The position numbers and the translations under genes are program-made. Below are positions 1-64,000 of a stretch of DNA of 64,000 bases, in pieces (positions within the stretch are counted from its first letter, which is position 1; each line of letters starts with the position of its first letter). This DNA comes from a virus. Where the stretch lies: positions 28,108 to 92,107 of IMG/VR virus record IMGVR_UViG_3300028416_000009. One strand, written 5' to 3'. The notes beneath the pieces are model-generated. The model saw only the letters and a list, made by a program, of their open reading frames with translations, did not search any database and was not told the origin of the DNA.

Positions 1-214
<214 letters not shown>

Positions 215-234
215 TTAGACGTTTGTAGTCATAC

Positions 235-269
235 CAAAAGTAAATAATCTTTTTAAAAGATTCAACAAA
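235..269 (-). promoter_or_regulatory. Host-type promoter for dnaK
   Basis: On the minus strand TACTTTTG (235-242) fits the Bacteroidota -7 element TAnnTTTG. A TTG (263-265) lies about 20 bases upstream of it. The dnaK start codon is about 40 bases downstream. Confidence 0.5.
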
Positions 270-296
270 CGTTTTGATTTATTTAATATGTTATGT

Positions 297-328
297 TTTG
301 GTTGATTAAACTATAATACATATCTTTG
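297..328 (+). promoter_or_regulatory. Possible host-type promoter upstream of the clpC-like gene
   Basis: TTTG (297-300), a 20-base spacer and TATCTTTG (321-328). It lies about 150 bases upstream of the clpC start and would give a long leader that contains a perfect 6-bp hairpin, CTGACA-AAG-TGTCAG (368-382). Confidence 0.4.
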
Positions 329-416
329 TGGTTCCTTAGGTCAAAAAAAATACCGAATAGGGATTAACTGACAAAGTGTCAGTTGTAATCTAATAATACT
401 GACAAATAGTAATTCT

Positions 417-447
417 ATTGTTTTTTAGATAAAATGTAGTATATTTG
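417..447 (+). promoter_or_regulatory. Host-type promoter for the clpC-like gene
   Basis: ATTG (417-420), exactly 19 bases, then TATATTTG (440-447) matches the Bacteroidota sigma consensus. The start codon follows at 480 with no Shine-Dalgarno sequence. Confidence 0.7.
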
Positions 448-479
448 TAGAGTCAAAAACAAAAAAAAAGTTTTTATAT

Positions 480-2510
480 ATGGATACAGAATTCGAAGAA
501 CAAGGAGGAGGTAGAAGACTTCCAATGAAGAAAAGTAAAAACGATTCGAGAACACCCGTGTTGGATAATTTCTCTCGTGATTTAATTAAATTAGCAGAGC
601 AAGGAAAACTTGACCCTGTAATTGGTAGAGAGAAAGAGATTAATAGAATCGCACAGATTTTATCTCGTCGTAAAAAGAATAACCCGATTGTTATTGGTGA
701 ACCTGGTTCAGGTAAAACCGCAATCGTGGAAGGGTTAGCAATAAAAATACACCAAGGAGACTGTCCTAAGAACTTAGCGGATAAACGTATAGTTTCATTA
801 GACTTAACTTCTGTTGTTGCGGGTACTAAATACCGTGGACAGTTTGAGGAGAGACTTAAGGCTATTTTAGAAGAGTTGGTTGATAATGATAATGTAGTGG
901 TCTTTATTGATGAGATACATACCATCATTGGAACTGGTAACTCTTCAGGTTCATTAGATGCTTCGAACATCATTAAACCCGCACTGTCTCGTGGTGAAAT
1001 ACAATGTATTGGTGCCACTACGTTAGACGAGTATCGTGAGAATATTGAAAAAGACGGAGCATTAGAAAGACGTTTCCAAAAAGTATTGGTTGACCCTGCG
1101 ACAACTGAGGAAACAATGATTATCCTTTCTAATATCAAATCTAAATACGAGAATCATCATAAGGTTAAGTATAGCGAAGAATCATTAGAGGCTTGTGTTA
1201 CCTTATCGGACAGATACATTACTGACCGTGAATTACCTGACAAGGCTATCGATATCTTAGATGAGGTAGGTGCAAAGGCGCAAATCGATGTTAAATTACC
1301 TGAATTTATCGAAGACCTTAAATTACAAGTTGCTGAGATTAAGAGAAAGAAATTGGATGTGGTTAAGACACAAAACTATGAAATAGCTGCTGAACTAAGA
1401 GACCAAGAAAAGAAGTTAATTAATAAGTTAACAACTGAGAAAGAGGAGTGGGAACAAAAACAAAACGAAAACAGAACTTTAATTACTGAAGACGATGTTT
1501 ATAAAATTGTTTCAGATATGACTAATATTCCTGTAACTCGTTTAGACAGTGACGAAGCTAAGTCATTACTTAATTTAGAAAAAACCTTAAAGGCTAACGT
1601 AATCGGACAAGATGACGCAGTTACTAAGATTTCTAAAGCAATTCGTAGAAATCGTGTAGGTATTAAGGAACCAAACAGACCAATCGGTTCTTTCATATTC
1701 TTAGGTTCGACAGGTGTAGGTAAAACACACTTAGCTAAAACATTAGCACGTGAAATCTTTGGTGATGAATCGGCAATGATTCGTGTGGACATGTCAGAGT
1801 TAATGGAAAAACACTCAGTATCAAGATTAGTAGGGTCTCCTCCAGGATACGTAGGACACGACGAAGGTGGTCAATTAACCGAACAAGTTAAAAACAAACC
1901 TTACTCTGTAATACTTTTCGATGAGATTGAGAAAGCGCATAGAGATGTCTTTAATATCTTACTTCAAGTATTAGATGAGGGTCACTTAACAGATGGTTTA
2001 GGTCGTAAGATTAACTTTAAAAATACTTTAATTATTATGACTTCTAATGTTGGAGCAAGAAAACTACAAGACTTCGGAACGGGGTTAGGATTTAGTACAG
2101 ACTCTACAGTTTCACAACACGAAGAACTCACTAAAGGTGTAATTCAAAAAGCACTAAAGGCAGAATTCTCACCTGAATTCCTAAACCGTTTAGATGATAT
2201 TGTCGTATTCAAAGCTTTAGAGAAAGAAAACATTGGTAAAATCGTAAAGATTGAAATGAATAAACTCTCAAAGAGAATTGTAGAAAGAGGTTACAACATT
2301 AGTTTTGGACCATCAATCATCGACTTTATCGCAGACAAAGGGTTTGACGCCAAATACGGAGCAAGACCAATACGTAGAGCGATTCAGGAATACATAGAAG
2401 ACTTTATCGCTGAGGAAGTATTAGGTAAAGGTATTGTTGAGGGGAAGAGTTACTCCCTTAAAATAAATAAGGATTCTGAAAAAATTTCAGTAACAGAAAA
2501 AAAATCATAA
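480..2510 (+). CDS. clpC: ClpC-like AAA+ unfoldase lacking the N-domain
   Basis: Two AAA+ modules are visible: Walker A GEPGSGKT at residues 73-80 with Walker B VVVFIDE near 138-144, and GSTGVGKT at 408-415 with VILFDE near 477-482. A short middle domain with a UVR-like stretch (QNYEIAAELRD, about 297-307) is typical of ClpC/ClpE. GLGFS near residue 535 sits where ClpP-binding loops (LGF/IGF) occur. The usual N-terminal Clp repeat domain of about 140 residues is absent, so substrate choice probably differs from host ClpC. The protein would unfold substrates into a ClpP barrel; no clpP is in the window, so host ClpP is the likely partner (inference). Confidence 0.95.
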   Translation: MDTEFEEQGGGRRLPMKKSKNDSRTPVLDNFSRDLIKLAEQGKLDPVIGREKEINRIAQILSRRKKNNPIVIGEPGSGKTAIVEGLAIKIHQGDCPKNLADKRIVSLDLTSVVAGTKYRGQFEERLKAILEELVDNDNVVVFIDEIHTIIGTGNSSGSLDASNIIKPALSRGEIQCIGATTLDEYRENIEKDGALERRFQKVLVDPATTEETMIILSNIKSKYENHHKVKYSEESLEACVTLSDRYITDRELPDKAIDILDEVGAKAQIDVKLPEFIEDLKLQVAEIKRKKLDVVKTQNYEIAAELRDQEKKLINKLTTEKEEWEQKQNENRTLITEDDVYKIVSDMTNIPVTRLDSDEAKSLLNLEKTLKANVIGQDDAVTKISKAIRRNRVGIKEPNRPIGSFIFLGSTGVGKTHLAKTLAREIFGDESAMIRVDMSELMEKHSVSRLVGSPPGYVGHDEGGQLTEQVKNKPYSVILFDEIEKAHRDVFNILLQVLDEGHLTDGLGRKINFKNTLIIMTSNVGARKLQDFGTGLGFSTDSTVSQHEELTKGVIQKALKAEFSPEFLNRLDDIVVFKALEKENIGKIVKIEMNKLSKRIVERGYNISFGPSIIDFIADKGFDAKYGARPIRRAIQEYIEDFIAEEVLGKGIVEGKSYSLKINKDSEKISVTEKKS

Positions 2511-2514
2511 TCTT

Positions 2515-2546
2515 TTTGGTTACTTAAATAATAAAGAGTATATTTG
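2515..2546 (+). promoter_or_regulatory. Host-type promoter for the M20-like peptidase
   Basis: TTTG (2515-2518), a 20-base spacer and TATATTTG (2539-2546). The start codon is at 2565. Confidence 0.65.
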
Positions 2547-2564
2547 TACTCAAATTAATAAACG

Positions 2565-3614
2565 ATGAACGAACAAAGGTTAAATAGGTTTAAAAAACTA
2601 CTTTCAGTACCAAGTAAGTCAAGAAATGAGTCTCAGATGGTTAACTTCATCTGTACTCAACTTGACAATATGATTGACAGTGGGGTTAATCTCGATTACT
2701 ACTTAGACGAACTTAGTAACATTTATGTGACTAAAGGAGAGTCTGAATCGTACCCGTGTTTTATCTCACACACTGACACGGTACACGAAATAGACTCCAT
2801 CAACGTAGTTGAAGGGATTAAAACTAAACCTAACACTTTCGGTAAGTCATTTGGTAACGAAGAATTCGATGTTCTTTACGCAGTTAACGACCAAGGAAAT
2901 CCTACGGGTATTGGTGGTGACGACAAATCAGGGATTTTTATTTGTTTAGAAATCCTTCGTAACGTCCAAGAGTGTAAATTAGCTTTCTTTGTTTCTGAAG
3001 AAATTGGTTGTATAGGGTCATCAAACGCAGATGTCGAGTTTTTTAACGATGTAACATTTGTTTGTGAGTATGACGCACCTGGAGACCACTTAATTACCGA
3101 GATTTGTTCGGGAGTTCGTTTGTATGAAGTAAACGGTGAATTTATCAACACAATGAAACCAATCATCGAAAATTCCTTTGGTAACCCGATGATTGAACAA
3201 TCACACCCTTTTACCGACGTGATGCAACTTAAAAACAAGTTACCTGTGTCGTGTATCAATATCTCATGTGGATATTATAACATGCACAGTGTGAATGAAT
3301 TTATTGCACTGGTAGACGTAGAAAAAGCGATTGACTGTGGTATTAGTATGACTATGTATGGTTTACAGGATAAATATTACTATGAAAATGACACACCTAA
3401 ATATTTTAACGATTCTAAAGAGGATGTTTACGAATCTGAAAACTCTAAATGGTTAAGTGAAGGTGTTGTAATATTTGATGAGGATTCATCGGGAATTACG
3501 ATTGAGGAATACGAAACAGGAAACTGTGTCTACCTAACAGAGAAAGAATGTAAGAAATTATATGAAACTCTAAAGTCGAAATTCACACCCTCGTCACAGT
3601 ACCGTTTATTTTAA
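2565..3614 (+). CDS. M20-family-like zinc aminopeptidase
   Basis: A 349-residue protein with the ordered metal-binding motifs of M20/M28-type co-catalytic zinc peptidases: HTDTV (first His and Asp), GGDDKSG (bridging Asp), EEIG (general-base Glu pair), a later Asp in EYDAPGD and a late His in NMHS. The order and spacing fit the peptidase T / aminopeptidase group. It would release amino acids from peptides in the cytoplasm, possibly finishing what the neighbouring Clp unfoldase starts (inference). It has its own host-type promoter and is followed by a strong bidirectional terminator. No signal peptide is seen. The exact substrate cannot be assigned. Confidence 0.8.
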   Translation: MNEQRLNRFKKLLSVPSKSRNESQMVNFICTQLDNMIDSGVNLDYYLDELSNIYVTKGESESYPCFISHTDTVHEIDSINVVEGIKTKPNTFGKSFGNEEFDVLYAVNDQGNPTGIGGDDKSGIFICLEILRNVQECKLAFFVSEEIGCIGSSNADVEFFNDVTFVCEYDAPGDHLITEICSGVRLYEVNGEFINTMKPIIENSFGNPMIEQSHPFTDVMQLKNKLPVSCINISCGYYNMHSVNEFIALVDVEKAIDCGISMTMYGLQDKYYYENDTPKYFNDSKEDVYESENSKWLSEGVVIFDEDSSGITIEEYETGNCVYLTEKECKKLYETLKSKFTPSSQYRLF

Positions 3615-3627
3615 ACACAAAAAAAGA

Positions 3628-3652
3628 AACACCCAATAGGGTGTTTTTTTTA
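3628..3652. terminator. Bidirectional terminator
   Basis: AACACCC/GGGTGTT hairpin with a four-base loop, flanked by A-rich and T-rich tracts, between the convergent genes ending at 3614 and 3650. Confidence 0.85.
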
Positions 3653-6445
3653 TTTAAGGAATAATTTAGATTCCCTTTGTCTTCTTGAGATTAACCCCTT
3701 ACTAAATTTACCATTAATCATTGTACTGTCTTTCGGCAAGATATTAGCAGCGGATTTATATTTTTTTTGTTTAACTAATTTAATGAAATTAGATTTTCTT
3801 AAACCTTGGCAACCCGCGTTAAATACCAACGATACTAATACGTCAAACATATTTTGAGTAATCATATGGTTATTTTTTGTAGTATCATCTGACTTCCACT
3901 CGTTTAGAAAACGTCTAACACAATTTGCCGATTCAGTGGCATCGTTCTGTAAGTATTTTTGCGCTTGTTCTTTAGTTATTACATCACCAACTTTAGGGGT
4001 TGGTTCAGAAAGTGCTCCTGTGTGTCCCCATCCAATTGTGACTCTACCATCACCTAATTTATATGCTTTCAATACGGGTTCTCCTTTTTGTTTTACACTA
4101 CCCTCATCGGTTTTTATTGTGTTCCAAAAATTTTGAGATGCCTTTAGTTTAGTGCCGTCTACGTAATTTTCATTAGTGACTACTTTTGTTTCTTTTTTCG
4201 TTGGGGGTGTTTTAGGTATTCTATTGGTAATTAGTTTTATTGATGGGTAAACAACACCTTGACGATTAGTCGAATAATCCTCTATTTTTACTATTTCTTT
4301 TTTACCTTTGGTGGTAAAGACTAACGTTTCACCTTTTAATCTAATGTTATTACCACGAATAACTATTTTGGCTGGAGAACCAATTAAATCGACATTACCC
4401 TCTCCATAATATTTAACTAAATCACTCATCATAGCATAGTATAACGACATTGTTTCTTCGTCTTGTTCAAACAAACTTCTCTTAATTATGTGAGGTGATT
4501 CTTTTAATTTTAAACTGGTTTGAGTTAATAAGGTTATTATATCGTCAGATTCGACTTGTCTTATATATGACCTTCCGTAATCCACATCATTATTTGTATT
4601 GACAATACTAATTCTATGGTATCCTGTATCTATAGAATACCCCAAATATATAAACTCTTCACCGTTAGCAGTTTTGTATTTATGATTATCATACGTTGAA
4701 CGTTGAAGGTCCCATGTTGAAAGATATCTATAATTATCATAAGCTGCAGCGGGGGATTTAAGAATATCGAGACCATATTTAAGTAATTTTACACGGTCTT
4801 CCTTAAACTCATCAACCTCAAGTTCATACTCATCATTAATTTTATCGATTAACGATGCCACCCAATCCTTTTTAAATTCTGTAAATGCTGGACCTCTTTC
4901 TGAGTCATCAAAATATTCGTATTTGGCGTCTGACATATTAAATAAATCGGATTGCGAACCAACACCACGCCTCAAGTGTTTAGACTTTTCGATTGTGTCT
5001 TGAATATTATAACCCCTATGTGATGGTCTAATTAAATATTTAAAAAGTCCTGATACTTGTATTTCGTATTCTCGTAATTCATCTCTTTCTATTAACCCGA
5101 TAGTTTTAAACCCGTATTCCAGCCAATCATTATGTACTTTTTCCATTTCCTTTGAAAATCCTTCAGCATAACAACGTGTGCTGAATTCTTGGTATTCTTC
5201 CGCTAGTCTCCTCTCATCTTTATTAAACATCGATTTTAAAGTATCCGCGATATACTCGTCAAGTTCAAAATCATCGGCGCGTCCTTCAATTTTTTCTCTC
5301 TTTGCTATTAATCCTTTTTCAATAAGAACGTTATATAATTTTTTTAAGTCATCATTATCAATATCTCGTATATGATAACTTTCAGAGTCAACATCGTCCC
5401 AAGCCCCATCTGAATAATATTCATAATCAGGTTGTCGGTATCTAACATTCCATAACTCATAATTGTCGGTCTGACCATCGGCAAAAAATTGTGAAAAATC
5501 GTCATCATCTTCAAACTCAACGGAAAAATAACCTTTACGTCCGTCAACAACAAGGTCAATGGACCTTAGTTCTACTTCATTGTCGATATGTTTTTCTAAC
5601 ATATCATCTTCGTATAACCCACTTAAAACAATATAACATAAGTTATACAAATCAGGGGTTTCATTAAAGGCGTCGATTAATCTTTGTTGTGATGGGGAGT
5701 AGGTCTTTTCTTCGGTATCTTCTTTTAATCTTTTAGATTTACCGGTTCTACTGTATTGTTTAACTTCATATTTGTTTTCTTCAACCCACTTCATAACTTC
5801 ATGGATAGAATCGCCTATTCTAAAAGGGATATTTAACCCATTGTTTTTTAAGGGTTCTGATGAGACATACTTACCACCTTTCGTATAGTATATCATAGAC
5901 GATTTTGATAACATTGCGAAACCACCCTTCTTATGAATAACCATTCGGTTACACAACGGTTTAATCGACTCTATCGATAGGTCTTCATTAATTTTTTCAG
6001 GTCTATTCATCATAAATCCAATACTATTTTCTTGGTAGTGTTTATTATAAATATCAATAATTTTGATACCGTCTGAATCTCTATCTGCTTTATCAAACTC
6101 ATTTTTTAAATATTTAATACCATTTAGGTGTTCATTGTTTAGTTCGTCATAAACTATTAAGTCTTTTAGTTCATAACCATTACCCCTATATAGTCCATAT
6201 TTTTGTGAAGACATTTGATTGTGAATGGTTGGGTTTTTAATGATTAGATATGCTAACACACCCATTGTGATGTGTTCGTCAAAATCACTATCGTCGTCTC
6301 TTTTTGTTGTACACCATTTTGTGTTTGCACCATACTTACACGATGCCGTGTGTGTTAATGGTACAACCAATAAATAATTTTCGTCGTCGTAAATCTTTTT
6401 ATATTCAGACTTATCAACTTTAAACCCCTCGTTAATTTTAGACAT
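3650..6445 (-). CDS. Large phage protein with C-terminal GH24 (T4-type) lysozyme
   Basis: 931 residues. The last 165 or so form a GH24 lysozyme: the catalytic Glu lies in KTDEG (about residue 781), followed by GRVTIGWGHT (about 800-809) with the conserved Gly-Trp-Gly-His-Thr, and the helical end ISRRQRESKLF. It would cut peptidoglycan glycan strands. The first 150 residues carry KYGANTKWCTT, a W-C-T motif I have met in phage proteins of unknown function. The middle 600 residues are acidic, Tyr-rich and unrecognised. The start MSKINE-G contains an IxE site like other putative head proteins here. Size and fusion suggest a virion-associated lysozyme rather than a free endolysin. TATTTATA lies 15 bases upstream. 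Confidence 0.85.
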   Translation of the reverse strand: MSKINEGFKVDKSEYKKIYDDENYLLVVPLTHTASCKYGANTKWCTTKRDDDSDFDEHITMGVLAYLIIKNPTIHNQMSSQKYGLYRGNGYELKDLIVYDELNNEHLNGIKYLKNEFDKADRDSDGIKIIDIYNKHYQENSIGFMMNRPEKINEDLSIESIKPLCNRMVIHKKGGFAMLSKSSMIYYTKGGKYVSSEPLKNNGLNIPFRIGDSIHEVMKWVEENKYEVKQYSRTGKSKRLKEDTEEKTYSPSQQRLIDAFNETPDLYNLCYIVLSGLYEDDMLEKHIDNEVELRSIDLVVDGRKGYFSVEFEDDDDFSQFFADGQTDNYELWNVRYRQPDYEYYSDGAWDDVDSESYHIRDIDNDDLKKLYNVLIEKGLIAKREKIEGRADDFELDEYIADTLKSMFNKDERRLAEEYQEFSTRCYAEGFSKEMEKVHNDWLEYGFKTIGLIERDELREYEIQVSGLFKYLIRPSHRGYNIQDTIEKSKHLRRGVGSQSDLFNMSDAKYEYFDDSERGPAFTEFKKDWVASLIDKINDEYELEVDEFKEDRVKLLKYGLDILKSPAAAYDNYRYLSTWDLQRSTYDNHKYKTANGEEFIYLGYSIDTGYHRISIVNTNNDVDYGRSYIRQVESDDIITLLTQTSLKLKESPHIIKRSLFEQDEETMSLYYAMMSDLVKYYGEGNVDLIGSPAKIVIRGNNIRLKGETLVFTTKGKKEIVKIEDYSTNRQGVVYPSIKLITNRIPKTPPTKKETKVVTNENYVDGTKLKASQNFWNTIKTDEGSVKQKGEPVLKAYKLGDGRVTIGWGHTGALSEPTPKVGDVITKEQAQKYLQNDATESANCVRRFLNEWKSDDTTKNNHMITQNMFDVLVSLVFNAGCQGLRKSNFIKLVKQKKYKSAANILPKDSTMINGKFSKGLISRRQRESKLFLK

Positions 6446-6460
6446 AATCTATATTATTAA

Positions 6461-6468
6461 TATAAATA
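6461..6468 (-). promoter_or_regulatory. TATTTATA motif, candidate phage late promoter
   Basis: TATTTATA on the coding strand, 15 bases before the start of the lysozyme fusion. Part of a recurring set described in the findings. Confidence 0.45.
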
Positions 6469-6533
6469 TATCCTTAAAGGGATATTTATCAATACAGTAG
6501 AGTAGAATCTATATGTATTAAATTTATTTAAAG

Positions 6534-6571
6534 CCTCAGGTCTACAGTTGTACAGACTTGAGGTTTTTTTT
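6534..6571. terminator. Strong hairpin terminator
   Basis: 10-bp stem CCTCAGGTCT/AGACTTGAGG (one GU pair) with a 10-base loop, followed by eight T. It stands alone between divergent genes, so it may end a transcript that reads in from the left or a short RNA. Confidence 0.75.
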
Positions 6572-6664
6572 ATGATAACACTTTACTAATATTTTTTTAC
6601 ACTTACTAGTTCTAGCATCCCAGCACTTTTAACAAAAAATATTTAAAAATCAAATAAATTATAC

Positions 6665-6672
6665 TATTTATA
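6665..6672 (+). promoter_or_regulatory. TATTTATA motif, candidate phage late promoter
   Basis: TATTTATA 19 bases before the start codon of the papain-like protease. No TAnnTTTG element is seen here. Confidence 0.45.
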
Positions 6673-6691
6673 TCATATATAAAGTGCGCAT

Positions 6692-7471
6692 ATGGTAAAT
6701 TTTGATTTATTGAACGAAGAAATAAGTCCCTTCGATGAAAGAGACATACAAGTTGAAGGATTACTCAATCCTGATTTACAACTACCTAAAAAAATTGACT
6801 ACCGAAAAGAACTTCCAGGGGCATGGAATCAAGGTATTGATGGTCCGTGTTCCGCATATGCTGCGGCAGCAATGAAACAATGGCAAGAACTTAAAGACTA
6901 CGGACTAAAAAAAACCCTTTCTAAACATTTCATTTATAATCTTAGGTCTAATAAACCACAAAGAGGAATGTACGCACGAAATACGATGCAAATACTACAA
7001 AAATATGGGTTACCGTATGATAAGTCATTCAGAAAAAAATGGAAAGACATTGAAGACATACCTTCTGAGGTATTTAAAGAAGCTTTAAACCACACGATTG
7101 TTGGATATGCGAAAGTTAATACGATAGATGGGTTGAAGAAGTCGTTATATAAAAACGGTCCGTGTTATGCGACATTCCCTGTTTATTCTAACGAACCTGA
7201 ATTTTGGGTACCCTCGTTTGGAAATAATAGAATTAAAGGTGGACATGCCGTTTGTATTGTTGGTTATGATAAACACGGTTTTATTATAAGAAATTCGTGG
7301 GGATGGGATTGGGCCGATAACGGACATTCCACATACTATTACGAGCAATGGGGTTCACATATGGAAATTTGGACAACAATCGATGACACCACTTCTGAGT
7401 TAGTCATTCCTTACAAAAGAAAGAGAAAAACAATCAAAGAATTTTTTAAGAACATTTTTGGTAAAAAATAG
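6692..7471 (+). CDS. Papain-like (C1A) cysteine protease
   Basis: 259 residues with the full C1A catalytic set in order: Gln47 in AWNQG (oxyanion hole), Cys53 in GPCSAYA, His185 in GGHAVCIVGY and Asn201 in RNSWGWDW. The usual C1A signature GSCWAF is changed to GPCSAY. There is no signal peptide and only a short pre-region, so no classical inhibitory propeptide. The start MVNFDLLNE-E contains an LxE site, which with the TATTTATA motif upstream suggests a virion or late protein (inference). Its target is unknown: it could process phage proteins or attack host proteins. Confidence 0.85.
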   Translation: MVNFDLLNEEISPFDERDIQVEGLLNPDLQLPKKIDYRKELPGAWNQGIDGPCSAYAAAAMKQWQELKDYGLKKTLSKHFIYNLRSNKPQRGMYARNTMQILQKYGLPYDKSFRKKWKDIEDIPSEVFKEALNHTIVGYAKVNTIDGLKKSLYKNGPCYATFPVYSNEPEFWVPSFGNNRIKGGHAVCIVGYDKHGFIIRNSWGWDWADNGHSTYYYEQWGSHMEIWTTIDDTTSELVIPYKRKRKTIKEFFKNIFGKK

Positions 7472-7494
7472 AAGAAAGTACGGTCTTTTATTAT

Positions 7495-7502
7495 TATCTT
7501 TG
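7495..7502 (+). promoter_or_regulatory. -7 element upstream of tRNA-Thr
   Basis: TATCTTTG 15 bases before the mature tRNA-Thr end. A matching -33 TTG is not obvious. Confidence 0.4.
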
Positions 7503-7517
7503 TATATATATGTTCAC

Positions 7518-7590
7518 GCCTCTTTAGCTCAGTTGGTAGAGCAGCTGATTTGTAATCAGCAGGTCGTCAGTTCAAGTCTGGCAAGAGGCT
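7518..7590 (+). tRNA. tRNA-Thr (TGT)
   Basis: Complete cloverleaf: acceptor GCCTCTT/AAGAGGC, D-arm, anticodon stem GCTGA/TCAGC with loop TTTGTAA, and T-loop TTCAAGT. The anticodon TGT is at 7551-7553. CCA is not encoded. Confidence 0.95.
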
Positions 7591-7606
7591 CAATAAAAAG
7601 ATAATA

Positions 7607-7756
7607 ATGACAATGGAATCAAATCAACAATCGAACGGTAACACACAATTAAATAGTGTCCGAGAAACATTCAACAGTAAAGTATCAAGACTAAGAATGT
7701 TAGGGAGCACGAAAAAAGTGGCTTGGGACAATCGCAGACGAAACAGAGCAATTTAA
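7607..7756 (+). CDS. Small basic protein, unknown
   Basis: 49 residues starting MTMESNQQSNGN and ending in a basic tail (DNRRRNRAI). It lies between two tRNA genes on the same strand and is followed after one base by another small gene. I do not recognise a family. The basic end could bind nucleic acid, but nothing more can be said. Confidence 0.55.
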   Translation: MTMESNQQSNGNTQLNSVRETFNSKVSRLRMLGSTKKVAWDNRRRNRAI

Positions 7757-7757
7757 T

Positions 7758-7877
7758 ATGGTTACTAAAATTCCATTAACTTCAGAAAATAGAATGTTAC
7801 GAATTGGGTTTGGTAAGAATAAGGGTAATTGGTTTATACGAGTAGACCTTTGGTATGTCGGGTATCGAATATCTTAA
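7758..7877 (+). CDS. Very small protein, unknown
   Basis: 39 residues with a compact beta-like core ([18 protein letters not shown]). It begins directly after the stop of the gene at 7607 and ends two bases before tRNA-Ser, which supports a tightly packed operon. No function assigned. Confidence 0.5.
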
Positions 7878-7879
7878 TA

Positions 7880-7965
<86 letters not shown>

Positions 7966-7973
7966 ATAGATTA

Positions 7974-7994
7974 AAGAGGGTAACCTCTTTTTTT
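7974..7994 (+). terminator. Terminator after tRNA-Ser
   Basis: AAGAGG/CCTCTT hairpin with a short GTAA loop running into a T tract. It ends the tRNA-Thr to tRNA-Ser unit. Confidence 0.75.
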
Positions 7995-8033
7995 TATGCA
8001 ATATTTTTTATATTATTATAAAAACATCTCATT

Positions 8034-8717
8034 ATGGCAGTGACATTTAACAAAGGAAACCAAGAAGGACAACCAAACCCAAACAATATTATTAAAAAAT
8101 TAGTGGAGGTTATTCAGAAATTGGAACAAGAAATAATTGACAATAAAAGAACAATTAACTCTAAAGTTAATGGTAATACTTTTTCGTTAACCGAAAAACT
8201 TAGAAGTTTCGACGATGTTGTTGAAAGTATTAACGTTAGAGTATCAACAATTGGAGAAAGAACCCCTGAAGAATTAACCACAGAACCTGTTAAGAGTTTA
8301 ATTGTGGATGGATATAATTCTATTCAAATAAAATGTTCCGCAGAGATTTTAAATAAATCGACCGAACTAACATCTGTAGACCACTCGTTATCGACTAGAA
8401 TTAATGAGGAAAAGGTTTTAAGAGAGAAAGACGTATTATCATTAGCGACTAACTTAGTCAGCTTTGATGAAAGAAATAATATTGTTGTTTCCGAGTTAAA
8501 AAGTAGATTTGATGGTATAAACCCAACAAACCCTTCTTCAGACTCTTTAATGGGGTTATCACAAAAAATAGAAAATCTAACAACAGAAGTCACTAACTTA
8601 CGTAATAATATTAATGTTGTTAGTGCCAAATTAGATAAGGAAGTGTTTACAGAAATGAATAGTCGAATCAACTCTATTAAATCTATTGAGACAAGATTGT
8701 TAATGTTAGGTGGTTAA
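8034..8717 (+). CDS. Coiled-coil protein, possibly structural
   Basis: 227 residues, almost entirely predicted helix with heptad-like spacing (for example IIKKLVEVIQKLEQEI near residue 20-35 and repeated L/I/V spacing to the end). There are no cysteines except one and no signal peptide. Long parallel coiled coils of this kind occur in phage fibres, whiskers and scaffolds, but the family is not recognised. It converges on a small membrane-protein gene with a 4-base overlap. Confidence 0.6.
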   Translation: MAVTFNKGNQEGQPNPNNIIKKLVEVIQKLEQEIIDNKRTINSKVNGNTFSLTEKLRSFDDVVESINVRVSTIGERTPEELTTEPVKSLIVDGYNSIQIKCSAEILNKSTELTSVDHSLSTRINEEKVLREKDVLSLATNLVSFDERNNIVVSELKSRFDGINPTNPSSDSLMGLSQKIENLTTEVTNLRNNINVVSAKLDKEVFTEMNSRINSIKSIETRLLMLGG

Positions 8718-8941
8718 TTCTTTTTTTTTATTGAGATTAAAATCATCCCATAAACGTAACCTATCATTTGTGATAATATCAAAATTTTAAAAATACTATT
8801 AACACCATAAAGTGTTTTCATAGTTAAATTACTGTGTTCTACTAAGAGAACCATAACTACTGAATTGATTTTACTTAAAAAAATAAGACCTAAAAACCCT
8901 CCACAAATAAAAGAGGTATATGGGTATTTTTTTTTATTCAT
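8714..8941 (-). CDS. Small two-helix membrane protein
   Basis: 75 residues with two hydrophobic segments (about 9-33 and 48-70) and lysine-rich ends (MNKKKYP at the start, SIKKKN at the end), so both ends are probably cytoplasmic. It is preceded by a TATTTATA motif at 14 bases. A small membrane protein of this kind could be a holin or a superinfection factor, but it lies far from the lysozyme and this is a guess. Confidence 0.6.
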   Translation of the reverse strand: MNKKKYPYTSFICGGFLGLIFLSKINSVVMVLLVEHSNLTMKTLYGVNSIFKILILSQMIGYVYGMILISIKKKN

Positions 8942-8955
8942 GGATTTTTCTTTTA

Positions 8956-8963
8956 TATAAATA
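8956..8963 (-). promoter_or_regulatory. TATTTATA motif, candidate phage late promoter
   Basis: TATTTATA on the minus strand, 14 bases before the start of the gene at 8941. Confidence 0.4.
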
Positions 8964-8973
8964 TTAAATTTAC

Positions 8974-8981
8974 TATCTTTG
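8974..8981 (+). promoter_or_regulatory. -7 element for the metallopeptidase lipoprotein
   Basis: TATCTTTG 27 bases before the start codon at 9009. No clear -33 TTG is present. Confidence 0.45.
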
Positions 8982-9008
8982 TCTCCTAATTATAAAATAT
9001 AAATAACT

Positions 9009-9860
9009 ATGAAGGATTATAGTAAAACTTTTCTTAAACTTTCGATAATATACTTATCGATAATGTTTTTTTTATTGTCTTGTGAGCAAGAACCATATTT
9101 ACGATTTGATGAAATCGACTCGATAGAGACTGAATCAAATATAGAGGAATATATTGAACATTATTTCGATATTGCCAGTGATTCATATACACAACCAGAC
9201 GGTGAAGATTATTTTCTAAAACCTCATAGATGGAAGTATGGTGGGTTTAACGGTACTGAAAAAATTGATGTTTATTTTGATGAGTCATTTGACAATATTA
9301 ATGCTAAAAATAACTTAATCAGTTTCTTTTCAGTCCTCGATAATATTATCGAAGATGAACTCATCAAATTTAATGTAGTTGATAATATTAACGATGCCGA
9401 TATAGTAATTGTATTTGGACATAATAACTTTCAGTCGATATTTGGTGGGGATGTTAACGATAATTGGTTAGGACAAGCGGTTACGGTAAATGAGCAAGAA
9501 TATAAGCAAGAATATAATAATGATAACATAGTTAACCCTGACATATGTTCTATCGTTGAAGGTAGATTTTGGGTTGATACTTATGACGAGTTATTAATTA
9601 AACATGAATTTCTACACGTGTTAGGTTTTATACATACAAATAAAAATAATTCAATAATGAATCATTATACAAGTCTGATGTCTAATTTAAAGGATGTTGA
9701 TGAAAAAGCGATTTACTTAAAGTATAATAATGATTTAGTTCAGGAGGTTATTGCCGTTCCTGGAGCAACTGGCTTTCCTAATTGGCTTTTCACTAATGAA
9801 GAATATGAAATTCATTTGGATAATGTTAGGTTAACTCTTGAAAATAGATTTAACTTATAG
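9009..9860 (+). CDS. Lipoprotein zinc metallopeptidase (metzincin-like)
   Basis: 283 residues. A lipoprotein signal peptide ends in FLLSC (Cys25), and the mature end CEQEP is acidic, which in Bacteroidota favours export to the cell surface. The catalytic segment HEFLHVLGFIH fits HExxHxxGxxH, and SIMNHY shortly after is a Met-turn, so this is a metzincin-type zinc protease. It would be anchored in the host envelope, where it might cut surface proteins such as receptors (inference). A TATCTTTG -7 element upstream suggests expression by host polymerase early in infection. Confidence 0.82.
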   Translation: MKDYSKTFLKLSIIYLSIMFFLLSCEQEPYLRFDEIDSIETESNIEEYIEHYFDIASDSYTQPDGEDYFLKPHRWKYGGFNGTEKIDVYFDESFDNINAKNNLISFFSVLDNIIEDELIKFNVVDNINDADIVIVFGHNNFQSIFGGDVNDNWLGQAVTVNEQEYKQEYNNDNIVNPDICSIVEGRFWVDTYDELLIKHEFLHVLGFIHTNKNNSIMNHYTSLMSNLKDVDEKAIYLKYNNDLVQEVIAVPGATGFPNWLFTNEEYEIHLDNVRLTLENRFNL

Positions 9861-9951
9861 TATTATTAATATACAATAGACTTGTTTAAAACTAGTCGAC
9901 CCAAAGGTCTCAAACCTTATAAAAAAGTTGATGGTGGAGCACAATAAAATA

Positions 9952-9980
9952 AAAACCCTTTCTACTGAGAGGGTTTTTTT
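9952..9980 (+). terminator. Terminator
   Basis: AAAACCCT/AGGGTTTT-type hairpin with a run of seven T, between the lipoprotein gene and the gene at 9995. The 90 bases before it (9861-9951) hold no gene I can support. Confidence 0.75.
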
Positions 9981-9994
9981 AAAACTTATTACTT

Positions 9995-10231
9995 ATGAAA
10001 ACAGTTAAAAACAATGAAGGTACGGTTAAAAGAGTTGATGACTCAACCGCAAATATGTTAGTTAATAGTGGTTCTTGGTTTTTTTGTCCAAAATCTGAAT
10101 ATAGAAAAACTAAAAAGGTTAAGAAGTCAAAGGACTCTTCCGAAACGGTTAATATAGAAAACAGGGGGTTATCCGATAAGAAACTAAGAAAAGAGAGAAA
10201 ACTTGCAAAGTCAAAGAGAAATAAAAATTAA
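9995..10231 (+). CDS. Small lysine-rich protein, unknown
   Basis: 78 residues. The first half has a compact segment with NSGSWFFCPKSEYR; the second half is strongly basic (repeated KK, RK) and probably disordered. It is the first gene of an overlapping run with the genes at 10203, 10390 and 11750. Family not recognised. Confidence 0.6.
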   Translation: MKTVKNNEGTVKRVDDSTANMLVNSGSWFFCPKSEYRKTKKVKKSKDSSETVNIENRGLSDKKLRKERKLAKSKRNKN

Positions 10232-10412
10232 TATCGAAGGATTTGATATTGAATTGACTGAAGGTGTTTATACTATCTCTAAAAATGGGATAGTATTAAA
10301 AGGGGATTTATATGAGTTACCCACCCCTCAGAAAACATGGTTAATTAACGCACATTCTTGCTCACAATCTTTAGTAAGAAGTTTAAATTTTGATAATAGT
10401 CTTGGGATTTAA
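10203..10412 (+). CDS. Small protein, unknown; start uncertain
   Basis: The frame is open from a TTG at 10203 and gives up to 69 residues (IEGFDIELTEGVYTISKNG, beta-strand-like). It overlaps the previous gene by 29 bases and the next by 23. No ATG is available near the front, so the start is a guess. The sandwiched, overlapping position and good amino-acid composition support a real coupled gene. Confidence 0.45.
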   Translation: MQSQREIKINIEGFDIELTEGVYTISKNGIVLKGDLYELPTPQKTWLINAHSCSQSLVRSLNFDNSLGI

Positions 10413-11757
10413 AATTACTATTTTACATATATCGACACATATTCCTAACATATTCTTAGAAAGAAGAATGAGGGAGTTTACTCAATTTTATTTAAATCGT
10501 TTATCACAAAACAAACATCACGTTTTAAATGTTATAGATTGTAAAACCATCGATGATGGTCTAAGTCAACTCACCGATACTGATTATGTGTTTATTATTT
10601 CATCAGGTAATCGTATATATCGCTCTAACCTATTTTTAGATAAGGTTTTACAACCTTTTATGGATGACCCATCTTTAGGGTTAATGGGTCATATATTAGA
10701 CCGTAAAGACCAATGGTTTGAATTACACCCTCAGTTTGTTGTTTTTGATTATAAGAAATGGGTCGATATTGGTCGCCCAACATATGGTAATAAAGAGGAC
10801 AGTTCAGAGTCTATTGTTAGTATTGTTAGGTCAGAAAGTAACATACATGATGATTACACACCGCACTGGGTAAGATTAGAGAAACCAATTCAATATAATG
10901 AATACGATATTTTAGATAGGGGATGGGATTTTATTAATAGTTTTTTACTAAACGATTATAATATTAGTCCTTTTAATGATGATATACGTGGGTTAAAAGC
11001 GTATTGTTATCCTGAATATAATTCAGATAAGTTTTTTGAACTAATCGATAACAAGCGATATAGTGATGAGATTGATTATACTAAAAGAATTTTATTACAT
11101 TCATTATTAAACTCACCCGACAAGACATGGTTATTTAACACAGAGGAGATGTGTATTATGAAAGAAAAAACTGACATAACATACGATGTGGTTGCTTTAC
11201 CGTGTGCTGGTTTTAAATTTTTAGATTTATTACATAGCGATTTAATACATGAGAAAAGTAAAATCGTATTTTTTGACTTTAGTGAAAGTAGTGTTGAATG
11301 GATTAATTACGTTATTAACTCTGAAGAGTTAACCATAACAGACTTAGTATTAAACAAACCCGAAGAGGTCAAATTAATAGGTAAGACAATCGAAAAACTA
11401 AGTGTCGATGGGATTCCTTCAAATGATTTGATACGTCTCTCAGAAGAAGTTTATTCGTTTTATGGGGGTATTAATAATTTTATGAGGTTACTGAAAAAGT
11501 TTAGAACGTTAAACATAGAAATCATTAATACAGATATCATTAATGACCCACTAAATTGTTTACATCGGTTAAACGGTGATAATAATTTAATTAATATATC
11601 TAATATCTTTTCAACAGACTACTTTAATTTGTTTTACTCTGAAAAAGAACGAACAGATAAGTTTGAAAGATTTATTAAAACTTTAAATCGTAGTACAACT
11701 GTTGTTGGTCGAGGTGTAGATACTTATTATAGTGAAAAATCATACAATAATGGATAA
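10390..11757 (+). CDS. Two-domain protein, possibly glycan-modifying
   Basis: About 450 residues. The first half (about 1-250) has the look of a GT-A type glycosyltransferase (TDTDYVFIISSGNRIY, then WFELHPQFVVFDYKKW), but no clean DxD is seen. The second half (about 255-450) has a nucleotide-fold pattern, DVVALPCAGFKFLDLL, then IVFFDFSESSVEW and LINISNIFSTDYF, which resembles a class I methyltransferase layout. Neither assignment is certain. The start is unclear: TTG at 10390 or a downstream codon. It overlaps its downstream neighbour by 8 bases. Confidence 0.55.
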   Translation: MIIVLGFKITILHISTHIPNIFLERRMREFTQFYLNRLSQNKHHVLNVIDCKTIDDGLSQLTDTDYVFIISSGNRIYRSNLFLDKVLQPFMDDPSLGLMGHILDRKDQWFELHPQFVVFDYKKWVDIGRPTYGNKEDSSESIVSIVRSESNIHDDYTPHWVRLEKPIQYNEYDILDRGWDFINSFLLNDYNISPFNDDIRGLKAYCYPEYNSDKFFELIDNKRYSDEIDYTKRILLHSLLNSPDKTWLFNTEEMCIMKEKTDITYDVVALPCAGFKFLDLLHSDLIHEKSKIVFFDFSESSVEWINYVINSEELTITDLVLNKPEEVKLIGKTIEKLSVDGIPSNDLIRLSEEVYSFYGGINNFMRLLKKFRTLNIEIINTDIINDPLNCLHRLNGDNNLINISNIFSTDYFNLFYSEKERTDKFERFIKTLNRSTTVVGRGVDTYYSEKSYNNG

Positions 11758-11992
11758 TATTAGTGTTATTGAAGTCATGGGTCTATATGACGAAATGATT
11801 AAAATACAAGACGAGGATATCGATTTTGCCAAATCCAAAAAAAGTATCCCTGAATTTGATAATGATTTGGTTCTATATTACTATATTTGTGACTCATTAT
11901 TAAAGGACCTTACAATATTAGAAGAATACGAGTTATGTTCTAAGATTAAAACACTTAAAGAAAAAATAGAATATTCACTTGACGAAGATTAG
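11750..11992 (+). CDS. Small acidic protein with ExYExC motif
   Basis: 80 residues from the ATG at 11750, which overlaps the previous stop by 8 bases. It is acidic and helical and ends in LEEYELCSKIKTLKEKIE. The same pattern (LE..E.YE.C..I) recurs in the small proteins at 13215, 20342, 51352 and 52767, so it is a member of a phage-specific family. The motif resembles the UVR helical hairpin (FE.AA.LRD.I). A protein-protein contact role is likely but unproven. Confidence 0.65.
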   Translation: MDNISVIEVMGLYDEMIKIQDEDIDFAKSKKSIPEFDNDLVLYYYICDSLLKDLTILEEYELCSKIKTLKEKIEYSLDED

Positions 11993-12070
11993 ATTTTAAG
12001 AAATTTTTGACTTATCTTTACAGTGTAACAAAAACAAACGTTATTTACTTAATGGAAAATTAGTACTGAT

Positions 12071-12156
12071 GCCGTTGTGGTGGAATTGGTAGACACGTTG
12101 GACTTAAAATCCAATGGACAGTAATGTCCGTGGCGGTTCGAGCCCGCCCAGCGGTA
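12071..12156 (+). tRNA. tRNA-Leu (TAA)
   Basis: Class II tRNA: acceptor GCCGTTG/CAGCGGT, anticodon stem TTGGA/TCCAA with loop CTTAAAA (anticodon TAA), long variable arm, T-loop TTCGAGC and discriminator A. CCA is not encoded. Confidence 0.93.
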
Positions 12157-12158
12157 CT

Positions 12159-12249
12159 AAAGAGAGGTAGTGAAGCTACAATGATATAGAAAAAGGTAAG
12201 GGTTAACCTCTATATCGTAGTAACCCCGAAAGACCCGAAACTTCTCTTT
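12159..12249 (+). ncRNA. Structured RNA element between tRNA-Leu and tRNA-Arg
   Basis: A 91-base element is closed by a 9-bp stem (12159-12167 with 12241-12249, one GU pair). Inside are GTAG/CTAC and a 7-bp stem GATATAG/CTATATC (12183-12189 with 12210-12216) extended by AGGT/ACCT. The loop GGGTT (12200-12204) can pair with AACCC (12222-12226), which would make a pseudoknot. It matches no RNA family I know. It may be excised together with the tRNAs. Confidence 0.5.
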
Positions 12250-12253
12250 TTAT

Positions 12254-12327
12254 GGACTCGTAGCTCAGCTGGATAGAGCATCTCCCTTCTAAGGAGACGG
12301 TCATAGGTTCGAATCCTATCGGGTTCA
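12254..12327 (+). tRNA. tRNA-Arg (TCT)
   Basis: Acceptor GGACTCG/CGGGTTC, anticodon stem TCTCC/GGAGA with loop CTTCTAA (anticodon TCT) and T-loop TTCGAAT. CCA is not encoded. Confidence 0.93.
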
Positions 12328-12348
12328 CAAATTCTTAAAAAGAAACAA

Positions 12349-12537
12349 ATGGGGAAAAACAAACCAAACATCTTCAAGGGAAGAACAAAAGAATGGGATA
12401 TGGAGAAAGGTAAATTCAGACAGTATCGAAGTAATCAGGGTAGAAGTCCTGAACGAATGGAATCGTCATATAAAATTATGGGGATAGCTATTGTGGGGTT
12501 AGTGCTGATTTTCTTATTTCTACTTATATCTCAATAA
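12349..12537 (+). CDS. Small single-pass membrane protein
   Basis: 62 residues: a basic, hydrophilic front (MGKNKPNIFKGRTKEW) and one C-terminal membrane helix (about 43-60, IMGIAIVGLVLIFLFLL). The tail-anchored layout with a positive front suggests the N-terminus stays in the cytoplasm. It is embedded in the tRNA cluster. Function unknown. Confidence 0.6.
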   Translation: MGKNKPNIFKGRTKEWDMEKGKFRQYRSNQGRSPERMESSYKIMGIAIVGLVLIFLFLLISQ

Positions 12538-12544
12538 CCAATAT

Positions 12545-12660
12545 GTAGAGTTAGTCAAATGGTACGACGCTCCAACCTTAAGACCGAAATCATCATACTA
12601 GTTACACGATGCGATTAAGTTGGTTAGGCAGAAGTAGGGGTTCGACCCCCCTACTCTACA
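12545..12660 (+). tRNA. tRNA-like gene with about 35 extra bases in the anticodon loop
   Basis: The ends are canonical: acceptor GTAGAGT/ACTCTAC, discriminator A, and T-arm AGGGG-TTCGACC-CCCCT. A D-arm with TGG is present. The anticodon stem is best read as CCAAC (12572-12576) with GTTGG (12619-12623). That leaves a 42-base loop instead of 7. The loop begins CTTAAGA, like the tRNA-Leu(TAA) loop CTTAAAA, so the simplest reading is tRNA-Leu(TAA) with a 35-base insertion at about 12584-12618. It is far too short for a group I intron. It may also be a decayed tRNA. Confidence 0.5.
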
Positions 12661-12675
12661 GACTTCATAATATTA

Positions 12676-12749
12676 GGACTTTTAGCTCAGTTGGTTAGAG
12701 CACCGCACTCATAATGCGTAGGTCGAAGGTTCGAGTCCTTCAAGGTCCA
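12676..12749 (+). tRNA. tRNA with CAT anticodon (Met or lysidine-type Ile)
   Basis: Acceptor GGACTTT/AAGGTCC, D-arm GCTCAGTTGGTTAGAGC, anticodon loop CTCATAA (CAT) and T-loop TTCGAGT. The GGACCTT-like acceptor resembles bacterial tRNA-Ile2, whose C34 is changed to lysidine, so it may read AUA rather than AUG. Sequence alone cannot settle this. CCA is not encoded. Confidence 0.9.
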
Positions 12750-12750
12750 C

Positions 12751-12763
12751 AAGTGAGTTCTTT
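12751..12763. repeat. 13-base inverted repeat, left arm
   Basis: AAGTGAGTTCTTT is the exact reverse complement of 13141-13153. The two arms bracket the gene at 12792; the right arm is followed by a T tract. Confidence 0.6.
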
Positions 12764-12791
12764 GACATAACAATTAAATAAAACAGAAATT

Positions 12792-13127
12792 ATGGAAATA
12801 ACATCATTTATTTTAGGTGTATGTACAGTCATTGTATTAGTAATGGTTGTGGGTACGTTTGTGAACTACATGACAACAAAGTCCTTAAAAGAGGAAATAA
12901 ACCGACTGAATCGAGAAAACGAAATTCAGTATAACGAATCTGAAAAGATTAAAAAAGAACTAATTGATTATGTGGACAGTCTACATAATGTTAGTGAAAA
13001 TAACATGAACGAAGTCTACCGTCATATTGACAGTAGAGTCGATAAAACTGTGAATAATGTGAGCGAACACGTTGCAGAAATTTACAGACAATTAGATAGT
13101 AACAAAAAATCCGTAGTTAACGGATAA
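12792..13127 (+). CDS. Membrane-anchored coiled-coil protein
   Basis: 111 residues: an N-terminal membrane helix (about 5-27, FILGVCTVIVLVMVVGTF) and a long hydrophilic coiled coil (about 30-100, for example LKEEINRLNRENE). The topology resembles small phage membrane factors, but no family is recognised. The gene is enclosed by a perfect 13-base inverted repeat that could pair the two ends of its transcript. Confidence 0.6.
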   Translation: MEITSFILGVCTVIVLVMVVGTFVNYMTTKSLKEEINRLNRENEIQYNESEKIKKELIDYVDSLHNVSENNMNEVYRHIDSRVDKTVNNVSEHVAEIYRQLDSNKKSVVNG

Positions 13128-13140
13128 TAAATAAAACGTT

Positions 13141-13153
13141 AAAGAACTCACTT
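13141..13153. repeat. 13-base inverted repeat, right arm
   Basis: AAAGAACTCACTT, complement of 12751-12763, followed by TTTTT. Confidence 0.6.
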
Positions 13154-13214
13154 TTTTTAATAAAAACCTCGGTCAATAGTTGTTAATACTTATTATTATT
13201 ACTAATTTTACATT

Positions 13215-13439
13215 ATGAAAGAACTACACGAATTACATATTGCAATGTTAAATACTTATGATATATTAGCTGAAAACATGACTGTTGAAGATGTTATGGT
13301 GAGTACTGAAAGTTTTATGTTGTTTGACCCTACTGAGGGTATAAACTCAGACACCTGTGATACCCTTTTAGAACATTTTGAAGACTTAGAGGAGTATGAG
13401 AAGTGTAAGACAATATTAGAGTATAAAAAGACGCTATAA
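13215..13439 (+). CDS. Small acidic protein with ExYExC motif
   Basis: 74 residues, acidic and helical, ending LEEYEKCKTILEYKKTL. It belongs to the same family as the proteins at 11750, 20342, 51352 and 52767. Its stop overlaps the start of the hydrolase gene at 13439 (TAATGG), so the two are translationally coupled. Confidence 0.65.
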   Translation: MKELHELHIAMLNTYDILAENMTVEDVMVSTESFMLFDPTEGINSDTCDTLLEHFEDLEEYEKCKTILEYKKTL

Positions 13440-14092
13440 TGGATACTGTATATCATGACAAAAGGGGTTATGAAAATATTATAGTAACCTTTTCAAGTGG
13501 GGTTAATAGGGTTTTAGGTGAAACCCCTAAAGAATTCAGTAAAATAATTACAAAATATAATTGTGATATTTTATACATTTATGACGACCTTCTTTCTTGG
13601 TATGTAAACGGAGTTAAAGGATATGAGTCGGTTAAATTACTTTCAGAGCACATTACAACTATAATTAGTGGATATAAAAATTCAGGATTTTTAGGGTCTA
13701 GTATGGGTGGTTACGCGGCCATATTATACTCGATATTTTGTAACCCAAATAAATGTTTGTCCTTCTGTCCTCAAACATTATTACAACATAAAAAAAGAGA
13801 CCTATTCAACGACTTTAGATTTCCAATTTTAGAAAAAAATGGAATAATGAGTAACTACTATTTAGACTTAAAACCTTTTTTATTTAAAAATGATTTTAAC
13901 ACGATAATATCTATCATCTATAGCGGAGACAATAAATTTGACCTTAAACATGCGGAATGGGTGTCATCGTCTGACAATATCACTCTTTATCCTCAAGACA
14001 GTGATTTACATAATATTTGTGGAGTATTAAAACATAGAGGACAACTTTATAGTACTATCGAAAATACTTTTAATTTTTTATCTATAAACTAA
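13439..14092 (+). CDS. Alpha/beta-hydrolase-fold protein
   Basis: 217 residues. The nucleophile elbow GSSMGGYAA (Ser near residue 86) fits GxSxGG of alpha/beta hydrolases, and the usual acid and His can be proposed in SGDNKFD (about 161-167) and DSDLHNICG or LKHRG near the end. No signal peptide, so it acts in the cytoplasm. It could be an esterase or thioesterase; the substrate is unknown. It is coupled to a small acidic protein upstream. Confidence 0.75.
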   Translation: MDTVYHDKRGYENIIVTFSSGVNRVLGETPKEFSKIITKYNCDILYIYDDLLSWYVNGVKGYESVKLLSEHITTIISGYKNSGFLGSSMGGYAAILYSIFCNPNKCLSFCPQTLLQHKKRDLFNDFRFPILEKNGIMSNYYLDLKPFLFKNDFNTIISIIYSGDNKFDLKHAEWVSSSDNITLYPQDSDLHNICGVLKHRGQLYSTIENTFNFLSIN

Positions 14093-14102
14093 ATAAAAGG
14101 CT

Positions 14103-14110
14103 TATCTTTG
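14103..14110 (+). promoter_or_regulatory. -7 element for the gene at 14138
   Basis: TATCTTTG, 27 bases before the start codon; the -33 element is weak. Confidence 0.45.
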
Positions 14111-14137
14111 TAGTGAACAGAAAAACAGATAAAGGTT

Positions 14138-14377
14138 ATGTCAACAGAACTAAAAACACTTAAAGGACAGTTTCATAGTCAAAAGACTAATGAGATGGAG
14201 AACACTGAAATGTCATTAACACGATTCAGTGGTGGTAAAGAAGGGATGAAACTTCAATTAACAATGAGAGAGCAAGGAGACTTCTTTACTCATATCACCC
14301 TTAATACCGATGAGATAAAAAAACTAATTAAGGAACTACAAGATAATTTTAATTTAAAAGAAGAAACTGATGTCTGA
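14138..14377 (+). CDS. Small protein, unknown
   Basis: 79 residues, charged, with a beta-rich middle (GMKLQLTMREQGDFFTHITL) and a C-terminal helix (EIKKLIKELQDNF). It overlaps the next gene by 8 bases. Family not recognised. Confidence 0.6.
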   Translation: MSTELKTLKGQFHSQKTNEMENTEMSLTRFSGGKEGMKLQLTMREQGDFFTHITLNTDEIKKLIKELQDNFNLKEETDV

Positions 14378-14624
14378 TTATTATGATAATAGTGACGATA
14401 CGTTTGACAATAGTTTATTAGATGACTATATTACAACAACGTTAGATGAGATACAGAGTCAATACGTAATACCTAATGGTACTAAAGATATTGAAGTTGT
14501 TGATGAAATTGAAGTTATTGGTGATACCAAAATACTTTATACTAAATCAGGTAAGTCATTTGCCGAACATCAAGTGGAGAATATCGGAGTAGTGTATGAA
14601 TACGTTACTAAAGATAGTGAGTAA
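14370..14624 (+). CDS. Small acidic protein, unknown
   Basis: 84 residues, strongly acidic at the front ([15 protein letters not shown]), then a beta-like second half ([20 protein letters not shown]). It overlaps the preceding gene by 8 bases and ends five bases before tRNA-Ser copy 2. Confidence 0.6.
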
Positions 14625-14628
14625 AATA

Positions 14629-14714
<86 letters not shown>

Positions 14715-14717
14715 AAC

Positions 14718-14791
14718 GGTCTGGTAGTTCAGTTGGTTAGAATACATGCCTGTCACGCATGGGGTCGCGAGTTCGAATCTCGTCCAGACCG
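14718..14791 (+). tRNA. tRNA-Asp (GTC)
   Basis: Acceptor GGTCTGG/CCAGACC, anticodon loop CTGTCAC (GTC), T-loop TTCGAAT and discriminator G, the identity element of tRNA-Asp. Four bases separate it from tRNA-Ser. CCA is not encoded. Confidence 0.95.
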
Positions 14792-14801
14792 CTAAAAGAA
14801 G

Positions 14802-15242
14802 ATGAAGATGAAGGGGAGAATATTGTTATTGACATTATTTTTAAGTAGTATGGTGTGGTCACAGAATTGTTCACCATATTATAAAGTTAAAAATTGGGAC
14901 GTGAATCAGGATGTATTTGCAACTGTTTCATTAATTAGTTGTTTTCACGCATACGGTGTCGCAACATCAATAGATTGGTATGACTACTCTGTAGGATTAC
15001 ATATGATGAGTAAAGGACATAACGGTACAGTGTATGGTTTTGTTAGTTACCAATACAGACCAATCAGGAAGGTTAAATTATCTGCAGGTCCATTATATCG
15101 TATAAACAACGATAGTGGTTTATTGTTAGGGCAGTATGGTGGTGATGTTTATATCTACAAACGAGTTTGGTTAACAGGTAGAGTTTTACAAATAAGGAGA
15201 GGTTTAAATTATCTTAATGTAGGACTAAAAGTGGTGATATAG
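14802..15242 (+). CDS. Secreted beta-rich protein, possibly outer membrane
   Basis: 146 residues with a Sec signal peptide ([21 protein letters not shown], cleavage likely after WSQ or nearby). The mature part has alternating hydrophobic and polar residues, short strands and many Tyr/Gly ([32 protein letters not shown]), ending in an aromatic or hydrophobic strand like small outer-membrane barrels. In a phage it may alter the host surface (inference). It lies between tRNA-Asp and tRNA-Glu. Confidence 0.7.
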
Positions 15243-15252
15243 TAAGTATCAT

Positions 15253-15324
15253 GGCCCGTTCGTCTATCGGCTAGGACGCCAGGTTTTCATCCTGGTAAGA
15301 GGGGTTCGATTCCCCTACGGGCTA
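15253..15324 (+). tRNA. tRNA-Glu (TTC)
   Basis: Acceptor GGCCCGT/ACGGGCT (G1-T72 wobble), anticodon stem CCAGG/CCTGG with loop TTTTCAT (TTC), and T-loop TTCGATT. CCA is not encoded. Confidence 0.92.
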
Positions 15325-15345
15325 CTTAATGGAAGAGAGGAAATC

Positions 15346-15372
15346 GGGATTCAGAAATGAGTCCCTTTTTTT
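15346..15372 (+). terminator. Terminator after tRNA-Glu
   Basis: GGGATTC/GAGTCCC hairpin with a 6-base loop and seven T. Confidence 0.75.
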
Positions 15373-15424
15373 ATCGTTATCTTTAAATTATTTTGTATAT
15401 TTACCACGTTAAATAATATAAAAT

Positions 15425-15574
15425 ATGACACGAACAATAATTGATGGGGTTAGATACCTGAAAAGAAAAACAACAACAGAGCTTACTGCGGATGAGAAAA
15501 AGAAACTTCTAAATGGAGAAATCGTTATGTCTCATTACGCCACAGATTACTTTTTTTATAAAATAATTAAATAG
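15425..15574 (+). CDS. Small basic protein, unknown
   Basis: 49 residues (start MTRTIIDGVRYLKRK). The segment TADEKKKLLNGEI is followed by an aromatic end (HYATDYFFYKIIK). It lies four bases before the gene at 15579. Family not recognised. Confidence 0.5.
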   Translation: MTRTIIDGVRYLKRKTTTELTADEKKKLLNGEIVMSHYATDYFFYKIIK

Positions 15575-15578
15575 AAAT

Positions 15579-15803
15579 ATGATAACAGAATTTGAAGTAC
15601 TAAACACTTACAGTAAACTTAAAAACGGGCATTACGGAGAAATAGGTAGTTTCGCTCACCATAAGACGTGTAGTCTAATATGTGTTGGTTCACTATTAAC
15701 TGATGAAATGGATGAATTTAGAAAAAACTTTAAAGATGAATTATGGGATTGGTTTTTACAATCTAAAGATTATTACTATAATTCATTACATAAGAACCTT
15801 TAA
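15579..15803 (+). CDS. Small protein, unknown
   Basis: 74 residues with a His/Cys-containing middle (GSFAHHKTCSLICVG) and an aromatic acidic end (DELWDWFLQSKDYYY). It converges with a small minus-strand gene, overlapping by 4 bases. Family not recognised. Confidence 0.55.
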   Translation: MITEFEVLNTYSKLKNGHYGEIGSFAHHKTCSLICVGSLLTDEMDEFRKNFKDELWDWFLQSKDYYYNSLHKNL

Positions 15804-15925
15804 ATAAATAAAAATGTGTCTTCGTCTTCGTGGGTGTAGTAATCTTCGAAACCGTCGATAGTTGTAATGATGATTTCATTACTATCAATAGTCCCCTTAA
15901 ATACATTATTTGATTTATCGGGCAT
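15800..15925 (-). CDS. Very small acidic protein, unknown
   Basis: 41 residues (start MPDKSNNVFKGTID, end DEDTFLFI) encoded on the minus strand in a gap with no plus-strand gene. Composition is sensible and a TATTTATA motif lies upstream at 15976-15983. It is short, so confidence is moderate. Confidence 0.45.
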   Translation of the reverse strand: MPDKSNNVFKGTIDSNEIIITTIDGFEDYYTHEDEDTFLFI

Positions 15926-15975
15926 TGGTAAAAGGTTAATAAATGTTGGTTTTTATGTAGTAGAGACCTACATTT

Positions 15976-15983
15976 TATAAATA
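15976..15983 (-). promoter_or_regulatory. TATTTATA motif, candidate phage late promoter
   Basis: TATTTATA on the minus strand, 50 bases before the small acidic gene at 15925. Confidence 0.35.
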
Positions 15984-16012
15984 GTGAAAAAAAAACGAAT
16001 CTCAGGTTAAAT

Positions 16013-17701
16013 ATGAAAATATTATCAATAAATTTTGGATTTAATGGAAGTTTTTCTCTTCTCGTTGATGGTAAGATTATAAAACACACTTCATTCCATA
16101 AAATTAATTATGGAAATGACCGAAACATCATAAAAGATACGAGTCTTTCTTCTTTTATGTGGGGTGCGGATGTTACATTAGATGAAATCGATTGGGTCGT
16201 ACTTGTTGGGTATAAAGAATCTGACTTCAACTTCGATAGAGTTGCCTTTGTTCCCGAGAGCGAATACGAAATTAGTCCTCACTACACTCGAAAAGATTTT
16301 AGATTGGATTCAAAACAAGTTACCGACTTAGGGTCGTTAAATCCTCCATTCACTAAAAAACCATATGACTATATTAAGGGGCACTTTATATATAAAGACT
16401 TTGTTATTAAGTCGTATATCATTTCTCCTGATTTGTCTTACAATGCTTATGGATACCTAACGTCTAACTTCACAAATTCAATTAACATAACCGTTAGTAG
16501 TTTTGATGAGACACCTGTAGATGGGTCTGTTGTTTCAGTAAGTAAGGGTAATAACATTTCTATAGTGAATAGACCGATGATATCCGTAGGTAAACTCTAT
16601 CCTAAAATAACCGAATTATTAGGTTTTGGTTTGGGGTATTTAAATAGGAGTACGTTGTGTGATATGTCCACCAGATATAATATACCTGAGAACTTAAAAG
16701 ACATAATCGACGAGGGGGTTAACAACCCACTTAGTAAGATAAAAGACAATTACGAATTAAACTTTTTCTTTCAACACAGTACGTCTCAATACAAACAAGA
16801 CGAAAAAAGACATAAACAAATACCTTTTTCTTCGTTTAATGTGGACGATATTAATAGTAAATACGCACTTAAAACTGCGGCTATCACACAAAGAGTTATT
16901 GAAAATACTGTGATAAAACTAATAACTGAAAGTGTTAATAATTATTCAGGTAACTTTACTCATAACATAACACTTAGTGGTAGTGTGTTTGAAAACCGAA
17001 GACTTAATACTAAAATATTACAGACCTTTCCAGAATTAAACATTCATATTTCACCATTTAATAGTGAAGAAGTAACATCATTAGGAGGGGCATTATACGT
17101 TAATATGATAGAAGGAACTCGAAGAATCTATAATAGAGACTTTATTTTATCAACTTCCCCGTATTATGGTTCGTACGAAAATTTAGGTGACGAAATTAAC
17201 TATTCCGACTTGTCGTTAAAATTAAAAACTGACCTGATTGGGTATAAAACTAATAACCCTGAGTGTACAGAAAAGAGTTATGGCTATACCGGGATACTAT
17301 TTGATGTTAACTCTAAGGGATTTATAAATACTAAATCATTAATGATTAAAAACCCTTTTGAGAAACCTGTTGTCCTAATAAGTGAAGAATTTTATGTTAA
17401 ACATTTTAATAATGTTAAATACACATACAATAACAATACATTGTCAAAACCTAAAAAACCACATCTATTTAAGGAGTTTATTCATGATGATGGTTATGTT
17501 AATTTGTTTGTTGTTAATGAAACTGTTACACCATTCTTACACCGTATATTAAAAAATACTAATAATGAATATTTGGGTCATTATGACTTTACTAGTGTGA
17601 AAAATAAACATATTAATTATATTCAGACTTTATTTGAAATATCGGACGATTTAGATATTAAAACTTTAATTATTGATAATAAAATACACCACATAGAATG
17701 A
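16013..17701 (+). CDS. NodU/CmcH-type carbamoyltransferase
   Basis: 562 residues. The N-terminal start MKILSINFGFNGSFSLLVDG is the ASKHA-like opening of the family, and GSVFENRRLNTKI (about residue 322) followed by SPFNSEEVTSLGGALY matches the conserved segment of carbamoyltransferases (SGGVALN..N, then GD.G.A.GAA). The C-terminal 170 residues correspond in place to the catalytic adenylation domain but are divergent. It would transfer a carbamoyl group from carbamoyl phosphate to a hydroxyl. The stop overlaps the start of a 2OG oxygenase, so a hydroxylate-then-carbamoylate pair is possible (inference). Substrate could be a sugar or a modified base. Confidence 0.8.
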   Translation: MKILSINFGFNGSFSLLVDGKIIKHTSFHKINYGNDRNIIKDTSLSSFMWGADVTLDEIDWVVLVGYKESDFNFDRVAFVPESEYEISPHYTRKDFRLDSKQVTDLGSLNPPFTKKPYDYIKGHFIYKDFVIKSYIISPDLSYNAYGYLTSNFTNSINITVSSFDETPVDGSVVSVSKGNNISIVNRPMISVGKLYPKITELLGFGLGYLNRSTLCDMSTRYNIPENLKDIIDEGVNNPLSKIKDNYELNFFFQHSTSQYKQDEKRHKQIPFSSFNVDDINSKYALKTAAITQRVIENTVIKLITESVNNYSGNFTHNITLSGSVFENRRLNTKILQTFPELNIHISPFNSEEVTSLGGALYVNMIEGTRRIYNRDFILSTSPYYGSYENLGDEINYSDLSLKLKTDLIGYKTNNPECTEKSYGYTGILFDVNSKGFINTKSLMIKNPFEKPVVLISEEFYVKHFNNVKYTYNNNTLSKPKKPHLFKEFIHDDGYVNLFVVNETVTPFLHRILKNTNNEYLGHYDFTSVKNKHINYIQTLFEISDDLDIKTLIIDNKIHHIE

Positions 17702-18330
17702 TAGGAGAAAACCCAACCACCAAAAATGAATTAAATGAAATTTTATCATCAAACACTTTTAGAACGAAAGAGTTTAATCAGGTGTATAGTTTTTCTAACT
17801 CATTTGATGAATCTGAAATCCAACACATTATTGATTACTGCTCAACACTACCAGCGGTAAACGCCGAAATTGGTAGTGATATGGAATCAGAAGATATAAA
17901 TGAAGGGGTTAGAAGTTCTATTGTTAGGTGGGTTCCAATGAACGAAGAGACCAAATATATTTACGAACGACTAATCAATATGGCATTAGAAGCTAATAAT
18001 GAGTTATGGGGGTTTGACGTAAATAGTATTATAGAGGAAATACAATATACCGAATATTATGGAACTAACGACGGTCATTACGATTGGCATTTAGACATTG
18101 GAGATGAAATCGACTATCGTAAAATATCAATTACAGTACAACTCTCTGATAAGGACGAATATGAAGGAGGTCACTTAGAAATGAAAACAGGTCCTATAGA
18201 TTTAATCACACCCAAAGAAAAGGGATTATCAACAATATTTCCTTCTTTTATGTTACATCGGGTGAATAAAGTAAAAACAGGGCTTCGTCGTTCTTTAGTG
18301 TTATGGATTAGTGGTCCACCCCTTAGGTAA
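17698..18330 (+). CDS. 2OG-Fe(II) oxygenase, PKHD-type hydroxylase
   Basis: 210 residues with the facial triad HxD at His131-Leu-Asp133 (HYDWHLD), the distal His187 (FPSFMLHRVN) and the 2-oxoglutarate-binding Arg near 197-198 (TGLRRSLVLW). The layout matches PiuC/prolyl-4-hydroxylase-like proteins, which are common in marine phages. It hydroxylates an unknown substrate with O2 and 2OG. It overlaps the carbamoyltransferase stop by 4 bases, so they are co-translated. It is one of six such proteins in the window. Confidence 0.88.
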   Translation: MIGENPTTKNELNEILSSNTFRTKEFNQVYSFSNSFDESEIQHIIDYCSTLPAVNAEIGSDMESEDINEGVRSSIVRWVPMNEETKYIYERLINMALEANNELWGFDVNSIIEEIQYTEYYGTNDGHYDWHLDIGDEIDYRKISITVQLSDKDEYEGGHLEMKTGPIDLITPKEKGLSTIFPSFMLHRVNKVKTGLRRSLVLWISGPPLR

Positions 18331-18566
18331 TGGTTTTAAACATAATACTTTACATATCGTTTGTAACCTGTTTAGTTATCTTAGTAATTCGTATAGCAGA
18401 AAGATTCCCTAACGCCTTAGATGTTGATATTACAGACCCATTAAGTGTCTTAGACGAAGAAGAACCCGTTAGTGATATATGTGTTGTTTGCGCAAGAAAA
18501 AAGGGGTCTGAACCCCTTTTAACCTGTAGTGATGAAAAATGTATTAACAATAGTGATACACACTAA
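18330..18566 (+). CDS. Small membrane protein with zinc-binding-like tail
   Basis: 78 residues: an N-terminal membrane helix (about 3-22), an acidic linker, and a C-terminal cluster ICVVCARKKG...LLTCSDEKC with four cysteines in two pairs that could hold zinc. It overlaps the oxygenase stop by one base. Function unknown. Confidence 0.6.
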   Translation: MVLNIILYISFVTCLVILVIRIAERFPNALDVDITDPLSVLDEEEPVSDICVVCARKKGSEPLLTCSDEKCINNSDTH

Positions 18567-18978
18567 ATTCCATTTCTCGATATTCTATATTAAACTTACC
18601 TTGTTTTTTTCCTTCTTCAACAACTAATTTAAACTCCTCTCTATTAATTGTATTGTATTTCTTTTCACCTACTTTAAAACTTGATATCCCCAATCTTTCC
18701 GACTCATCATTCAAAGACAACCATTTTTGGTATTCTTCGTTTTGTCTATTAACGGTTTGTTCTTGTTTATGTAAATGTATTAAATCCTTTAGTTCCGATT
18801 TTGTTAACTCTCTAACTATGTGTTTTGAAAAACTATATGAGTTTCCATCATACAAAAAGTTAGAGGGTTTAGGTGTTTGGTTTTGTAAATCGTATAGTTC
18901 TTTACCATCAATGTGAACAGGTATTACCTCTTCACATTTATTGCTTAATTCTGGTGTAACAATACAATATCTAACCAC
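18544..18978 (-). CDS. Phage protein, unknown
   Basis: 144 residues. A helical, polar middle (KSELKDLIHLHKQEQTVNRQNEEYQKWL) and a beta-like front (YCIVTPELSNKCEEVIPVHIDG). It overlaps the plus-strand gene ending at 18566 and abuts the gene at 18978-19205 with a one-base overlap, so the two form a minus-strand unit. Family not recognised. Confidence 0.6.
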   Translation of the reverse strand: MVRYCIVTPELSNKCEEVIPVHIDGKELYDLQNQTPKPSNFLYDGNSYSFSKHIVRELTKSELKDLIHLHKQEQTVNRQNEEYQKWLSLNDESERLGISSFKVGEKKYNTINREEFKLVVEEGKKQGKFNIEYREMEFSVYHYC

Positions 18979-19205
18979 TAAACTAGAACTATTTCTCCGT
19001 TAACTAATTGATGTGTCTCTGGTGAAAAATTCTCAGGCAATGAGCTAACCTCTATTATTGTGTGTGTTGTGTTATTAAACTCATCGAAAGTAACTACAGT
19101 GTCTTCGTGTTGACATACTAATACTCCGTCACTTAATTGTGAGTTTTCTGATAACCATGCTAATTCGATTTCACTTGAACCTATTTTTGTTACAATTGTA
19201 TACAT
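18978..19205 (-). CDS. Small beta-rich protein, unknown
   Basis: 75 residues, mostly short strands (MYTIVTKIGSSEIELAW, TVVTFDEFNNTTHTIIEV). It is co-directional with the putative head protein upstream (19227) and the gene downstream (18544). Family not recognised. Confidence 0.6.
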   Translation of the reverse strand: MYTIVTKIGSSEIELAWLSENSQLSDGVLVCQHEDTVVTFDEFNNTTHTIIEVSSLPENFSPETHQLVNGEIVLV

Positions 19206-19226
19206 TTATATTATTTTTTAAAATTA

Positions 19227-19670
19227 TTATTCTTCAGTTGAATCTTCTTCTGACGATTCTTCTAATGCTTCTTCAGTTTCATCCATGATTTTGTTAACCA
19301 TAGCAGAACCTGCACCTGCCGCTGCTGCTCTACCTAAAGACATTAAAGCCGGATTTTCATTCAATTCCTCTTCAGTCATCCACCCTTCTTTAAGTGAAGT
19401 TTCTTTACATTTTTCACCGTATGATTCTACCATTTCGTTTAATGATTCACACATCTTACCGTATGATTCCATACACGTACCTTCGTTTGCACATGCTATT
19501 TCGTACATCATAGAACCACATTTTTCCATTAGTTCGTTTAATACGTTTAACTTTTCTTCAGATTCGTTTATCGTAAACTCAAATCTTGAAAAGTCTAATT
19601 TTTTAGTTGCTGATTCGTGAAGACCTTGTATTCTTTCAATCTCTTCTTGAATTAAGTTAAAATTTTTCAT
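19227..19670 (-). CDS. Putative processed head protein (LxE leader)
   Basis: 147 residues. The leader ends in GLHE-S at residue 19, matching the (I/L)xE cleavage rule of T4-type prohead proteases. The body has four to five cysteines spaced through helices (EKCGSMMYE, GTCMESYGKMCESL), an Ala/Gly-rich segment (AAAAGAGSAM) and a very acidic tail. TATTTATA lies 17 bases upstream. No enzymatic motif; probably an internal or core protein. Confidence 0.65.
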   Translation of the reverse strand: MKNFNLIQEEIERIQGLHESATKKLDFSRFEFTINESEEKLNVLNELMEKCGSMMYEIACANEGTCMESYGKMCESLNEMVESYGEKCKETSLKEGWMTEEELNENPALMSLGRAAAAGAGSAMVNKIMDETEEALEESSEEDSTEE

Positions 19671-19687
19671 ATCTGTTTTTGTTTATA

Positions 19688-19695
19688 TATAAATA
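19688..19695 (-). promoter_or_regulatory. TATTTATA motif, candidate phage late promoter
   Basis: TATTTATA on the minus strand, 17 bases before the start at 19670. Confidence 0.45.
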
Positions 19696-19703
19696 CCATT
19701 AAG

Positions 19704-20288
19704 TTATGGTTTCTCCTTAATTTGTGTTTGCCACTCTTTAAAGTTGGTTCTTTTATTTTTAGGTACCCATTTCCAATGTTCGGACAAAGAAGAGTGTTCA
19801 ATTTCGATATAATTAGGAATCAACTCTTTTTGATATTTCTCCCATAGTGTGTAAGTAACTTCTTCTAACCCATCGTCTTCAATACTTAGACTTAAATGAG
19901 ACCCTTCGTTATTTATAAATTCTTCATATATAGGATATTCATACACATTAATTGACTGTATTATATTATTACGTTCTCGGTAATTCTTAATTTCCTCAAT
20001 ATCTTTATACATAAAGATTACTAATACATCTTTTAACTCATCAATCGACTTGTGAAGTAGACCTGAACATGAAGGACAAAACGCAACGTAATTGTCTGAA
20101 GAATTAAGTTTGTCTTTAAATGTTTCGTCATTATAAATAATTTCTTCCCATCTCTCATGGATTAAGTTATCATAATCAGAGTCTATTATATATGCGGTGA
20201 TTTTATTACCAGCACCGTGAGGTCCTGTCACAATAACTTTACTGTATTTGTCTATTATCTCTTTATGGTCAAAATAATTTTTACTCAT
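19704..20288 (-). CDS. P-loop protein with variant Walker A (sulfotransferase- or kinase-like)
   Basis: 194 residues. VIVTGPHGAGNKITAYII near residue 18-35 is a P-loop in which the usual GK(S/T) is replaced by GNKIT. Later IDELKDVLVIFMYKDIEEIKNYRERNN looks like the second nucleotide-contacting segment of sulfotransferase-type P-loop proteins. It may bind PAPS or a nucleotide; the variant leaves the reaction open. The gene ends with a basic, Trp-containing tail (HWKWVPKNKRTNFKEW). Confidence 0.5.
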   Translation of the reverse strand: MSKNYFDHKEIIDKYSKVIVTGPHGAGNKITAYIIDSDYDNLIHERWEEIIYNDETFKDKLNSSDNYVAFCPSCSGLLHKSIDELKDVLVIFMYKDIEEIKNYRERNNIIQSINVYEYPIYEEFINNEGSHLSLSIEDDGLEEVTYTLWEKYQKELIPNYIEIEHSSLSEHWKWVPKNKRTNFKEWQTQIKEKP

Positions 20289-20341
20289 TTTCTATAAATT
20301 ATAAGCAAATATAAGATATATATAAGAATATGTAAACGATT

Positions 20342-20623
20342 ATGTACTATGAAGATTATGTGGTGATGACAAATACTGGTATGACAAATAAGTCTACCTT
20401 ATTAGACACGTTAAAGAGTTACGAACTGTATAAACAGATGACGTATAGAGAATGGGAATCCACTATAACTTTCTCAACAGTGGATGGGTTTGATAATAAT
20501 ATGGAGGCTCTAATTTATTATGGTGGTATAACCTTAGAGAGATTAGAATATTATGAAAAGTACGAAGAATGTAAAAAATTAAATAACATTTTGAAACTTT
20601 ACGAACCGATAATCAGAAAATAA
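20342..20623 (+). CDS. Small protein with ExYExC motif
   Basis: 93 residues, helical, with LEYYEKYEECKKLNNILKLY near the end, the family signature shared with the proteins at 11750, 13215, 51352 and 52767. Function unknown. Confidence 0.6.
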   Translation: MYYEDYVVMTNTGMTNKSTLLDTLKSYELYKQMTYREWESTITFSTVDGFDNNMEALIYYGGITLERLEYYEKYEECKKLNNILKLYEPIIRK

Positions 20624-20634
20624 CCCAAAAATGT

Positions 20635-20665
20635 TTTGGTAATACAAACTTAATTCTTATCTTTG
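20635..20665 (+). promoter_or_regulatory. Host-type promoter
   Basis: TTTG (20635-20638), exactly 19 bases, TATCTTTG (20658-20665). Near-ideal Bacteroidota promoter for the gene at 20689. Confidence 0.75.
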
Positions 20666-20688
20666 TTGAACATTAAAAGATAACAATT

Positions 20689-21105
20689 ATGACCGTACAC
20701 GAAAAATCTCAAGAGCAAAACCAATCTTCACTTAAAAAAGGAAAAATCATTTCCTCATTAACTAAGGGTAAGACCCGTGTTTATGAAGTTGAACTTCAAG
20801 GACGTGATTATTGGAGAACGTATACTGTTGAGTTTTTAATAGAAAATGTTTATTTTTTTAACAGTAGATTAGTATCTTTGGATTTAAAAATGACTAAAAT
20901 CGCAAGTGGTAGTATGGATTTGACACGTTTCGAAACGGCTAAAGAGGATGTTGAAGTGTTCAAATCTCACAAAACCAAAGGAGAGTTAAGTCGATTAGTG
21001 GTTGATTTTTCAAGTAAAGCAAAGTCACAACTTCTAAAAGATAGTGTATTCAAAGCGGCGTGTTACGGAGTAAAACATCTACATATAAATAAAGTGGTAA
21101 TATAA
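20689..21105 (+). CDS. Phage protein, unknown
   Basis: 138 residues, basic. Beta-rich core (KTRVYEVELQGRDYWRTYTVEFLIENVYFF) and a helical end (SSKAKSQLLKDSVFKAACYGVKHL). A strong host-type promoter drives it, and the glutathione peroxidase gene follows after 5 bases, so they share a transcript. Family not recognised. Confidence 0.65.
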   Translation: MTVHEKSQEQNQSSLKKGKIISSLTKGKTRVYEVELQGRDYWRTYTVEFLIENVYFFNSRLVSLDLKMTKIASGSMDLTRFETAKEDVEVFKSHKTKGELSRLVVDFSSKAKSQLLKDSVFKAACYGVKHLHINKVVI

Positions 21106-21110
21106 TAATT

Positions 21111-21632
21111 ATGAAAAGTAGTTTTAATCAATTCATACAAAAAACCTACGATGGTAGAGTAATAGACCCATCATATGTTCGATTCAGAGGTATGAAATCA
21201 ATAGTAATAAATGTGGCATCAGAATGTGGGTACACGGATACTAACTATAAAGATATTTTTGAATTCGCAACCAAAATGAAAGACAAGGTATCGATATACC
21301 TATACCCTTCGAATGACTTTGGAGGTCAAGAACCTAAAAGTGAAGAAGAAATCGCTAAGTTCTGTGATAAGTATGGAGTCTTAGATTTATATCCTACGGT
21401 TAAACTAATGAATAAAATATCGGTTAAAGATAGTGAGTTATTTCAATACTTACAATATGACAACAACTTAACACAAGAAGGGGTTAATTGTGAAGTAACA
21501 TGGAATTTTCAAAAGTTTTTAATTAATACTGACGGTAGTTTGTGGGGATATTTATACCCTGAAGAATCATTAACAAACCAAAAAAACATTGAGGAATGGT
21601 GTAATAATATGGAAATAATTAAAGATTATTAA
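21111..21632 (+). CDS. Glutathione peroxidase-family thiol peroxidase
   Basis: 173 residues. All three family signatures are present: NVASECGYT with peroxidatic Cys39, YPSNDFGGQEP (normally FPCNQFGGQEP), and TWNFQKFLI with the catalytic Trp and Asn. A second cysteine near residue 85 (IAKFCDKYG) sits where thioredoxin-dependent members place the resolving Cys. It would reduce peroxides in the cytoplasm using thioredoxin or glutathione, protecting the infected cell or late DNA replication (inference). It is cotranscribed with the gene at 20689. Confidence 0.88.
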   Translation: MKSSFNQFIQKTYDGRVIDPSYVRFRGMKSIVINVASECGYTDTNYKDIFEFATKMKDKVSIYLYPSNDFGGQEPKSEEEIAKFCDKYGVLDLYPTVKLMNKISVKDSELFQYLQYDNNLTQEGVNCEVTWNFQKFLINTDGSLWGYLYPEESLTNQKNIEEWCNNMEIIKDY

Positions 21633-21633
21633 T

Positions 21634-21819
21634 ATGTTGATAGAACCTAAAGAAAAGAATATTGAGAAAATGCCAAATCAAAAATGGCATCAAATCATAT
21701 CGTTTATTAAATCAGGAATTCGTATATTTGGGTATTGTTTAATCCCGTTCGATTTAATTTCTGCGACTATAGTGTTAGTCATTTCAGAAATTATTGGAAT
21801 AGTAGAAGAATTAGTGTAA
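21634..21819 (+). CDS. Small hydrophobic protein, unknown
   Basis: 61 residues; hydrophilic front (MLIEPKEKNIEK) and a hydrophobic second half (about 36-60, CLIPFDLISATIVLVISEIIGI) likely to insert in membrane. It is one base after the peroxidase gene and overlaps the next start by one base. Confidence 0.55.
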   Translation: MLIEPKEKNIEKMPNQKWHQIISFIKSGIRIFGYCLIPFDLISATIVLVISEIIGIVEELV

Positions 21820-21992
21820 TGGAAAATATGTTTTTTGAATCCTTAAAAAAAGAATACTTTGTTTTAGTCGAATCTCGTGAAGAGGCACTATTTTTAGGTG
21901 ACCACGATAAAATTAAAACAGTTGAAAGAATTATGGGTCATATATGGTCTTTGTTAAAAGAAGATTATTATAAAGACCCGGAGATAGTTTAA
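21819..21992 (+). CDS. Small helical protein, unknown
   Basis: 57 residues from the ATG at 21819 (TAATG overlap with the previous stop). Two helices with a central EEALFLGDHDKIKTVERI, weakly like the helical-hairpin family with the ExYExC motif but lacking its Cys. It ends five bases before the tmRNA. Confidence 0.5.
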   Translation: MENMFFESLKKEYFVLVESREEALFLGDHDKIKTVERIMGHIWSLLKEDYYKDPEIV

Positions 21993-21997
21993 TTAAT

Positions 21998-22414
21998 GGG
22001 GGTGACTTGGAATTGATTGGCAGGGTCAGTTATACGGGGCACGTAGTGAGATGTTTCCTATCACTTTAATCTACGGTGACAATTTTTTTAGACGGCAACG
22101 TTTACAACGAGATGGCAATGTTCGGCTTAGTGGCTGACGAAGCTATCGTTAACGCATAGTTAGACTACGTGTTAACAGTAACCCACTCTAAGAGTCGGTT
22201 ACATGGGGTCGGTCAGGACACATAACCTAGCAACAGAAGTCCGCAGTGTGGTAGAGTACGATTAAACCCTAAATTGAATCGTTCATTGGGTGTTGGTTGC
22301 AATGATAAATAATAACCAACAAATTTCGGAGTATTAGAAAATACTGACCTAAACGTGTAGTCCTTTATAGGTGGACTGAACAAGACCCGGGTTCGAAACC
22401 CGGCACCTCCACCA
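21998..22414 (+). ncRNA. ssrA: tmRNA (SsrA)
   Basis: 417 bases. The tRNA-like ends pair as GGGGGTG/CACCTCC with a T-arm around TTCGAAA, discriminator A and an encoded CCA (unlike the tRNAs here). A first pseudoknot stem CGTAG/CTACG is visible before the message part. An open frame of 22 codons starts at about GAC 22091 and stops at TAG 22157-22159. It would rescue stalled ribosomes and tag proteins for proteolysis. The tag ends in IVNA rather than the usual LAA. Confidence 0.9.
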
Positions 22415-22420
22415 TTAGAT

Positions 22421-22450
22421 AAACCACTCCTTAATCGGGGTGGTTTTTTT
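22421..22450 (+). terminator. Terminator after tmRNA
   Basis: 10-bp stem AAACCACTCC/GGGGTGGTTT (one GU pair), 6-base loop and a T tract. Confidence 0.85.
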
Positions 22451-22497
22451 ATTATAGAACGTCTATACTTTACGGTTAGGTTTTGTATTATTAAATT

Positions 22498-23268
22498 ATG
22501 AGAATTATATATAGTTTTAATACGAGTGTTGGGGATGACGACTATTTTAAAGGAGTTAATTTAGAACATAACTTTTTGTTCTATGAATTATCTATTAGGT
22601 TGTGTCGACAATATTATCCGGTGACGTTATATACTGATGAATACGGAGCAGAACGTTTAGGTCATTTAGTGGATGAGGTTAAAATGTTAAAAAAAGACCC
22701 TGAGAACTACATATGGAGTGAACCAAAGTTTGAGGCCATAAGTAATGAGACAGGAGACTTTTTACACGTTGATGGGGATTTGTTTATTACTAAACCTTTC
22801 ACATTAAATGATTCTGATGTGTATTATGACCACACTGAAGTTACACTACACGAGTATTACTACAAAGAAAATTTAAAAAACTTTACAGATTATGGTATTG
22901 GTGAAGTATTCCCTGAATGGAGCAACAAATATTTGGGGGCGTTTAATATTGGTATTATGGGTTTTAGAACCGATGAAATAAAAAACATCTACTTAGATAG
23001 ATATTTTAAGATGAAAGATTGGTTTTACAATGTGTTTCCACATGAAAAAGTCGAAGCTATAATACCAAGTATGACATTAGGGGAACATAGTTTAGCTTGT
23101 TTGTCTGAATATTATAATTGGAAATCCACTCCCTTATACGATGAAAACCAATATTTACATATGTATGGTGGACGTAAACATTTAGATATGTTTTATCAAT
23201 TTGCTAAGTCATATTTAGAAAATAGGGAATTTAAAACATATAAAGACAATGGAAATATTATCACATAA
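22498..23268 (+). CDS. Glycosyltransferase-like protein (GT-A fold)
   Basis: 256 residues. FLHVDGDLFITKPF near residue 90 holds the DxD metal and nucleotide-sugar site. The front (MRIIYSFNTSVGDDDYF) and the pattern NKYLGAFNIGIMGF with HEKVEAIIPSMTLGEHSLACL resemble bacterial capsular and LPS transferases that act on soluble sugars. It overlaps the nucleotidyltransferase gene by 20 bases and precedes a sulfotransferase, so the three may build one modified glycan (inference). Confidence 0.72.
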   Translation: MRIIYSFNTSVGDDDYFKGVNLEHNFLFYELSIRLCRQYYPVTLYTDEYGAERLGHLVDEVKMLKKDPENYIWSEPKFEAISNETGDFLHVDGDLFITKPFTLNDSDVYYDHTEVTLHEYYYKENLKNFTDYGIGEVFPEWSNKYLGAFNIGIMGFRTDEIKNIYLDRYFKMKDWFYNVFPHEKVEAIIPSMTLGEHSLACLSEYYNWKSTPLYDENQYLHMYGGRKHLDMFYQFAKSYLENREFKTYKDNGNIIT

Positions 23269-23734
23269 TCACAAACAAATAATAATCGATTTAAATAAAA
23301 TCACAGATAATAAAATTAGTGTCGGAGGTAGTATTGAAGATTATTTATTACTCGGAACGGCGGATAAACCTATTGGGGATATTGATTTTATTATTGATGA
23401 TAACGAAACCTTTGAAAAAATAAAAAATCACTTTGATTTACCAGAACGTAAACCTTCATACTATAGTCGTTTATGTGACTTTGAATTTAGAGATAAGTAT
23501 ACAATAACGATTAATGGGGTTACGGTAGATTTCTTGGTTAACACAGGGGAAAGTGTAGTTTGTAGTGAATTAACCGAAACAGTATATGACGACATACCTA
23601 TTAAACATGGTACCCTTAAATGTAAAATAATTTTATTAGAAAATTGGATTAGAAATTCAATCCCTAATGATGTGTGGGCGCATGAAAAATTTAGTAAAAT
23701 ATTAAAAAAATATGAGGGTCTTAATAATATGTAA
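23249..23734 (+). CDS. Nucleotidyltransferase-fold protein
   Basis: 161 residues with the pol-beta-type signature: SVGGSIEDYLLLG followed by GDIDFIID (the two catalytic Asp) and a third acidic residue in GVTVDFLV. It would transfer a nucleotide, perhaps to a small molecule, a tRNA or a protein. It overlaps genes on both sides (20 and 23 bases). Confidence 0.72.
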   Translation: MEILSHNHKQIIIDLNKITDNKISVGGSIEDYLLLGTADKPIGDIDFIIDDNETFEKIKNHFDLPERKPSYYSRLCDFEFRDKYTITINGVTVDFLVNTGESVVCSELTETVYDDIPIKHGTLKCKIILLENWIRNSIPNDVWAHEKFSKILKKYEGLNNM

Positions 23735-24239
23735 TTCAAGATGTGGTTCAACAAATTTGATGAAATCAATCTCTTCATACTATAATATCCCTTCATTGTT
23801 TGAGCCTTTCAACACACAAAAAGAAATTCCTTTAAATGACCATGTGGTAGTAAAGACTTTGATTAATCATAACACCTTATCTGAATATATTAAACTTTCT
23901 AAGTATTTTGATAAAGTAATCTTACTTAGTCGTAGAGATATTATTGCCATGTCTGAATCGCTTTATTGGGTCTCTAAGACGTGGAGAGAAGATGGTTTTA
24001 AAACTGACACTAACTATCATCTATCCGAATATGAATATAACGAACAGATTGATGTTACTGAAAAAGAATTGCACCGTAAAGTAATTGATAGAGTTGAAAT
24101 GATGAACAATTTATCTAAGGAGTTAAACATTCCTTTAGATTACTATGAAGACGTGTTTTATAAAAATAAACGTTTAAACGATAATGAAATTGGTTTGGAC
24201 TTGAAGTTCTTAGATAATACCCTTAAACTTAGAAAGTAA
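23712..24239 (+). CDS. Sulfotransferase-like protein
   Basis: 175 residues. NSRCGSTNLMKSI (residues 8-20) is the PAPS 5'-phosphosulfate loop, and KVILLSRRDIIAMSESL (about 69-85) is the 3'-phosphate segment with the typical Arg and Ser. It would move a sulfuryl group from PAPS to a hydroxyl or amine of an unknown acceptor, likely a glycan given the glycosyltransferase two genes upstream. APS kinase at 38388 could supply PAPS. Confidence 0.75.
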   Translation: MRVLIICNSRCGSTNLMKSISSYYNIPSLFEPFNTQKEIPLNDHVVVKTLINHNTLSEYIKLSKYFDKVILLSRRDIIAMSESLYWVSKTWREDGFKTDTNYHLSEYEYNEQIDVTEKELHRKVIDRVEMMNNLSKELNIPLDYYEDVFYKNKRLNDNEIGLDLKFLDNTLKLRK

Positions 24240-24252
24240 TGTTTGTTAAAAA

Positions 24253-24279
24253 CAAAAGAGGACGGACTGTCCTCTTTTG
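24253..24279 (+). terminator. Hairpin, likely terminator
   Basis: Perfect 11-bp stem CAAAAGAGGAC/GTCCTCTTTTG with a 5-base loop. The T run is inside the stem. The following 140 bases up to 24417 hold no gene I can support. Confidence 0.65.
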
Positions 24280-24417
24280 GTAGATAATTTAACCCCCTTT
24301 TCTATTTAAGATTATGGTACGAAACCACTTGAATCTTAGTTGATTCATTTAATAAATATCTCGCATTATAATAAAGGCAAGGTCCTTATTTAAAAAAAAC
24401 AATGACGTAAAAAAAGT

Positions 24418-24870
24418 ATGATATTTAAAAAATTAAGTGACCACAAAAAAATTGACGTTGGGGAGTACGTAACCAACTATTTATTTGAAAATCCCGGCAC
24501 CGACTTATACGTTGGGTGTGATTCACAAAATACTAAAAATTTTACAATTTACGCAACTGTTGTTGTTCTACATAAGAATAATAAAGGTGGTCATGTCTTA
24601 TATTGTAAAGAATCCGTACCAAAAATACTAAACAACTTTAGTAAATTATGGGGTGAAGTGGACCGAAGTATCATACTAGCGAGTAAGTTAAATCACGAAT
24701 TTGGTATTCCAATTAAATATGTAGATTTAGATTTAAACCCTGACCCGAAGTATCGGTCAAGTCAAGTATTAAGAGCGGCAGTTGGTTATGTTGAGTCTAT
24801 GGGGTTTACTCCAAGAGTTAAACCTCAAGAATTATGGGCGATATCTGCTGCCGATTCTATATGTAAATAG
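24418..24870 (+). CDS. RNase H-like protein (DUF458/YkuK type)
   Basis: 150 residues. LYVGCDSQNTKNFTIYATVVVLH is the first strand and catalytic Asp of an RNase H-like fold; an acidic residue in WGEVDRSI, the Asp in KYVDLDLNPD and the end ELWAISAADSICK match DUF458 proteins. These are predicted nucleases acting on RNA/DNA hybrids, with function unproven. It sits alone upstream of a putative head-protein gene. Confidence 0.72.
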   Translation: MIFKKLSDHKKIDVGEYVTNYLFENPGTDLYVGCDSQNTKNFTIYATVVVLHKNNKGGHVLYCKESVPKILNNFSKLWGEVDRSIILASKLNHEFGIPIKYVDLDLNPDPKYRSSQVLRAAVGYVESMGFTPRVKPQELWAISAADSICK

Positions 24871-24881
24871 TATTTATTAAT

Positions 24882-25685
24882 ATGAGTAAGATTAAAAACA
24901 TAAAAATAACAGAAGAACAATTAAGACTTATCACTAAAGATTCTATTTTAGAAGGTGATAAAGTTAAGGCATTGATTAAACAATATGAGGTTATTAAAAA
25001 TGATAACAAAAACTTACAAACCATAAAAGATTATTCGTCGGACTTTTTTGAGTTCTTAGATGATGTAAGAGAGAGTGGTGTGGTTAATATGTTTCAAGCT
25101 TCTGACTTATTATGGTCAGGTTCTGAGTTTATAGAAAAATACGCATATATTAAAGCCCCACATCTTAGTGATGATTTAGATGATGATGGAGATTTTTCAG
25201 AACATAAGGAGGCTTTTGATAGAGTCCTTTCAAATGCTGACGACATTAGGGACAAAATAATCTCAGTAACTATTGGTAGTGATGAGAATGGTGATATAAA
25301 CAGACAAGTTAAATCATTATCGTCTAAAGTGTTGACAATGTGGATGAGACACTATGGTACCAAAAAAGGTAGAATGAAGACGGATGTGGATGAAATCGCT
25401 AGGACGTTGTCTAAGGCTAGAAGACACGGAAATGGTAATAGGTTTCCACAGTCAGCGGTTAAGGCGAATCCTAATCGTTTTAGACCCGCTAAGAGAGTGA
25501 ATGAACACTTCTTTTTTGGAAATGAATCACCAGACGTACATTGTGATAACTGTGGACATTCTTGGGAAATAAGACCTGAAGATAAAGACCCACACTTATG
25601 TCATATGTGTGCTTACGACCAATCAACAGAAACATACGATTTAGATAAAGTAATTGACTTTTGGACAAATAAAAAAGAGAACTAA
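24882..25685 (+). CDS. Putative processed phage protein with C-terminal zinc ribbon
   Basis: 267 residues. The leader MSKIKNIKITE-E ends in an ITE site like other candidates for prohead-protease cleavage. The middle (about 155-200) is basic (ARRHGNGNRFPQ, NRFRPAKRVNE). The C-terminus holds a zinc ribbon, CDNCGHSW then LCHMC (about 228-252). It is the only one of the leader-bearing set with a nucleic-acid-binding-type finger. Role unknown. Confidence 0.65.
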   Translation: MSKIKNIKITEEQLRLITKDSILEGDKVKALIKQYEVIKNDNKNLQTIKDYSSDFFEFLDDVRESGVVNMFQASDLLWSGSEFIEKYAYIKAPHLSDDLDDDGDFSEHKEAFDRVLSNADDIRDKIISVTIGSDENGDINRQVKSLSSKVLTMWMRHYGTKKGRMKTDVDEIARTLSKARRHGNGNRFPQSAVKANPNRFRPAKRVNEHFFFGNESPDVHCDNCGHSWEIRPEDKDPHLCHMCAYDQSTETYDLDKVIDFWTNKKEN

Positions 25686-25703
25686 TTTAGTTCTCTTTTT
25701 TTA
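25671..25703. terminator. Bidirectional terminator
   Basis: Near-perfect palindrome AAAGAGAACTAA/TTAGTTCTCTTT flanked by A and T tracts, between the convergent genes ending at 25685 and 25726. Confidence 0.85.
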
Positions 25704-25725
25704 TATTAATATTTTTCACTTCTTA

Positions 25726-26373
25726 CTATGCGAATGAAAAGTCTAAATCCATATCTGATAACTTATCCTTTAAGTTTGATGTTTTAGAACATACCACATC
25801 GTCTACCATATCGGTAAGTTTGTTGATTAACGAACTATCCTCAATAAATGACTTATCTAATTGTTGTCTTATGTTATCCATAATAACACTATCAAATGAT
25901 AAGTTTGTTAACATCTTATCTAACATAAATTCAAACATACCTAAAATAAGTAATTTAGTCATTTTAGAACAATTGGTTATAGTTGAAACTATTTGTGTAA
26001 ATGGCATGTCTGCGAAAGTTACCTGAACATACTTCTTGATGTTTTCATACATAGCACCATCTTCACCACCAATCTTTCCTAAGAATGGTTTTACAAACCA
26101 GTCCATTGCCTTACCGATAACCCATTCTTTAAGTTGTTCTTCAACGTTTCCACCAAAGTTTTTAAATAAACCACCAAAGAAATCAAATAGACCTTCATTA
26201 AGATTATTATCGTTATTAAACGATTCACGTAACATAAAATAACCTAACGGTTCTATGTGTTGTTCTGTGATTACAACATCACCAAACATTTTTTTATACC
26301 TTTCTTCTACGGTACTTGTTTTACTGTCATAAAGTTTAACTAAACTTTTATGTATTGATTCTTTTAATTCCAT
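25726..26373 (-). CDS. Putative processed head protein (ITE leader)
   Basis: 215 residues. Several potential (I/L)xE sites occur in the first 60 residues: LKE-S at 5, ITE-Q at 37, LRE-S and LNE-G. A Gly/Phe-rich patch (GLFDFFGGLFKNFGG) and amphipathic or hydrophobic helices follow (TKLLILGMFEFMLDKML). It is the last of four minus-strand genes (29740 to 25726) that all carry this type of leader. No enzyme motif seen. Confidence 0.6.
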   Translation of the reverse strand: MELKESIHKSLVKLYDSKTSTVEERYKKMFGDVVITEQHIEPLGYFMLRESFNNDNNLNEGLFDFFGGLFKNFGGNVEEQLKEWVIGKAMDWFVKPFLGKIGGEDGAMYENIKKYVQVTFADMPFTQIVSTITNCSKMTKLLILGMFEFMLDKMLTNLSFDSVIMDNIRQQLDKSFIEDSSLINKLTDMVDDVVCSKTSNLKDKLSDMDLDFSFA

Positions 26374-26374
26374 T

Positions 26375-28219
26375 TTATTGTTCTTTTTTTGTAAATATGT
26401 ATATTTTATTTGATGAGAATAGTCTATTTCTAGATTTATCTAACATCCAATCACCTCCAAATACTTGTTCTAATTCACCTTCAATATTACTTAAAATATC
26501 GGTAATATCTTCAGTGGCGATATAAATAACTTTAGATTCGTTTGATGTTACTCTAACATTTTTTATACGATTTTTATCGAAACTTAATTTATTATTTGTT
26601 TTAGCGACTGCGTCGTCTCCAATTTCTTCTATCTTTTTAAGTTCTAATGGTGTCGGGTTTGAAATCTTACTGGTTGCATCAATGATTCTTTCTTCTTCCT
26701 TTTCATCTTTTTCATCCTCGTCATACTTCTTTATAACGAATGACCCATTATTTAATTTTTCGATGACTTTCTGTGCGTAAACAGTTTCTTCATCTTTAAG
26801 ATATTCTTCAGAGGATACCTCCGAACCTAATGCCACAGACCCAATACTTGCTCGAGTACTGTCTTTTTCATAATGTTCTCTTGGGTTACCACCTTTCTCT
26901 ACTAATATATCAATCAGTTTTTCAATATTAGTTTTTTCAGGGTCTACTACCGGTGGTGTTTCTACTCCTGAATCTGATTTACTAGAAACCTCTTTATCTG
27001 TAGTTGTATCTTCTGGTGAAGATTTAGAATCTTCAGGAGATGACTTAGTGTCGTCAGAAGGTGCTTCAATATTATTGGCTTTTCTATAAAGAGATAACAT
27101 ATGGTTATAAGCCTTTCTATTCACACCTACTCTGATATCTCCTATCATCACATCCTCAACGTCTTCTTGTTCGTTTAAAAGGTTTTTACTTAATGAATAA
27201 CTCAATGTCTCATTAAGACCCTGTACGTTACGTACAACAGTCCCACGACTACCACAATCAATGTCTGTTGTTATAGCAACTGGTTGTGAATTAACTTTTT
27301 TATAGTATATGTTGGCAGTTAATACTCCTGATTTATTATAATAGAATATTGTTATCCAATTTTTTTCTGTCCTAATAGCTGCGTTATCGACTTCAGAACC
27401 ACCTATTTTAGCGAATTTCAATCCACCTGTTGTATAACATGAGATATCACCTGAAAGTTTAGTTTCAAACTCACTTTGTATTTTACCTTCATATTTTGAC
27501 ATGTCGATTGAGTTTATTAGTAATGGTATCTCAGAAGTATCCCAGTCACCGTCTAACCTATCAAAATTATTAGTAAATAAAGAATTATTAAATTCGTGGG
27601 TTTCTTGCCCTGATTTAAAAAATTTAGGGTACCAATCCTTAATATTTTGAGCAGTACCACCAATACTTAATTCCATTATTGCTCCTTCAACGTAACCAAT
27701 AACACTATTAGAAAAGACATCAATTTTGTCACTTTCTATTTTCTCCCAAAACTTTTCATAGGTAAATTCTTGGTTTCTTGACGCGAAATATACCCCAACT
27801 GTAAAGGCTTCTAATACTTCCCAAACTTTAAAATCTAAACCTTTCTTATCTACAATACTATTTGACTCCGCACCTGAAACTAAATTCTGTAAAATAACTA
27901 AAGAGTTATATAATTCGGTATTACTATCGATTCTACTACTAAGTTGATTAACAAATAATTTAGACGCTGAATTGATTACGGTGTCTAATTTACCAGAAAA
28001 AGGTTTTAGTTGTAATAACTTAACCCCTTTAGTTTTATCGACTAAATATGGTATTGATTTATTTACAACATCCTTAGCTCCGTCATATAAACCACTTACG
28101 GCACCAGTAGCGATATCCCATAAACCACCAACAAGACCGGGGTCTCCCTGTTCTGTTATGACAAAGTTTTTAGTTTCTACTTTGTTGATAAGACTTTTAA
28201 TTCTGTTTAATTCTTTCAT
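26375..28219 (-). CDS. Putative processed head or ejection protein (ITE leader)
   Basis: 614 residues. Leader ends in VITE-Q at residue 23. Then a Gly-rich amphipathic segment (PGLVGGLWDIATGAVSG), a helical first half, a beta-rich part with NWITIFYYNKSGVLTANIYYKK, a Ser/Asp/Glu-rich disordered linker (about 385-430) and a helical acidic end. One base separates it from the next gene. Multidomain make-up and leader fit an internal head or ejected protein; no known domain recognised. Confidence 0.6.
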   Translation of the reverse strand: MKELNRIKSLINKVETKNFVITEQGDPGLVGGLWDIATGAVSGLYDGAKDVVNKSIPYLVDKTKGVKLLQLKPFSGKLDTVINSASKLFVNQLSSRIDSNTELYNSLVILQNLVSGAESNSIVDKKGLDFKVWEVLEAFTVGVYFASRNQEFTYEKFWEKIESDKIDVFSNSVIGYVEGAIMELSIGGTAQNIKDWYPKFFKSGQETHEFNNSLFTNNFDRLDGDWDTSEIPLLINSIDMSKYEGKIQSEFETKLSGDISCYTTGGLKFAKIGGSEVDNAAIRTEKNWITIFYYNKSGVLTANIYYKKVNSQPVAITTDIDCGSRGTVVRNVQGLNETLSYSLSKNLLNEQEDVEDVMIGDIRVGVNRKAYNHMLSLYRKANNIEAPSDDTKSSPEDSKSSPEDTTTDKEVSSKSDSGVETPPVVDPEKTNIEKLIDILVEKGGNPREHYEKDSTRASIGSVALGSEVSSEEYLKDEETVYAQKVIEKLNNGSFVIKKYDEDEKDEKEEERIIDATSKISNPTPLELKKIEEIGDDAVAKTNNKLSFDKNRIKNVRVTSNESKVIYIATEDITDILSNIEGELEQVFGGDWMLDKSRNRLFSSNKIYIFTKKEQ

Positions 28220-28221
28220 AT

Positions 28222-29520
28222 CTACATTTCTCTTTTTTGTCCGTAATGTGAACCTTTTTTGTTTTTATCAGAACTTTGCTTCTTATACATATCTTTTTCG
28301 TCTTGTTTAATATAATCAGACTTTGATTGATATTCGGTCCCAAGTGTTCCTAATCCAGCCTTTAACATGGTCTTTCTAAGTTGACCCCAATTTGTGGTTG
28401 CATCCATAATCACCTTTCGGTCTGTAATGGTTTTAATGAATACAGAGAATCTTTGACTTGCGTCTGAAGAATTTAAGTAGTCTTTAAATATTTTAGGATT
28501 ATTAAGTATTGTTAAGTTAGTAAATTCTCTCGTTAACTTATCACCTAATTTAGTTCTTAACATATATTGAGACACCGATTCTCCACTCTTCATTGCGGGT
28601 CCTGATATATTTTTTATCGATTGTTTAAAGATTGCGTTTTGAGATTCTTTACTTAGTAATGATGTTCCCGATTTCTGTAAATATTTACTAAACATATCTT
28701 GAGATGCGTAAAATATTCTTTTCCCCCCTATAGTTCCAAATCCAAAACCTTTAGCCACTAAACGACCTCTTTTAGTTAAAAGTTTAACAGGTACCTCAGC
28801 AACGGATAAACCCAATTTAGTCGCTGACTTAGTCGCTGCTTTACCACCTGATTTAGACAATTTTATTAGAAACTTTTCTAATTTAACTATTAAAGCAACA
28901 CCAGCGGCTGCTAATTTATCATCTAATTTGGTTAATGGAATTATCGCTAACCCTTTAAATATGTTTTTAATAATACGAGTACCCTTAAGTACCGCATCTA
29001 TATTCTTGATTAATATGTCTTTGAATTTATTAAACGCATTTAAGGCTTTTGGGTTTGACTTAACCGACTTCTCAAGTAAAGTAGCCGCCCCTTCACCAGT
29101 ACCTTTTGTAAGTTCTTTAATTATCTTTGTTGCTGAAGCAACAGGAATAAACTTAAATATCATTTTAAATGGAATCGCAATTACCGAACCAACAACAGGT
29201 ATTATCGCGATTACACTAATAATACCATTTAAACCATGGGGCATAAATTTTCCTTGTACACTTGCTCTTGTAAATGAAATTAATGCGTTAATAATATCAA
29301 TCGCGTCTCCATACACAGGTACTAAACCCGCCCAATCAAATACTGTTTGAACATTGTCTAACCATTTTTGTTCGTTAATTTGAGTTTTGTTTGTGTTATC
29401 ACCACTATTTTCTTTATAATCAAAGGTTAACAGGTTAAGTTGTCTTTGATTTTCTTCTAATAGAGTTTTAAGTTCTTTAATTTCTTTATCCTCAAATAGA
29501 TTGTTAGTCTTTTCTATCAT
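28222..29520 (-). CDS. Putative head protein with pre-toxin-like hydrophobic region
   Basis: 432 residues. Leader ends in INE-Q at residue 50. Directly after comes FDWAGLVPVYGDAIDIINALISF and, further on, IIPVVGSVIAIPFK: this VPxxGDAID ... IPxxGxxI layout resembles the pre-toxin regions of polymorphic toxins. The rest is basic and helical with Gly/Lys-rich stretches (KSGGKAATKSATKLG) and ends in a Lys/Gln-rich tail. It could be membrane-active and ejected with DNA (inference). No toxin catalytic domain is seen. Confidence 0.6.
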   Translation of the reverse strand: MIEKTNNLFEDKEIKELKTLLEENQRQLNLLTFDYKENSGDNTNKTQINEQKWLDNVQTVFDWAGLVPVYGDAIDIINALISFTRASVQGKFMPHGLNGIISVIAIIPVVGSVIAIPFKMIFKFIPVASATKIIKELTKGTGEGAATLLEKSVKSNPKALNAFNKFKDILIKNIDAVLKGTRIIKNIFKGLAIIPLTKLDDKLAAAGVALIVKLEKFLIKLSKSGGKAATKSATKLGLSVAEVPVKLLTKRGRLVAKGFGFGTIGGKRIFYASQDMFSKYLQKSGTSLLSKESQNAIFKQSIKNISGPAMKSGESVSQYMLRTKLGDKLTREFTNLTILNNPKIFKDYLNSSDASQRFSVFIKTITDRKVIMDATTNWGQLRKTMLKAGLGTLGTEYQSKSDYIKQDEKDMYKKQSSDKNKKGSHYGQKREM

Positions 29521-29524
29521 AATA

Positions 29525-29740
29525 TTACGGTATTGGATTTGCTTTACCTCTCGTTAATTGTACGATATCAGACCATTTTGTTACATCAATATTATTGGCA
29601 GGACCTCTTTGTATTCCTGTCTCCCATTTAGGGTATGATGTAGTCCCTTCTCCACCTTCAACGTCATCTTGCTCTCCAATATCCGATTGTGGGGTTAGGT
29701 TTAATTTACTATATTGTTCTTTGGTTACTAATACCTTCAT
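29525..29740 (-). CDS. Small putative processed protein (IGE leader)
   Basis: 71 residues. Leader MKVLVTKEQYSKLN... ends at IGE-Q (residue 23), followed by an acidic, Gly-rich and Trp-containing remainder (KWETGIQRGPANNIDVTKW). It is the first gene of the four-gene minus-strand set, with TATTTATA four bases upstream of the ATG. Confidence 0.6.
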   Translation of the reverse strand: MKVLVTKEQYSKLNLTPQSDIGEQDDVEGGEGTTSYPKWETGIQRGPANNIDVTKWSDIVQLTRGKANPIP

Positions 29741-29744
29741 CTAT

Positions 29745-29752
29745 ATAAATAT
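29745..29752 (-). promoter_or_regulatory. TATTTATA motif, candidate phage late promoter
   Basis: TATTTATA on the minus strand, only four bases before the ATG at 29740. If it is a -10 element the message would be leaderless. Confidence 0.4.
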
Positions 29753-29807
29753 TTGTATTATAGAAAAAAGGTAATATAATACCTTAGAATGTAAATATAA
29801 GTATGTA

Positions 29808-30266
29808 TTATTGATTGTTACGGATTTTTTGGAAATACTTAAACCTCATAGTATCCCAATTCTTTTCGTATTCTTCTTTTAGTAATAGGTTAATGTTTGG
29901 AGTCATTATTGTGTAACCCTCTGATACTGAATCGTGTTCTAATTCGAAGATACAATGACCCATTTCATGATAGGCAATGAATTTAAGTAGAAACTTATCA
30001 GTAATCTCATTATTTAAATATACATTACGATACTTGTATATTAAATTCTCATCGGTAATACATATACCAACAGTTTCTTCTGTCATAGACTTCAATTTCA
30101 AATTACTTAATTTAGGATAACTGCTCATATCTATTCCATGATTTTTGCAATCGTCTAAAAATTCTGTATAGACAGTGTATAACTCTTTATCTACATTAGT
30201 CCCTTTATGTCTTGGGGTGCATGTGGATAAGGTTGATATCAGTAGTATAATTAGTAGTTTCTTCAT
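29808..30266 (-). CDS. Small lipoprotein zinc metallopeptidase
   Basis: 152 residues. Lipoprotein signal with lipobox LSTC (Cys16). AYHEMGHCIFELEHD matches HExxH with a third His five residues on, and TIMTP follows as a Met-turn-like segment. So it is a likely zinc peptidase on the outer side of a host membrane. The residues after Cys16 are basic (TPRHKG), unlike the acidic surface-export signal of the other lipoproteins, so it may stay on the periplasmic face. Target unknown. Confidence 0.75.
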   Translation of the reverse strand: MKKLLIILLISTLSTCTPRHKGTNVDKELYTVYTEFLDDCKNHGIDMSSYPKLSNLKLKSMTEETVGICITDENLIYKYRNVYLNNEITDKFLLKFIAYHEMGHCIFELEHDSVSEGYTIMTPNINLLLKEEYEKNWDTMRFKYFQKIRNNQ

Positions 30267-30302
30267 GTATGTGGTTTAACCTATAATAAATATCATTTAA
30301 CC

Positions 30303-30333
30303 TTTGTTAGTATAAAAATAAATGTTATATTTG
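30303..30333 (+). promoter_or_regulatory. Host-type promoter
   Basis: TTTG (30303-30306), exactly 19 bases, TATATTTG (30326-30333), upstream of the gene at 30356. Confidence 0.75.
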
Positions 30334-30355
30334 TATTATCAAAAATTAACTAAGC

Positions 30356-30571
30356 ATGAGTAAAATAAAAGAATTTTATCTAAACAACTTAACGGAAGAG
30401 GAAATGAATCAAATACCACACCAAGGTATGGTTGATGACGGGGAATATAAAGATTATTTCATTAAAAGATTAAGAACTTTGATTATTGAGTTAAAAATGT
30501 CTGATAAAGACAATAAACTAAAAATTCAAAAACTACAACAGGACTTGGATAAAGTAACAAATGACATTTAA
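30356..30571 (+). CDS. Small charged protein, unknown
   Basis: 71 residues, helical, with a C-terminal coiled coil (KLKIQKLQQDLDKV). Its stop overlaps the start of the HAD gene by one base. First gene of a host-promoter-driven unit with the HAD hydrolase and a lipoprotein. Confidence 0.6.
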   Translation: MSKIKEFYLNNLTEEEMNQIPHQGMVDDGEYKDYFIKRLRTLIIELKMSDKDNKLKIQKLQQDLDKVTNDI

Positions 30572-30939
30572 TGGTAAAAAACAAAACAATATTTTGTGAT
30601 ATAGACGGAACTATATTTCATTATCGTAAGTTCGAAACTTATACAACATCAGAACCAACACCAATTGTAGATGTAATAGAAAAATTAAAAGAGTGGTATA
30701 ATAATGGTGAACACATTATATTAACAACGGCAAGACCTGAGTATTTAAGATACCAAACTCAAAAAGAATTAACAAAACACGATATACCATATAACACGTT
30801 ACTTATGGGTATCGGAAGGGGAGGGAGATATGTCATTAACGATATGGACCCAAACAAACCAGGAGAACGTGCAACAGGAATAAACTTAAAAAGAAATGAA
30901 GGATTTAAAGACATCGATTTATCGAATTTTAACTTGTAG
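30571..30939 (+). CDS. HAD-superfamily phosphatase-like protein
   Basis: 122 residues. Motif I FCDIDGTIF (nucleophile Asp and second Asp), motif II IILTTARPEY (Thr in place of Ser) and motif IV VINDMDP are seen in order. The short length means a minimal cap. Similar small proteins act as phosphatases on sugar phosphates or polynucleotide 3'-phosphates; which applies here is unknown. The downstream lipoprotein gene overlaps its end by 44 bases. Confidence 0.8.
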   Translation: MVKNKTIFCDIDGTIFHYRKFETYTTSEPTPIVDVIEKLKEWYNNGEHIILTTARPEYLRYQTQKELTKHDIPYNTLLMGIGRGGRYVINDMDPNKPGERATGINLKRNEGFKDIDLSNFNL

Positions 30940-31423
30940 TGTATTAGTATTATCATTGTTTAGTTGTGAGGCTGAATTTGATTTACCTGCAACACCAACA
31001 CTAAGTGGAACGTATAAAGTAGAATTTATATCAGCAACAGGACAAAACTTAATCACAGGTCAAGTCATCGATACTATGATTGTTGCAGGAACCTTTTCAA
31101 TGAAAGACCCGATAGAGCCATTAGATGTTTTAGATATTGGTGAGAGAATTCACTTCACATATGCTAAGGTATATGGAGGATACTATCTTTCTAATTTGGG
31201 CGATGAATGGGAATATGATTTTAATTACTACACGTATCAAGATTTAGCAACGGGAGAATATAGAAGAATTGAAATTGATTATTTCAACACTAAAAGAGTT
31301 TTCACTATTGTTGCGGATGGGATTGATTATCTAATACTATCGAGTTCAGGTCAGTGGGAAGATGGTTCTCCTGAAAAAACATTTACGAAATTTACAATGC
31401 ACTTAGAACGTATCGGACCTTAA
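30896..31423 (+). CDS. Lipoprotein, lipocalin-like beta-rich, unknown
   Basis: 175 residues. Signal peptide ending LFSC (Cys24), followed by acidic residues EAEFD. The mature part is beta-rich (LSGTYKVEFISATG, FTIVADGIDYLILSSSGQW, FTKFTMHLERI) like small Bacteroidota lipocalin-type lipoproteins. Likely exported to the outer membrane, perhaps the surface. In a phage such a protein might modify adsorption of other phages (inference). Confidence 0.68.
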   Translation: MKDLKTSIYRILTCSVLVLSLFSCEAEFDLPATPTLSGTYKVEFISATGQNLITGQVIDTMIVAGTFSMKDPIEPLDVLDIGERIHFTYAKVYGGYYLSNLGDEWEYDFNYYTYQDLATGEYRRIEIDYFNTKRVFTIVADGIDYLILSSSGQWEDGSPEKTFTKFTMHLERIGP

Positions 31424-31848
31424 AGGGTTTCGTCTTCAGACTTAGGGTAGATATCATTACCCATTTGAGCGAATTTTTTAACTAATTCACCAGCTTTAGC
31501 GTTTGCTTCGTCTTCAATAGGTCCACCAACATCGGCAGGTTTTTCATCTAACTTACCTGTCTCATATTGCATGTGATGAGTCATTTCATGAGCGATTGAA
31601 CGTAATACATCAATTAACTGTCTATCTCTACAGTATACTTTGATTGTTGATTTTTCACCACCACCATAATTGTAGACTGCGGTAGTTTTAATTCCGTTCT
31701 TATCGTTTTGTAAGATAACGTCAATATCTTCTTTAATTGATAGTTCTTTCTTAATAAACGTGACAAACTCCTCCACCATTTTCTTATCTGAACTTTCAAA
31801 TTGAACTTTGTATTGAATCGATTCTTTTAATATGTTAATTAACTTCAT
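31420..31848 (-). CDS. Zinc metallopeptidase with head-targeting-like leader
   Basis: 142 residues. Leader MKLINILKE-S carries an LKE site at residues 7-9. The catalytic motif HEMTHHMQYE (about residue 89) fits HExxH, and GGPIEDEANAKAGE supplies the downstream Glu of gluzincins. No signal peptide. The short leader suggests packaging in the head and release into the host at infection (inference). Its substrate is unknown. Confidence 0.75.
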   Translation of the reverse strand: MKLINILKESIQYKVQFESSDKKMVEEFVTFIKKELSIKEDIDVILQNDKNGIKTTAVYNYGGGEKSTIKVYCRDRQLIDVLRSIAHEMTHHMQYETGKLDEKPADVGGPIEDEANAKAGELVKKFAQMGNDIYPKSEDETL

Positions 31849-31859
31849 AATAATAAATA

Positions 31860-32126
31860 CTATAAAAATTCTTCTTTTGGTACTTCGTCAGAATAAATAT
31901 CTAAATAATTTTCAATTATCTCTTCAATTATAGTGATGTCTTCCATTAATTCATCAACATCAAATTCCTCTAATATTGTTGGGTTACTTAATAGTGGTAT
32001 TATCTCAATTAAGTTAAGGTTAATTAACCGATATGAATTATCGGAATCGTTATATAAGGTAAACTCAACTTCCAATGTTTCAATTAGTTGGTCGTATTGG
32101 AATTGGTATATTTCTTTTAATTTCAT
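31860..32126 (-). CDS. Small acidic protein, unknown
   Basis: 88 residues, very acidic (EEFDVDELMEDITIIEEIIENYLD), helical. It lies 11 bases upstream of the metallopeptidase gene on the same strand. Possibly a DNA-mimic or chaperone-like small protein, but no evidence beyond composition. Confidence 0.5.
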   Translation of the reverse strand: MKLKEIYQFQYDQLIETLEVEFTLYNDSDNSYRLINLNLIEIIPLLSNPTILEEFDVDELMEDITIIEEIIENYLDIYSDEVPKEEFL

Positions 32127-32169
32127 AGTTAGGTATACTTTTTAAAAATAAACTTCTACATTAAATATA

Positions 32170-32517
32170 ATGAAAGTACCAAAAATCCGAAGTATTAATG
32201 ATTGGTTTGAACATGAAGATGATATTCATGTAGATTTTATGTTAGATATTGACTATCATGACATAAAATTTACGGATGAGCACTCCAGATATTATACGAT
32301 ACCATTAGACGAAATTGAATCGTATTGTATCGATACAGATTTATTAATTGATTTTACTGACGAATGGGATTACGCAAGTGAGACAGTCACACAAAGATAT
32401 GTGATGATACCGTTTGGTAATTGGATGGATGATTATTTTGATGACGACTTTCTAAGAGACTATTTAGTTCATAGAATGACTGAAGTAGGATTGCCTGATG
32501 TGGTTATTTTAGAATAA
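32170..32517 (+). CDS. Acidic protein, unknown
   Basis: 115 residues, rich in Asp, Tyr and Trp (NDWFEHEDDIHVDFML, GNWMDDYFDDDFLRDY). It could be a small inhibitor that mimics nucleic acid, but only composition supports this. It converges on the membrane-protein gene at 32504 with a 14-base overlap. Confidence 0.6.
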   Translation: MKVPKIRSINDWFEHEDDIHVDFMLDIDYHDIKFTDEHSRYYTIPLDEIESYCIDTDLLIDFTDEWDYASETVTQRYVMIPFGNWMDDYFDDDFLRDYLVHRMTEVGLPDVVILE

Positions 32518-33340
32518 TACTATCCATTAAACTTTTCAGTTGAGTTTCTGACAAATACGTGTCACCTAACTGTGTGGATTGAGTACCACCTTTAGGAGCC
32601 GTATAATCTTCAAGATAGTCGGCCATTTCTTTTTCAGAACCAAACGTAAGTCTATCCCCCTTACCTTTTTTATTTTCGTAAGTTACTCTGTCTTTAGATT
32701 GTTTAATTAATCCGTATTCTTTTTCTCCGTATTTAAATTCTTTAGGCCATTTAACCTTAGGACCAATTTTAGGTTCTTTTTCAAACTCTTTAGTGAACTT
32801 AGTTATGAACTGTTCTAAGAACAAAGACCCTTTAAAAGTAATACCTAATATTACGTAGTTAAACATATTGTCAATGTTAAAATCTGAGTTACGACCCATA
32901 AGTTCTGATATCCCCATCATAAGTGGTTGTAAAACAAATGCAAACCCTAATATCCCCGACATAGTACCGACACTATAACCCATATCTTTTAATATGTCAG
33001 AACCAATCTTAAGTAATTTTGTTAGTTGTGTTTTTGTCTCCTCAACTTTAACCTCTAAATCTCTAGATTCTAAATATGACTTAAGTTCTTTACCTTGTTT
33101 TATTCTATCATAGGATTTAAAAATAAATGAACATGTAGCGGCCAATGCGATAGAAGTGATATCATCAGAAGTTAAAGTCGGATACTCCCCAACTAAAAAT
33201 TGGTGTATTGGTTGATACGTCGCCTCAATCATTAAAGAGAATGTAGGGACTAATTTTAGATTAAATAACACTGACTTTATTGTGTCATCGTTAGTTGATT
33301 TAATTAACTCTTCTAATTTTTCCGATTTATATTTACTCAT
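32504..33340 (-). CDS. Membrane-associated phage protein, unknown
   Basis: 278 residues with hydrophobic segments near 58-75 (SIALAATCSFIF), 122-145 (GTMSGILGFAFVLQPLMMG) and 158-175 (YVILGITFKGSLFLEQF), then a basic tail. The end YLSETQLKSLMDSIIL resembles the short 'KxQLxxL' phrases of other virion proteins here. It starts within the stop of the small upstream gene (ATGA overlap). Confidence 0.6.
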   Translation of the reverse strand: MSKYKSEKLEELIKSTNDDTIKSVLFNLKLVPTFSLMIEATYQPIHQFLVGEYPTLTSDDITSIALAATCSFIFKSYDRIKQGKELKSYLESRDLEVKVEETKTQLTKLLKIGSDILKDMGYSVGTMSGILGFAFVLQPLMMGISELMGRNSDFNIDNMFNYVILGITFKGSLFLEQFITKFTKEFEKEPKIGPKVKWPKEFKYGEKEYGLIKQSKDRVTYENKKGKGDRLTFGSEKEMADYLEDYTAPKGGTQSTQLGDTYLSETQLKSLMDSIILK

Positions 33341-33516
33341 AACATTTCTTTAATTCTCTTAGGTAAATCATTTCTATTTTTATTCCAATGAATCTGAAGT
33401 TTAAAACTTCTTCTTAGCCTATCATCTTCTTCGTCAGTGATTATATTACCGTTAGTATATACTTTGTACATTAATAAATCTAAAAACTTTGTTGTCGTCT
33501 CTTTATTGTTTTTCAT
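33337..33516 (-). CDS. Small basic protein coupled to the gene at 32504
   Basis: 59 residues (start MKNNKETTTKFLDLLMY), basic second half (RLRRSFKLQIHWNKNRN). Its TGA overlaps the next ATG, and TATTTATA lies 19 bases upstream, so it is the first gene of this two-gene unit. Function unknown. Confidence 0.65.
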   Translation of the reverse strand: MKNNKETTTKFLDLLMYKVYTNGNIITDEEDDRLRRSFKLQIHWNKNRNDLPKRIKEML

Positions 33517-33535
33517 TTATTTAATATCTTTATAC

Positions 33536-33543
33536 TATAAATA
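33536..33543 (-). promoter_or_regulatory. TATTTATA motif, candidate phage late promoter
   Basis: TATTTATA on the minus strand, 19 bases before the start at 33516. Confidence 0.45.
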
Positions 33544-33566
33544 TAAATACTTACACAGAAGAATAA

Positions 33567-34175
33567 ATGGAAGTTAACGTTATAATTATTGATAATTTTT
33601 ATCAAGACCCTGATGAAGTTAGGGAATTTGCTCTTAGCCAAGAGTTTGGTGTTAGAGGTAATTACCCTGGTAATAGAACAGAATCGTTTCTAAATGATGA
33701 GTTAAAACATTACATTAATAGTATTATTGAACCACACGATGGTAAGATAACATACTGGGGGGCTAACGATGGTCAGGATATGTATACGGGGGCGTTTCAA
33801 ATAACCACATCGTCTGACAGGACTTGGATACACTCTGATAGTACCACAGGTTGGGCTGGTGTATGTTACTTATCACCAAACGCACCACATACGGGAGGTA
33901 CAGGATTGTTTAGACATAAAGAGACCGGTGTGTATAGAGTACCTAGAGATGTTAATGGTGAAAGAGCCTCATTCAATGAAGAACCCTTATCGTTAATGGA
34001 AAACGATTACCAAGATTATACTAAATGGGAATTAGTGGATACTGTTGGTAACGTATATAATAGATTAGTGTTATACAGAGGAGACATTTTTCATGCGTCA
34101 TTAGATTACTTTGGTCATGATAATGAGAGTGGTAGGTTATTTCAAACGTTTTTCTTCAGTACAGAAAATACTTAA
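33567..34175 (+). CDS. 2OG-Fe(II) oxygenase-like protein
   Basis: 202 residues. WIHSDSTTGWAGVCYLSPNAP places HxD at His89-Ser-Asp91, followed by the typical strand and turn; the distal His is probably in GDIFHASLDYFG (about 172-183). The opening VIIIDNFYQDPDEVREFAL is shared by a phage group of such oxygenases. It hydroxylates an unknown target. A strong terminator follows. Confidence 0.78.
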   Translation: MEVNVIIIDNFYQDPDEVREFALSQEFGVRGNYPGNRTESFLNDELKHYINSIIEPHDGKITYWGANDGQDMYTGAFQITTSSDRTWIHSDSTTGWAGVCYLSPNAPHTGGTGLFRHKETGVYRVPRDVNGERASFNEEPLSLMENDYQDYTKWELVDTVGNVYNRLVLYRGDIFHASLDYFGHDNESGRLFQTFFFSTENT

Positions 34176-34180
34176 AAATA

Positions 34181-34207
34181 AAAAAGAGGACCTAAGTCCT
34201 CTTTTTT
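34181..34207. terminator. Bidirectional terminator
   Basis: AAAAAGAGGA/TCCTCTTTTT hairpin with flanking A and T tracts between convergent genes. Confidence 0.85.
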
Positions 34208-34229
34208 TATGTATGTTTGTTAAATTTGT

Positions 34230-34925
34230 TTAACCCATTAAAGCCGTTATGGTTTTAGGTCCAACAATACCATCAGGTTTTAAGTTGTTCATCGATTGAA
34301 ATGCCGTTACTAATGCTGCGGTTTTAGGTCCGTAATTACCTAAATCTGATTGTTCAAAATCTATAGTAACACCAATAGTGTCCATCTTAGAAATTAAAAG
34401 TTCCTGAACGCTAACGACAGTATCTGAAGTTTCGTTACCTTGACCTTTCTTTAAGAACTGTTCTCCTGATTTAATTTTTTCAATGTCAAACGGGTCTGAA
34501 GACACTTCTTCTTCATTTTCTTCAGTATAACCTGGAAGTTCAACACCTATAGTCTTAAGGTGTGATAAAACTTCAGTTTCCTCTGTAGAACCGTTACCCA
34601 ACTCATCAGATACGAAGTATTCAAAACCTTGTGTTTCGTCACCAAAGTCTGTTGCTTTTAATAATTCATCAACTTGGTTAAATTCTTCTTTAGATTTAAT
34701 GTCTTTAACCGCAGAAATAAATTTAACGTTCTTTGTTCCTATACCATCAGCTGCGTCATATATTTTATTAGCAATTGCTTCGACACCACTAACGGTCTCT
34801 TCTTGCTCTTCTAATTCTATACTATCTTCTATTGAGTATTGAGATTCGTTAACTAATAACCCTCTACTTCTATCATAAGACATAATTTGTCTTAACCTGT
34901 TAATATTTTCGTTTATATTTTTCAT
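34230..34925 (-). CDS. Virion peptidoglycan-binding protein (VNE leader)
   Basis: 231 residues. Leader to LLVNE-S (residue 27). Residues about 50-95 (ANKIYDAADGIGTKNVKFISAV) resemble an annexin-like or phage-repeat helix motif. The C-terminal 65 residues are a PG_binding_1 domain (SVQELLIS, GNYGPKTAALVTAFQ, DGIVGPKTITALM). It would bind the cell wall during entry or lysis. No hydrolase domain is attached. TATTTATA lies 19 bases upstream. Confidence 0.78.
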   Translation of the reverse strand: MKNINENINRLRQIMSYDRSRGLLVNESQYSIEDSIELEEQEETVSGVEAIANKIYDAADGIGTKNVKFISAVKDIKSKEEFNQVDELLKATDFGDETQGFEYFVSDELGNGSTEETEVLSHLKTIGVELPGYTEENEEEVSSDPFDIEKIKSGEQFLKKGQGNETSDTVVSVQELLISKMDTIGVTIDFEQSDLGNYGPKTAALVTAFQSMNNLKPDGIVGPKTITALMG

Positions 34926-34944
34926 TTTAATATTGTTTTATCAC

Positions 34945-34952
34945 TATAAATA
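34945..34952 (-). promoter_or_regulatory. TATTTATA motif, candidate phage late promoter
   Basis: TATTTATA on the minus strand, 19 bases before the start at 34925. Confidence 0.45.
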
Positions 34953-34958
34953 GTCTTT

Positions 34959-35321
34959 TTATTTAAATAACCTATAAATCCAATTATATTTTTTTCTATT
35001 ATTTATATATTTGTAGTCGTATTCGTTACTGTAAGCTTCACGCTCAAATGAAATATTGTAATATGCGTCCTTACCATAGAAGAAAAGTTTTATGAACCAC
35101 TCTGTGACGTATATCACATAAAAAGGTATCACTAAAAGTTCTTCCTGTTGTTTAATATGGATAGATTCGTGATTAACAATTCGTTTACCGTAATCAGCGT
35201 TTGGTACATTATATCGTTCTCTAAGTATAATAAATGGCCATAATGTGATACCACCTATTTTCATAAACCAACTTAATCTGTCTAATGTTTTATCGTTATA
35301 CTTTATAATTGGTGTTTTCAT
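34959..35321 (-). CDS. Metallopeptidase-like membrane protein
   Basis: 120 residues. VNHESIHIKQQEEL fits HExxH and SFEREAYSNEYDYKY supplies an acidic downstream site. Hydrophobic stretches (WFMKIGGITLWPFII, LVIPFYVIYVTEWFIKLFF) flank the motif. Small proteins of this kind occur in Bacteroidota with unknown function. Catalysis is not certain. Confidence 0.6.
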   Translation of the reverse strand: MKTPIIKYNDKTLDRLSWFMKIGGITLWPFIILRERYNVPNADYGKRIVNHESIHIKQQEELLVIPFYVIYVTEWFIKLFFYGKDAYYNISFEREAYSNEYDYKYINNRKKYNWIYRLFK

Positions 35322-35325
35322 CTAA

Positions 35326-37614
35326 TTAAAGATTTTTCAACTCTGGTGGTAACATACTAACAGGTATGCCGAATTTCTTCTTTTCAGGACCGCCTTTAAA
35401 ATTAAATCCATCAATTGATGTCTCATATCCATTAACACTTGCCCATGTCTTATGACCAGCATTTAGAACTTGTCCGACAACGAATGGGAATCTAATGTTA
35501 TATTTGTTTATAATGTCCACAATCTGACCGTTAGGGTGTTTCTCCACAGTAATAGTCACTTTAGGGTTAACTATTTTTCTAAACACAACCTTATCGACTC
35601 TTCTTCTCATAAATGAGTTATCTTCATTTAAATCTTGAATCTCATCAACAGTGGTTACTACTTCAGGGTAAATCATACCTAAATTTTTATCGTCTTTACC
35701 TTCGTAATCTACTTTATTTAGAACTGTTCTAATTGAGTTAAGTGCTCCCGCTCTTTTATCGTTTGTGTCTACAACTGACCATGGAATTACCTCGGCAGTT
35801 TGTTTCAATGCCTTTTCTTTGTATTCAGTATAGTCGTCCCACTTATCAATAGAAGCCTCATCGTTAGGTGAGAATTTCCAATACTTAAGTGGTGAGTTCT
35901 TTCTCATATCAAAACGTTTCCTTTGTGTGTCTTGTGTTATAGATAACCAAAACTTAAAGACATCGTATCCTTTGGATAAAAGTGAACTTTCAAAACTACC
36001 CACATTCTCCATAAAGTCAGAATATTCTTCCATTGTTGAGTATCCCATAACTGGTTCCACAATACCTCTATTATACCAACTTCTGTCAAAGAATATGATT
36101 TTACCTGATTCGATTTCTCTTTCGTATCTATCAAACCAATTCTTTTTTTCTTCGGGGGTTGGTATTCCTAAAGCAACTACCTTATAGTATTGTGGTTGTA
36201 GGTATTCTATAAATTTTTTAATTGTTGACCCTTTACCTGCCGAATCCCTACCTTCAAATACAATAACAACAGATTTACCTGTTTTCTTAACGTGTTCCTG
36301 TAATTTCAATAGTTCTACCTGTAAAGGTCTTAGTTCTTTTATAAATGATTTTCTACCGATTTTAGATTTTTCTTGTTCCTCATCATCATCAACGAAATAA
36401 CTATCTTCGTGTTCAGGTTCAGGAGAAACTCTATCGGTAAGTGATTTCTTATATTTTTCGATATATTTTATGACATTATCTTCTACGTTACCAGACTTAA
36501 GTGATTTTCTATCTAAATTACGTAAAAAATCTTTGGTAACATCTTCATCTGTTAATCCAACAATAAGGTCATCGTATTTGGATGGTTCGATATCTAACTC
36601 ATAAAATTTAGTTAGTAAGTCCACTACCGATTCATTGAGTGAATAAAGTTTTGTTGCAAACTGTTCTTTATTATTATACAAATATTGTAAAACCTCAGGT
36701 CTTAGATATGCTTTTAAATCATCAGTAAATAACGAGTAAACTCTATCTATTGGTTTATTACCATCTTCATTTGGTAAATATGAATCGACCTCATCTTTGG
36801 TTACGAACGGGAATTTTAATTGGTATTCCTCTAAACCCTCTTTGGGTTTTATACCTATTGAGTGGTATTTAGTACCTCCGGACATTAATTCTCCACGATT
36901 AAGTATTCTATCGATTAAACCATATTCACCCAATAATGGGCACATACTGTAGTATATAGACCTTTCTTCTTTAACTAAACGTGCAAAAATAAATGTAATA
37001 TTAGTATCCTTAAAACAAGTCATTAAAAACTCTGACTTATCTTCTTTACTATAATCATCACTCCTTAAGAAAGTCATTACGTTTTTTAGTGATTCATCAT
37101 TTTCGTTGTCCTTATATTTAACCCTCTTATACTTATCGAATACCCCCTTATAAGAACCTAGTTTAAAACGTTCTGTACGTTTAATACCATCTGAAACGAT
37201 TTTTAAAGAATAATGATTACCCTTAATTATAATGTCCGCTTTTGGGTTCTTTTCATTGTTTGACGGGTCTTCATAATTTAATTTTGCGGTTGTTTCACCA
37301 CCAAATAATCCTGCGAATATTCCTTCAAACGAGAAACCTCTACCATCGGTAGTTCCTGAAAATCTGTTCCAATACTCGTGAAATCTAATCCTATCTTTTA
37401 CCTTTAATGCCTTATCAGGGTTTTCATAATTAACACCTAATTTAAGTCTCATTGCATTCCCTTCATCTCCTTTCATGATACCTTTTACCATATCCGAAGA
37501 TGCTATGTTGTCCATGTGTATACCGCCTAACAACTTAATTGCCTTAATTATATGGTCTTCAGACGATTCATTAAGAATATTGACTATCTGTTTATTTGTG
37601 AATTTTATCTTCAT
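35326..37614 (-). CDS. Polyphosphate kinase 2 fused to a phage head-type domain
   Basis: 762 residues from the ATG at 37614, chosen over an upstream ATG because it gives the leader MKIKFTNKQIVNILNE-S (LNE at 14-16) and places TATTTATA 17 bases upstream. Residues 1-400 are a phage-specific region with ADIIIKGNHYSLKIV (about 126-140), which could be a PD-(D/E)xK-like core. Residues about 420-635 are a PPK2 domain: FEGRDSAGKGS (Walker A, about 453-463), FDRSWYNR (509-516) and the lid with RKRFDMR. PPK2 moves phosphate between polyphosphate and nucleotides. The last 130 residues are unrecognised. Packaging into the head is inferred from the leader. Confidence 0.88.
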   Translation of the reverse strand: MKIKFTNKQIVNILNESSEDHIIKAIKLLGGIHMDNIASSDMVKGIMKGDEGNAMRLKLGVNYENPDKALKVKDRIRFHEYWNRFSGTTDGRGFSFEGIFAGLFGGETTAKLNYEDPSNNEKNPKADIIIKGNHYSLKIVSDGIKRTERFKLGSYKGVFDKYKRVKYKDNENDESLKNVMTFLRSDDYSKEDKSEFLMTCFKDTNITFIFARLVKEERSIYYSMCPLLGEYGLIDRILNRGELMSGGTKYHSIGIKPKEGLEEYQLKFPFVTKDEVDSYLPNEDGNKPIDRVYSLFTDDLKAYLRPEVLQYLYNNKEQFATKLYSLNESVVDLLTKFYELDIEPSKYDDLIVGLTDEDVTKDFLRNLDRKSLKSGNVEDNVIKYIEKYKKSLTDRVSPEPEHEDSYFVDDDEEQEKSKIGRKSFIKELRPLQVELLKLQEHVKKTGKSVVIVFEGRDSAGKGSTIKKFIEYLQPQYYKVVALGIPTPEEKKNWFDRYEREIESGKIIFFDRSWYNRGIVEPVMGYSTMEEYSDFMENVGSFESSLLSKGYDVFKFWLSITQDTQRKRFDMRKNSPLKYWKFSPNDEASIDKWDDYTEYKEKALKQTAEVIPWSVVDTNDKRAGALNSIRTVLNKVDYEGKDDKNLGMIYPEVVTTVDEIQDLNEDNSFMRRRVDKVVFRKIVNPKVTITVEKHPNGQIVDIINKYNIRFPFVVGQVLNAGHKTWASVNGYETSIDGFNFKGGPEKKKFGIPVSMLPPELKNL

Positions 37615-37631
37615 TGTTTTAACGTTATGTA

Positions 37632-37639
37632 TATAAATA
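37632..37639 (-). promoter_or_regulatory. TATTTATA motif, candidate phage late promoter
   Basis: TATTTATA on the minus strand, 17 bases before the preferred start at 37614. Confidence 0.45.
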
Positions 37640-37713
37640 TTAAATAATTCACTAATTATGTCTATAGTATAATATAAAACATAATTAACTCTACTTTTGG
37701 TTTTAACCAAATC

Positions 37714-37721
37714 TATTTATA
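37714..37721 (+). promoter_or_regulatory. TATTTATA motif overlapping a host-like -7 element
   Basis: TATTTATA (37714-37721) overlaps TATATTTA (37720-37727), and TTTG (37696-37699) lies 20 bases upstream of the latter. The gene at 37756 could use either. Confidence 0.35.
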
Positions 37722-37755
37722 TATTTACAGAATAATCTAATTAATATAATAACAA

Positions 37756-37977
37756 ATGGGGAAGTATACTAAAATGATTGTTTCGGATATCATGTTTGTG
37801 GAGACTAAGAACACTGATTATGTCGTTAAAGATGACGGAGTAGTATTTAATGACGGGGTTAGTTTCTTTAAGGGAGATAATATTTCATTTGGTTATGATA
37901 CTTTGATTATTAAAACAGTCCCTGAATTAGTGTTACAAGGTTCTGGTAATTGGGTAAAAGTGACGTTTAAAGTATAA
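37756..37977 (+). CDS. Small beta-rich protein, unknown
   Basis: 73 residues, short strands throughout (MGKYTKMIVSDIMFVE, GVVFNDGVSFFKGDN). Family not recognised. The 180 bases after it hold a small hairpin (CAGA..TCTG near 37994) and a terminator but no gene. Confidence 0.55.
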   Translation: MGKYTKMIVSDIMFVETKNTDYVVKDDGVVFNDGVSFFKGDNISFGYDTLIIKTVPELVLQGSGNWVKVTFKV

Positions 37978-38118
37978 TACTCGAAAAAAAAATCAGATTA
38001 AGTCTGTAGTTTTTATAGAAATTAACTATTTATTAGTATACTCGTAATAATGATGTGTCTTAAAATTAGTTAATTGGCAGATATTTCATATTAACATACC
38101 TTATTAAAATAATAAATT

Positions 38119-38146
38119 AGGACCTCTACTGAGGTTCTTTTTTTTT
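38119..38146 (+). terminator. Terminator
   Basis: AGGACCTC/GAGGTTCT stem (one GU pair), TACT loop and nine T. Confidence 0.8.
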
Positions 38147-38189
38147 CTCTCATATTGATTTTACGTTTGATTGTGTCTATACTTAAGGT

Positions 38190-38384
38190 ATGGATAAAAA
38201 AGACCTTTGTGTACTTTGTGGGGCTCAGACACCATACACCTTTAACACTTCAATATATCAACGAATTGGTTATATTGAGGGTGCCGGTCAAGGGTGTTAC
38301 ATTAAACCGTTTTCAACGAATAATAAAGTTGAGGAATGTCCTGAAGGTAAAAACAATCGTAATAAACAAATCCATTTAAAATAA
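38190..38384 (+). CDS. Small zinc-ribbon-like protein
   Basis: 64 residues starting MDKKDLCVLCGAQTPY. The CxxC at the front plus later Cys (GQGCYIKPF, EECPEG) could bind zinc. It lies three bases before APS kinase. Another frame over the same bases is a shadow. Confidence 0.6.
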   Translation: MDKKDLCVLCGAQTPYTFNTSIYQRIGYIEGAGQGCYIKPFSTNNKVEECPEGKNNRNKQIHLK

Positions 38385-38387
38385 CAT

Positions 38388-38843
38388 ATGATATATTGGT
38401 TTACAGGCCAACCTGGCCACGGAAAAACTGTCTTAGCTAAGACATTAAAAGAGTATTTAGAGGTTAACTATCCACATAAAAAGACTATATTTCATGTAGA
38501 TGGTGATGACCTAAGAGAATTAACCGCAAATAAAGATTACTCTAAAAAGGGTAGGGAGGCTAATATTGAGAGAGCACAAAACATATCTCAATACCTAAAT
38601 AACAAAGGAAATGATGTCGTTGTTTCTTTAGTGGCACCTTACGAAAATATGAGACAATCTTTCAAAGACCGATTAGGTGATGAGGTTAAAGAATTCTTTG
38701 TTCACACAACAGAGATAAGAGGAAGAGAGCATTTTCATAGTGATGAATATGTACAACCTAAAAAAGATTTCTTAGATGTTGATACAACAGATGTACCTGT
38801 TGAATCTTCATTAGTTGAAATAATAAACTATTTAAACATTTAA
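38388..38843 (+). CDS. cysC: Adenylylsulfate (APS) kinase
   Basis: 151 residues, slightly short for the family. Walker A GQPGHGKT (7-14), HVDGDDLRE (substrate loop, about 38), ANIERAQNIS (the conserved Asn-x-x-Arg) and VVSLVAPYENMRQ follow in the CysC order. It phosphorylates APS to PAPS, the donor for sulfotransferases. No ATP sulfurylase is recognised, so APS would come from the host. With the DUF2061 gene two places downstream the arrangement recalls bacterial sulfate-activation clusters. Confidence 0.9.
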   Translation: MIYWFTGQPGHGKTVLAKTLKEYLEVNYPHKKTIFHVDGDDLRELTANKDYSKKGREANIERAQNISQYLNNKGNDVVVSLVAPYENMRQSFKDRLGDEVKEFFVHTTEIRGREHFHSDEYVQPKKDFLDVDTTDVPVESSLVEIINYLNI

Positions 38844-38847
38844 AAAA

Positions 38848-39033
38848 ATGGAAGAAGGATTAAACGCAACACCAACAAACTTGGCAGAAAACGCTATCAT
38901 ATTTAACGTTACAGGTTTAGATGTTCCAGTTTTAGAATTAAGACAAAACGGGGATATTATGGTAAAAGGTAATTTAGTAGAAAATGATACTGAATTAGTT
39001 GACGCATTAAGAGAGTTTATCTCAGCAGAATAA
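38848..39033 (+). CDS. Small conserved-looking phage protein
   Basis: 61 residues. The core LELRQNGDIMVKGNLVENDTELVDALREFI matches a short beta-hairpin and helix phrase I associate with many tailed-phage small proteins (LRL..NGDI.VKG). Function unknown; five bases after APS kinase. Confidence 0.65.
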   Translation: MEEGLNATPTNLAENAIIFNVTGLDVPVLELRQNGDIMVKGNLVENDTELVDALREFISAE

Positions 39034-39051
39034 ATTAAAAACAAATGAACT

Positions 39052-39453
39052 ATGGCAGAATTTAAAGCGAAAGCAGATAAAGAGTCATCCACATCAGATG
39101 TTAAATACTCATTCTTCGCAGGAAGATGGCAACCATTACACAAAGGTCACCTTTGGTTAATCAATGAAAGACTAAAGGAGGGTTATAATGTGTGGTTAGG
39201 TATTAGAGATGTGAAACCAGATGAAAAAAATCCTTGGACGGCAGAACAAATCTTAGAGATGGTAAAGGAAGGGGAGTTAAAAGACTTAATAAACGAAGGA
39301 AAGGTATTACCAACAATTATTCCTGACATTGAATCTATCAACTATGGTAGAGGTGTTGGTTATGATATTATTGAACACGTACCACCAACAGAGATTGGAG
39401 ATATTTCAGCAACCTCTATTAGAGAGCAAATGAAAGTTGACGGTAAGTTATGA
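39052..39453 (+). CDS. HxGH nucleotidyltransferase (adenylyl/cytidylyltransferase type)
   Basis: 133 residues. FFAGRWQPLHKGHLWLI carries the HxGH nucleotide-binding site and DISATSIREQM is the ISxTxxR signature. The family includes NMN adenylyltransferase, phosphopantetheine adenylyltransferase and CTP-sugar enzymes. NadM-like NMN adenylyltransferase is my first guess. ATP sulfurylase would need its own RNxxHxxH motif, which is absent. The stop overlaps the next start by 4 bases. Confidence 0.75.
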   Translation: MAEFKAKADKESSTSDVKYSFFAGRWQPLHKGHLWLINERLKEGYNVWLGIRDVKPDEKNPWTAEQILEMVKEGELKDLINEGKVLPTIIPDIESINYGRGVGYDIIEHVPPTEIGDISATSIREQMKVDGKL

Positions 39454-39671
39454 CTAAGAAGACTAAAGTCACTCTTAAGCGTCACTTTTTAAAGACGTTA
39501 ACTTGGAGACTTGTTGGTACTGTTGATACCATTTTATTAAGTTGGTATATTAGTGGTGACCCACTAATTGGATTGAGTATTGGTGGGGCGGAAGTCGTAA
39601 CCAAAATGATATTGTATTTTGTACATGAAAGAATTTGGTATAAATATACTGATATAGGGGTTAAAAGATAA
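39450..39671 (+). CDS. DUF2061 membrane protein
   Basis: 73 residues. The pattern RHFLKTLTWRLVGTVDTILLSWYISGDPLIGLSIGGAEVVTKMILYFVHERIW is characteristic of DUF2061, a two-helix membrane protein often next to sulfate-activation genes in Bacteroidota (from memory). Presence two genes after APS kinase supports a shared origin. Function unknown. Confidence 0.78.
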   Translation: MTKKTKVTLKRHFLKTLTWRLVGTVDTILLSWYISGDPLIGLSIGGAEVVTKMILYFVHERIWYKYTDIGVKR

Positions 39672-39676
39672 TATAT

Positions 39677-40021
39677 ATGGACAATGTTTTTGATTGGGGT
39701 AAGGTAATAGATGAATACCCTCTTTCTTTTAAATTTTTTAAGGAGACGGTTTTTCCAAACACACCAATCGTTAATAGGTCAATATTATCTCTATACCATA
39801 TAAGGAGTCTTTATTATTTTTTTGACTCTATAGGTATCATTTTAAGTGTTGAATGTTTTAATGAATCTCAATGGGTTGGTCATATACAACTACGTAGTGG
39901 TTTTTCATTCTCAATTAAAGGGTATCACTCAAGTAGGTCTGAATTAGAAAACAGTGCGTTTATAGATTGTTTCGAACAATTAGAAGTTAGACTTAATAAT
40001 TTAAAAAATAAAAACTATTGA
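39677..40021 (+). CDS. Phage protein, unknown
   Basis: 114 residues, aromatic-rich (YHIRSLYYFFDSIGIILS), with GHIQLRSGFSFSIKGYHSS in the middle. No membrane segment strong enough to call. Family not recognised. Confidence 0.6.
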   Translation: MDNVFDWGKVIDEYPLSFKFFKETVFPNTPIVNRSILSLYHIRSLYYFFDSIGIILSVECFNESQWVGHIQLRSGFSFSIKGYHSSRSELENSAFIDCFEQLEVRLNNLKNKNY

Positions 40022-40055
40022 ATTTAAGATAGTAAAACACTATATTAATGTTATT

Positions 40056-40790
40056 ATGATTAACAAAGACTTAAACATACGAGAGTTAAAATATCAATTT
40101 TTAAAAAACGGTATTGTTACAATTAATGATTGGTTAGATGAAGAATACGCAGAAAAACTGTGGAATCATTTAAATTCAATGCCTCAAGATTGGTGGAATG
40201 TTTCGTCCAGACCGTCTAAAGACCAAGACATGCACATTACAAGATGGACAGAAGATAATCTAGATTATATTAAAACATCTGATGAAACTGCTAGAAAGGC
40301 TTTTAGTGAAGACAAATTTTCTTATAGTTTTAGAAGGACAAACGATGACCACGTAGATGGTTGTTGGTGTGAGGAATGTCAATTCAGACATGACGTACTG
40401 TCAGAAGAGGTAGTATCTTTTTTAGATTATTTAACAGGATATAAAGTAACAAAAATTAATGAGTTATTTGCTTCGTGGTATACGGATAGAGATTTCTTAT
40501 CTCCTCATAGTGACGGACCAAACGGGGTGTTAGGGTTTGTATATAACTTAAGTAAAGATTGGAAACCTCAATATGGTGGTAACTTACATTTTCAAGATAA
40601 AATGAACGAAAACTTGATTGAGAAAATAAATGTTCCTAAATTTAATACACTAACGATGTTTGATTTAGCTACGAGTATGGGTCATATGCACTACGTATCC
40701 GAAGTTGTACCAAATGTAAAGGCAAAAAGATTAGCCATGGCCGGTTGGTGGGGACAAGAAACAGGTAATAAAAATACATTAAACTATTAA
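40056..40790 (+). CDS. 2OG-Fe(II) oxygenase, prolyl-hydroxylase-like
   Basis: 244 residues. HxD at His151-Ser-Asp153 (FLSPHSDGPNG), typical middle strand YGGNLHF, and the distal His at 210 or 212 (MGHMHYV) before the Arg-Leu region (KAKRLAMAGWW). A CxxC-like cluster CWCEEC near 103-108 is an unusual insertion. One base separates it from the next oxygenase. Confidence 0.82.
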   Translation: MINKDLNIRELKYQFLKNGIVTINDWLDEEYAEKLWNHLNSMPQDWWNVSSRPSKDQDMHITRWTEDNLDYIKTSDETARKAFSEDKFSYSFRRTNDDHVDGCWCEECQFRHDVLSEEVVSFLDYLTGYKVTKINELFASWYTDRDFLSPHSDGPNGVLGFVYNLSKDWKPQYGGNLHFQDKMNENLIEKINVPKFNTLTMFDLATSMGHMHYVSEVVPNVKAKRLAMAGWWGQETGNKNTLNY

Positions 40791-40791
40791 A

Positions 40792-41424
40792 ATGGAATTA
40801 AAAAACACAATAGGTCACTTTGAAGGAGCATTTACTCGTGAAGAGTGTGACTTAATTTTAGAAAGATTCGAAAGAGCAAAAACATTAAAATTAGCATATC
40901 AGGGACAATCAGGTTCAGGAGTGAACGATACAATAAAATCATCGATTGATTTTGATATTCTTTCGTCACCAGTAGAAGACGATGTATTATTTGGTTATGG
41001 TGTAATTGAAAAATTTAATGAAATTGTTGTAAACCAATATTTAGGTAGTTTCCCTCACCAAGACGAGACTAAACCAGGTGAGGATTTATTCTTGGCACCT
41101 ACTTTCTATGAACTACTACAGGTTCAAGAATATCCTAAATCTACAGGTCACTATAACGCATGGCACGCAGAGACAGGAACCTTCGAAATGAGTAGAAGAT
41201 TATTTTCTTTCTTACTTTACTTAGACGACGTAGAAGAAGGTGGAGAAACCGATTTTATATATGCCAATGGCGAAGATGGTAAAATGTTATCATTCAAACC
41301 GAAAAAGGGTACATTATTAATTCATCCAGCGTCTTTCCCTTATATACATAGAGGAAGAACCCCAATGTCTTCAAATAAAACAATATTAACCACGTGGCTA
41401 TCATATGAACCTGAATACGAATAA
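40792..41424 (+). CDS. 2OG-Fe(II) oxygenase, P4H-like with HxE triad
   Basis: 210 residues. GHYNAWHAETG gives His125-Ala-Glu127, an HxE instead of the usual HxD. The strands LFSFLLYLDDVEEGGETDF match P4H proteins exactly in layout, and distal His186 (SFPYIHRG) and a Lys/Thr-containing end follow. Fe(II) binding by HxE is known in a few oxygenases. Overlaps the methyltransferase gene by 20 bases. Confidence 0.85.
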   Translation: MELKNTIGHFEGAFTREECDLILERFERAKTLKLAYQGQSGSGVNDTIKSSIDFDILSSPVEDDVLFGYGVIEKFNEIVVNQYLGSFPHQDETKPGEDLFLAPTFYELLQVQEYPKSTGHYNAWHAETGTFEMSRRLFSFLLYLDDVEEGGETDFIYANGEDGKMLSFKPKKGTLLIHPASFPYIHRGRTPMSSNKTILTTWLSYEPEYE

Positions 41425-42019
41425 TATTAATCAGAAAACATTATCAAAAGCTTTTTATGAGGTGATGACTGACTTAGCAAAATCTGAAGACGACCCTATA
41501 CTATTAGGGTGGAGAGACAGAGACAGTCAAACCGATAGGTTTAATGTATTCTTAGATTATGTCCAAAATGGGGATAGAGTTTTGGATTTTGGTTCTGGTT
41601 TATCTGACCTTTATGGTCATTTAAAATTGAATGATATTACTGTAGATTACACAGGGGTAGACATCATGCCTGATTTCATAAAAATAGCAAAAGAAAGGTA
41701 TGGTGATGAAATTAGAGTGTTGAATACTAACATTCTATATTTCTTAGAAAAGTTTGAATGGACTTACGCAAGTGGGGTATTTTCAATAGGGTTTGATGAA
41801 AAAGAATTGATAGAACATATTTCACATTTCTTATCTATTAGTAATGTGGGTATTTGTTTAAACCTATTAGATAAAGAACATTTTATAGGTGAAGTTCAAG
41901 TGTCTTTTAATAAGAAAGAATTGGTCAAGAAATTAACCAACGAATTTAAAGATGTTGAGATAACATTAATTGATGACTATTCAGTAGATGATTTTTCACT
42001 GATTTTAGTTAAAAAATAA
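41405..42019 (+). CDS. Class I SAM-dependent methyltransferase
   Basis: 204 residues. Motif I VLDFGSGLSDLYGHL (about residue 59), motif II-like YTGVDIMPDFIKIA, and acidic loop after. The remaining motifs are less clear. It would methylate a small molecule or protein; it follows two oxygenases in an operon, so it may act on a hydroxylated product (inference). Confidence 0.8.
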   Translation: MNLNTNNINQKTLSKAFYEVMTDLAKSEDDPILLGWRDRDSQTDRFNVFLDYVQNGDRVLDFGSGLSDLYGHLKLNDITVDYTGVDIMPDFIKIAKERYGDEIRVLNTNILYFLEKFEWTYASGVFSIGFDEKELIEHISHFLSISNVGICLNLLDKEHFIGEVQVSFNKKELVKKLTNEFKDVEITLIDDYSVDDFSLILVKK

Positions 42020-42038
42020 AAATTTTTATATTTTGCTT

Positions 42039-42046
42039 TATTTATA
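42039..42046 (+). promoter_or_regulatory. TATTTATA motif, candidate phage late promoter
   Basis: TATTTATA on the plus strand, 49 bases before the tail-fibre-like gene at 42096. Confidence 0.4.
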
Positions 42047-42095
42047 ATAGAAATAAATGTAAACTTACAATAGTAAAAACACAATAAAATAGTAT

Positions 42096-42983
42096 ATGTC
42101 TAATACACAATTAAGTACAATTGCCACCCTCGTCTCTAGTAAGATGAATAACATCATAGGGAAGGTAAACGAACATACAAACCAAAAAGCTGATATTGAT
42201 AGTCCGTCATTTACAGGTGATGTTTCTATTCAAAACTTAGGAAGTGATTTAGTACCGTCTAATAACGGATTATATAATTTAGGTTCTTCAACTAAGAGGT
42301 ATGGGAAAACATACACTGAAGAATTATATGTGTCAGATATTTTAAAAGTCACTAAAGAATCGAATAGCGTTATTTTTAGATTTACTTCGAGTGATACTAC
42401 AATTACAGATAGTATTGCAATTACTGACGGAGGAAAAGTAAAAATTAGTGATTCATATTCATTACCGTCATCTGATGGTACATTAGGACAAGTAATGGCA
42501 ACCGATGGTAATGGTAACGTCATCTTTAAGACAATTGAAAATGAATCGGCAGATTTCGCACAATACATACTAAGTACTGATTTTACTTCTGATGGTTCTA
42601 CAACATCATATACAGTAGAGGCGACAACATTAAATAAAGTTCTTTATGTGGAGTTAAATGGTCTTATACAGAAGAAGGGTACTGACTATACTGTTAGTGG
42701 TAAGGTTATTACATTCGCTGAAGCTCCACAGTCGGGGATGTCAGGTACTATCATGTTTTGGGGTAATGATATTACGTCAGCAGTTTCTACTACAGATATC
42801 ATAGGAAATGGTTCTACATCTAACTACACTACGACGGATACTTTAAATAAGGCTATATTAGTCGAAGTTAACGGACTCATCCAAAAGAAAGGTGTGAACT
42901 ATACTGTAAATGTCGTTAATAGTCGAATAGAATTTACTGACCCACTTCCATCAGGTTCTACAGGTACAATAGTCCACGTATAA
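42096..42983 (+). CDS. Tail-fibre- or baseplate-like virion protein with tandem repeats
   Basis: 295 residues. The phrase DSPSFTGDV with DLGS-type Gly/Ser-rich strands is typical of phage fibres. The C-terminal part holds two tandem copies of about 48 residues (LYVELNGLIQKKGTDYTV and ILVEVNGLIQKKGVNYTV), each ending in SG.SGTI. The gene is behind a TATTTATA motif. It is the only clear tail-type protein in the window. Confidence 0.78.
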   Translation: MSNTQLSTIATLVSSKMNNIIGKVNEHTNQKADIDSPSFTGDVSIQNLGSDLVPSNNGLYNLGSSTKRYGKTYTEELYVSDILKVTKESNSVIFRFTSSDTTITDSIAITDGGKVKISDSYSLPSSDGTLGQVMATDGNGNVIFKTIENESADFAQYILSTDFTSDGSTTSYTVEATTLNKVLYVELNGLIQKKGTDYTVSGKVITFAEAPQSGMSGTIMFWGNDITSAVSTTDIIGNGSTSNYTTTDTLNKAILVEVNGLIQKKGVNYTVNVVNSRIEFTDPLPSGSTGTIVHV

Positions 42984-42984
42984 T

Positions 42985-43252
42985 CGACGAAGTCGTTTCC
43001 GGCGTACGAAAGACACTACAAAGTTAATTAAACTCATCAGAAACGATGGGTTTTCTTTTTTATAGACAATCTCAACAATCCGACGAAGTCGTTTCCGGCG
43101 CATGAAAGGGACTACAAAGTTAATTAAATCGATGGTTTTACGAGGGAAATCGTCAATAATTTAAAAAGACCCCCATTCAGACATTTCTTCAACAAAACCA
43201 CCAACCGACGAAGGTCGTTACCGGCGTATGAAAGACACTACAAAGTTAGTTT
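42985..43252 (+). repeat. Array of three 47-base structured repeats in a gene-free region
   Basis: Copies at 42985-43031, 43081-43127 and 43206-43252, on one strand, starting CGACGAAGTCG and ending in ACTACAAAGTTA. Each begins with a CGAC/GTCG hairpin with a GAA or GAAG loop; copy 3 has one extra loop base. A second, competing stem joins GTCGTTTC to GAAAGAC. The region 42984-43352 holds no gene I can support. It may be an RNA element, an origin or a protein-binding array. Confidence 0.75.
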
Positions 43253-43352
43253 TAGACTTCTAATTTATATCTCTTAAGAATATTACAAAATACATCAGTA
43301 ATTCGTTAACCCACTCCCATTCGGTCGTGGCAAACACGATTTACAGATTTAC

Positions 43353-44108
43353 TTATAATGAGTGAGAAGGATATTCAGAGGAAGAAGTGTTTAGTTCTAT
43401 ACCTAATAACTCATTAAATAATGGGTTTATATGTTTAGCAACTGAAGGGAGTAAGGGTAATGTGAACTCATACGAAGGGTGTGTATAAATTTCAATGTCT
43501 CCGACATTAATGTTCATGGGACACATTTTTATTAGTTCCTTCTGATACTCCATTACAGAATCACATAAAACCTGTGATAAGGAATCATCTTCCATATACT
43601 CAGTAAACTGATGTACAATGTGAGGATGATGTTTATCTAAAAGGTATTTACTATAATCATCTTCATCAGGGTACGGAAGGAGGATATCCTTAAGATAATC
43701 TTCTTCAGTTATGTTTAATCCGTAGTTATCATCTATTACGTTTAATTTAAGGAATATCTCTCTTAGTATACAGTATTCTAATATCATTATATTAGGAACA
43801 TCATCTAAGTGATTATTATCCAAGATATCCTTATAGGTTTCAAATAAAAGGTATCTCATATCATTCGTTACAGAGACTTCAATTAAACGTACAAAGTGTT
43901 TATCCATAGGGTTACTCACATTATAGTTTATAAGTTTACTATCACATTTAAGTATTAGTTCTCTTAATGTAAGTATTTCTTGAATATATCTTTCATTATC
44001 CTTATACTTAGTAAGGATACCATGTACTACATCATATACAGGTATTTTGAATCTATTATCCCATATACTTTCTTTAAGAATCTTATATGTTGATAAATTT
44101 ACTTTCAT
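43353..44108 (-). CDS. Putative processed phage protein (LKE leader)
   Basis: 251 residues from ATG 44108, chosen over an upstream ATG because it gives MKVNLSTYKILKE-S (LKE at 11-13), the leader type of the head set. The body is helical and acidic with Leu/Ile-rich stretches and no enzyme motif. Ends in a Ser-rich tail. Confidence 0.6.
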   Translation of the reverse strand: MKVNLSTYKILKESIWDNRFKIPVYDVVHGILTKYKDNERYIQEILTLRELILKCDSKLINYNVSNPMDKHFVRLIEVSVTNDMRYLLFETYKDILDNNHLDDVPNIMILEYCILREIFLKLNVIDDNYGLNITEEDYLKDILLPYPDEDDYSKYLLDKHHPHIVHQFTEYMEDDSLSQVLCDSVMEYQKELIKMCPMNINVGDIEIYTHPSYEFTLPLLPSVAKHINPLFNELLGIELNTSSSEYPSHSL

Positions 44109-44135
44109 TACTATGATATTAATATTTGGAAAGAT

Positions 44136-44143
44136 TATATTTG
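44136..44143 (+). promoter_or_regulatory. -7 element upstream of the gene at 44217
   Basis: TATATTTG; the -33 element is not clear. A GC-rich near-palindrome AAGGTCCGCGGCCTT follows at 44164-44178. Confidence 0.35.
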
Positions 44144-44216
44144 TATTACTTAGAAAGTAATCAAAGGTCCGCGGCCTTACCACATAAAATAATATATATA
44201 GAGAAAAAAAAGTATA

Positions 44217-44429
44217 GTGTTACAGAGGGAAGAGATAGAACGTATAGAAAAACAAAGGTATAGAATCGTAGAAACTAAGATTCGTAATATAGTCTCTTAT
44301 GTGGTAGAATATAGAACCTTTAATTATATCATCTTTAAAACATGGAAACCCATAGTGATGTGTAATACCTTCGATGAATGTGTGAAAAAGATAGACCGTT
44401 TAGTTAGTTTAAAAATAAGTGAATTTTAA
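44217..44429 (+). CDS. Small basic protein, unknown (GTG start)
   Basis: 70 residues starting at GTG (no ATG nearby): REEIERIEKQRYRIVETK then beta-like strands. Start and identity uncertain; the frame is otherwise open and has good composition. Confidence 0.5.
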   Translation: MLQREEIERIEKQRYRIVETKIRNIVSYVVEYRTFNYIIFKTWKPIVMCNTFDECVKKIDRLVSLKISEF

Positions 44430-44498
44430 TTTGTCTTTTACGAATAAATAGATTAATATAATTATATGGGTTCATAAATTAATACCCTTAATAGAATT

Positions 44499-44840
44499 AT
44501 GTCAGAAAATAATAACAAAAACAATGTTAGTGGTAGTCCAAAACCTAAGAAAAGGAGATACTACCATAACAATAACAATAAGAAGAAGAAAGAGACTTCA
44601 GGTCCTAAAATACAACCTAAAAGTTATACCCCTAAAACAAAACAAATAGACACCTTTACTGAGTTACAATACTCCGATAAGGTTATATATGTGTTAGGTG
44701 GGGTTACGTTAATTGCGTCAATCGCTATGTGGTTCATGGGTCATAGAGAAGAAGCTACCTATATTGGTGTTTGGGTACCTGGTATCTTTAGTGCTGGTAC
44801 CTTCATAAGATTTTCATTAACAAGAGCTAAGAGAAGATAA
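44499..44840 (+). CDS. Membrane protein with basic Asn-rich front
   Basis: 113 residues: front half with Asn/Lys-rich low-complexity stretch (YYHNNNNKKKK), then two membrane helices (about 65-80 and 88-103) and a basic end TRAKRR. One base separates it from the next gene. Function unknown. Confidence 0.6.
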   Translation: MSENNNKNNVSGSPKPKKRRYYHNNNNKKKKETSGPKIQPKSYTPKTKQIDTFTELQYSDKVIYVLGGVTLIASIAMWFMGHREEATYIGVWVPGIFSAGTFIRFSLTRAKRR

Positions 44841-44841
44841 A

Positions 44842-45150
44842 ATGGATAACTACATAGTATTATATGGTATAGTTGTTTTTGTCGTGTTTATTAAATACGC
44901 ATGGATAGAATATATTGTAATGAGAAAGAATCCTTCTAAATATAGAAAGGACTTTGTCAGTAATACAACACGTAGAGAAATTATCTTTGAAATACTTCAC
45001 AAATTATATACACACCCTACCTTTACTAAAGGAAATAAATCTTCTGTGACCGATAATATAACAACGATTAGGTCGGTCGTTAAACAATACCTTAAAGATA
45101 GTGAGTCTAATGATGAGAACCCCAAAGATAGAAAGAATAAAGGTAGGTGA
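44842..45150 (+). CDS. Single-pass membrane protein, unknown
   Basis: 102 residues: N-terminal membrane helix (about 5-24) and a charged, helical tail ending in a basic Asn/Lys stretch. The next gene overlaps its end by 50 bases if its first ATG is used. Confidence 0.55.
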   Translation: MDNYIVLYGIVVFVVFIKYAWIEYIVMRKNPSKYRKDFVSNTTRREIIFEILHKLYTHPTFTKGNKSSVTDNITTIRSVVKQYLKDSESNDENPKDRKNKGR

Positions 45151-45730
45151 TTACTACGTTTATACTACGGAATTTCAAAAAATAAAAGATTTAGACGACG
45201 ATAAGTTAATTAAAGATATATGGTCTGATGATTATTTAGGTACTAATAAGAATGAAGATGGTGTTATAGTAGACCAAGGACCTGGGGTACATTTTTCATT
45301 GGATGTTGATAACTTACCTTACTTCGCAAATGACCCTTATTGGTTTGCATTGACATTCGCTCGTTCACTCAGAAGTTTAGAGGGTAAAAATTTAGACTTA
45401 CTTAATTCTACATTATGGATTATTGCCGCACAGGACGAACATACACCATATTGGCATACACATCGTAAAAATATCGCAGACCCAAGAATTGAAGGTGATG
45501 ATAATCAGGTCGATTCGACTTATTCGTTTTCCTTTTACTTAAACACTTTAGAGTGTGGTTCCCCATATTCTGATTTATTATTTGCACACAAAGAAGACGT
45601 ATACTCAATGCCGGTTACTAAAGGTAAGATGTGTTTCTTTGATGGTGATGTATTTCATAAACCAAAGTTAGTACCTAAAGAATTTGGTTGGAGGTATTGT
45701 ATTGCGGGTGACTTACTATTTCATGAATAG
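45101..45730 (+). CDS. Putative 2OG-Fe(II) oxygenase-like protein
   Basis: 209 residues; start uncertain (an ATG at 45113 is also possible). HTPYWHTHRKNIADPR could provide the first ligands, FSFYLNTLECGSPYSDLLFAHK the next strand, and FDGDVFHKPKLVPKEFGWRY the distal His and Arg. The HxD pattern is not clean here, so this is the weakest member of the oxygenase set. Confidence 0.55.
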   Translation: MSLMMRTPKIERIKVGDYYVYTTEFQKIKDLDDDKLIKDIWSDDYLGTNKNEDGVIVDQGPGVHFSLDVDNLPYFANDPYWFALTFARSLRSLEGKNLDLLNSTLWIIAAQDEHTPYWHTHRKNIADPRIEGDDNQVDSTYSFSFYLNTLECGSPYSDLLFAHKEDVYSMPVTKGKMCFFDGDVFHKPKLVPKEFGWRYCIAGDLLFHE

Positions 45731-45732
45731 AT

Positions 45733-46872
45733 ATGTTAGATAACCTACTAAGTAAATTAAAGGATAGTGTGGATGGTAACACGTTCAGTAAGGTAAGAAC
45801 GTTACTAAGTTTAGAACCGACTGTTTATGATAAGTCATATGATTTCCCAAATCGAGGTGGTGATATTGCCGTTGTATGGTATCTATTTGGTTTAAAACCT
45901 GAGTATATATATTTGGGATATTATTCCGTAGTATCTTTCTTACGTAGAACCGATTTAAAAGATTTTGACAGATACATATGTGTTCCTGAAGACTATGCGT
46001 TTATGGAATATATGCCGTTGTTTGAAGAGTTAGGTTTTAAAATACATACATCGTCATATCATTTCAAAGCACTTAAACCTGATTCATCTCTAATCGATAA
46101 CTATGATTACTTAATCACGTTAGACACTGACATATATTCTTTTGATGTTAGTGGGAATAGATACCCTTATTTTGAAGGTATTGAAGAGTTAGTTAAGTCC
46201 TACCGTAAGATTGGTGTTCGTCTTCCTTTTATGTGTGCCTCTTTAAACACAGGGTTTGGTCATCACATTAATAGACTTTCCGATATTATTTCAATTATTT
46301 CAGATGAGCCTGAGAAAACTAGAATAAATAAATACATATGGGAGTCAGAACATTATGATGGTGAAACTGCGTTTGATAATATTATAACTACGGATAAGTC
46401 TGACGATATACTATTCATTTTAAACTCAGTTGTTGATTACCTATCGATACCGTTCACTAGTGAAGAGGATAAGAAAAATTTGGTTGAAAATGCTTATAAT
46501 AAGTTCTTATGTCATCCGTGGCCAGTTAATGAGATATTTTCGTATCCGACCGAAATATTTAAAAAACACGGTATTCATGAGATTATAAACAAATTCCAAT
46601 CAGTACAACGATGGTTTTGGGACGATGAATTAGTGTATAAATTATATTATACATTGTATGTTATGGACGACACCTTTTCGTTTACTCAACTAATGGGTTA
46701 TAATCATTTTGATAATACAACTAATCGTGTATATGCAAATGATAAAGACGAGGATTTAAAACCAAATACTTTATACTTCACACATCCGTTTAACGAGATT
46801 AATGTCGATGATGTGGTATCAGTGAACACATTATTAAAAAGAATCGGTTACATCCCGTCTACTAAGTCGTAG
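45733..46872 (+). CDS. Glycosyltransferase-like protein
   Basis: 379 residues. YLITLDTDIYSFDV (about 137-150) carries a DxD-type motif; the front PNRGGDIAVVWYLFGL and the pattern LNTGFGHHINRLSDII resemble the layout of the protein at 22498. It would transfer a sugar. It is two bases after an oxygenase-like gene and converges on the cytochrome lipoprotein gene, overlapping by 25 bases. Confidence 0.65.
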   Translation: MLDNLLSKLKDSVDGNTFSKVRTLLSLEPTVYDKSYDFPNRGGDIAVVWYLFGLKPEYIYLGYYSVVSFLRRTDLKDFDRYICVPEDYAFMEYMPLFEELGFKIHTSSYHFKALKPDSSLIDNYDYLITLDTDIYSFDVSGNRYPYFEGIEELVKSYRKIGVRLPFMCASLNTGFGHHINRLSDIISIISDEPEKTRINKYIWESEHYDGETAFDNIITTDKSDDILFILNSVVDYLSIPFTSEEDKKNLVENAYNKFLCHPWPVNEIFSYPTEIFKKHGIHEIINKFQSVQRWFWDDELVYKLYYTLYVMDDTFSFTQLMGYNHFDNTTNRVYANDKDEDLKPNTLYFTHPFNEINVDDVVSVNTLLKRIGYIPSTKS

Positions 46873-48245
46873 AGAGTATTAATCTTAGTGATTAATGTTG
46901 TTTTTTCCGTCTGTGTTAAGAATCCTTTGTTTTCAACAAACATCTTTAGACTTGGATTACCATCATCGTTTTTTAAGTACCCTAACGTAACCTGAATTCC
47001 TTCATTAGTTAAAAGTGTAAAGTCACTGTTGTTATTCGCACCGTCAATAAGAAAGTCTAACCCAAATTTTACTGATTCGTAAAACATATCGTCACTAGTT
47101 ATGTAACCCATAGTAAAAACATCATCATACATACGTTGACTGTTAGGTGAACGGTTAACAATACTTTTAAGGATAACTAACGATGCTAAGTCTTCTTCGC
47201 CGAAGTCTTTAAGAGCCGTACCGATGTATTGTGACTCGTTAGAGTTACGTTTACCGTAATTAGTTAACCAACCCAAGTACAACCACTGAACCTCGTTTAG
47301 AAGTCGGTTATCGACCTCATCACCATTACCTACATTAGACCCGTTATCTTGACTTCTACGAGCAATGTTACCCACATCCCAAATTCCATCAGAGATAGAA
47401 AAATTCCCTAAATCGTAACCACTTAATTCTTCACCAAACTCTAAATCACTATTTGGTTTTATTACGTGTTGCATGTATAGAGTTGCCATCCAACGTTGGT
47501 AATCAAAAGATTTGTCGAAGTTGTTAAATCCGTGTTCACCTGGATTACGTTCACCCTCACTTAACTTATAGTGTGAATGAATTAGTAGAGTTTTTAAGTT
47601 TTCTTTAGTTGGGTTATCGATGTAGTTGAGGTACTCATCATCATATTCAATACCTTTTTCAGTTAATAGGTCGGTTTCAGGTAACCAATCTAAATTATCG
47701 TCATACATTGTGTTAGTCTCATCGCCCTTAAACCAACGAGGAAATTCAAAATCATATGATATCCCATCACGGAAATCCCAATTGTTAATTTCGTTGACTG
47801 TTAATGAGGTAGTTCCGTCCCAAACCTGAGATGGTTCGACACCGTTAGAGTTGTCAATACCAATCATAGTGGATAGCGACCCATTGTTGTTTGGTTGTGC
47901 GTTTAATGTTTTTAAATATGCCGCAATATGATATGACTCTTCTAATGTGATATGACCTGTAGCTCTTTTAACTACAATAGAATCTTGTTGTCTAATATCT
48001 ATTTTACCGAATTGTACGATATCGATACCTGTTGGTGATAAATGACAACTAACGCAAGAACGACCATCACTATCTTTTGAATTGAGGTATAAGTTTAACC
48101 CTAATGAAGAATCTCCGTATAAGTCAACTGAGTCGGAAATGTTGTTAGAAATTTCAATATCAACTGGTGGTACTTCAATGTATATTTCGTCTTTTTCACA
48201 AGACATTACAGTAAGTACAAAAACAAGTAGGATTAATTTTTTCAT
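46848..48245 (-). CDS. Surface lipoprotein with c-type heme motif
   Basis: 465 residues. Signal peptide ends VMSC (Cys16) and is followed by EKDE, an acidic run like the Bacteroidota surface-export signal. SCVSCHLSPTG (Cys64, Cys67, His68) is a covalent heme-binding CxxCH site, and ITLEESYHIAAYLKTL resembles the C-terminal helix of class I cytochrome c domains. A Met axial ligand is not evident. The remaining 330 residues are unrecognised. The gene has a near-perfect host promoter. If functional it needs host heme-attachment machinery. Role could be redox or receptor masking (inference). Confidence 0.78.
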   Translation of the reverse strand: MKKLILLVFVLTVMSCEKDEIYIEVPPVDIEISNNISDSVDLYGDSSLGLNLYLNSKDSDGRSCVSCHLSPTGIDIVQFGKIDIRQQDSIVVKRATGHITLEESYHIAAYLKTLNAQPNNNGSLSTMIGIDNSNGVEPSQVWDGTTSLTVNEINNWDFRDGISYDFEFPRWFKGDETNTMYDDNLDWLPETDLLTEKGIEYDDEYLNYIDNPTKENLKTLLIHSHYKLSEGERNPGEHGFNNFDKSFDYQRWMATLYMQHVIKPNSDLEFGEELSGYDLGNFSISDGIWDVGNIARRSQDNGSNVGNGDEVDNRLLNEVQWLYLGWLTNYGKRNSNESQYIGTALKDFGEEDLASLVILKSIVNRSPNSQRMYDDVFTMGYITSDDMFYESVKFGLDFLIDGANNNSDFTLLTNEGIQVTLGYLKNDDGNPSLKMFVENKGFLTQTEKTTLITKINTLYDLVDGM

Positions 48246-48269
48246 CGGTTATCTTTTTAGATTAGATAA

Positions 48270-48300
48270 CAAAGATAGTAAATTAAGTTTGAATTACAAA
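48270..48300 (-). promoter_or_regulatory. Host-type promoter for the cytochrome lipoprotein
   Basis: On the minus strand TTTG (48297-48300), exactly 19 bases, TATCTTTG (48270-48277). The start is at 48245. Confidence 0.78.
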
Positions 48301-48306
48301 ATGTTA

Positions 48307-49233
48307 TTAGAACATCTCATCAAGAATATCATCAATTACCGAACTATCAGGAGATTCAAAACCACTATTAACTAATATTTTATGGTCCTTTTTTTCAAAT
48401 CTAAGTCCTTGATGTTCCACTTCAAACTTCCAATCGGTCGATTCATATTCACTCTTAAGATATGCAGTGTGACTACGGAAAAAACTATATTCGATTGGTG
48501 GGTCGTAATTATCACATATTTTTTCAAATTGACTTAATGTTTCCTGACCCTCTTCTAATTCCGTCACAAATTCCTTAACTCTGTCATCAATTACAACATA
48601 AGAATCGACTTCAAATTCTAATTCATAATTTTCAAATGACGTGTCTGTACCACACTCTTCACAATCAACGTTACCGTATCCCGCACATTCAGGACAATCT
48701 ATTGAATAATCACCATCACATTCTTCACAGGCAGTTAAACCAGTACCGTTACAATGTCTACAGTCATCATCATCTCCATCACAGTGTTCACATTCGACCG
48801 AACCCTCATCACATTCTTGACAGTCTACCTCAGCATAACCATCACAGATAACACAAACTATCGTCCCTTCCCCTTCACACTCTCCACAGTCATTTCTTTG
48901 TAATGATTCGTGACCCATGAAATCGATGTAATAAATAATATTTTCTTTCTTTAATACTCTTAAATATGCCTCCTCAAATAACATACCTTTAATATCCATT
49001 AGATACGCAATAAACCCAACACAATCTCTTTCAAAGGTGATAGGTACGTCTAAATTAAATTTAGAGGTCTTAATTATTTTATTAACCATTTTTTTTTCTA
49101 AAACTCTGGTGTACCACTGTAATGTAGGTTTATCAGTTTCAAACTTATGTTTATTAAGTTTAGTCACCATTAAAGCCACATTGACTAATTGTTTTATATT
49201 GTTTTTAAATGGTATTTCATCGTACTTAGACAT
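48307..49233 (-). CDS. DnaJ-type cysteine-rich zinc-finger protein without J domain
   Basis: 308 residues. A central region of about 80 residues (about 115-198) has eight CxxC motifs in CxxCxGxG-like repeats (for example CGECEGEG, CRHCNGTG, CPECAGYG), which can hold four zinc ions like a double DnaJ cysteine-rich domain. No J domain (HPD) is present. The ends are helical and acidic. With DnaK in the same genome it may deliver substrates to DnaK or act alone (inference). Confidence 0.8.
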   Translation of the reverse strand: MSKYDEIPFKNNIKQLVNVALMVTKLNKHKFETDKPTLQWYTRVLEKKMVNKIIKTSKFNLDVPITFERDCVGFIAYLMDIKGMLFEEAYLRVLKKENIIYYIDFMGHESLQRNDCGECEGEGTIVCVICDGYAEVDCQECDEGSVECEHCDGDDDDCRHCNGTGLTACEECDGDYSIDCPECAGYGNVDCEECGTDTSFENYELEFEVDSYVVIDDRVKEFVTELEEGQETLSQFEKICDNYDPPIEYSFFRSHTAYLKSEYESTDWKFEVEHQGLRFEKKDHKILVNSGFESPDSSVIDDILDEMF

Positions 49234-49259
49234 ACTTTTGTTGTTTGTGTGTTATTGAC

Positions 49260-49267
49260 TATAAATA
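49260..49267 (-). promoter_or_regulatory. TATTTATA motif, candidate phage late promoter
   Basis: TATTTATA on the minus strand, 26 bases before the start at 49233. Confidence 0.4.
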
Positions 49268-49332
49268 TAAATATATATAGTTATCCGTTAATAATCTATT
49301 GACGATTATAAATAAATACTATATTTTTAGGT

Positions 49333-49497
49333 ATGAACTTGAAGTCTGATGTTTGGAATCTAATTTTAGAAACGGTTAGGAAATATCCTAATGATATGGA
49401 GTTAGGTGAATACGTTCGTCGGAAAACACTTTCATACGAAAGAAGACAACAAAGAAATAAAAATACACACTTAAAAGATAAGAATGATAGTAATTGA
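49333..49497 (+). CDS. Small basic protein, unknown
   Basis: 54 residues starting MNLKSDVWNLILETVRKY; basic second half (RRKTLSYERRQQRNK). It overlaps the oxygenase gene by 14 bases. A minus-strand frame over the same area is a shadow. Confidence 0.55.
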   Translation: MNLKSDVWNLILETVRKYPNDMELGEYVRRKTLSYERRQQRNKNTHLKDKNDSN

Positions 49498-50104
49498 TAA
49501 TTTTGTCCAAGATGAAAATCTACTAAAAAGAATAAGAGAGTCCTTAACTCAAGAGAACTCAGAATTTTGGGGTAGTCACGGAAACTACGCTTGGTATGAA
49601 GGTTGGTGGAATAGAAAACCTGAGACATTAAGGGAAGAATTAATTGAATATATTTGGGGGACTCATTGTCCGTTAAAGGAAGATTTAAAAGTCGAAGGGT
49701 TTGAACATTGGACGGGTATTCAATCCGCTTCTGACCAAACAAAAGAGGACCATTTAAAACAACACTTTGATAAAGACGAAGACCTGTGGCATTTTACAGG
49801 AGAAGTTAAAAGACCCGTAATCGGCACCGTTTACTACCCAATAGAACACGATATTGATGGTGGTGCATTACAAGTTTGGAACACCTACGAATTAGATTAT
49901 GATGCCGGATATGAACAAATACACCCAAAACCAAATAGACTTATCATATTCGATGCAGGTCAATTACATAGAGTACAACAAGTAACGAGAGGGACTAGAT
50001 ACGCAATTGCAATCAATCTATGGGATTACAAACCATTAACTATTGAAAATATAGAATCAAAGAAAGGTACGTTCTACGAACAACAAGACCAAGGACTTAT
50101 TTAA
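49484..50104 (+). CDS. 2OG-Fe(II) oxygenase-like protein
   Basis: 206 residues. HxD at His94-Phe-Asp96 (KQHFDKDE), strand VIGTVYYPIEHDIDGGALQVW, distal His162 (AGQLHRVQQV) and Arg169 in TRGTRYAIAINLW, which would bind 2OG. The opening IVIDNFVQDENLLKRI is like that of the protein at 33567, so the two are related. A strong terminator follows. Confidence 0.83.
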   Translation: MIVIDNFVQDENLLKRIRESLTQENSEFWGSHGNYAWYEGWWNRKPETLREELIEYIWGTHCPLKEDLKVEGFEHWTGIQSASDQTKEDHLKQHFDKDEDLWHFTGEVKRPVIGTVYYPIEHDIDGGALQVWNTYELDYDAGYEQIHPKPNRLIIFDAGQLHRVQQVTRGTRYAIAINLWDYKPLTIENIESKKGTFYEQQDQGLI

Positions 50105-50110
50105 TAGAAA

Positions 50111-50134
50111 AAACCCTCATCAGAGGGTTTTTTT
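50111..50134. terminator. Terminator
   Basis: AAACCCT/AGGGTTT hairpin with a CATCAG loop and a T tract, between convergent genes. Confidence 0.8.
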
Positions 50135-50258
50135 ATTTATTGTCATTAATGTTGGTTTTTGGTTTAGACTTTGGTTTGTCTTCGACTTCGACCTTATTTT
50201 CTTTATCTTCTATAGGTTCATCCCAATATAAGAATTTCCATTCATCCTTTTTAACCAT
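50133..50258 (-). CDS. Small charged protein, unknown
   Basis: 41 residues from ATG 50258 (MVKKDEWKFLYWDEPIED), then a Lys/Glu-rich disordered tail. A longer frame with a different start exists but this ATG avoids a hydrophobic run of poor composition. Low certainty. Confidence 0.4.
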   Translation of the reverse strand: MVKKDEWKFLYWDEPIEDKENKVEVEDKPKSKPKTNINDNK

Positions 50259-50302
50259 TTCTTGATTTTTACGTTTTATATATTTAAATTTAAATAAAAG
50301 AA

Positions 50303-50749
50303 ATGGTGGATTCAAGAAAAACCTTTATTAATATTGCATTAATTTTATCTAAACACAGTAAGTGTGTTGGGGCTCAAGTTGGTGCAGTTATAGTTAAAGA
50401 CGATAGGATACTCTCCACGGGGTATAATGGAACACCTAAAGGGTATTCTAACTGTTGTGATGTTTGGGACCATCAAATAACTCCTGAACATTATGAGTGG
50501 AGTAAAAAATATGAGATTCACGCAGAACAAAACGCAATTATATGGGCGGCTCGTAAAGGTATAGAGATTGAAGGTTCGGATATCTATACAACAATGAGGC
50601 CTTGTTCTCAGTGTACTAAACTAATTATCGGTTCAGGGATAAAAAATATTTACTATAATACGGATTACTCTAAAGAGTCTTACTTAAATAGTGAATTAGA
50701 ATCGTTCATAAACGATAATGATGTAAATCTTATACAAATCAATGTATAG
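50303..50749 (+). CDS. dCMP/cytidine deaminase-family protein
   Basis: 148 residues. Zinc site IHAEQNAII (His and catalytic Glu) and MRPCSQCTKL (two Cys) in the deaminase order, preceded by the phage-typical GYNGTPKGYSNC loop. That loop and length match dCMP deaminases of tailed phages, which supply dUMP for thymidylate synthesis. No thymidylate synthase is in the window. Overlaps the next gene by 8 bases. Confidence 0.9.
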   Translation: MVDSRKTFINIALILSKHSKCVGAQVGAVIVKDDRILSTGYNGTPKGYSNCCDVWDHQITPEHYEWSKKYEIHAEQNAIIWAARKGIEIEGSDIYTTMRPCSQCTKLIIGSGIKNIYYNTDYSKESYLNSELESFINDNDVNLIQINV

Positions 50750-51317
50750 TTATACTATTGAAATAATCGGATTAGGGTGTGAGGTCGTAGCCTGTGAGTT
50801 AGACGGTAATGAGATGCGTAGTCTAAAAGACTACATGAAAAATAATAACATACCTTTAGAAGACATATTCAAAGAAGAGCAACACTTAAATAACATTGAT
50901 TTGGGAGTTAATTCTTGGTTTGAATTAGACGATATATGTCACGTATACGGGGCATATCCTAATAATTGTAGGGTTAAGGTTAAAGGGATTTGTAACGATA
51001 GCGTCAACATATTAACCACAACAACAATAAAAACATTCATAGACGACTATTATTCTTTAGTGGAGTTCGATAGTATACATTCAATTATGGATGAAAAAGG
51101 AGTGTTAGTCAAATCTACTCTAAAAACTAAAGAACCATTCAACCAAGATTTACTTACGTTATTAGTCACTAAAATTGAGACGTTAAAAAATCCCTTATAT
51201 TTAGTAACAGGTTTTATGTATGGGGATGAGTATCTTAAATTGGAAACTGTCATTGCTGAAGAATTACGTCTTAAAACTTATATCAATAAAACCACAGATA
51301 ATTTAATAATTTTATAG
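50742..51317 (+). CDS. Phage protein, unknown; paralogue of the gene at 58763
   Basis: 191 residues. Its front (YTIEIIGLGCEVVACELDGNE) matches the layout of the protein at 58763 (YRVKVYGREITSSAHSLTDDE), and the following aromatic strand WFELDDICHVYG also aligns, so they are probably paralogues. No function assigned. Confidence 0.6.
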   Translation: MYSYTIEIIGLGCEVVACELDGNEMRSLKDYMKNNNIPLEDIFKEEQHLNNIDLGVNSWFELDDICHVYGAYPNNCRVKVKGICNDSVNILTTTTIKTFIDDYYSLVEFDSIHSIMDEKGVLVKSTLKTKEPFNQDLLTLLVTKIETLKNPLYLVTGFMYGDEYLKLETVIAEELRLKTYINKTTDNLIIL

Positions 51318-51351
51318 AGTTTGGATTATTTATTATAATAATCTTTACTAT

Positions 51352-51672
51352 ATGAACGAAATTAGAAATATATCCGTTATTCAAGAGAATCTTTTACTAT
51401 GTTACGATTTAGCCAAATTAGAAGATGGTATTCGTAATATTGATTATATCTATATCAGTAGATTTTTATCGTCGTTAAGTTCAGAAGAATTAATGTCTTT
51501 ATGGACTAATTCCATTACCCCTGATTATGTTTCAGATTTAGATTTAGTGTATGACTTATGTAAATGGATAATACCTAAATTAGAAGAATTAGAATGGTAT
51601 GAGTCTTGTCATAACGTTTTAAAAGTCACTGACGATTGTGAATTGTATTTGGCAAACTTCCCTAATATTTAA
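51352..51672 (+). CDS. Small protein with ExYExC-like motif
   Basis: 106 residues, helical, with LEELEWYESCHNVLKV near the end. Fifth-to-sixth member of the small-protein family seen at 11750, 13215, 20342 and 52767. The front half differs and is longer. Confidence 0.6.
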   Translation: MNEIRNISVIQENLLLCYDLAKLEDGIRNIDYIYISRFLSSLSSEELMSLWTNSITPDYVSDLDLVYDLCKWIIPKLEELEWYESCHNVLKVTDDCELYLANFPNI

Positions 51673-51683
51673 TTGGCACAAAA

Positions 51684-51706
51684 AAAACCCACTTATGTGG
51701 GTTTTA
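51684..51706. terminator. Terminator
   Basis: AAAACCCAC/GTGGGTTTT hairpin with a TTAT loop, between convergent genes. Confidence 0.8.
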
Positions 51707-51724
51707 TAATGTTTTCTTAGTCCT

Positions 51725-52048
51725 TTAGTTGGAAGAACCTCCACCGGCACCTGAACCTCGTACGGCTCTGCCTCCACCACCTCTGTTGTTTGATGAACTA
51801 CTTCCACCACCACCTCGTGTTGTTGTTGTTGTTGTCCCTGAACTACTTCCACCACCTCCTTGTGTTGTTGTTGTTGTTCCTGAACCATTTCCTGAACCAT
51901 TTGATGAGCTACTTCCACCACCTCCTTGTGTTGTACTAGTAGTTACATTACTGGTTGTCGTATTAGTTGTTGTTCCTGATGATTTTTTATTTTTGTAAAT
52001 CACGAACCCTACAATTACTACCGCTAAAATAATTAAAACTGTTGTCAT
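51725..52048 (-). CDS. Membrane-anchored Gly/Ser/Thr-rich repeat protein
   Basis: 107 residues: N-terminal membrane helix (about 3-17, TVLIILAVVIVGFVIY) and then a low-complexity tail with repeats such as TTTQGGGGSSS and TTTRGGGGSSSS. Tail may be a flexible display linker. The proline-rich plus-strand frame over it is a shadow. Confidence 0.6.
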   Translation of the reverse strand: MTTVLIILAVVIVGFVIYKNKKSSGTTTNTTTSNVTTSTTQGGGGSSSSNGSGNGSGTTTTTQGGGGSSSGTTTTTTRGGGGSSSSNNRGGGGRAVRGSGAGGGSSN

Positions 52049-52065
52049 AATAATATATTTTTGTT

Positions 52066-52713
52066 TTACTGTTTATGTATTTTCCCAACACAAAATCGGT
52101 CAATACCCATGTTATTAAGAATGTAGTTAATTCCTTTTTCAATGTCAAATAATTTTTCACTATATTCGGAAGGAATCTCCTCTTCAAGTAAATCAATACT
52201 TGGTAATGTGTTATCTATTAGGTCTACTATTATAATATGTTCCCCACTTATTGATAATCCTTTTATATTATATTTCTCGGATAATTTTCTTCGAGCCTCA
52301 TCTATTATAAATAGTAATTTTCTATCCATTTGTTCAACCATATCACAATCTAACTCTAAATCTGTAGGTTTAGGTTTATTAGATATTGATATTATTTTAA
52401 ACTTTCTAAGTATACTACCTAACATAATTACGTCTAAAGTTGCGTATATGTCTTGATACACCCAACCAAAATCATTTACGATTGTTTCATAAAAATATTC
52501 TACGTAGAACTCTTCATTTGGTTTTAGACTGTCAACGTCAAACCACTTATCCCCATCAAAACTTACTTTACCTTTTAACCCCCAAGCTGATAGGTATAAC
52601 GTACCTCCACACATAACAGGTTTATTAAAGATAAATGTAAAATCCGCGTACGGATGTTTGATGTTAATTTCCTTACCGTTTAAAAAGTCGATGGTTTCTT
52701 CAATGTTCTTCAT
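52066..52713 (-). CDS. Phage protein, unknown
   Basis: 215 residues. Beta-rich front (ADFTFIFNKPVMCGGTLYLSAWGLKGKVSFDG) and a helical back half with a short LEEEIPSEYSEKL linker. TATTTATA is four bases before the ATG. Family not recognised. Confidence 0.6.
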   Translation of the reverse strand: MKNIEETIDFLNGKEINIKHPYADFTFIFNKPVMCGGTLYLSAWGLKGKVSFDGDKWFDVDSLKPNEEFYVEYFYETIVNDFGWVYQDIYATLDVIMLGSILRKFKIISISNKPKPTDLELDCDMVEQMDRKLLFIIDEARRKLSEKYNIKGLSISGEHIIIVDLIDNTLPSIDLLEEEIPSEYSEKLFDIEKGINYILNNMGIDRFCVGKIHKQ

Positions 52714-52717
52714 ATTA

Positions 52718-52725
52718 TATAAATA
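52718..52725 (-). promoter_or_regulatory. TATTTATA motif, candidate phage late promoter
   Basis: TATTTATA on the minus strand, four bases before the start at 52713. Confidence 0.35.
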
Positions 52726-52766
52726 TTTAACTTTATTTATTTTTAACCTTTGGTATCATTTAAGAG

Positions 52767-53009
52767 ATGAGAAACTTAATAATAGATTGGTACGATGAAA
52801 TGATTTCGATAAATGAGGAACGTGAAAACTACGAGGCTTGTTCGTATTTTAAAACGTCTAAAGACGCGTACCTTAATTTCGAAAACGAAGGTACGGTATT
52901 ATTTAGAGGTAAACGTTATAACTCCGAAGAAATTATAGAATTAATAAAAAACGAAAAAGGTCCTATTGGTGAAATATTACAATCAAATAAAGGGGCTAAA
53001 AGTAGTTAA
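52767..53009 (+). CDS. Small protein with ExYExC-type motif
   Basis: 80 residues. INEERENYEACSYFKTSKD near the front has the family signature seen in the other small proteins, here near the N-terminus. It also has VLFRGKRYNSEEIIELI after it. Followed by a structured non-coding stretch and terminator. Confidence 0.58.
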   Translation: MRNLIIDWYDEMISINEERENYEACSYFKTSKDAYLNFENEGTVLFRGKRYNSEEIIELIKNEKGPIGEILQSNKGAKSS

Positions 53010-53101
53010 AATAACAGTGTGGTTTGAAGACCACTCTTAGGACCGTCTATAGTTATGGGCGATAGAGACCAGAAGTTCGCTACTTTCTGGTCTCGTTTTT
53101 T
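53010..53101 (+). ncRNA. Structured leader/tail RNA ending in a terminator
   Basis: Hairpin GTGGT/ACCAC with a TTGAAG loop (about 53019-53034), an unpaired stretch with CCGTCTATAG, then a terminator hairpin GAGACCAGAA/TTTCTGGTCTC (53065-53074 with 53084-53094) and six T. It may be a small RNA or a 3' UTR. No gene lies in it. Confidence 0.5.
53065..53101 (+). terminator. Terminator
   Basis: Stem GAGACCAGAA/TTTCTGGTCTC with T tract. Confidence 0.85.
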
Positions 53102-53124
53102 ATAAAACAAATGTATTTATTAAT

Positions 53125-53427
53125 ATGGACAAAAAAGAAAAACTATATAACTACTTAGTTATTAAGGGATACGAAAAGACCTGGGGTGATATATATCGTC
53201 AAATTAGAGAGGAATTAAAATCTTTAGGTGTTACTGACCCAACTAGGGTTAATAAAATTTCGGCTAGACTTATGAGTCTTAAAGGTCAGATTATGGATGT
53301 TAACGATAAGATGAAACGAGAATGTAAGTTTTTCGGGTTTGATATGGAAACTGAAGTGGATAGTATGATTATTGAGTTCTTACAACCAATATCGGACGAA
53401 ATCGATAACGATATTCCTTTATCTTAA
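53125..53427 (+). CDS. Small helical protein, unknown
   Basis: 100 residues, helical with a charged front (MDKKEKLYNYLVIKGYEKTW) and a segment TRVNKISARLMSLKGQIMDVNDKM. No family recognised. Overlaps the convergent membrane-protein gene by 4 bases. Confidence 0.55.
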   Translation: MDKKEKLYNYLVIKGYEKTWGDIYRQIREELKSLGVTDPTRVNKISARLMSLKGQIMDVNDKMKRECKFFGFDMETEVDSMIIEFLQPISDEIDNDIPLS

Positions 53428-53753
53428 CAATCTTTTTTATCACAATCTTTACAATCGTCATCTCCTTCGGCTGCGTCGATTAGTTCTCTCTCAACCTGAT
53501 TGTCTTTTTGAAACCAAAAATCTATTATTTTACCATAAGACGCGATGAACGCACCTAATACCAACAAAAGTATTTCTTTCCATTCTTGGTCTATCGGATT
53601 GGTATCACCTAAAAGAGCCATTCCAATACCACCCATAATAAGTAAAAAGGTTAATAACACAACCGTTGTAATTATAAGTCTATTTCTACTAGCGTTTTTA
53701 ATTAAACTTAAAAACTCACGCTCTTTTAATCTGTCTCTTTCTTTTTGATTCAT
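53424..53753 (-). CDS. Membrane protein with Cys-rich tail
   Basis: 109 residues from ATG 53753. Basic front (MNQKERDRLKEREF), one or two membrane segments (about 30-52 and 66-85), and a tail DDDCKDCDKKDC with three cysteines. TATTTATA ends three bases before the ATG. Confidence 0.55.
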   Translation of the reverse strand: MNQKERDRLKEREFLSLIKNASRNRLIITTVVLLTFLLIMGGIGMALLGDTNPIDQEWKEILLLVLGAFIASYGKIIDFWFQKDNQVERELIDAAEGDDDCKDCDKKDC

Positions 53754-53756
53754 ATA

Positions 53757-53764
53757 TATAAATA
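53757..53764 (-). promoter_or_regulatory. TATTTATA motif, candidate phage late promoter
   Basis: TATTTATA on the minus strand, three bases before the start at 53753. Confidence 0.35.
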
Positions 53765-53806
53765 TCACAATATTGTTATATTTATATTAAAGACAAGTTA
53801 ATTAAT

Positions 53807-54475
53807 ATGGAAATAAGTAAAATGGAAAAGTCGTTTGATTCATTATTTAGGTCATTATATGGTGAGACCTTTTTAGTTGGGAATGCAATTACCTTAAAAT
53901 ACACAGGTTTGGGTGAGACACTTATTATCGCATCAGGTAGACCAACAATCAATCCTTTATTTGATTTTATATCCACTAGAAAAAGTTTTTCCTATGAGTA
54001 TTTAATGGGTGAAGTATGTGGTAGGATAAATAAAGTTCTTAAATACTTAAGTTATCATGAAGATATGTTCAATGTCAGTTTCAATGTTCCTGATATCTAT
54101 TTAACAGAGGAGGATACTAAACGTATGGACAATGCTTTAAATTCTCTAAAAAAGTTATCATTTTATGAAACACCTGAAATGGGTGATGTTGTTGGTGAAA
54201 TAGAAATTTTACCCTTAGACACTTCTAAATTATGGACTAAACAAATTGGTAATGAGATTATATTCAGACATACTATTTTTTTAGAAAGTGGGTGGGTTAA
54301 ATTAGGTGATGATTCTATCGTTGATTTACCGACTAATAGTACATACCATTCACTAATTTTCCATCGATTAGAAAATGATTATTATTGTCCTCAAATTAAT
54401 GACTTAACATTATCTTTAGACAAACCATTATTTTCAGACTCGACAGTAGTACAGAGAATTCTTACTGTGGTTTAG
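53807..54475 (+). CDS. Phage protein, unknown
   Basis: 222 residues, mixed alpha/beta with GNAITLKYTGLGETLIIASGRP at the front and IIFRHTIFLESGWVKLGDDSIV in the second half. No motif known to me. Lies between the membrane-protein gene and rfbC. Confidence 0.55.
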   Translation: MEISKMEKSFDSLFRSLYGETFLVGNAITLKYTGLGETLIIASGRPTINPLFDFISTRKSFSYEYLMGEVCGRINKVLKYLSYHEDMFNVSFNVPDIYLTEEDTKRMDNALNSLKKLSFYETPEMGDVVGEIEILPLDTSKLWTKQIGNEIIFRHTIFLESGWVKLGDDSIVDLPTNSTYHSLIFHRLENDYYCPQINDLTLSLDKPLFSDSTVVQRILTVV

Positions 54476-54499
54476 TCTTTAAAATAATTAAAAATATAC

Positions 54500-54507
54500 T
54501 ATTTTTG
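54500..54507 (+). promoter_or_regulatory. -7 element for rfbC
   Basis: TATTTTTG, 17 bases before the ATG at 54525; no clear -33. Confidence 0.35.
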
Positions 54508-54524
54508 TATAAACCAATTAAGTT

Positions 54525-55076
54525 ATGAAATTCAGAAAAACATTTATTGAGGGACCTGTAGAGTTTACCCCTATACAACATAAGGACGAAAGAGGAGTTT
54601 TCTCGGAAACTTATAGTCAGATACTATTAGAGAAAAATGGATTCAATTATAAGTTTATCCAAGAAAATCAAACAACATCAAAAAAAGGTGTCTTTAGAGG
54701 AATACACTGTCAATTACCACCATATACTCAAGGTAAGTTAGTGAGAGTTGTTAAGGGTAAAGTTGTTGATTTTGCAATAGACCTTAGAAGAACTTCAGAT
54801 ACTTACGGACAATGGGAATCAGTAATCTTAGACGGAGATGTAGGAAACCAATTTTGGGTACCACCTGGATTTGGACATGCGTTTTACACGTTAGAAGATG
54901 ATACCATTGTCACCTATAAATGTACTAATCTTTACGATAAAGAACACGAAGTCTGTATCGACTACACAGACGAAGATATCAACTTACCACTTAAAGACCT
55001 GAAAGACCTTATCATATCTGACAAAGATAAGAATGGTGTTTCTTTTATGGATTTTAACAAAAAAAATCCTTGGTAG
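54525..55076 (+). CDS. rfbC: dTDP-4-dehydrorhamnose 3,5-epimerase
   Basis: 183 residues, full length for the family. DERGVFSETY at the front, FRGIHCQL with catalytic His61, GKLVRVVKGKVVDFAIDLR, and PPGFGHAFYTLEDD all match RmlC cupins. It makes dTDP-4-keto-rhamnose from dTDP-4-keto-6-deoxyglucose. RmlA, B and D are not seen, so it may borrow the host pathway and redirect surface sugars (inference). Confidence 0.93.
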   Translation: MKFRKTFIEGPVEFTPIQHKDERGVFSETYSQILLEKNGFNYKFIQENQTTSKKGVFRGIHCQLPPYTQGKLVRVVKGKVVDFAIDLRRTSDTYGQWESVILDGDVGNQFWVPPGFGHAFYTLEDDTIVTYKCTNLYDKEHEVCIDYTDEDINLPLKDLKDLIISDKDKNGVSFMDFNKKNPW

Positions 55077-55099
55077 TATCCTTTTTTTGTTTATCTTTG
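55070..55099 (+). promoter_or_regulatory. Host-type promoter
   Basis: TTG (55070-55072), 19 bases, TATCTTTG (55092-55099), upstream of the gene at 55122. Confidence 0.7.
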
Positions 55100-55121
55100 T
55101 AGTATCAAAATAAGACAAGAT

Positions 55122-55454
55122 ATGGCAAGAGAAAAATTATGGCGTAACAATTTAGGGGAGTATAACTACCAATTCAATTGGATTGATGAAAATGGGGATA
55201 CTTGTGGTTTCAATGATGTATGGGCACCTAACAAACCTGAAGCGGTTAAAAGAGCGAAGAAAATGGAGTCTAAAGCGCATTGGGCTCTTTGGGATGAAGA
55301 CAAACGTGAATACGTAACTGTACCTAACAAAGTAGAAGGTAAAGGTCATTGCTTTCGTATGAAGGGTATGTATGCTGATACTAAGTCAATGTATAAGGCG
55401 AAATATAGTGAAGCGGAAAAGATGAACAGATTAGGTTGGATGATGTCGAATTAG
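55122..55454 (+). CDS. Small basic protein, unknown
   Basis: 110 residues with the aromatic front LWRNNLGEYNYQFNWIDENGDTCGFNDVWAP and a basic, His-containing end (KGHCFRMKGMYADTKSMYKAKY). The Trp-rich, strand-like front may bind nucleic acid or a partner. It has a canonical host promoter. Family not recognised. Confidence 0.6.
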   Translation: MAREKLWRNNLGEYNYQFNWIDENGDTCGFNDVWAPNKPEAVKRAKKMESKAHWALWDEDKREYVTVPNKVEGKGHCFRMKGMYADTKSMYKAKYSEAEKMNRLGWMMSN

Positions 55455-55466
55455 ACATCATTTAAC

Positions 55467-55497
55467 TTTGTTGTATCAATTTAATTTTGTATCTTTA
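55467..55497 (+). promoter_or_regulatory. Host-type promoter for the NlpC/P60-type lipoprotein
   Basis: TTTG (55467-55470), exactly 19 bases, TATCTTTA (55490-55497). Confidence 0.65.
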
Positions 55498-55516
55498 TAG
55501 TCTAATAAAAAACATC

Positions 55517-56125
55517 ATGAAAAAAATAAAAAATATCTTAGTATTATTATCCGTATTAGTTTTAACACACTCTTGTGCTCAACCAACCTACACCCCTGAA
55601 AATGGTGATGTGATATTTCACACTTCAAAATCCAGACAAAGTAAAATGATTTCTGAGGTTACCGGCTCAAAGTTAACTCACGTGGGTATGGTATTCATTA
55701 ATGAAGGTAATACATACGTTTATGAGGCAGTACAACCTGTAAAACTAACCCCTATAGACCAATGGGTTAAAAGAGGAGTGGACTCAAAATACGTAGTTCT
55801 AAGAAGTAAGAACACTCTTAGCGGTGAAGAACTACTAAAGATGAAAAACTATGGTTTAAATCAAATAGGAAAAGATTATGACCTTAAATTTCAATGGTCT
55901 GACAGTAAGATGTATTGTTCTGAATTGATTTACAAAGTATTTGAGAGTGTAGGTATTGTTTTATCTGAAAAACATACATTCAAAGATTATGATTTAAAAA
56001 GTGAATCAGCTCAAATCGCCATTAAAAAACGTTACGGTAATAGTATTAACCTTAATGAACTTGTGGTTACACCGGTTGATTTACGTAAAAGTAATAAACT
56101 AAGAGTGGTGTTTAATAATTACTAA
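55517..56125 (+). CDS. YiiX-type permuted NlpC/P60 lipoprotein
   Basis: 202 residues from ATG 55517. Lipobox THSC. GDVIFHTSKSRQSKMIS then LTHVGMVFIN (His first) and MYCSELIYKVF (Cys later) is the permuted NlpC/P60 order of YiiX-like proteins; the Cys and His are both present. It would cleave an amide or peptide bond, possibly in peptidoglycan or lipid, on the periplasmic side. It converges on another permuted NlpC-like gene. Confidence 0.8.
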   Translation: MKKIKNILVLLSVLVLTHSCAQPTYTPENGDVIFHTSKSRQSKMISEVTGSKLTHVGMVFINEGNTYVYEAVQPVKLTPIDQWVKRGVDSKYVVLRSKNTLSGEELLKMKNYGLNQIGKDYDLKFQWSDSKMYCSELIYKVFESVGIVLSEKHTFKDYDLKSESAQIAIKKRYGNSINLNELVVTPVDLRKSNKLRVVFNNY

Positions 56126-57300
56126 ACCACAACTGAATCAACTGAGTACTTATTAAATTGTTTAATAACACCTGTTGGGTTTGGAAAACAAAAATCCCCC
56201 ATTGGTACTCCACCCGCTTTCGCTATTTCGATAGTGTATGTTCCGCAATTAGCATCATCATCACTTGTTGAACCATCAAAAGCTTCATATTTTTTAGTTG
56301 TGACTTTAGTTGCTTGACTTATTGAATCATTAACGTTAGTAACAGGTATCAAACGACAATCCATTTTCTGTGTTGGACCCTCACCCTGACTATTTGATTT
56401 AATTTTAGTACAAATATCTTTAAAGTTATTCACAATACCATCATTGATTTCAGCGATTTTACCTAAACCTTTACTTTTAGTAATTCCATAACCTTTATCT
56501 GCTCCTGAATATCTACCAAACTCAAAAATACTAACTTGTCCATTAGGTTCCACAGTCGCAATACCCATATGACCTAATTTACCATATGTGTCATCACTAC
56601 TTCCACCTGTTACATATTTTAGGATTGGAGTAAACCATGAACTTCCACCCTTTTCAATTTTAGGTTCATACTCTGGAAAAACAAATGGTATTAGAAAGTG
56701 ACCTATTGTTGTATCGTAGTCACCTTTAACCACTGAATCGTATAGTCCACCACTAAACTTAGATATCTTACTCGACATCGAATTAGAATCATCATAAAAA
56801 CTTTCCCATAACTCAAATAATTGTACTGTTTGACCTTCCTTGAAAGAATAAAGGTCTTTTTTCATTACAACATTAACAACGGCAACTTTCATAATGTACG
56901 AATTATCATGTTTACCTGTCTTATCTAAACTATACTTTTTAGCTATTTTAGGAAACGTTTTATTAACGTATTTTCTAAATGAATTTCCCTCTTCTTCGTT
57001 TTTAAATGAAGGGGTGTTACTATCCTTTACTTGATTATTATCGGATTTTGAATCGTCTGGATTACCTGTTGTGGTTGCGTTAGGGTACTTTTTATTAAGC
57101 TTATAAATAGATTTAGGATATTTATTAAGTGAAAACCATTTGGATTCTCCTTTTTTAGTCGCCATCCACTTATTGTTAACGACTTTATAATCGTACTTAC
57201 CGTCGTAGTCAGTATATATCTTTTCTTTTTGTTCCTTTAGTATGTTGCTTACAATAAGCTTAAGGTCTGCTTCTGTTAATTTAATTACCTTAGACGCCAT
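56122..57300 (-). CDS. Putative virion protein with permuted NlpC/P60-type domain (LKE leader)
   Basis: 392 residues. Leader MASKVIKLTEADLKLIVSNI followed by LKE-Q at residue 23. GHMGIATVEPNGQVSIFEFGRY (about 240-262) supplies the His and strand, and NCGTYTIEIAKAGGVP (about 353-368) the Cys, in the same permuted order as the neighbour at 55517. It could cleave peptidoglycan or a host amide during entry (inference). TATTTATA lies 33 bases upstream. Confidence 0.68.
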   Translation of the reverse strand: MASKVIKLTEADLKLIVSNILKEQKEKIYTDYDGKYDYKVVNNKWMATKKGESKWFSLNKYPKSIYKLNKKYPNATTTGNPDDSKSDNNQVKDSNTPSFKNEEEGNSFRKYVNKTFPKIAKKYSLDKTGKHDNSYIMKVAVVNVVMKKDLYSFKEGQTVQLFELWESFYDDSNSMSSKISKFSGGLYDSVVKGDYDTTIGHFLIPFVFPEYEPKIEKGGSSWFTPILKYVTGGSSDDTYGKLGHMGIATVEPNGQVSIFEFGRYSGADKGYGITKSKGLGKIAEINDGIVNNFKDICTKIKSNSQGEGPTQKMDCRLIPVTNVNDSISQATKVTTKKYEAFDGSTSDDDANCGTYTIEIAKAGGVPMGDFCFPNPTGVIKQFNKYSVDSVVV

Positions 57301-57301
57301 A

Positions 57302-57505
57302 TTAATCCGATTCTTTAATTGTCTTTATTATACTATAAATATAAACGCAAATGGAAATTGGCCATAAACCTATGATTTTAACCCTATCAACGTTAGAAAA
57401 TTTAATGGGTTCTTCATCAGACCACTCTTCCATGTCTTTTAATGAATAGTCTAAGTACGCCATAAATATGGTTCCAATAATCAAATATAAACTAATCCAA
57501 ACCAT
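57302..57505 (-). CDS. Small two-helix membrane protein
   Basis: 67 residues with hydrophobic segments about 3-20 and 44-62, short acidic loop (DMEEWSDEEP). It starts directly after the stop of the small zinc protein and ends one base before the gene at 57300. Possible envelope-active factor; function unknown. Confidence 0.55.
   Translation of the reverse strand: MVWISLYLIIGTIFMAYLDYSLKDMEEWSDEEPIKFSNVDRVKIIGLWPISICVYIYSIIKTIKESD
57334..57341 (-). promoter_or_regulatory. TATTTATA motif, candidate phage late promoter
   Basis: TATTTATA on the minus strand, 33 bases before the start at 57300, inside the membrane-protein gene. Confidence 0.4.
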
Positions 57506-57625
57506 CTATTTATCTTTTTCGTAGTAGTAATCAGTCTTACCACACTTAGTACATGTCCAACATTTATTATGGTCTGAACTACCAATTACAATCATTGGCG
57601 TTTTACATAGACATACTTTAGTCAT
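57506..57625 (-). CDS. Very small zinc-ribbon protein
   Basis: 39 residues: MTKVCLCKTPMIVIG then NKCWTCTKCGKT, five cysteines in CxC and CxxCxxC pairs that could hold one zinc ion. Its stop is next to the ATG of the membrane-protein gene and its start overlaps the stop of the gene at 57740. Confidence 0.6.
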   Translation of the reverse strand: MTKVCLCKTPMIVIGSSDHNKCWTCTKCGKTDYYYEKDK

Positions 57626-57740
57626 TATTAGGTTTTACTAACTTATCACCTAAAGTCTTAAAAAGATATAGACCTAATCCGATTAATGCTAAGTTACCCG
57701 CTTTCTTAGTGAAAGACTTTTTCTTCTTATCTTTATTCAT
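57618..57740 (-). CDS. Very small membrane protein
   Basis: 40 residues: basic front (MNKDKKKKSFTKK) and one hydrophobic helix (GNLALIGLGLYLFKTL). Overlaps the genes on both sides (8 bases each), consistent with a coupled operon. Confidence 0.55.
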   Translation of the reverse strand: MNKDKKKKSFTKKAGNLALIGLGLYLFKTLGDKLVKPNND

Positions 57741-57981
57741 CTTTATTTTGTTTTGTTGTGATTAACGCCAATAGTGCAGATGCTCTTTCTAAAACTTCTG
57801 ACATAATGACTGATTCTGCTATAGAGAATGAACCGTTCTTATTTGAGGTTTCTAAAATACTCACTAAGAATTGTATAATCACAGGTCCGTCTCCATTTCT
57901 TATATACTCTTTTAACTCTACAGGGTCGTCAAATTTTACTTTGTCCTGAAACATTGAAAATTGTGTTTTGTTATCTTCCAT
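57733..57981 (-). CDS. Small helical protein, unknown
   Basis: 82 residues from ATG 57981 (MEDNKTQFSMFQDKV), helical, with a patch IIQFLVSILETSNKNGSFSIAESVI. The stop of the next gene upstream ends one base before its ATG. No family. Confidence 0.55.
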   Translation of the reverse strand: MEDNKTQFSMFQDKVKFDDPVELKEYIRNGDGPVIIQFLVSILETSNKNGSFSIAESVIMSEVLERASALLALITTKQNKDE

Positions 57982-57982
57982 A

Positions 57983-58231
57983 TTATAATATATTAATTTC
58001 TTGGTTTTTATCAAGGTTCCTAACAATCTCTAAAAGTTTGGACAATTCATTTGAATTATATGTCTTATTTATTTCGACAAAATTAGAAGTTAGGTATTGG
58101 TCTTTAGGACCTATAACTTCAGGTTTGACTCTTGTTGGTACCGCAACACTATGACTACGGACATATTTAAAACTTACACGGTATCCGTTATCAAACTCAA
58201 ATATGATACTATCGTTCCATTCTCTAATCAT
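57983..58231 (-). CDS. Small protein, unknown
   Basis: 82 residues, beta-rich first half (IIFEFDNGYRVSFKYVRS) and helical end (NSNELSKLLEIVRNL). First gene of a five-gene minus-strand operon down to 57302, with a host-type promoter in front. Confidence 0.55.
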   Translation of the reverse strand: MIREWNDSIIFEFDNGYRVSFKYVRSHSVAVPTRVKPEVIGPKDQYLTSNFVEINKTYNSNELSKLLEIVRNLDKNQEINIL

Positions 58232-58249
58232 TACTTTAATCTTTTTACA

Positions 58250-58278
58250 AATATATGGTTTTTTAAAGAAATAAACAA
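58250..58278 (-). promoter_or_regulatory. Host-type promoter for the five-gene small-protein operon
   Basis: On the minus strand TATATTTG (58250-58257); TTG (58276-58278) lies 18 bases upstream. Confidence 0.5.
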
Positions 58279-58286
58279 TATTACTA

Positions 58287-58317
58287 TTGAAAGAATCTCG
58301 TCTTTGTAGTATATTTG
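58287..58317 (+). promoter_or_regulatory. Host-type promoter for the thioesterase
   Basis: TTG (58287-58289), 20 bases, TATATTTG (58310-58317). The ATG at 58322 is only four bases on, so the message is leaderless or nearly so. Confidence 0.65.
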
Positions 58318-58321
58318 TTCA

Positions 58322-58711
58322 ATGGAATTAATATCAACACACCCCGTTAAGAAATCAGACTTAGGATTTCACGGAAACTTATTTGGAGGTAAATTATTGG
58401 CATGGGTAGATGCTGCAGGAGCTGCATTCGCATCTCAAATATGTGATACACCAAGAATGGTCACAGTTCTTATTGATGAATGTGTGTTTAAGAAACCAGC
58501 AAAAGAAGGGCATCTACTTAAAATTTATGGTGATGTAGGACAAATTGGTCGAACTTCGGTAACACTGAAGGTTGAGGCTAGAAGTCACAACGTATACGAT
58601 GGGAGACAAGCAATTATCTTAGCTACTAATATTAAGTTTGTTAGGATAGATGAGCAAGGTGAAGCAATACCTATCAGTCAACGAGTTAAAGAAAAATACA
58701 ATTTAAAATAG
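58322..58711 (+). CDS. Acyl-CoA thioesterase, YciA-type hotdog fold
   Basis: 129 residues. GNLFGGKLLAWVDAAGAAFASQ is the HotDog motif with the catalytic Asp, followed by VFKKPAKEGHLLKIYGDV and SVTLKVEARSH, which fit the YciA/acyl-CoA hydrolase pattern. It would hydrolyse acyl-CoA in the cytoplasm and could alter host lipid or membrane composition. It is driven by a host-type promoter. Confidence 0.85.
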   Translation: MELISTHPVKKSDLGFHGNLFGGKLLAWVDAAGAAFASQICDTPRMVTVLIDECVFKKPAKEGHLLKIYGDVGQIGRTSVTLKVEARSHNVYDGRQAIILATNIKFVRIDEQGEAIPISQRVKEKYNLK

Positions 58712-58762
58712 GGAGTATTAATATTTTAACTATATTTGTTTAATAAAATAAAACACACACAG

Positions 58763-59347
58763 ATGGAATACAGAGTTAAGGTTTATGGTAGAGAGATAAC
58801 TTCGTCAGCTCATAGTTTGACTGATGATGAGGTTGATACTATCTATGAATATATGGATGAAATGGAAATTGACGATATTAACACCATAGGGGATAATATA
58901 GAGGATGTGTTAGGAATTGATTATACACATAGAGAACTATGGTCCGTATCTAAACCTTTAGATTATGAGACTAAGACTAATTTTACTGTATTCACTCCTG
59001 AGGGAGTTGAAATTCTTAACTTTGACGTTTCTGACTTAGAAGATGTTGATGATATCTATAATGACTCAAATAACTTCACAGGGTTTCCTAACGATATTAA
59101 TGAAAATGTGTTAGTATTATTTGAAGAAAAAAAGGGGTTCATTCACGAGTTTAATATTATATCCAATGATGAGCCAAAAATATCGGACTTCACATACACA
59201 TTATCTACGATTGGGACTCCTGAAAGTGAATGGGATTTAATACAAGAAGTTCAATTTAAGGGAATTGATTTAAATCCATCATACGATGAAAAATGGGTTC
59301 GTAGAATTAACTATGAAATTGAACTACACGTAGATAGTGGGTTTTAA
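58763..59347 (+). CDS. Acidic phage protein, paralogue of the gene at 50742
   Basis: 194 residues from ATG 58763 (MEYRVKVYGREITSS). Acidic (for example DVSDLEDVDDIYNDSNN), beta-rich. Front and middle align with the protein at 50742. An upstream TTG would extend it into a promoter and is rejected. No function assigned. Confidence 0.6.
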   Translation: MEYRVKVYGREITSSAHSLTDDEVDTIYEYMDEMEIDDINTIGDNIEDVLGIDYTHRELWSVSKPLDYETKTNFTVFTPEGVEILNFDVSDLEDVDDIYNDSNNFTGFPNDINENVLVLFEEKKGFIHEFNIISNDEPKISDFTYTLSTIGTPESEWDLIQEVQFKGIDLNPSYDEKWVRRINYEIELHVDSGF

Positions 59348-60459
59348 TTATTTTCGTCAATCCAATCAACTAATAAACTCATTAGTAATATCTCTTCGGC
59401 CTCACCAGTTGAATCAGGATAATAACTTAAATGGTTTGTTATCGATTCGTTTTTAAAAAATACGTTAGTTTGTATTCTAACATATGAATCATCTATGTGT
59501 TGTATTTCTGATTGCATGTTATCTGATACAGTAGACAATCCAGGTAATACATCATCTATACTGTATGACTCATCACCATAAAAATAAAGAAGTATTTCCA
59601 ATAGTTGTTGAGACAGAGGGGATAAATTTTTAAGTTTAAGTGGTGTGTTAGATGGGACTAACCCTCCTAAGTTCTTGGTCGATTCTATGAGGTCATCCAT
59701 TGCATTAAACGCCTCCGTTACGTTAGAGAATTCTTTAATCTCTTTTACGTATTGTATAATTCTTTCATTTTCTTCTTCTCCGTTATCCTTTTCTTGAATA
59801 TACGATACAAACTCAAGTTCTGAAATATACACATCAATAGAAAAACATAGTTTTGAATCTTCCACATATGTCCATGTATCATTCATGGTGCTTAAATTAC
59901 TTAGACGGTTTGTATGTCTAGGAAGAGCCTTATCATACTTTTCAATCCAATATTCTATTCTACCATCACCCATTTCTGATTGTCCCTGACCGCTAAAGTT
60001 TTTTAAAATATTTTCGTTTTTGGTACCAATCATTATGTCTAATGGTGTTTCATAATGCTGAGCTTTATTGGGTGGAGGTACTTGTATGTCAGAATACCCT
60101 TCTCTTTTAATAAGTAATTTAGGATTCAATAAAACCTTTGACCCATAAACCATTTTACCCCACCTTTTAAGTTTTGATGATATATTGTCTAATACGTCTA
60201 TCGTAATAAATGGTTCTCTAACATCCTTAACAGTCACCGTATAGTGACAGTCAATAAATAGGGTCGCATTTAATAGAGGATGTTTTTCAAACCTAACCCA
60301 ACCAGGTAACGTATCGTGTCGGTCCTTTTTGTTTGTGTTTTCGTTTTCGTAGGTATCTGTACTTATATGTGTAAATACTATCTCAGCCCCGTTATAACCA
60401 ACAGGTACCGTTTTAAGAAGTTTTCTAATTGCGTCGTATTTTATAGTAGTATTGTCCAT
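59344..60459 (-). CDS. Phage protein, unknown
   Basis: 371 residues, beta-rich first half (AEIVFTHISTDTYEN, LLNATLFIDCHYTVTV, VREPFITIDVLDN) and helical second half with a short acidic end. No catalytic motif recognised. A TATTTATTA variant lies upstream. Convergent with the gene at 58763, overlapping 4 bases. Confidence 0.55.
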   Translation of the reverse strand: MDNTTIKYDAIRKLLKTVPVGYNGAEIVFTHISTDTYENENTNKKDRHDTLPGWVRFEKHPLLNATLFIDCHYTVTVKDVREPFITIDVLDNISSKLKRWGKMVYGSKVLLNPKLLIKREGYSDIQVPPPNKAQHYETPLDIMIGTKNENILKNFSGQGQSEMGDGRIEYWIEKYDKALPRHTNRLSNLSTMNDTWTYVEDSKLCFSIDVYISELEFVSYIQEKDNGEEENERIIQYVKEIKEFSNVTEAFNAMDDLIESTKNLGGLVPSNTPLKLKNLSPLSQQLLEILLYFYGDESYSIDDVLPGLSTVSDNMQSEIQHIDDSYVRIQTNVFFKNESITNHLSYYPDSTGEAEEILLMSLLVDWIDENN

Positions 60460-60525
60460 TAATTTTAGATGTCTTTATAATAAATATCTTAAATAACTAT
60501 AATTCTTTATAATCCCGTGAGAAAA

Positions 60526-60553
60526 CGACCCGAAGGGTCGGTAAGGGTTGCCC
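60526..60553. other. Two GC-rich hairpins in an AT-rich spacer
   Basis: CGACCC-GAA-GGGTCG (60526-60540) and GGG-TTG-CCC (60545-60553) close together, 80 bases before the gene at 60630. They lack a T tract, so they are not ordinary terminators. Confidence 0.5.
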
Positions 60554-60578
60554 GAGACATAAGAAAGGTATTTATTAG

Positions 60579-60609
60579 TTGTTTTTTATGTGTTATATTA
60601 GTATATTTG
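60579..60609 (+). promoter_or_regulatory. Host-type promoter for the P-loop protein
   Basis: TTG (60579-60581), 20 bases, TATATTTG (60602-60609). Confidence 0.65.
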
Positions 60610-60629
60610 TATGTGTAATACGTAATTTT

Positions 60630-61205
60630 ATGAAGAAAACAAAAATTATCAACCTTTACGGAGGTGCTGGTGTGGGTAAGTCTACGACTGCAGCTAAAAT
60701 ATATAATGAATTACAGATGAACGGATATGAATGTGACCTTCCATATGAGTTCCCAAAACAAGTAGCATGGGAAAATAATAGGTCTCAAATATCCGACCAG
60801 TTGTTCATATTCGCTGGACAACATAGAAACATCGTTCGTAGTTATGGTAAGGTGGACTATATCATATTAGATAGTCCAATACTATTATCCTTAGTTTATA
60901 AGAATCTGTATAATGAAGGGTTTCCTGCGAGTCTCTACGGAAACAATTTTGACAGAATGGCTTTGGATGTTTATAGAGGATATGATAATATTAATTTCTT
61001 TATACAACGTAATGTGGAGACTTACGTAGACGAGGGTAGGTTACAAACACATAAAGAATCTATTATGGTAGATAATGAAATAGAAAAACTACTTTTAAAA
61101 CACGACATAGATTATATAGGTGTCCCACAAACTAAAGACATCGGGGATAAAATATCTCAACACATAATGATTACAAACAAAATAGGAGAAACAAATGATG
61201 GATGA
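60630..61205 (+). CDS. P-loop kinase/ATPase (NadR/AAA-like)
   Basis: 191 residues from ATG 60630. NLYGGAGVGKSTTAAKI is Walker A and DYIILDSPI Walker B-like, with FIQRNVETYVDEGRLQ as a likely lid Arg segment. The order resembles NadR-type nucleoside kinases and AAA_28 proteins. It may salvage a nucleoside or NAD precursor. The downstream HxGH-type gene overlaps it by 11 bases, which fits a kinase plus adenylyltransferase pair (inference). Confidence 0.72.
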   Translation: MKKTKIINLYGGAGVGKSTTAAKIYNELQMNGYECDLPYEFPKQVAWENNRSQISDQLFIFAGQHRNIVRSYGKVDYIILDSPILLSLVYKNLYNEGFPASLYGNNFDRMALDVYRGYDNINFFIQRNVETYVDEGRLQTHKESIMVDNEIEKLLLKHDIDYIGVPQTKDIGDKISQHIMITNKIGETNDG

Positions 61206-61647
61206 AATGACAGGTTTAGAGTACGAACCAAGTAGTATAAAATCTAAAATAGTAAAAGGTGTTATTGCGGGTAACTTTGATGTTCTACATCCTGGTTATA
61301 TTAAAATGTTTAATGATGCTTCAGAACAATGTGATTGTCTTATAGTATTATTACATACGGACCCTTCCATTGAAAGACCTGAAAAATTAAAACCGATACT
61401 TTCAGTTGAAGAGAGAAAGGAAATGTTATCATCATTACGTAGTATATGTGGTGTTCATATCTATACCTATGAAGAACAACTATTAGACTTACTTAAAATG
61501 GGTGAGTTTGATGTAAGGTTTTTAGGAGACGATTACAAAGGTCGGCCGTTTACAGGGGATAATCTTAATATAGAAATAAAATATATTAATAGAGACCACG
61601 GGTGGAGTACTACCAAATTTAAAAACCTTATTAGTAAAACAGTATGA
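61195..61647 (+). CDS. Cytidylyltransferase-like protein with altered HxGH
   Basis: 150 residues. IAGNFDVLHPGYIKMF corresponds to GxFDxxHxGHxxxL, but the last His is Tyr. HGWSTTKFKNLI supplies the STT signature. Family members are glycerol-3-phosphate cytidylyltransferase, RfaE and related. The His to Tyr change may weaken catalysis. Overlaps the upstream kinase by 11 bases and the downstream membrane gene by 4. Confidence 0.72.
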   Translation: MMDEMTGLEYEPSSIKSKIVKGVIAGNFDVLHPGYIKMFNDASEQCDCLIVLLHTDPSIERPEKLKPILSVEERKEMLSSLRSICGVHIYTYEEQLLDLLKMGEFDVRFLGDDYKGRPFTGDNLNIEIKYINRDHGWSTTKFKNLISKTV

Positions 61648-61988
61648 AAAATTTAATTATAGGAGCGTTTCTTTTTGTTGTCGCCCAATCATTAATATGG
61701 ATACAGACAAATGGTCAATTTGTTTGGCCGTGGTTTAAAAAGAACCCTGTGATACTTTCAGTTGTGGGTGGTAGTATTATATCATATATCTTTATTAAAG
61801 CAACTGCGTTGGTTGCCGTACACTTTGACGGGTTATTATGGCCAGGTAGATTCCTAACACAAGGGATAGGGATACTGGTGTTCTTTCTAATGACACTTCT
61901 ACTGATGAATGAAGGTGTTAACACAAAGACCTTAATATCGTTAGGGTTAGCGGTTATTTTAATTAGTGTACAAATATTTTGGAAATAG
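61644..61988 (+). CDS. Four-helix membrane protein
   Basis: 114 residues with four hydrophobic helices (about 4-22, 34-55, 64-85 and 94-112). The size is similar to small multidrug-type or DUF-type membrane proteins. It is in an operon with the kinase and nucleotidyltransferase. Function unknown. Confidence 0.65.
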   Translation: MKNLIIGAFLFVVAQSLIWIQTNGQFVWPWFKKNPVILSVVGGSIISYIFIKATALVAVHFDGLLWPGRFLTQGIGILVFFLMTLLLMNEGVNTKTLISLGLAVILISVQIFWK

Positions 61989-61999
61989 ATTTATTGTTG

Positions 62000-62007
62000 T
62001 ATTTATA
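62000..62007 (+). promoter_or_regulatory. TATTTATA motif, candidate phage late promoter
   Basis: TATTTATA on the plus strand, three bases before the ATG at 62011. Confidence 0.35.
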
Positions 62008-62010
62008 GGT

Positions 62011-62847
62011 ATGAACGATGTAACAAAATACAAATCATTTTTTAAATTTCTTAATCAGGCTAAATCTGAATATATGGGTTTATCTTTTAAGTATGAATAC
62101 GATATAATGTCCACGATAGATGTGGACTTAGAGGTCGAAGGTGATTTTCCGTTACCTATGTATACTAAAGAAATGTTCGAACATTACTTAGCTAATGTCT
62201 ATTACGACAATAAAAAGTATTTTGGTCTTACAAGTAGTAAAAGAGTCAGACTTAACACTATAGAACTAAACGGTGTACGAGTAGGTAATGATTTAACTAT
62301 TGGTGAAGAGTTTAGTGAGACTTTGGTTGAGATAGATAAAGAACTATCTAAAGATTTTAAGTGTCAAATAAACAACAACGCATACTTTAAATCTGTTGAT
62401 AACGATGTAAAGACGTGGTTGGATTTAATGGATAGTGATGTCATCTGTTATTCGGTGTGGCTTAAAACCCCTAAGATGTTATATTACAATGATAATCCGT
62501 TTAATAAGAATACTATCATAGACTTCTTAGAGTCTGTTTCGGGGTTAAGTGTTTCAAGTCCTGATGGAATGTTTGAAATAATATCAAATAATATTTGGGA
62601 GTGGTCAATTGAAGGAGATAATTGGGAAAACGGAATAACTTCTTTTTGGAACTCTTTAAATGAAAACGGTATGGATTACTCTAATTTTTTCATGAAAGAC
62701 TTTGGTGTTGTCGCTAAGATTACCCTTGATGATTATGATGGAATGATTAATGATAATTCAGAGAACTATAACACTGAAAAAATGAATGACGAATTATCTA
62801 TGTTCATTGGGTGGTTAGAAAGTAATAAGGGTAAGTATAAACTTTAA
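62011..62847 (+). CDS. Phage protein, unknown
   Basis: 278 residues from ATG 62011 (MNDVTKYKSFFKFLNQ), chosen because the upstream part of the frame overlaps the membrane-protein gene. Mixed alpha/beta, Trp/Asp-rich (WSIEGDNWENGITSFWNSL), no motif recognised. Confidence 0.55.
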   Translation: MNDVTKYKSFFKFLNQAKSEYMGLSFKYEYDIMSTIDVDLEVEGDFPLPMYTKEMFEHYLANVYYDNKKYFGLTSSKRVRLNTIELNGVRVGNDLTIGEEFSETLVEIDKELSKDFKCQINNNAYFKSVDNDVKTWLDLMDSDVICYSVWLKTPKMLYYNDNPFNKNTIIDFLESVSGLSVSSPDGMFEIISNNIWEWSIEGDNWENGITSFWNSLNENGMDYSNFFMKDFGVVAKITLDDYDGMINDNSENYNTEKMNDELSMFIGWLESNKGKYKL

Positions 62848-62869
62848 TTTACTTTATTCTCTATATTCA

Positions 62870-62877
62870 TACTTTTG
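62870..62877 (+). promoter_or_regulatory. -7 element, near-leaderless start
   Basis: TACTTTTG fits TAnnTTTG; ATG 62881 is three bases on. Confidence 0.4.
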
Positions 62878-62880
62878 TGT

Positions 62881-63180
62881 ATGAAATACCCTATCTTTGA
62901 TATGTTTTTTGATGTAGTATCTATAGAAGAATATTGGGTACCTGCTGGCGACACATTTTGTCGTGGTTCAATACGTCTTAAACCAAAACCCATAAGTGGA
63001 GTAAATGAAGAGTTTGATGTTTTCTTTTATCTAAAGGAAGATAAAACAGAGATTGATAGTCTGGGTAGTAAATTTAAAAATAACCTATGTAAGTGGTGTG
63101 GGGTTAACTCATACGAACTACATTATATTATAGAACAAGAATGGAAGGAAAGAAAAAGTACAGTAAACGAAAATGTCTAA
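62881..63180 (+). CDS. Small protein, unknown
   Basis: 99 residues from ATG 62881 (MKYPIFDMFFDVVS), beta-rich, with two cysteines near the end (CKWCGVNS) that could bind metal with others. It overlaps the next gene by 40 bases. Confidence 0.55.
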   Translation: MKYPIFDMFFDVVSIEEYWVPAGDTFCRGSIRLKPKPISGVNEEFDVFFYLKEDKTEIDSLGSKFKNNLCKWCGVNSYELHYIIEQEWKERKSTVNENV

Positions 63181-63320
63181 CTTGTAGTGAAGTTATGGAC
63201 ATTATCAAAACAGACACACAGAGATATCACTATTGTGAACCATGTGATAAAAAAGATTTTTTTATTAAAGTTTGTTGCGATAACGATTGTAGAGTATGTA
63301 TGGGCACTGTTGAGTTATAG
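63141..63320 (+). CDS. Small zinc-ribbon protein
   Basis: 59 residues. KRKCLTCSEVMD, YHYCEPCDKK and CCDNDCRVCMG give several CxxC pairs for zinc. The front is basic (MEGKKKYSKRK), so nucleic-acid binding is plausible. A longer frame over the same area is a shadow. Confidence 0.65.
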   Translation: MEGKKKYSKRKCLTCSEVMDIIKTDTQRYHYCEPCDKKDFFIKVCCDNDCRVCMGTVEL

Positions 63321-63344
63321 TTTAGTTGCCCATAAACGTAAAAT

Positions 63345-63373
63345 AAAAACCCCCTCATTTCTGAAGGGGTTTT
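63345..63373. terminator. Bidirectional terminator
   Basis: AAAACCCC/GGGGTTTT hairpin with inner TCA/TGA pairing between convergent genes. Confidence 0.8.
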
Positions 63374-63393
63374 ATCATTTTATAAATGTTATT

Positions 63394-64000
63394 TTAGTTT
63401 TGGGTATCACCGTCACAGTCAGTAAAACCAACGTCACTTACCGCTCCACCTATAACCTTTATCCATCTAACTGGTGACATGTCCGTTGAATTAATAATTT
63501 CTCCGTTCACCACATAGAACCCATCCATTACAGGGTTAGTTAACTCTGCGTTTCTAAATATAGGTTTACCTAATAAATTTGGTATTGAATATCCCGTCTC
63601 ATCAACCCAAAATGGTGATGTTACTTCATAACCTGGTTCTTCACAAACATTGTTATTTATCTCCGCTAATACCGTAGATTTAAAATACTGATACGATGGT
63701 GGAAGAGAGTATGTTGTTGTTGTCGTTATATTCTCTGTCGTTGTCGTAGTAGTCACATCTTCTGTAGTAGTAGTTGTAGTCACATCTTCTGTAGTAGTAG
63801 TTGTAGTCACATCTTCTGTAGTAGTAGTTGTAGTCACATCTTCTGTAGTAGTAGTTGTAGTTACATCTTCTGTGGTAGTAGTTGTAGTTACATCTTCAGT
63901 TGTCGTTGTAGTTGTTACATCTTCTGTAGTAGTTGTTGTCGTTACATCTTCAGTAGTCGTTGTAGTTGTTGACGGAATCACCGTTATCTGAACATTGTAT
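63394..64000 (-). CDS. Threonine-rich repeat protein, virion or surface type (partial)
   Basis: The frame is open to the right edge, so the true N-terminus lies outside; upstream codons read on in frame before the repeats. A block of 8 tandem 9-residue repeats (EDVTTTTTT, 27 bases each) is followed by a degenerate ninth and then a compact C-terminal domain of about 110 residues (ends VGFTDCDGDTQN). Thr-rich linkers occur in phage fibres and in Bacteroidota surface proteins. A virion fibre or adhesin with a stalk is the best guess. Confidence 0.72.
   Translation of the reverse strand, partial: YNVQITVIPSTTTTTTEDVTTTTTTEDVTTTTTTEDVTTTTTTEDVTTTTTTEDVTTTTTTEDVTTTTTTEDVTTTTTTEDVTTTTTTENITTTTTYSLPPSYQYFKSTVLAEINNNVCEEPGYEVTSPFWVDETGYSIPNLLGKPIFRNAELTNPVMDGFYVVNGEIINSTDMSPVRWIKVIGGAVSDVGFTDCDGDTQN
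63715..63975. repeat. 27-base tandem repeat array (TTTTTTEDV coding)
   Basis: About eight to nine copies with a 27-base period, the middle copies identical and the outer ones diverged by silent changes. The array keeps the reading frame, so gains and losses of whole units would change stalk length without a frameshift. Confidence 0.8.

Follow-up and report, generated by a model that had tools for sequence, protein, structure and literature searches.

In the 64,000-nucleotide stretch of DNA analysed here (the window; bases 28108-92107 of a linear virus record of 92,107 bases), a tail-fibre-like gene and a minus-strand gene face each other across an intergenic junction, which carries three copies of a short repeat (Table 1). 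The preliminary description of this DNA placed the repeats just after the tail-fibre-like gene, and this is borne out by the position of copy 1 (start at 42985, with the stop codon ending at 42983). Its statement that the junction is the only sizeable gene-free region does not hold: when tRNAs, the tmRNA and ATG-initiated ORFs from about 50 codons upward are taken as genes, similar gaps are found at 44109-44498 (390 bases) and 6446-6691 (246 bases). The last bases of copy 1 are also the first bases of the stem of a terminator-like hairpin, which is the probable end of the transcript of the tail-fibre-like gene, and copies 2 and 3 lie past it. As the junction is convergent, the copies are not the promoter or leader of either neighbour. 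A fold scan singles out the segment 43261-43380, where the minus-strand gene ends (z about -3; both strands at 43261-43350), and this signal is probably that gene's own transcript end.

Table 1. Features of the convergent junction (coordinates of the window; identities between copies calculated over 47-49 bases)
Feature	Coordinates	Strand	Remarks
Tail-fibre-like gene, 295 aa	42096..42983	+	Weak matches to PHROG tail fibre families
Convergent intergenic junction, 369 bases	42984..43352		Contains all three copies
Repeat copy 1	42985..43032	+	Starts right behind the stop codon of the tail-fibre-like gene (42981-42983)
Intrinsic-terminator-like hairpin with T run	43030..43053	+	Pattern scan and fold; between copies 1 and 2
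Repeat copy 2	43081..43128	+	92% identity with copy 1
Repeat copy 3	43206..43254	+	One inserted G; 90% identity with copy 1, 87% with copy 2, with gap
Convergent gene of unknown function, 251 aa from ATG (276 from GTG)	43353..44108 (or 44183)	-	No family match

The record encodes a major head protein of the T4 type, a portal protein and a large terminase. Compared with its counterparts in the 80 closest IMG/VR contigs, the head protein shows 63-88% identity; against that of Flavobacterium phage immuto the value is about 43% (best segments). The virus is T4-like. A Shine-Dalgarno-like word within the 20 bases before the ATG was found in none of 36 long genes, and the record has about 30 occurrences of the pattern TTG-N18-24-TAnnTTTG, several of which precede genes. 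Bacteroidota are characterised by a lack of Shine-Dalgarno sequences and by a TTTG/TANNTTTG promoter (PMC6847099); these two features of the record therefore suggest that the host probably belongs to the Bacteroidota. The genes from 40056 to about 48000 form an accessory region with no strong homologue in related contigs, in which the sole match, weak and partial, concerned the tail-fibre-like gene. No relatives were found for the gene at 43353-44108, nor were any reached through this and two other neighbouring genes (40792-41421 and 45733-46869).

Several further features of the window were recorded. An exact duplication of 91 bases with a tRNA-Ser(TGA) gene is present at 7876-7966 and 14625-14715, and a phage-encoded tmRNA (21998-22414; Rfam RF00023, 82.5 bits), not reported by ARAGORN, lies among eight or nine tRNA genes. 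Rfam also identified a 116-base tRNA at 12545-12660 (40 bits), missed by ARAGORN, which is possibly an interrupted or unusual tRNA. A minus-strand gene (35326-37710) encodes a protein of 762-794 aa with a PPK2 polyphosphate-kinase domain (residues 455-674) and a long N-terminal part that matches no family. Two tandem repeats, of 27 bp x 8.9 copies (63719-63957) and 42 bp x 2.3 copies (51794-51892), overlap minus-strand ORFs (63394-63981 and 51725-52048, respectively) and are probably coding.

The three copies are direct repeats of about 48 bases, all on the plus strand and 87-92% identical, with starts 96 and 125 bases apart, as had been described; the second spacing becomes 126 if taken in the 3' core, owing to an extra G in GAAGGTCG of copy 3. 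The gaps between the copies are 48 and 77 bases long. Divergence among the copies amounts to 8-13%, including the indel and an altered 3' end in copy 3, and the ends are nearly identical in all three. The G+C content of the copies (42-44%) exceeds that of the spacers (36%) and of the record (32%). A 28-base core pattern allowing up to three mismatches gave exactly three matches in the window and none in 100 dinucleotide shuffles. The search for further copies elsewhere in the genome, proposed in the preliminary description, was run on the whole 92-kb record with a 25-base core (exact, with N at variable positions): it returned the same three matches and no fourth copy, and the reversed 25-base pattern, used as a control, gave none. 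The repeat set is real and not a product of chance.

The spacers, by contrast with the cores, are mutually unlike: their alignment scores are reached by 0.07-0.66 of shuffles, with a value of 0.28 for the two inter-copy spacers. As the cores are 87-92% identical and the spacers align like shuffles, a recent simple duplication of a unit of about 96-126 bp is unlikely, and recent tandem duplication was rejected on these grounds. Had a whole block been duplicated recently, the spacers would have been copied with it; either the unit itself was therefore copied or inserted on three occasions, or selection maintains the core. Inspection of the junction by eye revealed no target-site duplications or terminal inverted repeats around the copies.

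Relatives of the repeats were sought in several collections. In IMG/VR, a degenerate core pattern gave no match, and a second, shorter core pattern gave a single match (L188), GC-rich and present in one copy only, which was taken as chance, as were three 20-base matches (L091-L093) covering only the first part of one copy. Two core patterns found no match in GTDB bacterial genomes, and a host-derived repeat was rejected for this lack of copies. A scan of 50 virus records, either related or candidate, allowing up to three mismatches found nothing, and neither did a sequence-model search of 37 further records at E 1; no similarity to the repeats was present in INPHARED, and no relative in nine large related phage contigs. 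Conservation among related phages, the absence of which the preliminary description had named as telling against its proposals, was thus looked for in IMG/VR, INPHARED and the related contigs and not found; absence from the genomes searched is not proof. Among the papers listed by literature searches on repeats near tail-fibre genes, none describes such an element in its title or abstract. Tail-fibre mosaicism is mentioned in a T4 review (PMC2993671), whose text does not contain the word “repeat”. The repeats are a lineage-specific cluster of three short intergenic elements.

No coding signal was obtained in any of the six frames, amino-acid similarity between the copies being no greater than expected for randomly placed substitutions (p 0.13-0.55), in a test that is weak because substitutions are few. 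The copies might nonetheless be short basic peptide repeats or decayed coding sequence, given that one minus-strand frame of 50 codons (42951-43103) is open across copies 1 and 2; this frame, however, has a stop in copy 3, and peptide searches in related phages returned nothing below E 0.3, making a coding origin very improbable. We consider it just as improbable that the copies are leftward promoter-like sites. The minus-strand word TAACTTTG is an exact match, in all three copies, to TAHHTTTG, the consensus of the Bacteroidota -7 element (PMC6847099), and complete TTG-N18-24-TAnnTTTG sites are present elsewhere in the record. However, none of the copies has a suitably spaced -33 TTG, and a promoter array is therefore unlikely; transcription from such sites would run antisense into the tail-fibre gene, and -7 words of this kind occur 63-85 times per strand of the record.

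The hairpin attributed to the repeats survives in part. The CGAC/GTCG letters are present in each copy and the stem bases are invariant, but the stem has only 4 bp (loop of 3-4 bases) and appears in none of the three predicted minimum-energy plus-strand folds. When one copy is mononucleotide-shuffled, a comparable stem (4 bp, at least three G-C pairs, loop of 3-8) arises in 6.7% of cases. Because the stem is unchanged from copy to copy, pairing gains no support from compensatory substitutions. Each copy is less stable than most of its own shuffles on both strands (six folds, z +0.5 to +1.5), the whole junction folds with a z of 0.12, 90-base windows over the copies do not fall below -1.2, and no Rfam 15 family matched the repeats above its gathering score. 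The proposal of a regulatory RNA array is not upheld by these results. Such an array, or a set of RNA-processing sites in the 3' part of the transcript from the tail-fibre gene, would accord with the short dyad, the shared strand of the repeats and the tail-fibre-like gene, and the location of copy 1 directly after the stop codon; we nevertheless regard it as unlikely, in view of the folding results, the loss of a TTTC/GAAA pairing in copy 3 and the position of copies 2 and 3 behind the terminator-like hairpin.

Tentatively, we interpret the three copies as a small array of a discrete duplex-DNA element of about 48 bp, serving as sites for a sequence-specific protein. The contrast between like cores and unlike spacers, the near-equal ends, the convergent position, the lack of RNA structure and of coding signal, and a G+C content above that of the spacers are all consistent with this interpretation. 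The array would occupy the convergent junction behind the accessory tail-fibre-like gene, with the core maintained while the spacers drift. Its putative reader would be a protein binding double-stranded DNA in a sequence-specific manner, probably phage-encoded, and candidate types include recombination, nicking or homing, and DNA-organising proteins. Against the array stand the lack of any relative in the genomes searched, and hence of conservation across phages; the presence of only three copies, 8-13% diverged; the length of 48 bp, long for one binding site; and the fact that no candidate binding protein was identified. The sharp limits of the copies could equally have arisen by the copying or insertion of a small unit without function.

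This last possibility is a serious competitor. While the phage replicated in its recombination-driven manner, illegitimate recombination, template switching or a tiny mobile unit may have placed a small fragment three times in a convergent junction that tolerates such additions, and the copies may have drifted since without function. The drift observed, with its indel and the changed 3' end of copy 3, the restriction of the copies to this one place among all the genomes searched, and the situation of the junction inside an accessory region all fit such inert repeats, which we consider a real possibility. However, copying would be expected to yield ragged, differing ends or to take the spacers along, whereas the ends here are nearly shared, and neither target-site duplications nor terminal inverted repeats are visible. 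We tentatively put the binding-site array slightly ahead of inert copies: we infer that function, and not the way in which the copies arose, accounts for the sharp limits, and that the reader is a DNA-binding protein.

Sites for initiators, terminases or recombinases commonly take the form of discrete direct repeats in non-coding DNA, and the form of the present core would suit an origin of replication, a packaging signal or an att-like site, as suggested in the preliminary description. These assignments are nonetheless improbable: the spacing is irregular, the setting is convergent rather than divergent, no skew switch occurs at the site, the G+C content of the array is above the record average and there are no bacterial copies; for a packaging signal in particular, T4-like phages use headful packaging. 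As the record is an incomplete linear contig, a partner site or enzyme could lie beyond it. In another reading, the repeats might be recognised by a phage protein of a hitherto unrecognised kind, acting in recombination or DNA organisation, through which the tail-fibre end of this phage could be swapped between phages. They would then act as a cassette anchor exactly behind the stop codon in a T4-like phage of Bacteroidota, a role that we regard as rather far-fetched. Clusters of short repeats between genes are commonplace in phages, and little rests on the present set as it stands; having no relatives among the genomes searched, it would matter only as a recognition site that drives the exchange of host-range genes, if it is one. 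To our knowledge, which is not exhaustive, no such exchange anchor is known for T4-like phages of Bacteroidota.

Repeated intergenic hairpins were encountered in two related contigs (G005 and G030) and a further viral contig (L189). In related or similar phages, arrays of such elements lie at L115 (G005:100001-107216) 3460-6715, L189 536-14250, L197 9498-10766 and L158/L159 (G030 142283-158100). These cassettes typically lie between a terminator and the next gene, and consist of the terminator, a strongly folding hairpin (TTGTCTGGA...TCCAGACAA or TGTGGCG...CGCCACA) and a promoter-like sequence, between small genes. One example reads ATTTTGTCTGGA...TCCAGACAAAAT, with the inner GGTGTATGACACTT kept, and that of G030 reads ATTTATGTGGCG...CGCCACATAAAT; the arms differ between phages and the pairing is kept. 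L189 has at least ten copies. Several cassettes fold far better than their shuffles (z -4 to -6), and L115, L158 and L159 matched no Rfam family. The window repeats and the TTGTCTGGA...TCCAGACAA cassettes are both repeated intergenic elements of a related group of T4-like phages, but the cassettes, placed between a terminator and the gene that follows it, form strong folds (z to -6), which the window repeats do not. Homology between the two, suggested by GGYGTATG..GACACT, was rejected because 0.37 of shuffles reach this similarity. The hairpin cassette of the related phages looks more interesting than the repeats and deserves a study of its own.

Several known systems share features with the array. 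REP elements combine GTAG with an imperfect hairpin, and the window repeats resemble them in the minus-strand GTAG of each copy, followed in copy 1 by an imperfect GTCTTTC...GAAACGAC dyad. However, copies 2 and 3 have a broken dyad, all the copies lie in one junction, and no Y1 (PF01797)/RAYT transposase is encoded in the (incomplete) record; a REP/RAYT system was rejected because the dyad is not kept and the enzyme is absent from the record. A small hairpin word immediately behind a tail-fibre-like gene's stop codon also recalls the target-site hairpin of diversity-generating retroelements, which was rejected because the (incomplete) record has no reverse transcriptase and self-comparison gave no template/variable repeat pair. 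A CRISPR or mini-CRISPR was likewise rejected, the gaps between the three copies differing from regular unique spacers of about 30 bp. Nor does the array resemble an iteron-type origin, given its spacings, its above-average G+C content, neighbours that are a tail-fibre-like gene and a gene of unknown function, and the fact that no initiator was identified. The window repeats can also be compared with known binding-site arrays made up of direct repeats, such as iterons, stoperators and the R sites of lambda cosB. Those systems have cores of about 13-22 bp, a known protein and usually regular spacing or a genome-wide spread, whereas the core here is 48 bp long, in three irregular copies with no known protein; common to all of them and to the window repeats are a short conserved core, several copies in the same orientation, unrelated spacers and a non-coding location.

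Follow-up and report, generated by a model that had tools for sequence, protein, structure and literature searches.

On balance we favour, with modest confidence, the reading of the 465-aa product of ORF 46848-48245 as a host-derived mono-heme cytochrome lipoprotein of a T4-like Bacteroidota phage, given a new destination on the surface of infected cells, where it would serve as an electron shuttle. The gene is located in the window, i.e. the whole stretch of 64,000 nt analysed here, which spans positions 28108-92107 in a virus record of 92,107 bases. Its position as well as a lipobox with Cys16 had been described in a sequence-only reading of this DNA, and both agree with the sequence; the gene lies on the minus strand and starts with ATG. 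The protein begins with MKKLILLVFVLTVMS followed by CEKDEIYIEV..., C16 completing a good lipobox, and export to the periplasm is predicted via the lipoprotein signal peptide. All features of the gene are summarised in Table 1.

Table 1. Features of the cytochrome-like gene and its flanks. Positions are those of the window.
Feature	Position	Strand	Basis
CDS, 465-aa mono-heme cytochrome c-like lipoprotein	46848..48245	-	ATG start; full-length homolog
Lipoprotein signal peptide, residues 1-15	48201..48245	-	sequence; lipobox VMS/C
Lipid-anchor Cys16 and surface-export signal C-E-K-D-E-I	48183..48200	-	exact match to C-X-K-(D/E)2-X
Predicted heme domain, residues 36-118	47892..48140	-	conservation; weak profile similarity to cytochrome c4, SoxA, di-heme peroxidase
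Heme-c attachment motif CVSCH, residues 64-68 (C64-V-S-C-H68)	48042..48056	-	CxxCH in 13/13 homologs
His98, proposed distal heme ligand	47952..47954	-	His in 12/13 homologs by eye; role inferred
His260, second candidate ligand or catalytic residue	47466..47468	-	invariant, 13/13
C-terminal region, residues 119-465, without known domain	46851..47891	-	co-conserved with heme domain in homologs
Tail-to-tail overlap, 25 bp, with convergent ORF 45733-46872 (+)	46848..46872	.	sequence; no bacterial flank
Bacteroidota-type promoter TTTG-N19-TATCTTTG	48270..48300	-	exact consensus match; 24 bp upstream of ATG

The record is a true phage. Outside the window the same contig encodes, by sequence, a terminase large subunit, a portal, a prohead protease, a T4-type major capsid protein and DnaK. 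The capsid protein shares 43% identity over 58% of its length with that of Flavobacterium phage immuto and 30% over 95% with that of Rhodothermus phage RM378. The window itself harbours a ClpA/B-like ATPase, an endolysin domain and eight tRNAs, and its GC content ranges from 28 to 35% in 2-kb steps. As expected of a phage-borne host-derived gene, the cytochrome-like gene combines a homolog on a cellular chromosome with a bona fide phage genome. The last 25 bp of the ORF lie on the 3' end of its convergent neighbour, and there is no bacterial flank; the gene is settled in the phage genome. For this convergent neighbour no relatives were found in IMG/VR. On the other side, 61 bp separate the start of the gene from ORF 48307-49233 (-), whose product contains many CxxC pairs with likeness to DnaJ-type zinc-finger repeats and has IMG/VR relatives (L017-L019) at 29% identity.

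A pattern scan of 84,980 genomes revealed one homolog matching over the full length, L001:7977-9371, with 50% identity (E 2e-158). It originates from the Schleiferiaceae MAG MOX_bin104 (JAKMGS010000030.1) and adjoins fumC. Since fumarase, adenylate kinase and Obg-type genes are present on this contig, it is considered chromosomal. Among the 88 genomes of the same family this is the only one with a homolog; a second match (L008:751-1791, E 7e-4) is a di-heme peroxidase. Remote homologs comprise a Gemmatirosa megaplasmid protein (25%, pairwise E 2e-12) and a 516-aa lipoprotein in genome G373, in whose order 9 of 129 genomes, G373 counted, carry a homolog. The cytochrome-like lipoproteins of this order (L014, L101-L108) show 15-20% identity, and two large multidomain proteins, L122 and L123, are further remote members. 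The latter measure 750-900+ aa and resemble a CBM at the N-terminus (PF14683, below cut-off at E 4e-4 and 0.022), in L122 along with an Ig-like domain (PF16158) and, by eye, a T9SS-like sorting-type tail. They may represent secreted cytochromes possibly tied to polysaccharide chemistry. Among the candidates rejected, L012 is an unrelated ORF, L013 was discarded on a match position shared with L012, and L124 and L125 are by sequence two-heme peroxidase-type proteins. The family is spread over Bacteroidota and Gemmatimonadota. In the tree, the phage protein and the MAG protein form a fully supported pair inside the cellular family, and the Gemmatirosa row forms a long branch of unsure placement. 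The natural reading is a transfer from host to phage, although the occurrence of the MAG gene is itself sporadic.

The heme-c motif pointed out by the sequence-only reading is present and kept throughout the family (Table 1). The corresponding DNA pattern TGYNNNNNNTGYCAY occurs 2 times in the window at 2.09 expected, which is chance level; hence the heme claim rests on homology. CxxCH does not occur in any of the other 44 proteins predicted for the phage in the window. The 13-row alignment comprises ten invariant residues (C64, C67, H68, D75, R94, I107, W171, P189, H260 and W321), W171, P189 and W321 being located in the C-terminal region of all 13 members. Every one of the ten is retained by the phage copy, which for this reason does not look decayed. 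The automatic alignment spreads the His98 site across a few columns; read by eye as one site, a His follows the R94 motif, just ahead of the last heme-domain helix, in 12 of 13 members, with Asp in L107. As a conserved Met is missing in the family, we propose bis-His ligation.

Comparing the family profile with the PDB resulted, up to E 1, only in cytochrome c4 (0.013, 0.057, 0.059) and SoxA (0.76), matches which are all cytochromes, yet weak. The cytochrome c homology suggested earlier is weakly supported: the best profile matches are the faint ones to cytochrome c4, the phage protein finds no match in Pfam, and the family is contained in neither Pfam nor NCBIfam. Searches of the phage protein against Pfam, NCBIfam, PHROGs and, as a single sequence, the PDB returned nothing of note. 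AlphaFold2, run with two rows on the whole protein and on the heme domain, produced low-confidence models (pLDDT 37 and 48). That no curated cytochrome family is matched significantly, and that L107 has no proposed distal His, argues against the cytochrome reading.

The gene neighbourhood of the cellular relatives is telling. In most genomes of the G373 order the gene adjoins small outer-membrane beta-barrel proteins, and an ECF-type sigma factor gene is close. A PQQ-type sugar dehydrogenase (GSDH) is encoded on the same contig in six genomes (L113, L114, L115, L116, L118 and L119), with CcmF next to it in L116, L118 and L119; in L116, CcmE and a second c-heme assembly protein are also present. 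The GSDH/ccm genes lie at a distance of ~5-9 kb from that of the cytochrome. Of these assignments, GSDH and CcmF (L116, L118, L119) as well as CcmE, the second assembly protein and two barrels (L116) were confirmed with Pfam, the remaining ones being read from the sequences. The vicinity of c-heme assembly and sugar dehydrogenase genes supports the view that the family would represent true electron-transfer c-type cytochromes. Such a context is found neither at L001 nor in the phage and therefore bears on the family, not directly on the phage copy.

The acidic residues after Cys16 had been taken for a Bacteroidota surface-lipoprotein signal. The sequence supports this, as C-E-K-D-E-I fits exactly the optimal signal C-X-K-(D/E)2-X derived from mutagenesis in Capnocytophaga canimorsus (PMC5080379). 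In other phage proteins xK[DE][DE] occurs at a rate of 0.0019 per residue. The nine cellular lipoprotein homologs with known N-terminus (CNKTPP in L001, CGGASA, CTDTGL, CSDLPY, CNTTPY, CNDSVT, CNRSVS, CSRSIN, CSRTIP) do not show K-(D/E)2 in any case. Judged by these N-termini, the surface signal is present only in the phage copy, and because it is missing in the cellular relatives, those are predicted to face the periplasm. Surface exposure of the phage lipoprotein is a prediction, as the signal differs among Bacteroidota genera and may not be that of the host. Two other predicted phage lipoproteins have acidic residues, CEQEP (9009) and CEAEF (30896), with the full motif missing. The former (9009-9860) is a predicted matrixin-type peptidase lipoprotein (PF00413), the latter (30896-31423) a predicted small lipoprotein; 55487-56125 encodes a predicted exported YiiX-type C92 amidase (PF05708).

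The promoter had been ranked among the best host-type promoters of the window, and indeed it represents one of 6 exact TTTG-N19-TAnnTTTG sites therein (1.76 expected; 6 are reached by 2 of 100 shuffles). Early expression, which had been deduced from this promoter, is conceivable. Promoter and leader read TTTTG.TAAT.CAAACTTAATT...TATCTTTGTT...AAAAGATAAC..ATG, and a near-copy sits upstream of ORF 20689. The alignment of both scores 29 versus maxima of 19-26 in six randomised windows, which is suggestive of a promoter/leader common to both genes. Regions upstream of 9009 and 55487 also resemble the cytochrome promoter with a score of 25, i.e. inside the random range. Behind ORF 20689 (region 20635-21632) a glutathione peroxidase of the Cys type is encoded at 21111-21632 (+) (PF00255, E 1e-16).

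With either the protein itself or its remote relative L014 as tblastn query, a collection of 50,697 phage records gave no homolog. Likewise, no true relative emerged when IMG/VR was scanned with the protein, with A1 and L001, and with DNA patterns taken from two conserved stretches; these scans, whose reach covers mainly close relatives, also brought up L009 and L128, which are unrelated. A homolog is lacking, too, from the 50 IMG/VR records in which a related capsid gene occurs, many of these records being fragments. PF13442 matched neither the virus record nor 34 related virus records; since this model misses the query protein too, the result covers ordinary cytochromes only. The rarity of cytochrome c in phages asserted before is well in line with these searches, and the protein is the single phage copy of the family known. 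A study of nitrogen-cycling phages encountered neither cytochromes nor other specific electron carriers in them (PMC8115048).

The phage encodes further conspicuous proteins. At 35326-37710 (-) a polyphosphate kinase 2 domain (PF03976, E 2.8e-69) occupies residues 455-674 of a 794-aa protein whose N-terminal part has no assignment, a fusion that is unusual for a phage. At least five ORFs resemble 2OG-Fe(II) oxygenases by eye (17698-18330, 33567-34175, 40056-41424, 45101-45730, 49484-50104) and thereby form an expansion; 45101-45730 matches phrog_81 weakly (E 0.008). An N-terminal I-x-R-I-x-x-L-I/x-E-like motif is common to many proteins (19227-19670, 25726-28219, 34230-34925, 56122-57300) and recurs beyond the window in genes of the capsid region, for instance with the ending IRRIKEMMGIVK. 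It may mark head-targeting peptides that the prohead protease cleaves off. Moreover, genes for a papain-family peptidase (6692-7471 (+), PF00112), a dTDP-4-dehydrorhamnose 3,5-epimerase (54525-55076 (+), PF00908) and a 4HBT thioesterase (58322-58711 (+), PF03061) are present, and a TTTTTTEDV-repeat ORF (63394-63981 (-)) is a candidate low-complexity surface or tail protein.

For the favoured surface cytochrome we infer all mechanistic steps beyond the sequence features. A T4-like phage of Bacteroidota would have taken up the gene of a mono-heme c-type cytochrome lipoprotein from a bacterium and kept it intact under a host-type promoter, such that host RNA polymerase would transcribe it. Sec and LspA would turn the product into a lipoprotein, in the periplasm the c-heme assembly machinery of the host would attach heme at CVSCH, the Lol pathway would deliver the lipoprotein to the outer membrane, and the CEKDE signal would flip it to the cell surface. 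There it would most likely carry single electrons for oxidoreductases of the outer membrane or the surface and so sustain redox flow in the infected cell. In view of the gene neighbourhood in cellular relatives, the partner is perhaps of the sugar-dehydrogenase type. A more far-reaching proposal, that the gained K-D-E signal turned an outer-membrane cytochrome, whose relatives are predicted to face the periplasm, into a cell-surface one, and that infected cells are thereby linked to extracellular electron donors or acceptors by a viral conduit, is rather doubtful.

Lipid anchor and surface signal, the latter gained only in the phage copy, would equally suit a protein that masks receptors or excludes superinfection, blocking adsorption or DNA entry of other phages with the heme site as an inherited scaffold; the host-type promoter would allow its expression soon after entry. 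However, no homology to named superinfection-exclusion proteins was seen in PHROGs or Pfam, and masking does not need the heme motif and the invariant residues, which are nevertheless retained. We consider this role quite improbable. A similarly low probability is assigned to peroxide defence, in which a cytochrome c peroxidase-like protein at the surface or in the periplasm would consume H2O2 together with the phage glutathione peroxidase. The region around the heme motif does resemble a di-heme peroxidase (39% over 31 columns; E 7e-4 in the genome match), and the ORF upstream of the glutathione peroxidase carries the near-copy of the cytochrome promoter. Yet CCP_MauG proteins possess two heme motifs compared to one here, the PF03150 profile matches none of 11 family members, and 25 kb separate the glutathione peroxidase gene from that of the cytochrome. 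In the relatives a glutathione peroxidase is absent.

It seems unlikely that the gene is a mere passenger, i.e. a recent accidental acquisition functionless for the phage. Its sporadic occurrence, with no copy in the capsid-related records, fits this idea, as does its deviating composition (GC 35.4% vs 32.1% in the window; GC3 0.30 vs 0.21-0.29 in seven other phage genes). In contrast, all 465 codons are intact including every family-invariant residue, the promoter is of the phage-genome type and common to another phage gene, and the export signal was gained. As to an assembly artefact joining a bacterial gene to a phage contig, the contig is metagenomic and no second copy was found; but the overlap with the neighbouring ORF, the uniformly low-GC flanks without an adjoining bacterial housekeeping gene and the resemblance of the promoter to another one of the same record render it extremely improbable.

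Phage-borne host redox genes are known as such. What is new is a predicted surface address missing from the relatives, in an unnamed cytochrome family. Oxidase subunits carried by viruses are described in the papers found, whereas a lipid-anchored c-type cytochrome directed to the cell surface is reported in none of them. If the surface cytochrome reading is true, the phage depends on c-heme attachment and lipoprotein-flipping pathways of its host and alters redox chemistry at the outer face of the infected cell. Furthermore, Bacteroidota and Gemmatimonadota turn out to share an unnamed cytochrome family, whose function is testable owing to its telling neighbourhood of barrels, sugar dehydrogenase and ccm genes.

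Among the systems compared, the Schleiferiaceae MAG lipoprotein (L001) is closest to the phage protein, with a lipobox, CxxCH, His98 and His260 in common. It differs by its chromosomal location next to fumC and by CNKTPP in place of the surface signal, and it has no annotated family. The G373-order lipoproteins share the single CxxCH, the same conserved residues and the length class, but are distant in sequence, embedded in barrel/GSDH/ccm surroundings and devoid of the K-(D/E)2 signal. Di-heme cytochrome c peroxidases and MauG (PF03150, e.g. L008:751-1791) exhibit a similar stretch around the first heme motif, yet by motif number and profile the phage protein falls outside this group. CBM-linked cytochromes such as CjX183 in Cbp2D of Cellvibrio japonicus serve as electron donors to LPMOs (PMC8981238). 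Like the phage protein they are exported, and a larger protein encloses their small cytochrome domain of the c type; the CBM-like N-terminus of L122/L123 adds to this likeness. The phage protein has no CBM, and its membership by sequence in this group is conjectural. Finally, reads of cbb3-type oxidase subunit I in the marine viral fraction (PMC3474794) represent a host-derived redox gene likewise attributed to viruses, whereas the phage lipoprotein, unlike this oxidase subunit, would be a lipid-anchored c-type electron carrier.
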